Origin: Dysgonamonadaceae bacterium
GTDB lineage: Bacteria; Bacteroidota; Bacteroidia; Bacteroidales; Azobacteroidaceae
Assembly: GCA_031272085.1 (NCBI GenBank)
Contig: JAISUN010000013.1
Coordinates: 1 to 32,605, forward strand
Direction of reading: 5' to 3'
DNA: 32,605 bases
The notes beneath the pieces were generated by a model, which did no database searches, was not told where the DNA came from, and saw nothing but the letters and a program-made list of their open reading frames with translations. Shown one piece after another: positions 1-32,605 of the stretch; positions within the stretch are counted from its first letter, which is position 1, and each line of letters opens with the position of its first letter. Made by a program: the position numbers and the translations under genes.

Positions 1-380
1 ATATCGACGTATGAGCCGTCGAAAACGCCTTCGGTAATGCAAAGCGTGTGAATATCGGAGTCTTTGACAAGATATTCGAGTTCGTTCTGCTTGTAACTTG
101 TATTGACCGTAACCGCCACCGCGCCGATTTTTGCCGCAGCGTAGAGGAAAGTGAGCCAGTCGGGCACGTTGGTTGCCCAGATTCCGACGTGAGTGCCGTT
201 TCCGCAACCTATGGAAATCAGTCCTTTTGCCATATTATCGACCCGCTCGTTGAACTGCTTCCAAGTGAAACGAAGGTCGCGGTCGGAATAGACCAAATAT
301 TCTTTGTCGGGCGTTGTGGCAGCCCAGTGTTCGAGCCAGTCGCCGAGAGTGTGTGTTGATAAGGCTAAATCAGTATTCAT
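1..380 (-). CDS. AMP-dependent acyl-CoA synthetase, N-terminal part (runs off window)
   Basis: Reading the minus strand from the ATG at 378-380 gives an open frame of 126 codons to the window edge, beginning MNTDLALSTHTLGDWLEHWA. It continues with text typical of the N terminus of the ANL superfamily of adenylate-forming enzymes: a DKEYLVYSDRDLRFTW strand, a GTHVGIWATNVPDW segment and an AAAKIGAVAVTVNTSY segment. Such enzymes activate a carboxylic acid with ATP and transfer it to CoA. The catalytic P-loop and adenylation motifs lie outside the window, so the substrate (fatty acid or other acid) cannot be told. The start lies 7 bp after the stop of the XRE-cupin gene, so the two are almost certainly one operon. 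The family call is firm; the exact substrate is unknown. Confidence 0.9.
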   Translation of the reverse strand, partial: MNTDLALSTHTLGDWLEHWAATTPDKEYLVYSDRDLRFTWKQFNERVDNMAKGLISIGCGNGTHVGIWATNVPDWLTFLYAAAKIGAVAVTVNTSYKQNELEYLVKDSDIHTLCITEGVFDGSYVD

Positions 381-387
381 TTTCAAA

Positions 388-966
388 TTAAATCGGAGTA
401 TAAACAGCCGCCAAAATTTTAGCCCCTTTCTCGTCGGCAGCGTGGACGTGATGAGCAACTATGGAATCGTAATATATGCTGTCGCCCTCGTCGAGGCGGT
501 AAGTGCTTGTGCCGTAGATGATTTCGAGCGAACCTTCGAGGCAAAACAAAAATTCTTCGCCCTCGTGCGACGAGAGTTGGAATTCTTCGGCTTCCCGTCG
601 CGGAGCAACCGTGATGAAAAAGGGTTCGAGATGTCTGTCCGACTTGTCGGAAGCGAGCGAAAAATAGTCCATGTGCGTATGCGAAGAGGCCTGCGTAGTG
701 GAAAAACTGACCGATTTGCGGTAATTTTCGCGTCGGGAAACGACAGGGCCTATGTTGTCGCTGTCGTCGAGGAAGGTGCCGGGGCGCACGCCAAGGGCGC
801 GGGCAATCTTAATCAGCGGCGACAGGGACGGAAAATCGCGGTTTTCTTCAATGCTTTCAATTTGCAGGCGGTCGAGGCCTGAGCGTTGCGACAGTTCATC
901 GAGGGATATGGACTTTGCTTCGCGCATCGTTTTTATCCGTGAACCTACTAATTTATCAGTTTTCAT
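388..966 (-). CDS. XRE-family regulator with C-terminal cupin domain
   Basis: 192 residues. Residues about 8-65 form a helix-turn-helix of the Cro/XRE type (IKTMREAKSISLDELSQRSG, then a recognition-helix region and the SLSPLIKIARALGV segment). Residues about 110-190 are a cupin: the stretch with HEGEEFLFCLEGSLEIIYG, the turn LDEGDSIYYDS and a following HHVHA. This XRE-cupin layout is known in regulators that sense a small molecule through the beta barrel. It is the first gene of a two-gene operon with the acyl-CoA synthetase, so it probably controls that enzyme and possibly itself; that is inference from position. A promoter-like pair sits just upstream. Nothing looks broken. Confidence 0.9.
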   Translation of the reverse strand: MKTDKLVGSRIKTMREAKSISLDELSQRSGLDRLQIESIEENRDFPSLSPLIKIARALGVRPGTFLDDSDNIGPVVSRRENYRKSVSFSTTQASSHTHMDYFSLASDKSDRHLEPFFITVAPRREAEEFQLSSHEGEEFLFCLEGSLEIIYGTSTYRLDEGDSIYYDSIVAHHVHAADEKGAKILAAVYTPI

Positions 967-1025
967 TCAAAAAATATTTAGAATTGTAATTATTTTGTTC
1001 TTTTTGCTTTTAATTTTTTAGCCTG

Positions 1026-1056
1026 CAAATGTAATACAAAATTTTGTAACGGCAAA
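1026..1056 (-). promoter_or_regulatory. Bacteroidota-type promoter for the XRE-cupin operon
   Basis: On the minus strand a TTTG (1056-1053) is followed after 19 bp by TACATTTG (1033-1026). This fits the Bacteroidota -33 TTTG / -7 TAnnTTTG pattern. It lies about 60 bp before the start codon at 966. Confidence 0.6.
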
Positions 1057-1069
1057 AATATATAATAAA

Positions 1070-1102
1070 AAAACCGGCGCAGAACGATTCCGAGCCGGTT
1101 TT
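1070..1102 (-). terminator. Rho-independent terminator after the first GLUG gene
   Basis: Perfect 9-bp arms (AAAACCGGC at 1070-1078 and GCCGGTTTT at 1094-1102) with a 15-base loop. Read on the minus strand the hairpin runs into a T-rich tract (complement of the A run at 1067-1073). It ends transcription from the GLUG gene whose stop is at 1128, separating it from the XRE operon. Confidence 0.85.
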
Positions 1103-1127
1103 CGTGTTTAAAGAAAGCGTTTTCAGC

Positions 1128-2603
1128 CTAAAAAACTACTTTTGCTTTCTGGTTTCCTGCCGAAACAATATAAACTCCGTGAGCCGGAAGTTTCACGCTC
1201 ACAGTTTCTCCCGCAGCCTTACGGCTGTAAACCGGAATACCCTGTGCGTTGTAAACCGTAACTGTCTGGCCAAGAGCGTAACCGCTGATTTTCAGCAGTC
1301 CGCCTGCTGCAACTGCTTTCAAAGTTTGAGCGGCTGCAACGGCCTGAATGCCGGTTATGTCGTCGCCTCCTGCAACTCCTCTCAAAATGGGATAATCATT
1401 ACCTTCGTCTATTGCCCAGACGTCGGTAAAATTCCATCCGATAGCCTCGTAAGTAGCCTTTTGTTTCAGTTCGGCTTCTGTCTTGTCAAGCCCGGAGCCA
1501 CCTGTGGCGCTTGTGCTTGAAACAGTAGCGCCTTTAACAATCATTTCCGAATATCCTAAATTGTCGGCTATTACGATATAACCGCCCGACGTGTGCGAAG
1601 GATAAATACGTGCTGCGGTGCCGGCGTTTATCAGTTCGGTATTGGCGGCAACGCAACTTGAAATTGTTATGGGATTAACGGTGCCTCCTCTATCGTAGAG
1701 CCGTCCCGATATTCCTCCAACTCTGGCATCGGCGCTGCTTGCTCCGTCAACAGTGCCTTGCGTCAAGCATCGAGTAATGGTAACGGGGTCGTAATCGGCG
1801 GCAGATTGATAGGGCCGGCCGACTATGCCGCCCAAAAAATTGGCTCCCGACTCTCTTGTGGTAGCAATATCGGCATTTACCGAACAGTCTGATACTGTAA
1901 TGCTTCCGCCTGCGTTATTTCCGGCTGCCAGTTGGCCTGCAATTCCGCCTGCATAAAGAAATGCGCCGTTGATGTTGCCTGTTGCGGTGCATTTAGTTAT
2001 GTTGATTTTGCTTTTGCCTCCGGTGTAGATAATGGCATAACCAACAATTCCTCCTGCAAAGTTGTCGCCTGCCGCCTCGCTTAATACCCATGCGTCTTTT
2101 ACTAAAATATTGGAAATTGTAACATCTTCTGTGCCGACAGCATAGATGTAGCCGACCAAAGTTCCCGCATAACAAGCGCCGTCGCCTGTGCCGACATTGA
2201 TAAGCGGCTCTTCAAGAATTAGGTTTTTGATAGTTGCGCCGGAGCCTATAACCCCAAACAGACTGGGATAGGTAACATAGCCGGAAGCCGCTGCAAGATA
2301 ACTGTAAGTCAGGCCGGATATTGTGTGTCCGTCGCCGTCGAAAACGCCCATAAAAGCGCCTGCCCTCGTTGTGCAAATGCCTTGCCAGTTCAGGCCGCTC
2401 ATGTCGATGTCGTTAGCGAGTTTGAAATAAACGCCTACCTGCGCTCCATAACCGGAAATTGCTTTTAAATCGTCCGTAGTTTTAATAAGATACGGGTTGT
2501 CCGATGTCCCGCTGCCGCCTGATTGTGCAAAAACAGACAAAGTGAACAGCGATAAAGTGATAGCGATAACGCTTTTTGCCAAAATAGAGTAAATCTTTTT
2601 CAT
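1128..2603 (-). CDS. Secreted GLUG-repeat protein with C-terminal sorting-type domain
   Basis: 491 residues from the ATG at 2601-2603; a longer frame from 2663 exists, but the chosen start gives a clean signal peptide (MKKIYSILAKS, hydrophobic core, cut after VFA). The mature start SGGSGTSDNPYLIKT and KLANDIDMSG is the entry motif shared by all four GLUG proteins here. The body (about residues 90-370) holds repeated G-x-x-G-Y/G-I-V-G strands with short Cys-containing turns, as in GLUG-motif beta-helix surface proteins. The last 70 residues carry the shared tail ending LPAHGVYIVSAGNQKAKVVF, a sandwich domain of the kind used for T9SS export and surface attachment. Role unknown, probably adhesion or binding at the cell surface. 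A promoter-like box lies upstream and a terminator after it, so it can be its own unit. Confidence 0.85.
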   Translation of the reverse strand: MKKIYSILAKSVIAITLSLFTLSVFAQSGGSGTSDNPYLIKTTDDLKAISGYGAQVGVYFKLANDIDMSGLNWQGICTTRAGAFMGVFDGDGHTISGLTYSYLAAASGYVTYPSLFGVIGSGATIKNLILEEPLINVGTGDGACYAGTLVGYIYAVGTEDVTISNILVKDAWVLSEAAGDNFAGGIVGYAIIYTGGKSKINITKCTATGNINGAFLYAGGIAGQLAAGNNAGGSITVSDCSVNADIATTRESGANFLGGIVGRPYQSAADYDPVTITRCLTQGTVDGASSADARVGGISGRLYDRGGTVNPITISSCVAANTELINAGTAARIYPSHTSGGYIVIADNLGYSEMIVKGATVSSTSATGGSGLDKTEAELKQKATYEAIGWNFTDVWAIDEGNDYPILRGVAGGDDITGIQAVAAAQTLKAVAAGGLLKISGYALGQTVTVYNAQGIPVYSRKAAGETVSVKLPAHGVYIVSAGNQKAKVVF

Positions 2604-2650
2604 ACACATCTGAATTTTATTTGTTAAACACATAATTAATAATATCCCTG

Positions 2651-2658
2651 CAAATATA
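2651..2658 (-). promoter_or_regulatory. Candidate -7 box for the 491-residue GLUG gene
   Basis: The minus strand reads TATATTTG here, matching TAnnTTTG, about 48 bp before the start at 2603. No convincing -33 TTTG is visible at the right distance. Confidence 0.45.
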
Positions 2659-2752
2659 AACAAATATTTTGTAAATAAAGTGGAAAAGTAGAAAAATATT
2701 ATAAATTTTCCATATTTTCTGGAAATATTTCAGAAAATAATGTCATATAGCG

Positions 2753-2786
2753 AAAAAAGCGGCGCGGAATCAAAATTCTGCGCCGC
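2753..2786 (-). terminator. Rho-independent terminator after the second GLUG gene
   Basis: 12-bp arms (2759-2770 and 2775-2786, GC-rich, one mispair or wobble) close a 4-base loop. On the minus strand the hairpin is followed directly by six T (complement of 2753-2758). It lies 22 bp after the stop of the gene at 2809. Confidence 0.9.
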
Positions 2787-2808
2787 CCGCTATTTACCTG
2801 TTTTCTGT

Positions 2809-4287
2809 TTAAAATAATACTTTTGCTTTCTGGTTTCCTGCCGAAACAATATAAACTCCGTGAGCCGGAAGTTTCACACTGACAGTTTCGCCCGCAGCCT
2901 TACGGCTGTAAACCGGAATACCATGTGCGTTGTAAACTGTAACTGTCTGGCCAAGAGCGTAACCGCTGATTTTCAGCAGTCCGCCTGCCGCAACTGCTTT
3001 CAAAGTTTGAGCGGCTGCAACGGCCTGAATGCCGGTTCCCGAAAAATCGCGGAGCCAAGGCATTGTCGAACCTTCGGTTATATCCCAAACATTGTCCATA
3101 TCCCAGCCGAGGGCAACGTAGGTCGCTTTTTGCATCAGTTGGGCGGATGTTTTCGACGTGCCTATGGAATCGCCGTTTGCAGTTTCTTTTACGCCGTTAA
3201 TCAGCAAATTATCATAAGCCAGATTGTTTTCCGCTACGTATTTTCCGCCGGCCGAATGTGCGCCGAAAATCCTGTGGCTTCTGCCGTCAGGATTTGTAAT
3301 CGTCGTTTGTGCGGCCACGTTATTTGTTAATGTTACCAAATTATCGCTTGCATACGTAGTACAAAGTATAAAACCGGCTATTCCGCCAAGCCTTGCTTCT
3401 TTGTTTATCGGGGCGCTGATTTTCCCTGCGGCAAGATTTTTTTCTATAATTATTTGGTCATAGACGTTTTCGCCGTCGCCTATCTGATTGGGAGCGCCGA
3501 CAATGCCTCCGAGATAGACCAATTCTTCGGTTGTCCGCGTAGTAGTTATATCAACGTCGGTCGAGCAGTTGGAAATAGTGGTGCTGCCTCCAACTTTTGT
3601 TGCATCGGCAACCAATCCGGCTATTCCGCCTGCAAACGAAAGAGAGCCGCTGATAGTTCCCTGTACCGAACAGCGGTTTATGGTAATGCTTGCCGCGCTG
3701 AAATCGCGAATATTGCCCACAATTCCGCCTGTATAGGCGTTTTTTTGAGCATTGTTCGTCAAAGTGAGGTTTTTGAAATGCACATTTTCGATAAGCACGT
3801 CGCTGTTGACGCTGCCTCTTGCGTCAATATACCCGACAAGAGCGCCTGCATTAGCGCTTCCGGCGCCGTCGGTAATATTAACCTGTGCATTTTCAAAAAT
3901 CAGATTTTTGATTACTGCGCCTCTTCCTGCTTTTGAGAAGAAACCTCTCGATTGAGTTGTAGTACTGGTTTGTCCGGCGTCTTTATTGATTTTCAAGCCT
4001 GTGATTTTGTGGCCGTCGCCGTCGAGAGAGCATTGCCAAGTGTCTAAAATTTGCCAGTCGGCGCCGCTCAAATCGATATCGTTTCCGAGTTTGAAATAAT
4101 ATCCGGTAATGTCGGCGGCGGCAAATGTAGCGAGTTCTGTTTCTAATTGAGTTCTATTCGTAATGATGTAGGGGTCGGAAGCCGTACCGCTTCCGCTGGA
4201 AAATTCCTGCGCAACCGCAGGCAGCGCGAAAAGCGTTAATAAAAACGCCGCAGCGCATCTTGCTAAATTGAAGTAATTCTGTTTCAT
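2809..4287 (-). CDS. Secreted GLUG-repeat protein with C-terminal sorting-type domain
   Basis: 492 residues. Signal peptide MKQNYFNLARCAAAFLLTLF with a cut near VAQ. The entry motif SSGSGTASDPYIIT and KLGNDIDLSG is followed by a beta-helix-like body (about 90-400) with recurring GGIVG, GGIAG and VGYI units, the GLUG pattern. The last 70 residues are nearly identical to those of the GLUG protein encoded at 1128-2603: only about six base differences over roughly 215 bp were counted by eye. The bodies differ much more. The start at 4287 is preceded by ACGTGT, like the GTGT before the start codons of the 1128 gene and of the protease gene at 11927. It lies 87 bp after the metallophosphoesterase gene with no -7 box seen between, so it may be reached by read-through. 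Ligand and function are unknown. Confidence 0.85.
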   Translation of the reverse strand: MKQNYFNLARCAAAFLLTLFALPAVAQEFSSGSGTASDPYIITNRTQLETELATFAAADITGYYFKLGNDIDLSGADWQILDTWQCSLDGDGHKITGLKINKDAGQTSTTTQSRGFFSKAGRGAVIKNLIFENAQVNITDGAGSANAGALVGYIDARGSVNSDVLIENVHFKNLTLTNNAQKNAYTGGIVGNIRDFSAASITINRCSVQGTISGSLSFAGGIAGLVADATKVGGSTTISNCSTDVDITTTRTTEELVYLGGIVGAPNQIGDGENVYDQIIIEKNLAAGKISAPINKEARLGGIAGFILCTTYASDNLVTLTNNVAAQTTITNPDGRSHRIFGAHSAGGKYVAENNLAYDNLLINGVKETANGDSIGTSKTSAQLMQKATYVALGWDMDNVWDITEGSTMPWLRDFSGTGIQAVAAAQTLKAVAAGGLLKISGYALGQTVTVYNAHGIPVYSRKAAGETVSVKLPAHGVYIVSAGNQKAKVLF

Positions 4288-4336
4288 ACACGTTTTTTTA
4301 GTTTATTAATTAATGTTTTTTTACCTCTTGCCCCCA

Positions 4337-4357
4337 TACCCCTTTTTTAGGGGGGTA
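4337..4357. repeat. Short inverted repeat between phosphoesterase and GLUG genes
   Basis: TACCCC (4337-4342) and GGGGTA (4352-4357) form a 6-bp stem with a T-rich loop, flanked by further C and G runs. On the minus strand there is no T run after the stem, so it is not a standard terminator for the upstream gene. It may slow polymerase or be processed; no role can be assigned. Confidence 0.4.
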
Positions 4358-4374
4358 GAGGATTGAGGATATTT

Positions 4375-5856
4375 TTATTTCTTTATTTCAAATTTTACTG
4401 TTTCCGCTTTTGCTTTACCTTCGGCAAAAAGCAGATATACTCCGGGCGGGAGGGCGGAAACGTCGAGAGTATCGGCATCGGCAGCAGGTTTAGATGATTT
4501 TACAACCTGTCCGCCAAGCGTGAAGATGGTCAGTTTATCCATTTTCCAGTCCGCAACAACATTCAGAGTTCCGGCAGTAGGATTGGGATAAACTTTCAGT
4601 GAAGCGTCGTCGATTTGCACGGCTTCGATTCCTGTGTTCAAGGGAGTTACGGGCAGTTGCATCTGTTTTTTGGCTTTCTTGTCGTAAAGAATGTAAGTTT
4701 CGCCGTTTTTCAGAATCAAAATCCCGCGTCCGCGGCCTGCCGTCATAGCATTTTGCGTTTGAACATTGACGTTTACAACCCTCGAATCGTACTCGGAATA
4801 AGCAATCGGGCCGTCGCCGTTATTATGTTCCGTATGGCCGATTATTATCCGCTCTACTTCGTATCTTTTCAGCAGGTTGTGCAGATAAGAGATGGAAAGG
4901 TGCAATGTCCGCGGCTCTGTCGGATTTTCGGTATAACCGCCTTTGGCGACATAATCGGGAATCATTCCGCGGTACCAGAGAGGTCCGCCGCTTGATGAAC
5001 TTGTGCCGAACAGGAAACTGTCGCGGCCGCTGGCTCTCATAATTTGCGTACTGACTGTTTGATTCACTTCCGGAATGGAATAATTCCTCAAATAGAAACT
5101 GCCGCTCAAACCGGCGTGAACATACAGGTCGTTGCCGATTATCTGTATCAAATTGCACTCTTTCAGCCAGCGTCCGATTTCGGTATTTTCGTTCAGAAAC
5201 AGCGAACCGTACTGATTCGTCTGATTGAAATATTTTGTGCAAATATCAATGTATTTTTGATAGATATAACCGTTTGAGTAGCAGGACGATGAGTTGCGCA
5301 ATTCCATTTCTTCGTGGTTTCCGTAAACGAAATACACTTCGCCGCCTGCGTCGCGTGCTTCCTGTTGCAGTTTGTAAACAAACCAGAAAATTGTGGTGGC
5401 GTCGTCGCCACGGTCGAGAATATCGCCGATAATCATCAGTTCGTTGTTGCGGAACGCCCAGTTGAGGTTGTCGTCGATAACTCCCGAAGATTTAAGGATA
5501 GAAACAAAGGGCGCCCATTTAGCGTGCGGGTCGCTGATTACGACAAGCGAATCGGGCGCCTCGCGCCGCCAGTCGATGCGCGAAATCGGGTGCAATGTTA
5601 CCTGAAATTTGGAACGTCGTCCCTTATCCGGCTCGTTTACGGTAGAATATACGTCGAAAGTGAAATTTTGCGGCAATTCCGCGTAAACGTCTTCGTGAAT
5701 GTAGCCCAGAGTATCTACTGTAACGACTTTCACGCCTTCCGAAGTATAGAAAATATACGGGCCGTCGGGCTGATTAGGCGAAAGGTCGGGTGATTGCGCC
5801 TTACCGCCTGCAATCAGGACAATAAAAAAACAGAAAAATAATGGTAGTTTTTTCAT
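4375..5856 (-). CDS. Secreted calcineurin-like metallophosphoesterase with T9SS sorting domain
   Basis: 493 residues with a signal peptide (MKKLPLFFCFFIVLIAGGKA). The PPP-type metal-site motifs are all present in order: SDPH (Asp109, His111), GDILDRG (Asp145 onward), GNHE (Asn180, His181), VHAG (His247) and GHTEHN (His341). A GPLWYRG segment near residue 291 recalls Shewanella-like protein phosphatases. The family hydrolyses phosphoesters with two metal ions; the substrate is unknown, and the signal peptide places it outside the cytoplasm. Residues about 410-493 are a classical type A sorting domain (VYPNPTAGTLNV ... LPPGVYLL ... KFEIKK). This differs from the tail of the neighbouring GLUG proteins. 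The start is 2 bp after the stop of the 687-residue GLUG gene, so the two are tightly coupled. Confidence 0.9.
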   Translation of the reverse strand: MKKLPLFFCFFIVLIAGGKAQSPDLSPNQPDGPYIFYTSEGVKVVTVDTLGYIHEDVYAELPQNFTFDVYSTVNEPDKGRRSKFQVTLHPISRIDWRREAPDSLVVISDPHAKWAPFVSILKSSGVIDDNLNWAFRNNELMIIGDILDRGDDATTIFWFVYKLQQEARDAGGEVYFVYGNHEEMELRNSSSCYSNGYIYQKYIDICTKYFNQTNQYGSLFLNENTEIGRWLKECNLIQIIGNDLYVHAGLSGSFYLRNYSIPEVNQTVSTQIMRASGRDSFLFGTSSSSGGPLWYRGMIPDYVAKGGYTENPTEPRTLHLSISYLHNLLKRYEVERIIIGHTEHNNGDGPIAYSEYDSRVVNVNVQTQNAMTAGRGRGILILKNGETYILYDKKAKKQMQLPVTPLNTGIEAVQIDDASLKVYPNPTAGTLNVVADWKMDKLTIFTLGGQVVKSSKPAADADTLDVSALPPGVYLLFAEGKAKAETVKFEIKK

Positions 5857-5858
5857 TA

Positions 5859-7922
5859 TTAATAAATTACTTTAATGTGGTTAATGCTTGTCGAAACAAT
5901 GTAAAGGCCGTGCGCCGGCAATTTTACATTCAGTTCCGAACTGTTGGTTTTTGCGCTGTAAATTTTCACGCCCTGAACGTTGTAAACGCTTACTGTTTCA
6001 TTGAGGGCAAAGCCTTTGATTTTGAGGATTCCGCCGGAAACCGAAACAAGGAGCGGACTTTTTGCAACAGGGGCTTTTATGTCGGTCAAAAGTGGCCCCG
6101 GCTGCCATTTGAAATATGGCGTCGATGTTCCTTCGTCGATTTTCCAGATATTTGCAAAATCCCAATTCGTGAACGTGGCCTGCTGTTTCAGTTCCGTAGC
6201 GGTTTTGTTTGCTCCTGCTGCTATGGAGGCGTCGCTTCCAAGTGCGTTCAAGCCGGTTTTGTTTGAATTGAAAAAGCAATTTTCAATCGTTGCCGCGCCT
6301 GCATCGCTCTGTCCGATAATTCCGCCGACGTTTGAGCCGGTCGTAACGAAAGTCCCTGAAAAATAGCAGTTTGAAACATAGGCAGTATTCGCCGGACTTA
6401 CATAGCCGCATATACCGCCCGCTTGGCTTGCGCCTTCGACAGTACCGATAAAGTAGCAGTTTGAAACGCTGTTGGCAGCCGAACTCCGGATATTTCCGGC
6501 CAATCCGCCGATGTAATTGGTGCCTTTTATATAGCCGCCGGCAAAAACATTCTGAATCGCAACATCAGCGTCGCAATAGCCGACAAGAGCGCCAACGTAA
6601 TTATGGCCGTAAATTCCCTTACTGCCGAGATTAAGCCCCAGATTTTTGATGCTGCTGCCCGCGCCGAGTTGCGCAAACAAGCCGACTTTATCGTTGTAGC
6701 GGTTAAGCCAGAGGCCTTTTATAACGTGGTTATCCCCGTCGAGAACAGCGTAAAAAGTCGTTATATTTCCTGTGGCTGCGCTTAATCCGAACGGCAGCCA
6801 GCCGTCGGCCGGAGCCTCCATATCAATATAGTCGGTCATATCAATATTGTCGGCTAACTTGTAGTAATAAGGCGCATCCGCTGTTCCTGTGTGGCTTCTG
6901 ATGCTGTTCAGTTGAAGCGGAGTAGTTATCAGCCACGGGTTTTCGGCTGTGCCGTCGCCGCCGGCAAATTCTGTCCTGTAATATGGAGTAGTAACGTCTT
7001 CCTGAATTTCCCAGATGTAATCGAAATCCCAATCAACATAAGTTGCCTGTTTTTTCATTTCGGCAAGCGTTTTTCCCGCGTCGGGAGCGACAGATGCGTT
7101 GTTTCCAACGGCATTTAAGCCCGGATTCAAATCCTTGGGGAAGTAGCAACTCGTGATTGTTACGTCGCCTGTGCCTTCGTTCAAGCCGACAAGAGCGCCT
7201 TTATGGCTGCCGGTAGCCGTTACGGTTCCCGAAAAATAAGAATTTTCGATATATCCGGTGCGACTGTCGGCTACATAACCGCCCAAACCGCCGATGGTAT
7301 CGACGCCTTCTACCGTGCCTTCAAAATAGCAGTTGTAAACTTTTTCCGAAGCGCGGCTCCTAATCATTCCCGAAAGGCCGCCGACCGCAACCCGGCCTTT
7401 GACGCTGCCTTTGACGTGTATTTGCGTAAAAGCCACGTTATTGTTGTTGTAGCCGTTTATTGCGCCTACGCGGTCTTTCCCGACAATTCCTCCCTTGGCT
7501 TCATCCAAAATTACTGTCAGGTAATTGACTTTACTGCCGGAACTTAATTTTGCAAATAAAGCAATATGGTTAAATGCAGGCCGGTTAATCCAGAGGCCGG
7601 TTATTTTGTGGTCGCCGCCGTCGAAAATAAGGTACGAGGCGGTTTCAACGCCGCTTTCGTTCAACCCGATAGGCAGCCAGCCGTCCGTCGGCCATTGGGC
7701 ATTGATGTAATCGCTTAAATCAATATCGTTGGCCAAGCGGTAGTAAACTTTGGTATCGCTGCTTTCGCCTAAATGATTGCGAATTTCGCTTAACTGGGCT
7801 GCTGTTTTTATTACCCAGGGGTCAGACGATGTGCCACTTCCGCTCTCGAATTGTGCCTGAACGTTTGAAACGAAAAGGCACAAAACAGCGCAGAACAAAT
7901 ATAATGCTCTTGTATTCAGCAT
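5859..7922 (-). CDS. Secreted GLUG-repeat protein with two tandem repeat modules
   Basis: 687 residues; signal peptide MLNTRALYLFCAVLCLFVSN, cut near VQA. Two copies of the same module follow: the first opens with ESGSGTSSDPWVIKTAAQL and LANDIDLSDYI (about 25-60), the second with AGGDGTAENPWLITTPLQL and LADNIDMTDYI (about 320-360). Each contains DGWLP, GLWINR or GLWLNR, VGALVGY or VGAINGY, and paired NCYF-x-GTVEG GLUG strands, so the gene arose by internal duplication. The end is the shared sorting-type tail (KLPAHGLYIVS, last residues HIKVIY), with the AGNQKAK stretch replaced by a divergent one. It lies 52 bp after the 405-residue GLUG gene and 2 bp before the phosphoesterase gene; all three probably form one transcript. 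Surface binding or adhesion is likely but unproven. Confidence 0.85.
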   Translation of the reverse strand: MLNTRALYLFCAVLCLFVSNVQAQFESGSGTSSDPWVIKTAAQLSEIRNHLGESSDTKVYYRLANDIDLSDYINAQWPTDGWLPIGLNESGVETASYLIFDGGDHKITGLWINRPAFNHIALFAKLSSGSKVNYLTVILDEAKGGIVGKDRVGAINGYNNNNVAFTQIHVKGSVKGRVAVGGLSGMIRSRASEKVYNCYFEGTVEGVDTIGGLGGYVADSRTGYIENSYFSGTVTATGSHKGALVGLNEGTGDVTITSCYFPKDLNPGLNAVGNNASVAPDAGKTLAEMKKQATYVDWDFDYIWEIQEDVTTPYYRTEFAGGDGTAENPWLITTPLQLNSIRSHTGTADAPYYYKLADNIDMTDYIDMEAPADGWLPFGLSAATGNITTFYAVLDGDNHVIKGLWLNRYNDKVGLFAQLGAGSSIKNLGLNLGSKGIYGHNYVGALVGYCDADVAIQNVFAGGYIKGTNYIGGLAGNIRSSAANSVSNCYFIGTVEGASQAGGICGYVSPANTAYVSNCYFSGTFVTTGSNVGGIIGQSDAGAATIENCFFNSNKTGLNALGSDASIAAGANKTATELKQQATFTNWDFANIWKIDEGTSTPYFKWQPGPLLTDIKAPVAKSPLLVSVSGGILKIKGFALNETVSVYNVQGVKIYSAKTNSSELNVKLPAHGLYIVSTSINHIKVIY

Positions 7923-7974
7923 AAAAATATGAATAAGAATTAGTTAAGTTAAAATTAAAAATAAAGCCGCTTTC

Positions 7975-9192
7975 TCAATAAACCGTTTTCGCTTTTTGAG
8001 CGCCTGCCGAAACAATGTAAACTCCGTGAGCGGGCAAATTTACGTTCACTTCCGAGCCTTTGGCTTTTGCGCTGTAAATTTTTGCACCCGAAACGGTATA
8101 AACATTGATTGTTTCATTCGGGGTAAAGCCTTTGATTCTCAAAGTGTTGCCGATAGTCGTAACTACAAGCGCGTTTTTTGCCGCTACGGGAGCGTTTATG
8201 CCGAGGAAAATCGGGCCTGATTGCCACTTAAAATAAGGAGTGGACGTTTCTTCGTCTATTTTCCATACATTTGTGAAGTCCCAATTTTCGTAAGTAGCCT
8301 GTTTTTTCATATCGGCAAGCGATTTTCCCGCGTCTGGCATCAAAGCCGCATTGTTTCCAACGCCGTTCATACCGGGATTCAGGTCGCTTACAAAATAATT
8401 GTTGTTAAGCACGGTAACGCCGCTTCCTTCTTCACGGAGGCCTAACAAGCCGCCTACATTCGTGCCGCTGCTTTTCACGTATCCCAGAAAATAGCAGTTT
8501 TCGATGTAGCAATTACGGGTGCTGCCCACTATGCCGCCGAGACCGCCTACGCGCTCCGTGCCTTCTACTGTTCCTACAAAGTAACAATCTCTAATAGGAA
8601 TATTGTAAGAATAGCGGCTTTTAACATCGCCCGTAAGACCGCCGACGGAATCCACGCCGTGAACCGTACCTTTTATAAATACCTGCTCAAACGAGAGGTT
8701 GAGGTTGTTTACGCCGGTCAGTGCGCCTACTTTGCTGTGTCCGACAATTCCGCCCTTGTCCTCGTTCATAATGATTCCAAGATTTTTGATTTTGCTGTAT
8801 GTATTAGCATCGTAAGCCGTTAATCGACCGAATAAGCCAACGAAATCGGCATTGGGACGGTTAATCCACAGTCCGGAAATTGTGTGGTAATCGCCGTCAA
8901 CAACGACATAAAAACCTGCGCCGAAGTCGCTTACCGGCCAACCGATAGGAAGCCAGCCTTCTGTCGGCCACTGCGAATCGATATACTCCGTCAAGTCAAT
9001 GTCGTTGGCTAATTTGAAATACTTTGAACCAAATGTACTTCCATTGTTGTCCCGTATTGCGCTTAACTGGGCTGCCGTTTTGATTATATACGGGTCGTCG
9101 GCTGTTCCGGAGCCGCTGTCATACTGCGCCTGAACTTTTGAAACAAAGATGCAGGCGAAGATTAATACCAAAAAAGTAATTGTTCTTTTCAT
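7975..9192 (-). CDS. Secreted GLUG-repeat protein, first gene of the surface-protein operon
   Basis: 405 residues. Signal peptide MKRTITFLVLIFACIFVSK with a cut at VQA. The mature start YDSGSGTADDPYIIKTAAQL and KLANDIDLTEYI matches the first module of the 687-residue protein, including QWPTEGWLPIG and GLWINRP. It carries one module with GLUG units (VGGLTGDVKSR, NCYFLGYVKSS, VGGLLG). The tail from about residue 330 (LRIKGFTPNETINVYTVSGA to LPAHGVYIVSAGAQKAKTVY) is the shared sorting-type domain. The gene is closest to the 687-residue neighbour, pointing to tandem gene duplication. It begins after a 346-bp gap with a candidate minus-strand promoter, so it probably leads the operon running down to the phosphoesterase and perhaps to the GLUG gene at 2809. 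Confidence 0.85.
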   Translation of the reverse strand: MKRTITFLVLIFACIFVSKVQAQYDSGSGTADDPYIIKTAAQLSAIRDNNGSTFGSKYFKLANDIDLTEYIDSQWPTEGWLPIGWPVSDFGAGFYVVVDGDYHTISGLWINRPNADFVGLFGRLTAYDANTYSKIKNLGIIMNEDKGGIVGHSKVGALTGVNNLNLSFEQVFIKGTVHGVDSVGGLTGDVKSRYSYNIPIRDCYFVGTVEGTERVGGLGGIVGSTRNCYIENCYFLGYVKSSGTNVGGLLGLREEGSGVTVLNNNYFVSDLNPGMNGVGNNAALMPDAGKSLADMKKQATYENWDFTNVWKIDEETSTPYFKWQSGPIFLGINAPVAAKNALVVTTIGNTLRIKGFTPNETINVYTVSGAKIYSAKAKGSEVNVNLPAHGVYIVSAGAQKAKTVY

Positions 9193-9302
9193 ACGCGAAA
9201 AATTTTTTAAGTTATAAATTAAAGATAATTAGCGATTTTTACTTTCAATTTCATATTTATTATAATGACATAATATAAAACATTAAGTTTAAAATCTCGC
9301 TG

Positions 9303-9310
9303 CAAATATA
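9303..9310 (-). promoter_or_regulatory. Candidate -7 box for the GLUG/phosphoesterase operon
   Basis: The minus strand reads TATATTTG, about 110 bp before the start at 9192. A -33 element at the usual spacing is not obvious. Confidence 0.45.
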
Positions 9311-9496
9311 ATAATAAAAATCAAATCGTAAAAATATTTTCAAAAAAATGTTCAAATTTTTATGATTTTAGGTTTTTTTAACAGTTTTTCTCGACAAATT
9401 TCTACTAAAACCGCATACATTTCCTTTGCTAATCCGCATTATTCCGCTTTAATCTGATTTTCGCCGAAATTTAATTCATATTTAAAAAACTTTGCG

Positions 9497-9504
9497 TATA
9501 TTTG
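9497..9504 (+). promoter_or_regulatory. Candidate -7 box for the lemA operon
   Basis: TATATTTG matches TAnnTTTG and lies 34 bp before the lemA start, giving a leader of about 25-30 bases. The -33 side is weak. Confidence 0.55.
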
Positions 9505-9538
9505 CCGTCTATTATTAACTGTAAAAATTGAATTTCAG

Positions 9539-10129
9539 ATGAAAAAAGGATTGATTTTTCTTGGCGTAATCGTAGTTTTGGCGATTATTGTTTACGGAAT
9601 GGTAAAAGGAGCCTACAACGGAATGGTGGAAAAAGAAGAAGCCGTTACCAAAGAATGGGCTGACGTGCAGAGCGCGTACCAGCGCCGCGCCGACCTGATT
9701 CCCAACCTCGTGGCTACGGTAAAAGGCTATGCCGAACACGAAAAAGAAACTCTGGAAGCCGTTATAGAAGCCCGCTCAAAAGCGACTTCCATAACTATCG
9801 ACGCCGAGAATTTCGACGCCGACGCCCTGAAAAAATTTCAGGCTTCGCAGGACGGCCTCACTTCGGCTTTGAGCCGCCTTATCGCAGTGGCGGAAAATTA
9901 TCCCGACCTGAAAGCAAATCAGAATTTCCTCGATTTGCAGGCTCAATTAGAGGGGACGGAAAACCGGATAAACGTTGCCCGCCAGAAATTTAACGATACG
10001 GCGCGGGATTACAACACCTACATCCGCTCGTTCCCGCAAAACATTATGGCCGGCCTCTTCAACTTCGAGAAAAAAGCCTATTTCGAGGCTTCGGAAGGCG
10101 CCGACAAGGCTCCCGAAGTTAAATTCTGA
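9539..10129 (+). CDS. lemA: LemA family protein
   Basis: 196 residues. One N-terminal membrane segment (about residues 4-22, LIFLGVIVVLAIIVYGMV) is followed by the hallmark LemA helical text: YNGMVEKEEAVTKEWADVQS, then YQRRADLIPNLVATVKGYAE, HEKETLEAVIEARSKA and ENYPDLKANQNFLDLQAQLE with GTENRINVARQKFNDTARDYN. LemA proteins are membrane-anchored helical bundles of unclear biochemical role, often encoded with TPM-domain proteins, as here. The length is typical. The GTG start of the next gene follows after 6 bp. The family call is certain; the function is not known. Confidence 0.95.
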   Translation: MKKGLIFLGVIVVLAIIVYGMVKGAYNGMVEKEEAVTKEWADVQSAYQRRADLIPNLVATVKGYAEHEKETLEAVIEARSKATSITIDAENFDADALKKFQASQDGLTSALSRLIAVAENYPDLKANQNFLDLQAQLEGTENRINVARQKFNDTARDYNTYIRSFPQNIMAGLFNFEKKAYFEASEGADKAPEVKF

Positions 10130-10135
10130 CGCGCT

Positions 10136-10570
10136 GTGAACGCAAGGAATTTCTTTTCGGACGACGAGAAAAAGCGCATTGTGGATGCAATAGTCAAGGC
10201 CGAGGCTGAAACTTCGGGCGAAATCCGCGTGCATATTTCCGAACACTGCAAGGAAGGCGCTTTGAACGCAGCCGCTTTCTGGTTTGAAAAACTCGAAATG
10301 CACAAAACCGAGCGGCGCAACGGAGCGCTGTTCTTCCTCGCCGTGAAAGACCGCGAATTTGCCGTTATCGGCGACGCCGGCATTAACAGCCGCGTTCCCG
10401 CCGATTTCTGGGACGGCGTCCGCCGAACGATGAGCGCACGGTTTCAGGAAAACCTTTTTGCAGAAGGACTTACGGAAGGAATTGCTATGGCGGGCGAAGC
10501 CTTGAAACAGTATTTCCCTCTCGAAGGCGAAAATAAAAACGAACTGCCCGACGAAATTTCTTATGGTTAA
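10136..10570 (+). CDS. TPM-domain protein, soluble form
   Basis: 144 residues from a GTG start 6 bp after lemA. No signal peptide or membrane segment is visible. The sequence SDDEKKRIVDAIVKAEAETS, GEIRVHISEHC, RRNGALFFLAVKDREFAVIG and DAGINSRVPADFW is the TPM fold (TLP18.3, Psb32, MOLO-1 group), in a short cytoplasmic version. Some members of the wider family have been linked to phosphatase activity or photosystem repair; for this bacterial type no role is settled. Together with LemA and the following membrane-bound TPM protein it forms a three-gene operon. The stop overlaps the GTG-free ATG at 10563 of the next gene if that start is used. Confidence 0.85.
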   Translation: MNARNFFSDDEKKRIVDAIVKAEAETSGEIRVHISEHCKEGALNAAAFWFEKLEMHKTERRNGALFFLAVKDREFAVIGDAGINSRVPADFWDGVRRTMSARFQENLFAEGLTEGIAMAGEALKQYFPLEGENKNELPDEISYG

Positions 10571-11432
10571 GGTTATGAAAAAGTCAGTTTTAATTTTCAC
10601 AATCGCTTTACTGTCAGCCTTTTCGCTCGCTGCGCAGGATATACCGGACAAACCCAGTCCCCCGCGCTTGGTAAACGACTTTGCCAACGTGCTTTCCGCT
10701 TCGGAAATTGCGCAGTTGGAAAACGAATTGGACGAATTTGCCCGCAGCACTTCAACCCAGATTGCGGTTGTAACAGTACCTTCGCTAAACGGTTACGATA
10801 TAGCCGATTACGCTTTCCGCCTCGGCGAGAAGTGGGGGATAGGGCAAAAAGGCTCCGACAACGGCGTGGTCGTGCTGTACAAACCCAAGACGGACAACGA
10901 AAAAGGGCAGGTTTTTGTAGCCGTCGGTTACGGCTTGGAGGGCGTGATTCCCGACGCTGTGGCTAACCGCCTGATAGTCAATAACGAAATGATTCCTCAT
11001 TTCCGCGAAAACGATACTTACGGCGGTCTTTCGGCCGGCTGCAAGGTTATTATGTCCCTCGCTTCCAAGGAGTTTACCGCAAAGGAGTACGAAGAAGAAA
11101 ACAACGATTACGCAGCCGAAGGATTTGTTATCTTTGTCCTCGGAATGTTTATTTTTTTCATTATTATTTCCATACTCGCAAGTCGGAACAGGGACTATAC
11201 CATCCAATCCGGCCAATCGGGGCAGGATTCGCAGCAGGCTAACGCAAACTCATCGCTTCCTTGGTGGGTTCTGCTCTCGATGCTCAATTCCGGCAATTCG
11301 AGCGGTAAATGGGACGATTTCAACTCCGGCGGCGGCAGTTTTGGCGGTGGCTTCGGGGGAGGCAGTTCCGGCGGATTCGGCGGCTTTGGCGGCGGCAGTT
11401 TCGGCGGCGGCGGCGCCGGCGGGAGTTGGTAA
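10563..11432 (+). CDS. YgcG-type TPM-domain membrane protein with glycine-rich tail
   Basis: 289 residues if the ATG at 10563, which overlaps the previous gene by 8 bp, is used. A second ATG at 10575 (MKKSVLIFTIALLSAFSLAA) gives a more standard signal peptide and is equally plausible. The TPM domain spans about residues 36-165: RLVNDFANVLSASEIAQLEN, STQIAVVTVPSLNGYDIADY, GSDNGVVVLYKP and VAVGYGLEGVIPDAVANRLI. A membrane helix follows (about 188-207, FVIFVLGMFIFFIIISILAS), then a short linker and a tail made almost wholly of Gly, Ser and Phe ending GGGGAGGSW. This is the common layout of YgcG-like proteins. It probably acts at the cell envelope beside LemA. Confidence 0.9.
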   Translation: MVKVMKKSVLIFTIALLSAFSLAAQDIPDKPSPPRLVNDFANVLSASEIAQLENELDEFARSTSTQIAVVTVPSLNGYDIADYAFRLGEKWGIGQKGSDNGVVVLYKPKTDNEKGQVFVAVGYGLEGVIPDAVANRLIVNNEMIPHFRENDTYGGLSAGCKVIMSLASKEFTAKEYEEENNDYAAEGFVIFVLGMFIFFIIISILASRNRDYTIQSGQSGQDSQQANANSSLPWWVLLSMLNSGNSSGKWDDFNSGGGSFGGGFGGGSSGGFGGFGGGSFGGGGAGGSW

Positions 11433-11477
11433 TATCGGTTTAATGAAGTTGATTATAATAAATATGCAACATTTTTC

Positions 11478-11518
11478 TACTAACTGCAAACCACTAACCA
11501 TTAACTACTAACTATTTT
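11478..11518 (+). repeat. CTAAC-rich low-complexity patch
   Basis: CTAAC occurs three times (11480, 11494, 11508) with near copies in between, giving an imperfect repeat of about 14 bp. The same CTAAC core returns in the leader of the protease gene and at 16045. No known function. Confidence 0.45.
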
Positions 11519-11569
11519 CCATTTTTGGCATTTTCTTTTCCAAATTTGGCAAAACTTTCGCACTTTTTG

Positions 11570-11603
11570 CTTGTATATTTCAGAAATTTTATTATTATAT
11601 TTG
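11570..11603 (+). promoter_or_regulatory. First promoter of the duplicated leader
   Basis: CTTG (11570-11573), 22 bp, then TATATTTG (11596-11603). The sequence ACTTTTTGCTTGT before it is repeated before the second promoter. Its transcript would be about 140 bases, ending at the terminator 11718-11751. Confidence 0.5.
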
Positions 11604-11651
11604 CCGTGTGATATGGTGAATTAATACTAACATTATAAAAACAAAAAGTGT

Positions 11652-11762
11652 ATGAAGCCTAATTTTCTAAATTTTTTTGCTGTACACAGGCTAACATTGA
11701 TTTCATTTAGCGTGAAGAGCGTCGCAAGCGAGAGACTGCGGCGCTTTTTTTGTCGTTTTTGA
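11652..11762 (+). pseudogene. 36-codon remnant or leader peptide resembling the protease N terminus
   Basis: ATG at 11652 opens a 36-codon frame, MKPNFLNFFAVHRL onward, ending at the TGA at 11760-11762. Its first residues align with the protease start MKPKFIKLVAAL, and the bases before both start codons are alike (ACAAAAAGTGT versus ACAAAAGTGT). The last third of the frame reads through the terminator hairpin at 11718-11751, which argues against a conserved protein. Most likely it is a cut-off duplicate of the protease 5' end, or a leader peptide in an attenuator. Confidence 0.45.
11718..11751 (+). terminator. Rho-independent terminator inside the protease leader
   Basis: 9-bp arms AGCGTCGCA (11718-11726) and TGCGGCGCT (11737-11745), one G-T wobble, 10-base loop, then a run of seven T (11745-11751). 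It would end the transcript from the first promoter before the second promoter at 11787. Confidence 0.85.
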
Positions 11763-11786
11763 TAAAAAAAATTAAAATTTTCTCAC

Positions 11787-11821
11787 TTTTTGCTTGTTTT
11801 ATTAAAAAATTGTTATATTTG
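11787..11821 (+). promoter_or_regulatory. Second promoter, for the protease and downstream cassette
   Basis: TTTTTG (11787-11792), 21 bp, then TATATTTG (11814-11821): a good Bacteroidota -33/-7 pair. It gives a leader of about 100 bases before the ATG at 11927 and is probably the main promoter of the operon through 18850. Confidence 0.65.
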
Positions 11822-11926
11822 CCCTGTGGTTTCGTTTTGAGATTTATACTAACATTCTTTTATAGAATAGGCTAATATTGTCAAAAAAAATTCTAAAATT
11901 ATACTAACATTGTAAAACAAAAGTGT

Positions 11927-14900
11927 ATGAAACCTAAATTTATTAAATTAGTTGCTGCCTTGTGGATAACATTCTTTGCAGCACAAAACGGTTTATTTGC
12001 GCAAAAAACGTTTAATATTAACGACAATGCAACTAATGCCGTACTTCGCGCTTCTACACCGGAAGTGGCAGTTAATGAGGTTTTCGGAAAGGCTTTGCAA
12101 ACGCGGCCGTTTTCGCTAAATCAGCAACTGCGCTCGCTCACCGCCCAAAATAAGGGCGACTTCTTGACGCTTGATTTTTTTGATAATAAGCAGTATAAGG
12201 CTGTTATACAGCAGGTTACAAATCTTAAAAATGGGGATGTTACAATTACTTCCAAAATTGAAGGTTCTGCTACCGGATTTATGATCATGTCAGTAACAAA
12301 GCAGGGAGTAACTTTAAGTGCGAATATTCCTGAAACTGACGATGCGTATATTCTTGAACTTAAAAATGGAAAACCATTTTTATCCCAATATAGAATATCT
12401 GATTTAGATAAGTATGCTGACCCTTGCAAGGATGTAACCTCGTTTAATGAGAATATTAATCAATCTTTAAGAGCGGCAACAAGTGCTTGTTCGCCGAATT
12501 ATCCTTCCGATGAAGATGTTACTATTAAGGTATTATTCTTATATACGCCAGCTGCTGATCAATATGCAAATGCCAATATAAGTGGTGGTATAAATGGGGC
12601 AATTAATACTGCACTTGAAAAGGCAAATTTAGTTCATGACAATTCTCTTACCAAAGTGCATCTTGTGTATGCAGGAGATGGTCCGGTACCAATAAATTAT
12701 ACAGAATTTTACGACGCAAATATGTCTCCTTATCAAAATATGACAAGTACAGACCTTGATACTATGACATATAATCGTCATCCCGCATTTGATAATATCC
12801 CTGCTTTGAGAAAACAGTTAGAGGCCGACTTGGTTTGCCTTGTGGCAAAATATGATGATGGAACAGGAGGACTTGCATGGCGGCTAAATAGCAGTTATGG
12901 CTATGAAAACGGCGACCCTGGACACGGATACTCAATTGTTAGGGTACAGCAAATTAGTTTGACAGGTATGGGTGGATACACTGTTGTACATGAGTTAGGA
13001 CACAATATGGGTTGTTTCCATCATCCTTTACAAGGTTCTCCTCAATATTTATTATTTCCTTATTCAAACGGTTGGAGAGGTACGCTTTCAAATGGGAACA
13101 ATGCATCTACTGTAATGACTTATGAAACTATTCCCGGATATGACGGTTATTATCCCAATATTCCGTATTTTTCCAGCCCTAATATAACCTATCCGGGGAC
13201 AACAACACCGATAGGCAATGCTGAGGAGTCTAACAACGCTCTTACTATAAGATACAGCAAATCAGTCATTTCTTTGTATGGAGAAATCCTCAACACTTCA
13301 TTAACTAATCTGACTGTCAGTTCCGGTACGCTATCGCCTGTTTTTTCGTCCGATGTTTATGAATATAATGTAAGTGTTGGGTACGGCGTTGATAATATAA
13401 CAATTACCGGCACTCCTAATTATGATTGCGCTGTTGTAACCGGCGACGGAGCAAAAAGTTTGGCTGTTGGCAATAATTCATTTACTGTTCAAGTCAGGTC
13501 GCATAAGTCTTCTGTATATAAGACATATACAATAAATATTGTGCGTTTACCAGATGCTTGTGCTTCATACCAGAGCGCTCCTATCTTTTCAAACGATAAT
13601 ATTACGGATGTAGTCGGAAGCGATGTATTTAATTTATGCATGTCTGCTGCGCTTCCAGCCGAACAAAGAAATAGTTTCACAGTTGATTTTGTTGGTTCGG
13701 TTGCTTTAAAAATTAGAGATGGACAAAATAGTTATGGCTGTTATAACTTTGGTTCAAGAAATTCCGGATTTAAAAAAATATTAGTTTCTAAAACAGGAAG
13801 TTATACATTTAATACAGGTTATAATATTTTCTCATTATATAATTCTGAAACGCCATTATGCGAAAGTTTCATTAATTCAACATTATATTACAATGGTTCA
13901 AATGCTTCTTTCACATATGGTTTTTCGCAGAATTTACAAGCAAATACTGTTTACTATATAAGAGATTATCAAAGTTCATCGGAAGAGCCAACATCATTCT
14001 CAATAACAAATACTATTGGCGGAACTTGCTATGAAGTTTCCGATATTCCTTACGGCATTGATTACACCTACATTGCCGTTTCCAATGCCGACAACAAAAT
14101 AAAAGTGCAGAGTGAGACAGGCGATTTCAGAGGCTTAACCCCCGGTACTTACACCATTTATGGGGCGCCATACAGTTCTGTTGGCAACGACCCTTCAACT
14201 TTTGTAGGTAAAACCCTCAGTGAAATTTCCACAAGCGATTGCGTGATACAGAGTTCCACCTCAATGACCATAACGGTAACAGCAGACGAATACCGCTGGA
14301 CGCCGCAGACAAATTCCACATCATGGACAAGTTCCAACAACTGGACGCCTGCCGGAATTCCTACGGGTACATCAATTGTAACTATTCCGCAAAGCGCGAC
14401 ATATCCCGTTTTGACAAGTTCCGAGGCTGCAACGGCAAAGGATATTATCTTCGAACCCGGCGCAGAAATCGGCCGCCAAGACTATTTGACTTACGAAAGA
14501 GCCTTTGTACAGTTGGATTTGAACCGTACAACCGCTCGTAATAAGTGGCACTCGATTTCCGTTCCGTTTAAGGAAATGTTTTATGCCGACTTCAATTTGG
14601 GCGGACTACCTAAATCGTGGCTCGACCGACTTGAAGTAAACAGTAGCGAAAGTTTGGAGTGGATTTTTGAAAACGATTATTCAAAAAAATACAGTTTGGG
14701 CGACCCGATTTCGGTATGGTTCGACACTTCCGATGCAGATAATTCCACTGTAATAAAAGGATTAAATGCAACAAGCAATGATATTCTGGAATTGCCGTTT
14801 GTCGGTAATCCCCGCGTCGATGCAGATGTGCATTATAACCAAAGTTATACTGCTCCAACGCATATTGTGCGTGAAATAAATTCAACATTTGAACCGCAAA

Positions 14901-16036
14901 CTACCGGAACAACAACAACATTCAGCCGCAGCAACGCCGGCGATACTTATAAATTAGCCGACGCAAAGGTTGTAACTCAAACTCTGAATTTCGGTTCGAC
15001 AAACTATGTTTATGTCGGTAATCCGTTTATGAGTTCGATTAATTTTCATACCTTTGCAAACCAATTTACATCAACATTTAAAGGTAATTACAGGATTTGG
15101 GTCAATGGAGGCTCCAATGGCAAAGGCTATGCCGGTTATGAAGTTGGTACCGGTTCTTTCGGATTTGGAGCAGGAACTGCTTACGCCCCCGGATATGGAA
15201 GATATATAAAACCGATGACAGGCTTTATTTTAGAGCGAAGTACCTCAAATACAAGCACCCTTCCGGTTACAATTCAATTCGGTTTAGAAAAAATAGGAGC
15301 GACAAATGCTTCTTCAAGCGAGGGCGAGGAACCTTCCGTCAATACAAACCTGCTTAAAATTGATTTGAGCAACGTAAATGCAAGTTGGCGGACGTCAATA
15401 GCCATTCGTGAAAACGGCCGGCCGACAGTAAGCGCAGCCGATGTTACCAAGTTTATTACTGCTATTACCGAAACGCCCGAAATTTATTCTTTCAAACCCG
15501 CCGACGTCGATTTGCAAACGGCTTTGGACGTCAATATTCTTGGCCCCGTAAGCGGTAAATGCCTGATTCCTTTGGGAATAAGGACAAGTTTCCTCGGCGA
15601 TATGGATATGCTGATTAGCGGAATGGACAGTTTTGATGCAAATGTAAGCCTGATTGATACATACGAGCCTAAAACAATAGACTTGACAGGAAAAACGGAT
15701 TACAAGTATCATTTCGTTTATTTCCCCCTTACGGAAAAAGGAAAGGTTGTCGATAATAAAGACCGTTTCTTTATACTTTTGGCTCCGAAAAATGTAACAG
15801 GTCTTAATCAGAGTTCGGCGCAAACTGTTGTATTAGGCTTGAATGGCGCAATTAAGGCCGTTTCGACCTCTGAAATACGCAGCATTGCGGTTTACACTTT
15901 GCAAGGAACTGCCGTTTATTCCAATCCTTCGGTTGGAGCCTTGGAAACCCGTATCGACGGCCTCGCGCAGGGAGTTTACCTTGTAAAAGTAACTACCGGC
16001 GATGCAGTGCGTACAGCAAAAGTAATTGTCAAATAA
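11927..16036 (+). CDS. Secreted metzincin (reprolysin-like) metalloprotease with T9SS tail
   Basis: 1369 residues. A signal peptide (to about residue 26, ending GLFAQ) and a propeptide-like region come first. The zinc motif HELGHNMGCFH is at residues 355-365 (HExxHxxGxxH), with the Met-turn VMTY around Met397: a complete metzincin signature, closest to the reprolysin-like M12 group. Residues about 455-540 look like a cadherin-like beta-sandwich (LTNLTVSSGTLSPVFSSDVY). The second half, from about residue 705, contains strand-rich text with WTSSNNWTPAGIPTGTSIVT, common in large Bacteroidota exported proteins. The last 75 residues form a sorting domain (IAVYTLQGTAVYSN ... LAQGVYLVKVTTGDAVRTAK). 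It probably cuts proteins at or outside the cell surface. Base composition drops strongly in the protease half. It is 15 bp upstream of the small ORF at 16052. Confidence 0.92.
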   Translation: MKPKFIKLVAALWITFFAAQNGLFAQKTFNINDNATNAVLRASTPEVAVNEVFGKALQTRPFSLNQQLRSLTAQNKGDFLTLDFFDNKQYKAVIQQVTNLKNGDVTITSKIEGSATGFMIMSVTKQGVTLSANIPETDDAYILELKNGKPFLSQYRISDLDKYADPCKDVTSFNENINQSLRAATSACSPNYPSDEDVTIKVLFLYTPAADQYANANISGGINGAINTALEKANLVHDNSLTKVHLVYAGDGPVPINYTEFYDANMSPYQNMTSTDLDTMTYNRHPAFDNIPALRKQLEADLVCLVAKYDDGTGGLAWRLNSSYGYENGDPGHGYSIVRVQQISLTGMGGYTVVHELGHNMGCFHHPLQGSPQYLLFPYSNGWRGTLSNGNNASTVMTYETIPGYDGYYPNIPYFSSPNITYPGTTTPIGNAEESNNALTIRYSKSVISLYGEILNTSLTNLTVSSGTLSPVFSSDVYEYNVSVGYGVDNITITGTPNYDCAVVTGDGAKSLAVGNNSFTVQVRSHKSSVYKTYTINIVRLPDACASYQSAPIFSNDNITDVVGSDVFNLCMSAALPAEQRNSFTVDFVGSVALKIRDGQNSYGCYNFGSRNSGFKKILVSKTGSYTFNTGYNIFSLYNSETPLCESFINSTLYYNGSNASFTYGFSQNLQANTVYYIRDYQSSSEEPTSFSITNTIGGTCYEVSDIPYGIDYTYIAVSNADNKIKVQSETGDFRGLTPGTYTIYGAPYSSVGNDPSTFVGKTLSEISTSDCVIQSSTSMTITVTADEYRWTPQTNSTSWTSSNNWTPAGIPTGTSIVTIPQSATYPVLTSSEAATAKDIIFEPGAEIGRQDYLTYERAFVQLDLNRTTARNKWHSISVPFKEMFYADFNLGGLPKSWLDRLEVNSSESLEWIFENDYSKKYSLGDPISVWFDTSDADNSTVIKGLNATSNDILELPFVGNPRVDADVHYNQSYTAPTHIVREINSTFEPQTTGTTTTFSRSNAGDTYKLADAKVVTQTLNFGSTNYVYVGNPFMSSINFHTFANQFTSTFKGNYRIWVNGGSNGKGYAGYEVGTGSFGFGAGTAYAPGYGRYIKPMTGFILERSTSNTSTLPVTIQFGLEKIGATNASSSEGEEPSVNTNLLKIDLSNVNASWRTSIAIRENGRPTVSAADVTKFITAITETPEIYSFKPADVDLQTALDVNILGPVSGKCLIPLGIRTSFLGDMDMLISGMDSFDANVSLIDTYEPKTIDLTGKTDYKYHFVYFPLTEKGKVVDNKDRFFILLAPKNVTGLNQSSAQTVVLGLNGAIKAVSTSEIRSIAVYTLQGTAVYSNPSVGALETRIDGLAQGVYLVKVTTGDAVRTAKVIVK

Positions 16037-16051
16037 TTAACACTAACTAAT

Positions 16052-16192
16052 ATGAAAACATATCTGAATAACAAGAGTCTATGCGGGGAGTATTATACTG
16101 CTCCCACTATTGAAATATTTGAGATTAAGTTGGAAAATGGGTTTCAAGGCGACATTCCAACCAATCCGGATCCAGAAAACGATGAGTGGTAG
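16052..16192 (+). CDS. 46-residue small protein, candidate peptide precursor
   Basis: ATG at 16052, stop TAG at 16190-16192, followed at once by TAG TAA in frame. The product starts MKTYLNNKSLCGEYYTAPTI, continues EIFEIKLENGFQGD and ends IPTNPDPENDEW. It has no signal peptide and no membrane segment. The YTAPTIEIFEI-x-x-ENG part recalls the many short Bacteroidota proteins with a Y-x-x-P-x-I/V-E core, which I know only as uncharacterised. The C-terminal third is rich in Pro, Asp, Glu and Asn. It lies 15 bp after the protease gene and 39 bp before the ATPase gene, inside the operon. Its position beside ATPase, peptidase, PqqD-like and nucleotidyltransferase genes suggests the substrate of a peptide-modification pathway. 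That is inference; coding itself is likely but unproven. Confidence 0.6.
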   Translation: MKTYLNNKSLCGEYYTAPTIEIFEIKLENGFQGDIPTNPDPENDEW

Positions 16193-16231
16193 TAGTAAAG
16201 GTTTATATCAAATAATATTGAAAAATTAAGT

Positions 16232-17101
16232 TTGGTAGCGGCTGAATATTACAAGATAGCAAACCATGTCCTCCGGATAGAGAAGAAAAGCCTGAAACGC
16301 GTTTTGGGCTTCTCTTCTTTTTTTGTTCCGGAAGCGGAAAATCAGAGTCAAAGTCCTATACTTGAAATAGTTACAGATGATTCGCTGCTCGACCGTATGG
16401 ACAAGCCGTTCAGGAGTTCCGCTTATATGGATACTCTTACAGAACTTGGCATAAAAGATGGAACCTATATTTACCGGTATTCGGAATCGGGCGTTACGCA
16501 GGTTTTGGCCGAAATCAGGCAGGAAAACGGCTTATTCCGCGCCGCGGTAAAAGGAATGGACACAGTACGTCCCTATAATTTCGGGCTTGCCCTGTGGATG
16601 ATTTTCGGAATAGCGGCAGTACATCACCGCACAGTTTCCGTCCATTCATCGACAATCGTTTACGAGGGCCGCGCGGTAATGTTTCTCGGCGAATCGGGAA
16701 CCGGCAAAAGCACTCAAACCCGCCTCTGGACGCAGAACGTCGCCGGCGCAGAAATCCTGAACGACGACAGCCCCTTCGTCAATACCGAGCGCGGAACGCT
16801 TGTCTATGGCTCGCCTTGGAGCGGGAAGGCCAATTATTACCGCAACGAGCATTATCCGATAGCGGCTATCGTGCGGCTTCGTCAGGCTCCGCGCAACGAA
16901 ATCCGCCGTTTGAGCCGCTTGGAGGCTATCGGGGCGCTCTTGCCGTCCTGCACGCCTGCCTTCGCTTACGACGGGCATTTGTCCTCGCTTGTTCACGGCA
17001 TCGTTTCGGACGTTCTATCCGAAACTCCTGTCTATATGCTCGACTGCTTGCCTGACGCCGCGGCGGTTCGCTTAACGTTTGATACGGTTTTTGGACGATG
17101 A
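16232..17101 (+). CDS. HPr-kinase-like ATPase of a peptide-maturation cassette
   Basis: 289 residues from a TTG start at 16232; no ATG lies nearby in frame, so the exact start is open. A Walker A loop GESGTGKS (153-160) follows the strand AVMFL, and NDDSPFV (177-183) supplies the acidic metal site. GSPWSGK (193-199) is a second phosphate-type loop. These features match the HPr kinase / PEP carboxykinase-like fold (HprK C-terminal domain). HprK-like kinases occur in lasso-peptide clusters such as paeninodin, where they phosphorylate the precursor. Here the likely substrate is the 46-residue peptide or an associated protein; this is inference. The stop overlaps the next start (ATGA), so translation is coupled. 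Confidence 0.82.
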   Translation: MVAAEYYKIANHVLRIEKKSLKRVLGFSSFFVPEAENQSQSPILEIVTDDSLLDRMDKPFRSSAYMDTLTELGIKDGTYIYRYSESGVTQVLAEIRQENGLFRAAVKGMDTVRPYNFGLALWMIFGIAAVHHRTVSVHSSTIVYEGRAVMFLGESGTGKSTQTRLWTQNVAGAEILNDDSPFVNTERGTLVYGSPWSGKANYYRNEHYPIAAIVRLRQAPRNEIRRLSRLEAIGALLPSCTPAFAYDGHLSSLVHGIVSDVLSETPVYMLDCLPDAAAVRLTFDTVFGR

Positions 17102-17532
17102 ATTTAGACTGGTTGCTGACAGAAACGAAAGATTATCTTCGCGATGGTCAAGATGTGATTTTGCGGGTTACGGGAAACAGTATGTTGCCGTATCTTCGCA
17201 GCGGGAAAGACCTTGTGGTGTTAAGCCCGATACAGCCTGCCGATTTGAAAGCCGGAAAGATAGTACTTTTCCAGCGCGAAGAAAAAATAGTGTGCCACAG
17301 GATTATCGGACGGCAGGGCGAACTGTTTGTCATTCAGGGCGATGGCGTGCTGCGGAACAAAGATTTTGTCCCGGAATCCGATATTTTTGCCGCAGTGCAT
17401 AAAATTGTCCGTCCGAATGGTAAGGAAGTATCGACCGATTCGATTCCGGCAAAATGCTACTGGTTCTTTTGGCGTGCAATTTCGCCTTTCCGCCGCGTTG
17501 TGCTTGGGGTTTTGAGATTAATTTTGAATTGA
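17098..17532 (+). CDS. S24/S26-family peptidase, signal-peptidase-like (Ser/His type)
   Basis: 144 residues. The box VTGNSMLPYLRSGK contains the nucleophile candidate Ser28, and IVCHRIIG gives His67 where bacterial signal peptidase I has Lys; a His here is typical of the SipW/Sec11 (S26B) group. A GDGVLRNKD segment (about 81-89) fits the last conserved box. There is no N-terminal membrane anchor; the end (about 118-144, YWFFWRAISPFRRVVLGVLR) is hydrophobic and basic and could touch the membrane. It may cleave the small peptide or another partner in the cassette; the family alone does not prove this. The ATG overlaps the upstream stop by 4 bp. Confidence 0.82.
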   Translation: MNLDWLLTETKDYLRDGQDVILRVTGNSMLPYLRSGKDLVVLSPIQPADLKAGKIVLFQREEKIVCHRIIGRQGELFVIQGDGVLRNKDFVPESDIFAAVHKIVRPNGKEVSTDSIPAKCYWFFWRAISPFRRVVLGVLRLILN

Positions 17533-17551
17533 GAATTATTTATTATTTTTG
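17523..17551 (+). promoter_or_regulatory. Possible internal promoter for the PqqD-like and nucleotidyltransferase genes
   Basis: TTTG (17523-17526), 17 bp, TATTTTTG (17544-17551), 20 bp before the start at 17571. The spacing is shorter than usual, so support is modest. Confidence 0.35.
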
Positions 17552-17570
17552 CAAAAAAAAATTAAAAATT

Positions 17571-17843
17571 ATGAAACTAAAAAAATCAGCCGTCTTGAAA
17601 GATATAGCGGGCGAAAAAGTGGTGATAATTCAGGGAAAAACAGGAGTGGATATGACAAAAATAATATCGTTCAACCCTGTTGCAGCGTGGCTTTGGAGCG
17701 AGTTTTTTGGCGATACGGACTTTTCGGAAGCCGATGTTGCGCAAAAAATTGTCCGGCAGTACGGCCTCGAACAAAGCCGCGCCGAAGAAGACGCCGCCAA
17801 ATGGCTTGCCCAACTGAAAGACGCTAAACTGATAGAAGAATGA
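17571..17843 (+). CDS. PqqD-like peptide-recognition protein
   Basis: 90 residues from the ATG at 17571; the frame is open further upstream, but that part overlaps the previous gene and gives no sensible protein. The layout is that of PqqD/RRE proteins: N-terminal strands (SAVLKDIAGEKVVIIQGK), the core FNPVAAWLWSEF matching the usual N-x-x-a-x-x-i/l-W pattern, then helices with ADVAQKIVRQYGLEQSRAEE and AKWLAQLKDAKLIEE at the end. PqqD-like domains bind leader peptides of ribosomally made, modified peptides and hand them to the enzymes. It overlaps the next start by 4 bp (ATGA). In this cassette it is the strongest hint that the pathway acts on a peptide. Confidence 0.85.
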   Translation: MKLKKSAVLKDIAGEKVVIIQGKTGVDMTKIISFNPVAAWLWSEFFGDTDFSEADVAQKIVRQYGLEQSRAEEDAAKWLAQLKDAKLIEE

Positions 17844-18850
17844 AAGACCCTGTCTTGAAACGCTTACTTGCTCTGCTTCAATATGTTGCATACGAGCGTC
17901 AGCCCGACGCCGCTCTGTTTGAAAATATGAGCGGAGCCGACTGGGAAGCGGTTTTCAAACGCGCTGTCCGCGAGCGGCTCACAGCCGTCGCTTTCGACGG
18001 ATTGTCAGGACTGCCTCAAAACCTGTTTCCGCAGCGTAATTTGCTGCTTCGCTGGGCTGCCGGCGCGGATGCTGTCGAGCAGAAAAGCCGCAAAATGTTG
18101 AAAGTTGAAGGCGAAGTGAAGAAAATCCTGTCCGAAAACTCGCTGCCGATGTTAGTTATCAAAGGCTCGACCATTGCGGCGTTTTACAAAAATCCCGAAC
18201 ATCGGGAATACAGCGATATCGACATATATACCGCCGACATTGAGCGCAGCACGCATTTGCTGACGGAAGCGGGCGCGAAGGAAGAATACAGGAGTTTCGT
18301 ACATTCGGCGATGTCGTTCAGAGGAGCAACGGTGGAAAATCATTCTCATTTTGTAAGCGCGTGGCTGACCGATGGCAGAGCCTTGATAGACAATCGTTTG
18401 CGTGAGATAGCCTTTGACGAAAACCGCCGCGCCGATTTTATTTTGCTGCATTATTTGGCTCACGCGATTGCTCATTTTGCGTCCGGCTGGCAGTTGCGGT
18501 TTTTCTACGACTGGGCTGTTTTGCTCCATTCCCTGCGCGGGCAGTGGAATAAGCAGGATTTTGAGGATATTATCGAGCGAGCGGATTTCAGAAAAATGGC
18601 CGACGTATTTAATTCAATATCAACTGATTATATGAAAATTCCCGCCGATGAAATTCCGGCTTTCGCGCGGGATGAAAAACTGATTGCATTTGCCCTTCGC
18701 GATATGGAAAAGCCCATTAATGTCGGACTGTCGCGGGCTTTCAACCGTTTTCAAAAGTTTTGGATGCAGGGGACTCCCGGCCTGTTTTGGAAAAAAGGCT
18801 GGCATTATTTCAAACATTCTGTTTTGAAAATCAAAATTTCTGACAATTAG
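17840..18850 (+). CDS. Nucleotidyltransferase-fold protein of the cassette
   Basis: 336 residues. The core VIKGSTIAAFY (about 106-116) and YSDIDIYTAD (124-133, Asp126 and Asp128 as metal ligands) match the uncharacterised nucleotidyltransferase family found near PqqD, kinase and Asn-synthetase genes (PF14907-type). After it come HFVSAW, a LLHYLAHAIAHFASGWQLRFFYDWAV stretch typical of this family, and a helical C-terminal part. Members occur in lasso-peptide clusters such as paeninodin, where kinase and nucleotidyltransferase tailor the peptide. Here it is the last gene of the operon. Its substrate, nucleotide and exact role are unknown. The gene ends 22 bp from the stop of a convergent pseudogene with no terminator seen. 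Confidence 0.85.
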   Translation: MKDPVLKRLLALLQYVAYERQPDAALFENMSGADWEAVFKRAVRERLTAVAFDGLSGLPQNLFPQRNLLLRWAAGADAVEQKSRKMLKVEGEVKKILSENSLPMLVIKGSTIAAFYKNPEHREYSDIDIYTADIERSTHLLTEAGAKEEYRSFVHSAMSFRGATVENHSHFVSAWLTDGRALIDNRLREIAFDENRRADFILLHYLAHAIAHFASGWQLRFFYDWAVLLHSLRGQWNKQDFEDIIERADFRKMADVFNSISTDYMKIPADEIPAFARDEKLIAFALRDMEKPINVGLSRAFNRFQKFWMQGTPGLFWKKGWHYFKHSVLKIKISDN

Positions 18851-18872
18851 CATTACATCTGCATTTTCTGTT

Positions 18873-19320
18873 TTATTCATAACACCTCAATTCGCCGCCA
18901 CCGAAAACCGCTTCCAAATCCATATAAACAGGTTTGGCATCGGGAGCTGGTTTTAAATTTTTCGGCCGGTTGTCGGTAAATCCTCCGAAAACGCCTGAAC
19001 GGTTGAGGATAATGTTCCAATTTTCAGGCACATACAGGATTACTCCTCCAAAGACGGCAGTTATCTCGATGCAAATTTTATCCGCTTCATCGGAAAAATT
19101 TATCTGCGTAAGGTCGAGTTCCGCCTACGGCGATGAGGATTACTCCGGCGTTTTTGTTGTGCCGGTTGCGGTCGAAAAGCAGCACCACGCCAATGGCTAT
19201 CAGCAGCGCCTGCCACGACATAATGCAGTGGTAAACGTCCCAGTCAATCATATTGAGATTGAAAAGCAGCATCAGGACGCCGACAAACATTACGATAATT
19301 CCAAATACGATTTTTTTCAT
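18873..19320 (-). pseudogene. LiaF-like membrane protein gene, frameshifted
   Basis: The minus strand from ATG 19318-19320 gives a two-helix start (MKKIVFGIIVMFVGVLMLLF, then SWQALLIAIGVVLLFDRNRH) and then NAGVILIAVGG, after which the frame runs to TRPYADKFFR and stops at 19087. The next frame, from about 19122 down, continues with ELDLTQINFSDEADKICIEI, TAVFGGVILYVPENWNIILN, GVFGGFTDNRP and LEAVFGGGEL, ending at 18873. These FGG repeats are the usual C-terminal part of LiaF-type proteins, which sense or respond to envelope stress. The break falls exactly at a GGCGGA sequence coding for Gly-Gly, and the usual membrane segment after this point is missing. A simple indel, an internal deletion or an assembly error could explain it. 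Confidence 0.6.
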
Positions 19321-19353
19321 TTTCTTGAAATTTTTAAGTTATTAATGTTGCTG

Positions 19354-19361
19354 CAAAAATA
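19354..19361 (-). promoter_or_regulatory. Candidate -7 box for the LiaF-like gene
   Basis: Minus strand reads TATTTTTG, 34 bp before the start at 19320. Confidence 0.4.
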
Positions 19362-19390
19362 AGCCGAAAAATGGCGAAAAAAATACGATG

Positions 19391-19410
19391 AAAAAGTCCG
19401 GTTTCGGGCT
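19391..19410 (-). terminator. Weak terminator overlapping the yebC stop codon
   Basis: 6-base arms (19395-19400 and 19405-19410, one mismatch) with a 4-base loop, followed on the minus strand by five T (complement of 19391-19395). It begins inside the yebC stop codon. Confidence 0.4.
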
Positions 19411-20125
19411 ATTTCATATTGTGGAAAACGTTCTGAACGTCTTCGTCTTCCTCAAATTTTTCGAGCAGTTTCTCTATCGAAGCCCGCTGTTCGTCGGTAA
19501 CTTCCTTGTAATCGTTAGGAATCCACTCAAATTCGGCGCTGTGAATTTCGTATCCGTTTTCTTCCAAATACTTCTGAATGGCCGAGTTAGACTGAAAATC
19601 GCCGTAGATGAACACTTCGTTTTCTTCTTCGTCGAAGACGATTTCTTCCACGCCGTAGTCAATCAGTTCCAATTCGAGTTCTTCGAGGTCGGCGCCTTCT
19701 TTTGGGCTGATTTTGAACACGCATTTGTGTTCAAACAGGAATTGCAGGCTTCCCGAAGTTCCGAGCGAGCCGCCGAATTTGTTGAAATAACTGCGGACAT
19801 TGGCCACAGTGCGCATATTGTTGTCGGTAGCCGTTTCCACGAGGATTGCGATTCCGAACGGGCCGTAGCCTTCGTAAATTATTTCCTTGTAGTCGGCGGC
19901 GTCCTTTTGAGTAGCGCGTTTAATCGCTCTTTCGACGTTGTCTTTCGGCATATTTTCCTTTTTCGCCTGCTGAAAGAGGACGCGCAGGCGCGGATTTGTA
20001 TCGGCGTCGCCTCCGCCTTCGCGGGCTGCAATGGTAATTTGCTTGCCCAATTTGGTAAACACGCGGGCCATATTGCCCCATCTCTTTAACTTGGTTGCTT
20101 TTCTATATTCAAATGCTCTTCCCAT
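19409..20125 (-). CDS. yebC: YebC/PmpR-family protein
   Basis: 238 residues, the usual length. The Bacteroidota-style N terminus MGRAFEYRKATKLKRWGNMA is followed by FTKLGKQITIAAREGGGDAD, NPRLRVLFQQAKKENMPKDN and ERAIKRATQKDAADYKEI with YEGYGPFGIAILVETATDNN, all family hallmarks. The acidic middle and C-terminal part (about 150-238) is complete. Family members have been described as transcription regulators (PmpR) and, more recently, as factors that help ribosomes over difficult peptide sequences. It acts in the cytoplasm. It starts 28 bp after pheT with no promoter seen, so the two are probably co-transcribed. Confidence 0.95.
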   Translation of the reverse strand: MGRAFEYRKATKLKRWGNMARVFTKLGKQITIAAREGGGDADTNPRLRVLFQQAKKENMPKDNVERAIKRATQKDAADYKEIIYEGYGPFGIAILVETATDNNMRTVANVRSYFNKFGGSLGTSGSLQFLFEHKCVFKISPKEGADLEELELELIDYGVEEIVFDEEENEVFIYGDFQSNSAIQKYLEENGYEIHSAEFEWIPNDYKEVTDEQRASIEKLLEKFEEDEDVQNVFHNMK

Positions 20126-20153
20126 ATTAATGTTTAATTTTATTTTTTTACTT

Positions 20154-22619
20154 TTATCTCAACGTCGCCCCCAGTTTGTCTTCCAAATTCTTTTGGATTC
20201 GGCTCATAACTGACTCTATTTGCTTGTCGTTCAGTGTTTTATCCTCGTCTTGAAGGATGAATGCCACAGCATAGGATTTTTTGCCTTCGGGCAAGTTTTT
20301 ACCTTCGTAAACGTCGAAAAGGCTGACTTCGCGAAGCAGTTTTTTGTCGGTTTGAAGCGCAATTTTTTCGATGTCTGCAAAGGCGGTTTTCTTGTCGATA
20401 AGCAGCGCCAAATCGCGGCGGACAGCGGGGAAACGCGCAATTTCCTGCTGTTTAACCGAGGCGTTGCGATGCTCTTTCATCAGGGCGTCCCAGCAGAGTT
20501 CGGCAAAATAGACTTCGGCTCCTATGTCGAAGCGTTTCAGCAGCGGTTTTTGCAGGGTTCCCATAACTCCGAGTTTGCGTCCCGAATGTGTTTCAATCGA
20601 CAGGGCGGCGGTAAATATCTCGTCGGAATATGTTTTATAAACGACTTTCTTTGATGCGATTCCAAGCCGGAGCAAAACGTTTTCGACTAATGCTTTCAAT
20701 TCAAAAACCGAAGTTTTTTCGGCCGGCCTCAACCAACTGTTTTCCGCATTACTGCCGGTGAGCCACAAGGCAAGATGAAATTCTTCGCGGATAGCGGCAA
20801 ACTGGTTGTCGTCCTGCGCTTTATCGGGCAGGAACGAATAGACGTTGCCAAACTCGTAAAGGTGCAAGTCGGGATTTTTGTGGTTGCGGTTGAACTGGAT
20901 GCTTTCAAGTCCGCCGAACAGCAGCGATTGCCGCATCACGTCGAGTTCTGCGCTCTGCGGATTTGCCAAGGCCACGCATTGCTGTTTCGGCCAGACGCTC
21001 AACGGCTCGTAATAAGCCGAAGCGGTCAGCGAATTGTTCAAAATCTCGTAAAACCCGTATCCGGTCAGTTGTTCCGAAATCAGGTTCTGCAATTTGTAGG
21101 CCAAATCGGTATCGGTTTGATACGAGAGGTTGGATTTCAGAGTTTCGCCTGTTTCCACGTTGTTGTAGCCGTAAATCCTTAATATATCCTCGATTACATC
21201 CACGTCGCGGGTAACGTCCACGCGGTAAGCCGGGATTTCCAGCGTCCAGCCCTGCTCGTTTTTATGTAAAATGTTTATTTCTAAACTTTTAAGTATATTT
21301 TCTATTGTTGCAACCGGAATATTTTTTCCAATCAGGCTCCAAACTTTGTGAATCGAAAGTTCCACTTTTGCGTTTTGAACCGGATTCGGATAAATGTCCT
21401 GAATGGGGCCTGTAATCTGCCCTCCGGCCAATTCTTTGACCAGCATTGCGGCACGTTTCAGGACGTAAACAGTGTTGTTGGGGTCCACTCCGCGCTCGAA
21501 ACGGAAGGATGCGTCGGTATTCAAACCGTGTCTGCGTGCGGTTTTTCGTATCCATGTGGGGTTGAAGCAGGCCGATTCGAGAAATACGTCGGTTGTACTG
21601 TCTTTCACACCCGACGCAAGGCCGCCAAATACGCCGCCGATGCACATTCCGCCTTCGCGGTTGCAAATCATCAGGTCGCGGTCAGACAGCGTGCGTTCGA
21701 CTTCGTCGAGAGTGGTAAATTTCGTACCTTCGGGTAATGGTTTTACAATCACCTGATTATCAATTATTTCCCGCAAATCGAAAGCGTGGAGTGGCTGGCC
21801 TGTTTCGTGCAAAATATAGTTTGTAATATCCACAATATTGTTGATGGAGCGCACTCCGATGGCTTCCAGTCGGCGGCGCAGCCATTCGGGACTTTCTTTT
21901 ACCTGAACATTTTTCACCGTAATGCCCGAATATCTGGGGCAAGCCTCTGTGTTTTCGACAGTTACGGTTACGGCAGGCGAGGGGTCGTCGATTTTGAAAT
22001 TATCGACGGAAGGTTTTTTTACCGCCCAAGTTTGCTGTTTTTGATTGGCCAAATATGCCGCAAGGTCGCGTGCAACGCCGAAATGCGAAGCGGCGTCGAT
22101 GCGGTTTGGGGTAATATCGACTTCTAAAACGTAATCGCTTTCGAGTTTGTAATATTCGCAGGCCGGAGTTCCGATTTTCGCGCTGTCGGGCAGCACGATA
22201 ATGCCGTCGTGGCTTGTGCCGACGCCGATTTCGTCTTCGGCGCAAATCATTCCGTTTGATTCCTGACCGCGGATTTTCGATTTTTTTATTGTAAATGTTT
22301 CGTCGCCGGAATAGAGTACCGTTCCGATGGTTGCAACTATAACTTTCTGATTTTCAGCCACATTAGGAGCGCCGCAAACGATTTGCTGCGGAACGCCGCC
22401 GCCGAGGTCAACCGTCGTTACGTGCAGATGGTCGGAATCGGGATGGGGGACGCAGGTCAAAACCTTGCCCACAACGAGCCCTTTCAGGCCGCCGCGAATT
22501 GATTCAACTTCTTCTATTCCACCGGTTTCCAGACCGATAGACGTAAGTGCGGCTGCCGTTTCTTCCGGAGTTAACGGGAGGTCGATATACTCTTTAAGCC
22601 AGTTATATGAAATGTTCAT
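20154..22619 (-). CDS. pheT: Phenylalanine-tRNA ligase beta subunit
   Basis: 821 residues, full length. Order of domains: N-terminal MNISYNWLKEYIDLPLTPEE; tRNA-binding OB domain (about 40-155) with HPDSDHLHVTTVDLG and IVCGAPNVAENQKVIVA; B3/B4 region with NIVDITNYILHETGQPLHAF; B5 region near residue 410-480; catalytic-like domain; and a C-terminal anticodon-binding (FDX-ACB) domain with FPAVRRDLALLIDKKTAFAD. With PheS it charges tRNA-Phe; pheS is not in the window, so the subunits are encoded apart. A candidate -7 box (minus TAATTTTG, complement of 22646-22653) lies 27 bp upstream. The call is certain. Confidence 0.97.
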   Translation of the reverse strand: MNISYNWLKEYIDLPLTPEETAAALTSIGLETGGIEEVESIRGGLKGLVVGKVLTCVPHPDSDHLHVTTVDLGGGVPQQIVCGAPNVAENQKVIVATIGTVLYSGDETFTIKKSKIRGQESNGMICAEDEIGVGTSHDGIIVLPDSAKIGTPACEYYKLESDYVLEVDITPNRIDAASHFGVARDLAAYLANQKQQTWAVKKPSVDNFKIDDPSPAVTVTVENTEACPRYSGITVKNVQVKESPEWLRRRLEAIGVRSINNIVDITNYILHETGQPLHAFDLREIIDNQVIVKPLPEGTKFTTLDEVERTLSDRDLMICNREGGMCIGGVFGGLASGVKDSTTDVFLESACFNPTWIRKTARRHGLNTDASFRFERGVDPNNTVYVLKRAAMLVKELAGGQITGPIQDIYPNPVQNAKVELSIHKVWSLIGKNIPVATIENILKSLEINILHKNEQGWTLEIPAYRVDVTRDVDVIEDILRIYGYNNVETGETLKSNLSYQTDTDLAYKLQNLISEQLTGYGFYEILNNSLTASAYYEPLSVWPKQQCVALANPQSAELDVMRQSLLFGGLESIQFNRNHKNPDLHLYEFGNVYSFLPDKAQDDNQFAAIREEFHLALWLTGSNAENSWLRPAEKTSVFELKALVENVLLRLGIASKKVVYKTYSDEIFTAALSIETHSGRKLGVMGTLQKPLLKRFDIGAEVYFAELCWDALMKEHRNASVKQQEIARFPAVRRDLALLIDKKTAFADIEKIALQTDKKLLREVSLFDVYEGKNLPEGKKSYAVAFILQDEDKTLNDKQIESVMSRIQKNLEDKLGATLR

Positions 22620-22645
22620 TTTTAATATTTTTTCAAAACAATCGG

Positions 22646-22653
22646 CAAAATTA
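22646..22653 (-). promoter_or_regulatory. Candidate -7 box for pheT-yebC
   Basis: Minus strand TAATTTTG fits TAnnTTTG and lies just before the pheT start at 22619. No clear -33 element. Confidence 0.4.
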
Positions 22654-22706
22654 ATAAAAATTGCGCAATCCGGAAAAAGATTTGCAGGAAAAATGCAAAA
22701 AGTATG

Positions 22707-24263
22707 TTAAAACGGCGGTTCGCTATCGGTATAAGCCGGCAAAGGAGGCGCCTGGTATCCGGCATTTTCGTCGGAATGGTTGCGTCCGTTTTTCTTCGAG
22801 GGAATATCTTCGTAAGGCACCTCGTAGGGCGGACTTTGTTCCAAATTCTGGAAGCGGGCAAATTCCTTGACAAATTGCAGGTTAATGTCCTTGACAGCGC
22901 CGTTTCGGTGCTTTGCAATGATGATTTGCGCGATGCCTTCGGTAGAATTTCCTTCGTTGTCCATATTCAGGCGGTAATATTCGGGACGGTGGATAAAGCA
23001 CACTATATCAGCATCTTGCTCTATTGCTCCCGATTCGCGGAGGTCGGAAAGTTGCGGGCGTTTCGTATCGAAAGCGTCGGCGTTGGTTTTTGCCGCCGGA
23101 CGGTTTTCCACGCTTCGGTTCATCTGCGAAAGGGCTATTATCGGGATATTAAGTTCTTTGGCGAGGCCTTTCAGCGAACTTGAAATAATGGCGACTTCGC
23201 GCTCGCGGGGGATTTTGTTGTCGAATTTCCCGTCGCGGTTGGCGTTCATCAGTTGCAAATAGTCGATAATAATGCACCTGACCTTGTGTTCGCGCACGAG
23301 GCGGCGGGCTTTTGTACGGAGGTCGAAAACCGAAAGTCCGGGCGTGTCGTCGATATAAATAGGAGCGTCGTTCAGGATTTTCAGGCGTTTATCTAATTTT
23401 ATCCACTCTTCTTCGCTCAAACGGCCGGTTTTTATGCTGCTGGCATTAATTTCGGAAACGTTCACGATAAGACGGTTAACTAATTGCAGTTTAGACATTT
23501 CGAGTGAGAAAATGCCTACCGGACAATCGTAATCGACAGCCATATTTTTGGCCATCGACAGCACGAGGGCGGTTTTTCCCATTGAGGGGCGGGCGGCGAT
23601 AATTATGAGGTCGGTATCTTGCCAGCCGAGCGTAACGTCGTCCAAATCGGAAAATCCGGATGGTACGCCGGTAATTTTTCCCCCGTTTTTGGCGGCTTCT
23701 TTCATTTTTTCGACGGCCTCCACGATTACCGGGTTTATATGCGTAAAGTCGCGCTTGATGTTGCGTTGCGAGAGTTCAAAGAGGTCTCTTTCGGCTTCCT
23801 GCATCAGTTCGTCCACGTCGTTGGTTTCGTCGAAGGCCTTTTTTTCGATGTTGGCCGAATACGAAATCAGTTCGCGGGCAAGAAATTTTTGCGCCACAAT
23901 GCGGGCGTGATATTCGAGGTGTGCGCTTGACACCACTTTTTGCGAGAGTTCGCTGATGAAACTTGCACCGCCCACTTTTTCGAGCGTTCCGTCTTTGCGC
24001 ATCTGGTCGGCAACGGTCAGGATGTCGATAGGACGCTGTCTGGCGGCAAGTTTTTCGATGGCCTCGAAGACCATTCTGTGGTAATCGTCGTAGAAACAGG
24101 CGGCTGTGAGCGGGATTTCATTTTCGTTGATGGTCGCGAAAGCGTCTTTTTCGAGCATTAGCGCACCGAGTATGGCTTCTTCAAATCCTCTGTCCTGGGG
24201 TTGAACTCGTCCCTGTATGTCTGCTTTTTCCTGATTTACAGGCTTTTCCGTTTTTTTTGCCAT
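22707..24263 (-). CDS. dnaB: Replicative DNA helicase
   Basis: 518 residues. N-terminal domain begins at about residue 22 (PQDRGFEEAILGALMLEKDA) with the linker near 150-180. The RecA-like part carries Walker A ARPSMGKTALVLSMA (about 225-240), Walker B-type CIIIDYLQLMN, the loop ALSQMNRSVENR, and LSDLRESGAIEQDADIVCFI before AKHRNGAVKDINL. It unwinds DNA at the replication fork as a hexamer and binds primase through the N-terminal part. The C-terminal tail after about residue 465 is polar and Pro-rich. No intein interrupts the P-loop. A -7 box (minus TACCTTTG, complement of 24287-24294) lies about 24 bp before the start. Certain call. Confidence 0.97.
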   Translation of the reverse strand: MAKKTEKPVNQEKADIQGRVQPQDRGFEEAILGALMLEKDAFATINENEIPLTAACFYDDYHRMVFEAIEKLAARQRPIDILTVADQMRKDGTLEKVGGASFISELSQKVVSSAHLEYHARIVAQKFLARELISYSANIEKKAFDETNDVDELMQEAERDLFELSQRNIKRDFTHINPVIVEAVEKMKEAAKNGGKITGVPSGFSDLDDVTLGWQDTDLIIIAARPSMGKTALVLSMAKNMAVDYDCPVGIFSLEMSKLQLVNRLIVNVSEINASSIKTGRLSEEEWIKLDKRLKILNDAPIYIDDTPGLSVFDLRTKARRLVREHKVRCIIIDYLQLMNANRDGKFDNKIPREREVAIISSSLKGLAKELNIPIIALSQMNRSVENRPAAKTNADAFDTKRPQLSDLRESGAIEQDADIVCFIHRPEYYRLNMDNEGNSTEGIAQIIIAKHRNGAVKDINLQFVKEFARFQNLEQSPPYEVPYEDIPSKKNGRNHSDENAGYQAPPLPAYTDSEPPF

Positions 24264-24286
24264 TATATTTTCAAAAATTTATAATG

Positions 24287-24294
24287 CAAAGGTA
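24287..24294 (-). promoter_or_regulatory. Candidate -7 box for dnaB
   Basis: Minus strand TACCTTTG, matching TAnnTTTG, 24 bp before the dnaB start. Confidence 0.5.
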
Positions 24295-24362
24295 GTTCGG
24301 AAAGGTCTGTTTTGGGCAATTTTTTGCGCCCGTTTTTTTAACTATTTATTAACAAAACCTTG

Positions 24363-24950
24363 TTAGTTGAATAATTCTTCCGCCCGAATTTCCAATCCCG
24401 GAAGCGATTTTACGGGAATCAGCGAGTGTTCGTCGTAAAATTGTCCCGGAGCATATTTTCCGTCGTCCTGCAAGAGGAAAACCGTAACGTCTTTATCTTT
24501 CGAGGGCGCGATAACCCAATATTCTTTCACGCCTGCTTTTTCGTAAAGAAGGTATTTATCGTTAAGGTCGTTTTTGCGGGTTGATGGCGAAAGCACTTCC
24601 ACAACGAGGTCGGGAGCGCCCAGACAGCCGCGCTCGTCGAGTTTCGAGAGGTCGCAGACAAGGCAAACATCGGGCTGAACAACGGTATAAATCTTATCGT
24701 CGTCTGTTTCGCCGTTAACGGGCAGCCGGACGTCGAAAGGGGCTACAAAAAGTTTGCATTTTCCCTTATTCAAACGGATGTATTGCCTCATATCGGCATA
24801 AATATTTCCAACCACCGTTGCGTGGGATAATACCGGCGCAGGCGACATCAACTTAATGAAGCCGTTGTAAAGTTCCCGCCTTTTTTCGTCGAACCACGTC
24901 AAATAATCGGCGTAAGAGTAGCGTTTTGCTGCGTCTAATGCGAGTTCCAT
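24363..24950 (-). CDS. Uma2-family (DUF820) putative nuclease
   Basis: 195 residues. Typical features are the N-terminal YSYADYLTWF, ELYNGFIKLMSPAPVLSHAT, VQPDVCLVCDLSKLD and GAPDLVVEVLSPSTRKNDLN followed by KYLLYEKAGVKEYWVI. The Asp of APDLVVEVLS, the Glu two residues on and the nearby Lys fit a PD-(D/E)xK nuclease core, as proposed for Uma2 proteins. These are very common in Cyanobacteria and scattered in Bacteroidota; a biological role is not settled. It stands alone with its own promoter-like box; nothing links it to dnaB beyond orientation. The family call is firm, activity is inference. Confidence 0.88.
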   Translation of the reverse strand: MELALDAAKRYSYADYLTWFDEKRRELYNGFIKLMSPAPVLSHATVVGNIYADMRQYIRLNKGKCKLFVAPFDVRLPVNGETDDDKIYTVVQPDVCLVCDLSKLDERGCLGAPDLVVEVLSPSTRKNDLNDKYLLYEKAGVKEYWVIAPSKDKDVTVFLLQDDGKYAPGQFYDEHSLIPVKSLPGLEIRAEELFN

Positions 24951-24976
24951 AATATTTACCTTAATTTATTTCGGCA

Positions 24977-25006
24977 CAAATATAATATTTTAATTTTTAA
25001 AACAAA
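24977..25006 (-). promoter_or_regulatory. Candidate promoter for the Uma2-like gene
   Basis: Minus strand TTTG (25006-25003), 18 bp, then TATATTTG (24984-24977), 27 bp before the start at 24950. Confidence 0.5.
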
Positions 25007-25024
25007 AATTTTACTGCAATCAGC

Positions 25025-25053
25025 CTTGTTTTCAAATAAAATATCTATATTTG
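25025..25053 (+). promoter_or_regulatory. Candidate promoter for the gene at 25081
   Basis: CTTG (25025-25028), 17 bp, then TATATTTG (25046-25053), 28 bp before the ATG. The -7 box is good, the -33 box weak. Confidence 0.45.
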
Positions 25054-25080
25054 CGGAATAATTTTTAATTAATTTAAGAT

Positions 25081-25653
25081 ATGAAAAAGATTTTATTTTT
25101 GAGTTTATTAATGTTTTCCTTTAATCTAATGGCGCAAACATCGGATTCAGAGAGAATTACGTCTGTAAATGAAAATGATGAAACGACAGCCGTTGCGTCG
25201 GAAGAAAGTTCGAATCCGGAAGCGCTTTTCAGCCCACTGGCGTTTTCAAACTCTTTGGATGTTCCGGTTGAAATTACAGACGCACGTCTGGCCCGCAACT
25301 ACCGCCTCGGTACAAGATTTGCTAAAATTGGAAAAGTTCTGACTTTTGTGGGCGCTCCTGTACTGGTTTTGTCTTCGGTTGGACTGGCTGCTGCCATAAA
25401 TTCCGACGGCAGCGATTTTGAATATGTCAATGGCCAATTTACAGGCGACATCGATGCGCTTGGAGTGGTTTCTTTTTACGGTTTGATTGCCGGCATAGAA
25501 ATGGTTGGTGTTGGAATCCCGCTCTGGATAACGGGCAGCATTATGAAGAAAAACACTCTGAAAGCAGTAAACGAGCAGCAAACTTCATACCAGCCGAATT
25601 ACCGCCTTGGAGTAACCGAATCGGGAGGAATAGGGCTTACGATAAACTTCTGA
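25081..25653 (+). CDS. Hypothetical exported or membrane protein
   Basis: 190 residues, not recognised. A signal peptide (MKKILFLSLLMFSFNLMAQ) is followed by an acidic, Ser/Glu-rich linker to about residue 55. Two hydrophobic stretches, about 82-102 (VLTFVGAPVLVLSSVGLAAA) and 123-146 (LGVVSFYGLIAGIEMVGVGI), could cross the inner membrane or pack in a small barrel. The end YRLGVTESGGIGLTINF resembles the closing strand of outer-membrane or periplasmic beta proteins. It has its own promoter-like element and ends 11 bp from the convergent transporter gene. No operon partner, no function assigned. Confidence 0.75.
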   Translation: MKKILFLSLLMFSFNLMAQTSDSERITSVNENDETTAVASEESSNPEALFSPLAFSNSLDVPVEITDARLARNYRLGTRFAKIGKVLTFVGAPVLVLSSVGLAAAINSDGSDFEYVNGQFTGDIDALGVVSFYGLIAGIEMVGVGIPLWITGSIMKKNTLKAVNEQQTSYQPNYRLGVTESGGIGLTINF

Positions 25654-25664
25654 TAATAAGCCTG

Positions 25665-26789
25665 TTATTTGTGCCTTATAGCCCTTTTTGCAAACGGCAT
25701 CACGAATAACATTCCTACTACTGCAAGCGCCAGAATGTAAGGGAAATAGCCGTATTGTCCGTCGTCGAAAAACAGTCCGACCGCTTTATTAAACACGAAC
25801 TGCCCCCAAAACGCGAGGAAAATTGCGATAGAAAAGGCTGTTCCGGACTGTTTTTTGAATATTGCGCCCAGATAGTTGAACACTACCGGATAAGTTACTC
25901 CTACGCCCAGCCCGACAAGCGCCATTGCCGCATAAGCAGCGAGAATGTTGGTTGAATAGCATAGCAGCGCCACGCCCGAAAGCGCGACAATAAGATAGAT
26001 GTAGAGCGTAATGCTGTTGCCGAGCCGTTTCATAATCGAGCCGAGGAAAATACGCCCGATTAACATTCCGACAGTCATCATTGTCAGCGTCAGCGTGGCA
26101 GTTTCGGAATTGACTTCTAAAAAATTCTCGATATATTTGACCGTGAAATTTCCGCTTGCGCCTTCAAAACCGCTCTGGAAGAACAAAAGCAGTGCAAAAA
26201 GCAGCAAAGCCGGATATTTCAGCAGTTTTAGGCTCGTTTTCAGGGGAATACTTTCCTGCGGGTGAGCGTCGGGAAAGCGGATAAGTATGAAAAACACGAT
26301 GAACAGAGCCATTATAGCCGATGTAATGTTCAGCGGCAAGATATAATCTTCCGGCGAAAAATAGTTCAGCAAAGTCCAGAGCAGGGCGCCGATGCAGTAA
26401 AATGCGCCGAGAATGCTCAACCTCATTCCGCGTTTTTTGTCGTCGTAAAGGCTTGCTACAAGGGCGTTTGTCTCGCCATTGAGGATGCCGCCGCCAATGC
26501 CGAGCATTGCCATGGACAGGTGTAAGATGCTTATTCTGTTGAAATTAGCAAGTCCCTGAATGCCTGTCAGCGCGAGCAAGGCTCCGATAATCAGCATCCA
26601 TTTGTAGCCGAAACGGTCAACTATGGGGCCGAAAACAACCGTACCGATGATAATTCCGATGGAAAGCGTGGACGGTAAAGCATTGGAGCCTTCGCCAAGG
26701 TGCGAAAGGATGGGGCCGAGGGCGAGCATCGTTATTCCAAAAAATGCTAAACCTGCACAGGCAGCGATAAAGACGAGATTTTTATTCAT
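25665..26789 (-). CDS. MFS transporter, probable sugar importer
   Basis: 374 residues from the ATG at 26787-26789; a longer frame to 26867 would add a polar segment with no membrane role and run through the promoter, so it was not used. About 12 hydrophobic helices alternate with short loops. GPIVDRFGYKWMLIIGA matches the MFS signature between helices 2 and 3, and GSIMKRLGNS is its repeat in the second half. Divergent from the arabinose regulator with overlapping promoter boxes, it may import L-arabinose or a related sugar; this is inference from position, and the substrate is not proven by sequence. Confidence 0.85.
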   Translation of the reverse strand: MNKNLVFIAACAGLAFFGITMLALGPILSHLGEGSNALPSTLSIGIIIGTVVFGPIVDRFGYKWMLIIGALLALTGIQGLANFNRISILHLSMAMLGIGGGILNGETNALVASLYDDKKRGMRLSILGAFYCIGALLWTLLNYFSPEDYILPLNITSAIMALFIVFFILIRFPDAHPQESIPLKTSLKLLKYPALLLFALLLFFQSGFEGASGNFTVKYIENFLEVNSETATLTLTMMTVGMLIGRIFLGSIMKRLGNSITLYIYLIVALSGVALLCYSTNILAAYAAMALVGLGVGVTYPVVFNYLGAIFKKQSGTAFSIAIFLAFWGQFVFNKAVGLFFDDGQYGYFPYILALAVVGMLFVMPFAKRAIRHK

Positions 26790-26860
26790 ATTATGCGTTA
26801 GTTGTATTCTGTTTTTACTTTCAAATAATAAACTTTTCAAGTCAATTAATGATGGAAAAG

Positions 26861-26892
26861 TTTGCAAAGATAATAAAATTTTCCTAATTTTG
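26861..26892 (+). promoter_or_regulatory. Promoter of the Nudix-type regulator gene
   Basis: TTTG (26861-26864), 20 bp, TAATTTTG (26885-26892), 21 bp before the ATG at 26914: the best -33/-7 match in the window. Confidence 0.7.
26865..26872 (-). promoter_or_regulatory. Candidate -7 box for the MFS gene
   Basis: Minus strand TATCTTTG. It abuts the -33 box of the divergent regulator gene, so the two promoters overlap and may be controlled together. Confidence 0.45.
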
Positions 26893-26913
26893 CCGAAGTT
26901 TTATCAATTAATA

Positions 26914-27606
26914 ATGCTAAATTATTACGGAAATGAAGATAAAATCCACGTTTCGGTCGATTGCATCATACTTGGATTCAAGGACAAAGAGATAAACGTG
27001 TTGATTATCAAACGAAAATTTGAACCGCTCAAAGGCGAACGCTCGCTGATGGGCGGTTTTGTACGCCGAAACGAAAGCCTCGACGAAACGGTTATGCGCG
27101 TAGTGGCCGACTATACCGGCGTGGAAAACGTTTATATGGAGCAGGTCGGCGCTTACGGAGCCGTTGACCGCGACCCCGCCGGCCGCGTAATTTCCGTGGT
27201 CTATTACGCCCTCATTGATATGCAGCAGTTCGACGAAAAACTGAAAAAACAGCACAATGCCGAATGGGTAAACATCAACTCCGTAGGTACGCTAATCCTC
27301 GACCACAACCGCTTTTTGAACGATACAATCCGCCTGTTGAAACGCCGGACTGCCAACCGTCCCGTCGGCTTCAATCTGCTGCCCGAAAAATTCACTTTGC
27401 CGCAGTTGCAGTCGCTTTACGAGGCTATTTATCAAAAAAACCTCGACAAACGCAATTTCAGGAAAAAAATATTTGAAATGGACATCCTCGAAAAATTGGA
27501 TGAAAAAGACAAAATTACCTCAAAAAGAGGCGCTTACTATTACAAATTCGACAAGGAAAAATACGACCGGCTGCTCGAAGACGGTTTCAGTTTCTCTTTT
27601 ATTTGA
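26914..27606 (+). CDS. araR: Nudix-domain transcriptional regulator, AraR type
   Basis: 230 residues from the ATG at 26914, placed 21 bp after the promoter; the frame is open further upstream but that part overlaps the promoter and the divergent gene. The N-terminal Nudix domain (about 8-150) shows VDCIILGFKDKEINVLIIKR and GGFVRRNESLDETVMRVVAD. The Nudix box has lost its catalytic Glu residues (RVVADY in place of REUXEE), as in NrtR/AraR sensors. A winged helix follows (about 155-230, LPEKFTLPQLQSLYEAIYQK and KRNFRKKIFEMDILEKLDEK). This matches the AraR of Bacteroides (BT0354 type), which represses arabinose genes and is released by L-arabinose. Neighbours araD, araA and arabinofuranosidases support it. 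Confidence 0.88.
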   Translation: MLNYYGNEDKIHVSVDCIILGFKDKEINVLIIKRKFEPLKGERSLMGGFVRRNESLDETVMRVVADYTGVENVYMEQVGAYGAVDRDPAGRVISVVYYALIDMQQFDEKLKKQHNAEWVNINSVGTLILDHNRFLNDTIRLLKRRTANRPVGFNLLPEKFTLPQLQSLYEAIYQKNLDKRNFRKKIFEMDILEKLDEKDKITSKRGAYYYKFDKEKYDRLLEDGFSFSFI

Positions 27607-27610
27607 ACAT

Positions 27611-27636
27611 TATGTTTAATAACATATAATTTTTTT
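27611..27636 (+). terminator. AT-rich terminator after the regulator gene
   Basis: TATGTT (27611-27616) and AACATA (27621-27626) form a 6-bp stem with loop TAAT, followed by TAAT and six T. The stem is weak but placed right behind the stop. Confidence 0.5.
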
Positions 27637-27659
27637 AGCGAAATCTGAAAAAATATCCC

Positions 27660-27667
27660 TAATTTTG
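27660..27667 (+). promoter_or_regulatory. -7 box of the arabinose operon
   Basis: TAATTTTG, 79 bp before the ATG at 27746 and immediately before the palindromic operator. No clear -33 element; such promoters often depend on an activator or tolerate a weak -33 box. Confidence 0.5.
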
Positions 27668-27678
27668 TCCCTGAAAAT

Positions 27679-27700
27679 TAAGTGTAAAATTATACACTTA
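27679..27700 (+). promoter_or_regulatory. 22-bp palindrome, probable AraR operator
   Basis: Perfect 8-bp arms TAAGTGTA (27679-27686) and TACACTTA (27693-27700) around a 6-base centre, itself mostly symmetric. It begins 12 bp after the -7 box, so it covers the expected transcription start, the classic place for a repressor. No second copy was found in the window. Binding by the Nudix regulator is inference. Confidence 0.7.
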
Positions 27701-27745
27701 TTTGGCGGCGATTAAGAAATAACAACATAAAATAAATTTAATATC

Positions 27746-30139
27746 ATGAAAAAGAAGTGTTTTTTGCTACTTTCCGTATGCTTGATGGCGGGAATAATCC
27801 GCGCACAAGTCGGTTCGGTAAATATCGACGTTGACGCTAATACGAAGATTGCCACTGTAACCAAGTATTTTAACGGAACAAATATTGAAGACCTCAACAA
27901 TCAGACAAACGGAGGTCTGTTAAGCCAATTGATTCATGGAGAGGCGTTTGAAGAAAACATTGACCCCGACTTCCTGAATCTCAGCAAAGGAGATTATTCC
28001 AAAGTGTATGTAGTTCTTGACGAACGCAGGATTCCGCATTTACTCAGTCAGGCGAACATCTATACCCGCTTGACATGGAATAACCTGAACGATAAGTATG
28101 ATTTCAATTCAAAGGACATTTACAGTCCTTCGTCGGGCGGACAAGGCATGATGTCTTTCTCCCAACCGGTAACTATCGGCGACTGGAAGTTCAACGGCCG
28201 ATTTTTGGTATATGATTCGCTGCCGCCCAATATCCAACGTATTATGCTCGAACGCATCAACGGCAATGAGCAAATATCCAAATATTGGACTAAACTTACG
28301 GCAGGCAATCCGCAATTTAAATACACCCTCGAACGCGACGGGCAGGCCTATATGGGACGGCAGACGCAAGTCATTTCCTTCACGGGAGGCAGCGGCGAAG
28401 TCGGCCTTATAAATAAGGGACTGTATAAGCAGGGTATCCGCTTCGATGCAAACAAGCCTTACGACGGCGTCCTGCGCATTAAAGCGGCCAAGCCCACTAC
28501 TATCAACCTTTCTCTGCGCGACGAAAACGGGAAAGTTTTAGCCGAAAAGCCGTATTCACTAAAAGGAGACGGCAGTTATGAGAAAGTAGAGTATGAACTG
28601 ACGCCCAACGGTAGCACCATCAAGGGCAGTTTTGGCGTATCCCTTAAAAGTCCGGGCGAAATACGCATGGGCTATGCCTTCCTGCAACCCGGTAAATGGG
28701 GCAGGATAGAAGGCGGATGGCCGATACGTTCGCAGTTTACCGACGCATTGAAACGCCAGGGCATATTAGCGTTTCGCTATAACGGCTCGATGGTGGATGT
28801 AGGCGCCGACACCTATCTCTATCGATGGAAAAAGATGATTGGCCCGCTCGACGAGCGCAGAGTGTCTTTCCGTAACGGATTCAATCCTTATGCTACCCAC
28901 AGTTTCGGCTTTATCGAGATGCTACAAGCGGCAGAGGCCATCGGCGCAACTGCCATTATCGGCATGTGCATGGATGAAAGTTACGAAGATATTCGCGACT
29001 TTGTGGAATATTGCAATGGCCCGGTAACATCCACATGGGGCGCTCTGCGGGCAAAACACGGACATCCGCAACCGTATAACCTGCGATATATACAGGTTGA
29101 CAACGAACGGCAGATATCCCGCGGCTATGTCGAGTGCATGAAGAAGTTTGCACAGGCGGCATGGGAAAGCGACCCGCAAGTATCAATCATGGCTTCGCTT
29201 AATATCGGAGGCGACGGATACATACGCGGCGGTTCGGCTATGGAAAAAATGCGGCTCGAACAGTTGGAACGTCAATTGCAGGAAGCCGGCGGCCCGATGC
29301 CAATGGGCGGCGGTCCGCAATCCGGACAGTTCGACCGTCAACGTATGATGTTGCAAATGCAATACCAGCAGGCTAAACAACAAATCGGCGAATCGTACGC
29401 ATTAGCGTCGGAGATGATAGGATGGTTCATTGCGCAGGGTAAGGGCGACAAAGTATCCTGGGACCCGCATTACAGCGGCCAGCGGAACTTTGCCGACGGC
29501 GGCGACCGCTACCTGAACGAAATGGGAATCACGCTGCAACGTGAATTGGCAAAAGACTATCCGGGCTATCACCTCGCCCTTCATCCTATGGAAGAAAATG
29601 GCTCGCGCTGCGATTGGGACAGGGGACTCGCACATGCACATAACTGGAATACCAACCAACGCTACGGCGACAGTTTCGTCATGCTGGGCACAGCCAACAC
29701 TTTCCAGCCGCACGGCCTGCATTATATGTGGGACCAGGGACGTATTCACTATACAGCCGACACTATCTGGTTCCAGCCCTCCGCTTATGTGGATGAAATA
29801 ATGATGCAGACATGGAAACCTAATGTGGTACAAGCCGGCAGCTCCGAAGAAACAACCCTCGACGTTACCGCTAAACTGAGCGATAAGAAGGATGAGTTGA
29901 GCATATATGTGGTCAACCTGTCCGACCATCCGCAGGACGCGGTTATTAATGTGGCGAATTTCAAATTTAAGTCGCAGGCGCAGGTTATCACACTCGGCGA
30001 TTGCGATTTGACCGAATATAACACTTATGACAATATGAATAATGTGTCGCCGAAATATTCAAAAGCGGTCATAAGCAGTAAAAATGCCAAATATACTTTC
30101 CCAAGATATTCATATACGGTAATAACTTTGAAAAAATAG
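27746..30139 (+). CDS. Secreted alpha-L-arabinofuranosidase-like glycosidase (GH51-like)
   Basis: 797 residues with a signal peptide (MKKKCFLLLSVCLMAGIIRA). After an N-terminal strand region (TKYFNGTNIEDLNNQTNGGL, then HGEAFEE) comes a likely inserted carbohydrate-binding-type beta-sandwich (about 130-315). The barrel carries RYIQVDNERQ (Glu454, candidate acid/base; most GH51 have GNE here) and HPMEENGSR (Glu616 or Glu617, candidate nucleophile). A Gln-, Met- and Gly-rich stretch (about 500-550) interrupts the barrel. The C-terminal beta domain (about 700-797) fits the arabinofuranosidase C-terminal domain. It would cleave arabinofuranosyl side chains outside the cytoplasm. It opens the arabinose operon, behind the operator; the next gene follows after 52 bp. 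Exact GH subfamily is unsure. Confidence 0.8.
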   Translation: MKKKCFLLLSVCLMAGIIRAQVGSVNIDVDANTKIATVTKYFNGTNIEDLNNQTNGGLLSQLIHGEAFEENIDPDFLNLSKGDYSKVYVVLDERRIPHLLSQANIYTRLTWNNLNDKYDFNSKDIYSPSSGGQGMMSFSQPVTIGDWKFNGRFLVYDSLPPNIQRIMLERINGNEQISKYWTKLTAGNPQFKYTLERDGQAYMGRQTQVISFTGGSGEVGLINKGLYKQGIRFDANKPYDGVLRIKAAKPTTINLSLRDENGKVLAEKPYSLKGDGSYEKVEYELTPNGSTIKGSFGVSLKSPGEIRMGYAFLQPGKWGRIEGGWPIRSQFTDALKRQGILAFRYNGSMVDVGADTYLYRWKKMIGPLDERRVSFRNGFNPYATHSFGFIEMLQAAEAIGATAIIGMCMDESYEDIRDFVEYCNGPVTSTWGALRAKHGHPQPYNLRYIQVDNERQISRGYVECMKKFAQAAWESDPQVSIMASLNIGGDGYIRGGSAMEKMRLEQLERQLQEAGGPMPMGGGPQSGQFDRQRMMLQMQYQQAKQQIGESYALASEMIGWFIAQGKGDKVSWDPHYSGQRNFADGGDRYLNEMGITLQRELAKDYPGYHLALHPMEENGSRCDWDRGLAHAHNWNTNQRYGDSFVMLGTANTFQPHGLHYMWDQGRIHYTADTIWFQPSAYVDEIMMQTWKPNVVQAGSSEETTLDVTAKLSDKKDELSIYVVNLSDHPQDAVINVANFKFKSQAQVITLGDCDLTEYNTYDNMNNVSPKYSKAVISSKNAKYTFPRYSYTVITLKK

Positions 30140-30191
30140 GCTAAATATGATTGAATAATATAAAATTAATGAATAAATAAATATTTTTGTC

Positions 30192-31784
30192 ATGAAAAGA
30201 ATTTTTTTAATCTGCGCAATAGCGTTATCGGGAGCATTTGTAATCAATGCTCAAAACCGTTTGATTGTCGATGCCGACCAGGGCAAAGAAACAATCAGCA
30301 AACATATTTACGGTCATTTCTCGGAACATCTCGGACACTGCATCTACGGCGGTATCTGGGTGGGCGAGAACTCTACGATTCCCAACACCCGCGGCATCCG
30401 CAACGATGTGGTTAAAGCCTTGAAAGATTTGCAGATACCCAATCTGCGCTGGCCGGGCGGCTGTTTTGCCGACGAATACCACTGGATGGACGGTATCGGC
30501 CCACGCGACAAACGCCCGAAAATGATAAATACGCACTGGGGCGGGGTAGTGGAAGACAACAGTTTCGGAACTCACGAATTTCTTGACCTCTGCGAGCAAC
30601 TCGGCTGCGAGCCTTATATCAGCGGCAACCTCGGCAGCGGCTCGGTCGAAGAAATGTCGAAGTGGGTTGAATACATCACCTTCGACGGCGAAAGCCCGAT
30701 GGCAAACCTGCGGAAACAAAACGGTCGCGAAAAACCATGGAAAGTGAAATTCTGGGGCGTCGGCAACGAAAGTTGGGGCTGCGGCGGAAATATGACAGCC
30801 GAAACTTACTCCGACCAATACCGCCGCTATGCCACTTACTGCCGTGATTACGGCAACAACCGCCTGTATAAGATTGCCTGTGGAGCCAGCGATTTTGACT
30901 ACAACTGGACGGAAACAGTAATTAAAAACATCGGCAACCGTATGAACGGGCTTTCGCTGCACTATTACACCGTTCCGAAATCGTGGCAGGATAAGGGTTC
31001 GGCTACGCAATTCGATGAAGCAGAATACTTTACAACTATTCAAAAAACTCTGAGGATGAACGAGTTGCTGACTCAACATTCTACAATTATGGACCGTTAC
31101 GACCCGCAAAAACGCATCGGCCTGATTACCGACGAATGGGGCGTGTGGTATAACGTCGAACCCGGCACAAATCCCGGCTTTCTGTATCAGCAAAATACGC
31201 TTCGCGACGCTATTGTAGCCGCTCTGAACTTTAATATTTTCAATGCGCATTGCGACCGCGTGAAAATGGCCAATATCGCCCAGATTGTCAATGTTTTGCA
31301 ATCGGTTATCCTTACCGATAACGAGAAAATGGTTCTCACGCCGACTTATTGGGCTTTTTACCTTTACAAGGTTCATCAGGACGCGACTTTGCTGCCTGTA
31401 AACCTGACTTGCGGCAAATATGGCGTGCAAAATGCAACGCCTCCGGCATTTGAACCTCCCGCCGGTTTTCCGGGTGGCAGGCAACAGGGCGGACAGATAG
31501 ATGTAATCAGCGCTTCGGCCTCGAAAGACGCTTCCGGAAAAATCCACATTACATTGGTTAATGTTGACCCCTCGAAAGCGCAAACGCTTGAAACCGAACT
31601 GCGCGGCGCAACAGTGAAAAAAATCACCGGAAAAGCGCTGACATCGGCAAAATTACAGGATTTTAATTCTTTCGACAATCCTGAAACAGTGGGAGTTAAA
31701 GAATTCAAGGATTTTAAACTCCAAAATGGAAAAATTTCCGTAAATTTGCCCTCAAAATCGGTGGTTTTACTGGAAATTGAGTGA
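30192..31784 (+). CDS. Secreted GH51 alpha-L-arabinofuranosidase
   Basis: 530 residues; signal peptide [20 protein letters not shown]. Text throughout is classical GH51: [53 protein letters not shown] with acid/base Glu193, and ITDEWGVWY with nucleophile Glu315. [20 protein letters not shown] and the C-terminal beta domain (about 400-530) complete it. [15 protein letters not shown] insert (about 421-435) is unusual. The enzyme releases terminal L-arabinofuranose from arabinan, arabinoxylan or their oligomers, here after export. It follows the 797-residue glycosidase and is followed after 1 bp by araD, so all are one operon. High confidence in family and reaction; the polymer is unknown. Confidence 0.94.
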
Positions 31785-31785
31785 T

Positions 31786-32472
31786 ATGTTGGAAAATTTG
31801 AAACAACAGGTTTTTGACGCCAATATCGCGCTTGTAAAGCACGGTTTGGTGATCTTTATATGGGGCAACGTTAGCGGAATCGACCGCACGAAAGGCTTGG
31901 TGGTTATCAAGCCTTCCGGCGTGTCGTACGACGATATGAAAGCCGAAGATATGGTTGTGGTCGATTTGGAAGGCGGGGTTGTCGAAGGCAAACTTAAACC
32001 TTCGTCCGATACGCCTACGCATCTTGTTTTGTACAAAGCGTTTACGGAAATTGGCGGCATTGTTCATACCCATTCGACTTATGCAACGGCTTGGGCGCAG
32101 GCGGGTATGGATATTCCGAATATAGGAACAACTCACGCCGACTATTTTCACGATGCGATTCCCTGCACCGAAGATATGACCGAAGCAGAGGTAAAAGGCG
32201 CTTATGAAGCGGAAACCGGCAATGTTATCGTCCGCCGCTTCGCCGCACTTAATCCTGTGCATACCCCCGGCGTTTTGGTCAAAAATCACGGCCCGTTCGC
32301 TTGGGGAAAAGACGCTCACGATGCGGTTCACAACGCGGTTGTGCTCGAACAGGTCGCTAAAATGGCGTCGATCGCCTACTCGGTTAATCCCACATTGACA
32401 ATGAATCCTTTATTGATTGAAAAGCATTTTAGCCGCAAACACGGCCCCAATGCTTATTACGGACAAAAATAA
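31786..32472 (+). CDS. araD: L-ribulose-5-phosphate 4-epimerase
   Basis: 228 residues from the ATG at 31786; a TTG three codons upstream overlaps the previous stop and is less likely. Class II aldolase/epimerase motifs: [25 protein letters not shown] (Asp75), HTHSTYAT (His94, His96), HADYF (Asp119) and KNHGPFAWG (His168). By comparison with E. coli AraD, His94, His96 and His168 hold the zinc and Asp119 is a catalytic residue. It turns L-ribulose 5-phosphate into D-xylulose 5-phosphate, the last step of arabinose breakdown, in the cytoplasm. It lies 1 bp after the GH51 gene and 21 bp before araA. Confidence 0.95.
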
Positions 32473-32493
32473 ATTAACAAAAAAATAAACACA

Positions 32494-32605
32494 ATGTACA
32501 AAAATTCAGAAGTATGGTTTGTAACAGGGGCGCAACTCCTGTACGGTGGCGAAGCAGTCATCGCTGTGGATGCTCATTCCACCGAAATGGTCAAAGGATT
32601 GAACG
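32494..32605 (+). CDS. araA: L-arabinose isomerase, N-terminal part (runs off window)
   Basis: ATG at 32494 opens MYKNSEVWFVTGAQLLYGGE, then AVIAVDAHSTEMVKGLN to the window edge (37 residues). The EVWFVTG-x-Q-x-LYG opening and DAHS-x-x-MV are the N terminus of AraA, which converts L-arabinose to L-ribulose. GAQLLYGGEAV differs a little from the more common GSQHLYGEE. The gene continues the arabinose operon, 21 bp after araD. Catalytic residues lie outside the window. Confidence 0.93.
   Translation, partial: MYKNSEVWFVTGAQLLYGGEAVIAVDAHSTEMVKGLN

Follow-up and report, generated by a model that had tools for sequence, protein, structure and literature searches.

A five-gene cassette in the 32,605-nucleotide stretch of DNA analysed here (the window; contig JAISUN010000013.1 of a Dysgonamonadaceae bacterium) appears, from comparison of its sequences and predicted folds with characterized systems, to be the Bacteroidota version of the linear polyphosphorylated peptide (LPP) pathway, a reading to which we assign a probability of roughly 80%. 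The enzymes that it encodes probably phosphorylate and trim short peptides. The cassette lies on the + strand at positions 16052..18850 and consists of a small ORF followed by genes for an HprK-like kinase, an archaeal-type S26 peptidase, a PqqD-like RRE and an NTP_transf_5 protein. The original prediction, made from the letters alone, of five adjacent genes with 4-bp overlaps or short gaps was exact in its coordinates, with the overlaps falling between the HprK-like and S26 genes (17098..17101) and between the PqqD and NTP_transf_5 genes (17840..17843). It had likened these genes to the tailoring genes of paeninodin-type lasso clusters and proposed a peptide-modification cassette, and this is supported. 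It had also called the cassette undescribed, which no longer applies, as the same gene set appeared in print in May 2026, from Bacillota and under the name LPP (PMC13381572).

That report describes LPP from the Paenibacillus alginolyticus lpp BGC, says that it is restricted to Bacillota, and lists as its gene set a precursor, an HprK kinase, an RRE, an archaeal-type signal peptidase, an MsbA-like exporter and an NTP transferase (PMC13381572). The same six functions (LppA-K-B-S-D-N) are found in relatives of the window, again with no cyclase found, and the window itself has the HprK-like kinase, the archaeal-type peptidase, a discrete RRE with the Asn/Asp pair and the NTP transferase. The Asn-synthetase-like cyclase and transglutaminase-like (B2) protease of lasso clusters had been noted as absent, and we likewise found neither; for a counterpart of LPP, the missing cyclase is therefore normal.

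The PqqD-like protein (17571..17843, + strand; LppB-like or lasso B1-like) matches PF05402 at 4e-11 and the NTP_transf_5 protein (17840..18850, + strand; nucleotidyltransferase fold, LppN-like) matches PF14907 at 2e-31, each above cut-off. In predicted fold the RRE is closest to lasso B1–leader complexes, with 5v1u, 5v1v and 6jx3 as best matches; LppB (9x8z) was not among the PDB entries matched by sequence. Asn35 and Asp74 of the RRE are invariant among 18 and 19 aligned sequences, respectively, and we judge them, by motif and not by alignment to LppB, to correspond in kind to LppB N33 and D70, which are reported to fix the Pro and Tyr of the leader (PMC13381572). In the NTP_transf_5 family Lys108-Gly109 and D126xD128 are invariant across 16 aligned sequences, and the NTase DxD is intact in the window. 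The putative Ser/His peptidase (17098..17532, + strand; LppS-like) matches the archaeal signal peptidase model TIGR02228 at 4e-11, under the cut-off of that model, together with Peptidase_S24 above its cut-off and SEC11 in a PDB profile search; its Ser28, His67 and Asp82 are invariant in 17 aligned sequences. The kinase (16232..17101, + strand, TTG start as called; LppK-like) has a weak sequence match to TIGR04352 (1e-4; 21.2 bits against a cut-off of 200), and searching the PDB by sequence returned ABC-type P-loops only. A fold search with its predicted model (pLDDT 94) led to PEPCK and HPr kinase structures, which settled the assignment to the HprK/PEPCK fold. Its Walker A (GESGTGKST), NDD and GSPWSGK motifs are invariant in 33 aligned sequences and intact in the window.

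The small ORF (16052..16192, + strand) encodes a 46-residue, LppA-like candidate precursor that belongs to a family of 78 distinct peptides with the consensus YxAPx[VI]ExxEVxVEKGF|AxS followed by a variable acidic tail. Its leader motif, YTAPTIEIFEIKLENGF, is common to an 18-member alignment (A3). Column conservation and homology to the YxxPxV of LppA (PMC13381572) delimit a conserved leader segment, Y15–F31 (YxxPxIE ... GF; 16094..16144, + strand), which is the predicted binding site of the RRE and runs up to the predicted cleavage site, beyond which lies the predicted core QGDIPTNPDPENDEW (16145..16189, + strand). Codons in the leader change mostly at the third position and those in the core show no such pattern, which fits a translated ORF and suggests purifying selection on the leader and none on the core. 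LppA is reported to have the leader YxxPxVLxHQxIxFETxxS and a processed core, AQSNWK, phosphorylated at Ser3 (PMC13381572). The two families thus have in common the YxxPx[VI] start of the leader, the final AxS and a Ser3 core, but differ between these points (EVxVEKGF as against LxHQxIxFET) and in the short, acidic cores of the Bacteroidota peptides. Core position 3, the predicted phosphosite, is Ser in 73 of 76 aligned family members. The window's precursor has Asp there, and phosphorylation at this position of the in-cassette peptide may be absent; a second precursor in the same genome, on contig C114, carries Ser. For the cleavage site we considered a cut after AxS, according to the signal-peptidase -3/-1 rule, and dropped it in favour of GF|AxS because Glu is common directly after GF (13 of 76 aligned peptides) and because of the LPP precedent (PMC13381572). 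The exact bond predicted is nevertheless uncertain, since FET precedes the cut in LppA where the Bacteroidota peptides have KGF, and since the distance from Tyr to Ser is off by one residue between the two families.

The peptide and the cassette occur together strongly in the window's family, although not universally. Of 45 family genomes, 8 have the peptide and 7 have the S26 gene, and every one of these 7 has the peptide too (hypergeometric 2e-7, relatedness ignored). The peptide lies directly 5' of HprK in the window and in five of the six long loci read from the family's S26-positive genomes, the exception being a locus (L015) with the order HprK-ABC-NTP-PqqD-S26 inside an EPS glycosyltransferase cluster. 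In the order sample, 11 of 13 peptide-bearing genomes have a kinase match (p 4e-6, relatedness ignored). Three peptide-bearing genomes are without a kinase match: G209 (99% complete), G281 (65%) and G037 (87%). Of the 30 genomes in this sample with a strong kinase match, the peptide was detected in 14 and gave no match at E<=1e-3 in 16. The expectation that the small ORF is retained wherever the other genes are thus holds for the family (7 of 7 genomes) and only in part at the level of the order. In a phylum-wide sample of 395 genomes, S26 matches occur in 22 and a GFAxS peptide in 2, both S26-positive and both from the window's order. Nor is the full gene set always together: purpose-built profiles found 79 HprK, 76 S26 and 66 ABC ORFs in 87 stretches, but only 34 PqqD and 26 NTP ORFs. 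A strict rule of one cassette per genome does not hold: in the order sample 92 genomes have a kinase match, 88 of them one and 4 of them two, and a single Bacteroides oleiciplenus locus (L046) contains two kinases. A strict rule that the peptide always lies beside the cassette fails as well, the precursors being mostly dispersed and some kinase loci showing none nearby.

The claim that no export gene is present is correct for this contig but not for its relatives. An ABC gene follows NTP_transf_5 in all four close relatives with the order HprK-S26-PqqD-NTP (L010–L013), with an ORF of 302 aa in L010 and about 550 in L011–L013. Here the window departs from LPP: it has no MsbA-like exporter beside its cassette, and the 82%-complete source assembly gave no close homologue. 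Export through another transporter of the source genome was considered as a possible route; matches there are to generic ABC proteins only, the best being an MsbA-like protein with about 30% identity and a transporter (39% over 215 residues) whose N-terminal part looks C39-type.

By analogy with LPP, the cassette is probably a phosphorylating system, one of the options in the original prediction. The RRE would bind the leader through its YxxPx[VI] motif, core Ser3 would receive one or more phosphates from the HprK-like kinase, and the S26-like peptidase would cleave the leader at GF|AxS. The NTP_transf_5 protein may then modify the phosphorylated peptide further; LppN is reported to have shown no activity in the published system (PMC13381572). 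Finally, an MsbA-like ABC protein, encoded in relatives and not beside the window cassette, would export the peptide. We hypothesize that, once exported, the linear phosphopeptide functions on the cell surface together with the protein encoded beside it, a lipoprotein or a T9SS cargo.

What is new in the Bacteroidota is the layout of the precursors, which are scattered over the genome and mostly sit beside a surface-protein gene. Many cassette-bearing genomes have several dispersed precursors, with 24 matches in Bacteroides rodentium as the maximum, in contrast to the one to three per BGC reported for LPP (PMC13381572). Also unlike LPP, of 78 distinct precursors 59 have a lipoprotein-like gene downstream (48) or a T9SS-cargo gene upstream (11) no more than 150 bp away, and 19 were flagged with neither; the same loose patterns flag 182 of 1,234 background genes. 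When Bacteroides rodentium is left out, a surface-protein neighbour is found for 36 of 55 precursors. The candidate partner in the window is a T9SS-exported metzincin-type protease of 1,369 aa (11927..16036, + strand; Reprolysin_5, 1e-10), whose gene ends 16 bp from the start of the small ORF and whose type A sorting domain scores 33.9 bits against TIGR04183 (cut-off 23). All ten T9SS partners picked from relatives also exceed this cut-off (26.9–51.7 bits). The suggestion that the exported protease just upstream takes part in the same process seems to have been well placed, as relatives repeatedly have a T9SS-cargo gene immediately before a homologous precursor.

Gene order, the single line of evidence here, hints at a link between precursor and surface protein. 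We tentatively propose, at somewhat below even odds, that Bacteroidota LPP-like phosphopeptides, rather than being stand-alone natural products, are each dedicated to a surface protein as its partner: one central cassette of kinase, peptidase, RRE and exporter would mature many precursors in trans, each precursor forming a two-gene module with the neighbouring lipoprotein or T9SS cargo, and the exported peptide would decorate, anchor or help to assemble its partner. A version with partner-specific cores is weakened. One genome (G043) has three scattered precursors with an identical core, two of them next to different T9SS proteins, which argues against a partner-specific ligand. The published report gives the role of LPP peptides as unknown (PMC13381572), and the position of precursors beside surface-protein genes would be a first hint and a concrete lead on their function. 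One possibility is that they cooperate with, or act on, the proteins by which gut commensals and related bacteria present themselves to the host and to neighbours, and a Bacteroides with two dozen precursors offers a ready system for probing this role. LPP-like machinery in many Bacteroidales would also extend this kind of pathway beyond the Bacillota to which the report confined it.

Several other explanations were weighed. The HprK/S26/PqqD/NTP set could serve capsule or EPS production in general, as an accessory system for which GFAxS peptides are one lineage-specific substrate, or with which they coincide through genome architecture. The L015 locus within its EPS cluster and the kinase-positive genomes without detected peptides would fit this, as would Bacilli LPP loci, which are often within capsule loci (PMC13381572), but the placement of the peptide directly before HprK and the surface-protein genes beside most precursors speak against it, and we consider it unlikely. 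We regard as more doubtful still the idea that the small peptide regulates the neighbouring surface-protein gene, as a leader peptide or translation-coupling ORF, and that the enzymes have another substrate. Its adjacency to these genes is tight and orientation-specific, and the Bacteroides rodentium copies are preceded by a conserved block (87% versus 47% identity). However, the ORF lies 3' of its partner in T9SS species and therefore cannot attenuate it; moreover, amino acids are conserved while third codon positions vary, the peptide co-occurs with the cassette, and LPP provides a precedent with a similar leader (PMC13381572). A paeninodin-type lasso cluster with cyclase and B2 protease elsewhere in the genome, making a phosphorylated lasso, is very improbable and was rejected: it has in common with the cassette an RRE resembling lasso B1, an HprK-like kinase, a nucleotidyltransferase, a [Y/W]xxP-type leader and weak matches of its precursor model NF033524 to 3 of 18 peptides (best 0.0035), but none of 10 cassette genomes, several of which are incomplete, has B2 (PF13471) above cut-off (the source genome gave a single match below it), an S26 peptidase stands in its place, and the RRE has Asn35 where paeninodin RREs are reported to have Gly (PMC13381572). 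Reading the window genes revealed no Asn synthase (macrolactam synthetase), which is also missing from the 25 commonest Pfam families listed for 78 large neighbours of relatives, as is Transglut_core3 from the commonest listed for 104 small neighbours; such lists, being limited in length, could miss one or two members.

Two further systems resemble the cassette in part. The HPr-rel-A system (TIGR04352/TIGR04353) also pairs an HprK-related kinase with a PqqD-like protein, and membership was rejected with scores far under the curated cut-offs (about 21 against 200 bits for TIGR04352, and 15.5 against 35 bits). Contig C68 of the source genome holds a radical-SAM-type cluster that likewise has HprK-like and PqqD-like ORFs, NTP_transf_5, an ABC transporter and small ORFs with YEKP; no S26 gene was found in it, and it differs further in its radical-SAM-like proteins and Tyr-rich peptide tails.

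Gene calling of the window bore out the original prediction of five adjacent genes in the same direction. On the forward strand, a small ORF (16052-16192) is followed by genes for an HprK-like kinase (16232-17101), an S26 peptidase (17098-17532), a PqqD-like leader-binding protein (RRE; 17571-17843) and an NTP_transf_5 protein (17840-18850). The HprK/S26 and PqqD/NTP_transf_5 pairs overlap by 4 bp, and the other junctions are short gaps. The PqqD and NTP_transf_5 assignments are firm in a Pfam search, while NCBIfam and SEC11 matches in a PDB sequence search place the S26 protein among the relatives of archaeal/ER-type signal peptidases. The HprK-like kinase is weak by sequence, and for its structural model (pLDDT 94) a fold search returned PEP carboxykinase and HPr kinase/phosphatase. 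The five best PDB matches of the PqqD model (pLDDT 90) are lasso B1 proteins with bound leader peptides. Upstream, the gene for a metzincin-type protease of 1369 residues, in which a profile search detected a T9SS type A sorting domain, ends 16 bp before the small ORF starts.

The cassette is real and conserved. A search with the window S26 protein found this gene in 7 of the 45 genomes sampled from the family, and the six loci from other genomes were read at length. Five of them (L010-L014) carry a small ORF directly 5' of the HprK gene. In L010-L013 the order HprK-S26-PqqD-NTP_transf_5 runs directly into an ABC transporter gene (549-582 aa, except for a 302-aa ORF in L010, where HprK is two ORFs). 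L014 passes from HprK-S26 into other genes, and L015 has a different order, HprK-ABC-NTP-PqqD-S26, within an exopolysaccharide cluster; its genome, from the same genus, has just weak peptide matches elsewhere (E 7e-4 and 9e-4). The window cassette has no ABC gene, and the best match to the L011 ABC protein in the window genome (2.6 Mb, 82% complete) has about 30% identity, or 39% over 215 residues. Homologues elsewhere share 38-48% identity with the L011 protein, and the L013 copy 95%. A kinase scan of genome contigs returned at least 570 related stretches, from which 79 loci, titled mostly Bacteroidales, were retained. Over these and eight other stretches (87 in all), our own profiles matched 79 HprK, 76 S26, 66 ABC, 34 PqqD and 26 NTP ORFs. 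Judged by these counts, the constant pair is HprK with S26, and a PqqD or NTP_transf_5 ORF was often not detected next to them.

The peptide occurs in 8 genomes of the family sample, 7 of which also have the S26 gene. Among 393 genomes of the order, with at most six kinase candidates scored per genome, 92 had the kinase (E ≤ 1e-3), 13 the peptide and 11 both; hypergeometric values for these overlaps ignore relatedness. Ten of the 30 genomes with a strong kinase match (E < 1e-25) had the peptide. A broader peptide profile added four at E ≤ 1e-3, although G272 and G389 are rows of that profile and the best match in G154 has an internal stop; in the remaining 16 the peptide was not detected at this threshold with either profile. 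Several peptide-negative genomes carry, by reading, a second PqqD subtype, and at two loci the peptide leader ends differently, in ILGGSG or VLMGS. The second subtype, MKIKxGFxLR-like by reading, was seen in the same kind of cassette at L236, L237, L240, L244 and L246-L248. A peptide of another leader type adjoins L240 (YEAPKAEVIEINNVAVLMGS), and L245 has yet another (YEAPAIEVTDIETEQNILGGSG). Three genomes have the peptide and no kinase match (G209, G281 and G037); the G209 peptide has GFAQS and adjoins a lipoprotein-like gene. The peptide was found, with 1 to 24 matches each, in all ten genomes behind named loci, which were hand-picked from 79 and six of which had supplied a profile row; the four outside the profile gave 7, 6, 5 and 4 matches.

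From the loci collected we gathered 78 distinct peptides, and analysed 76 after leaving out two, cut by contig ends, without YxxP in the part that could be read. The family motif, YxAPx[VI]ExxEVxVEKGF|AxS, where | marks the predicted cut, is followed by an acidic tail that varies. Tyr (position 1) and Pro are present in 76/76, Glu14 in 74, Gly16 in 75 and Phe17 in 66. Three residues past the Gly-aromatic (or Gly-Ile) pair, 73 peptides have Ser, the exceptions being Asp in the window peptide, Thr in L154 and Tyr in L187, and conservation stops after this position. Cores average 17 residues, with 23% Asp+Glu and 3% Lys+Arg, and 33 of the 76 peptides end in Trp, Phe or Tyr. Over 21 Bacteroides rodentium copies, codon differences by position are 576/483/1428 in the leader, mostly third, and 1102/1425/1465 in the core, which lacks the leader's third-position excess. 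The window peptide matched no NCBIfam or Pfam family; in an 18-member set the sole NCBIfam match was the paeninodin-family lasso model (3 members, best E 0.0035). In one genome (G043), identical precursor cores occur at three places, two adjoining different T9SS proteins and the third with its neighbour cut by a contig end.

Most precursors lie away from the cassette. Using loose patterns of our own, on the same strand and within 150 bp, we found a lipoprotein-like gene directly downstream of 48 of the 78 distinct peptides and a T9SS-tailed gene directly upstream of 11, the window included; applied to 1234 other genes, these patterns flag 182. The rest have a lipoprotein gene upstream (1), another large gene (6, including L171, which scores as T9SS in a profile search), no neighbour (7), a contig end (2) or a cassette gene as sole neighbour (3, two of them cut by the contig start with a T9SS-like tail readable there). 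The peptides are not independent, as B. rodentium supplies 23 of the 78, all with a lipoprotein-like gene downstream; with this species left out the partner count is 36/55. Downstream partners are between 182 and 2231 aa long, with broken or cut reading frames accounting in part for the short ones. The window T9SS partner and 10/10 hand-picked T9SS partners exceed the TIGR04183 cut-off. Eight partners scanned with Pfam were diverse, with BspA-type leucine-rich repeats, PKD domains or a C10 peptidase with an Ig-like domain in some and no clear match in the others.

One B. rodentium genome (contigs L215-L230) has 24 precursor matches, many of which sit where a short contig ends. Over 19 copies, an alignment block of about 90 columns that starts ahead of the gene and reaches its first codons is 87% identical, compared with 47% further upstream. 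The block resembles a repeat family at which the assembly breaks, and it might recombine.

A published counterpart is the linear polyphosphorylated peptide (LPP) pathway (PMC13381572, May 2026), which comprises the precursor LppA, the kinase LppK, the RRE LppB, the signal-peptidase-like leader peptidase LppS, the exporter LppD and the NTP transferase LppN. As described there, LppB grips Tyr and Pro of YxxP through Asp70 and Asn33, LppS cleaves after FET to leave a core starting AQS, LppK attaches phosphates to Ser3 of the core, and LppN has no visible effect. Its authors regard LPPs as restricted to Bacillota and their role as unknown; a term search of its main text returned no word beginning with Bacteroid, nor surface or T9SS. 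No description of the Bacteroidota system turned up in the literature listings searched. HprK, S26, lipoprotein and nucleotidyltransferase are absent from the main text of a Bacteroidales RiPP survey (PMC10352776), and a search of an RRE survey (PMC12710340) for six terms returned none of them. The gene set here is of the same kind as that of the LPPs, but the system goes beyond the known kind in its phylum, Bacteroidota, and in having precursors placed next to surface-protein genes across the genome.

By homology with the LPP pathway, the RRE would bind YxxPx[VI] of the leader, the HprK-like kinase would phosphorylate core Ser3, the S26 peptidase would cut at GF|AxS, the NTP transferase would add a further modification and the ABC protein would export the peptide. 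The window genome has a second precursor, on contig C114, with GF|EPS and, adjoining it, a T9SS protein 2050 or more residues long. Because the precursor in the window has Asp3 and the cassette there has no exporter, the window cassette may act on this second precursor or, despite intact motifs, may have decayed in part.

Elsewhere in the window, four apparently secreted proteins (by reading) of 511, 492, 687 and 405 aa are encoded on the minus strand at 1128-9192, and are alike in repeat-like sequence and C-terminal tails. A second possible peptide cluster lies outside the window, on contig C68 of the same genome (L016, 1133-9703). It encodes an NTP_transf_5 protein (PF14907 over cut-off), an ABC transporter, an HprK-like protein and, by reading only, a PqqD-like ORF and four radical-SAM/SPASM-like proteins, together with two small minus-strand ORFs (7104-7295 and 7339-7506) that have a common YEKP...GSALYY motif and Tyr-rich tails.
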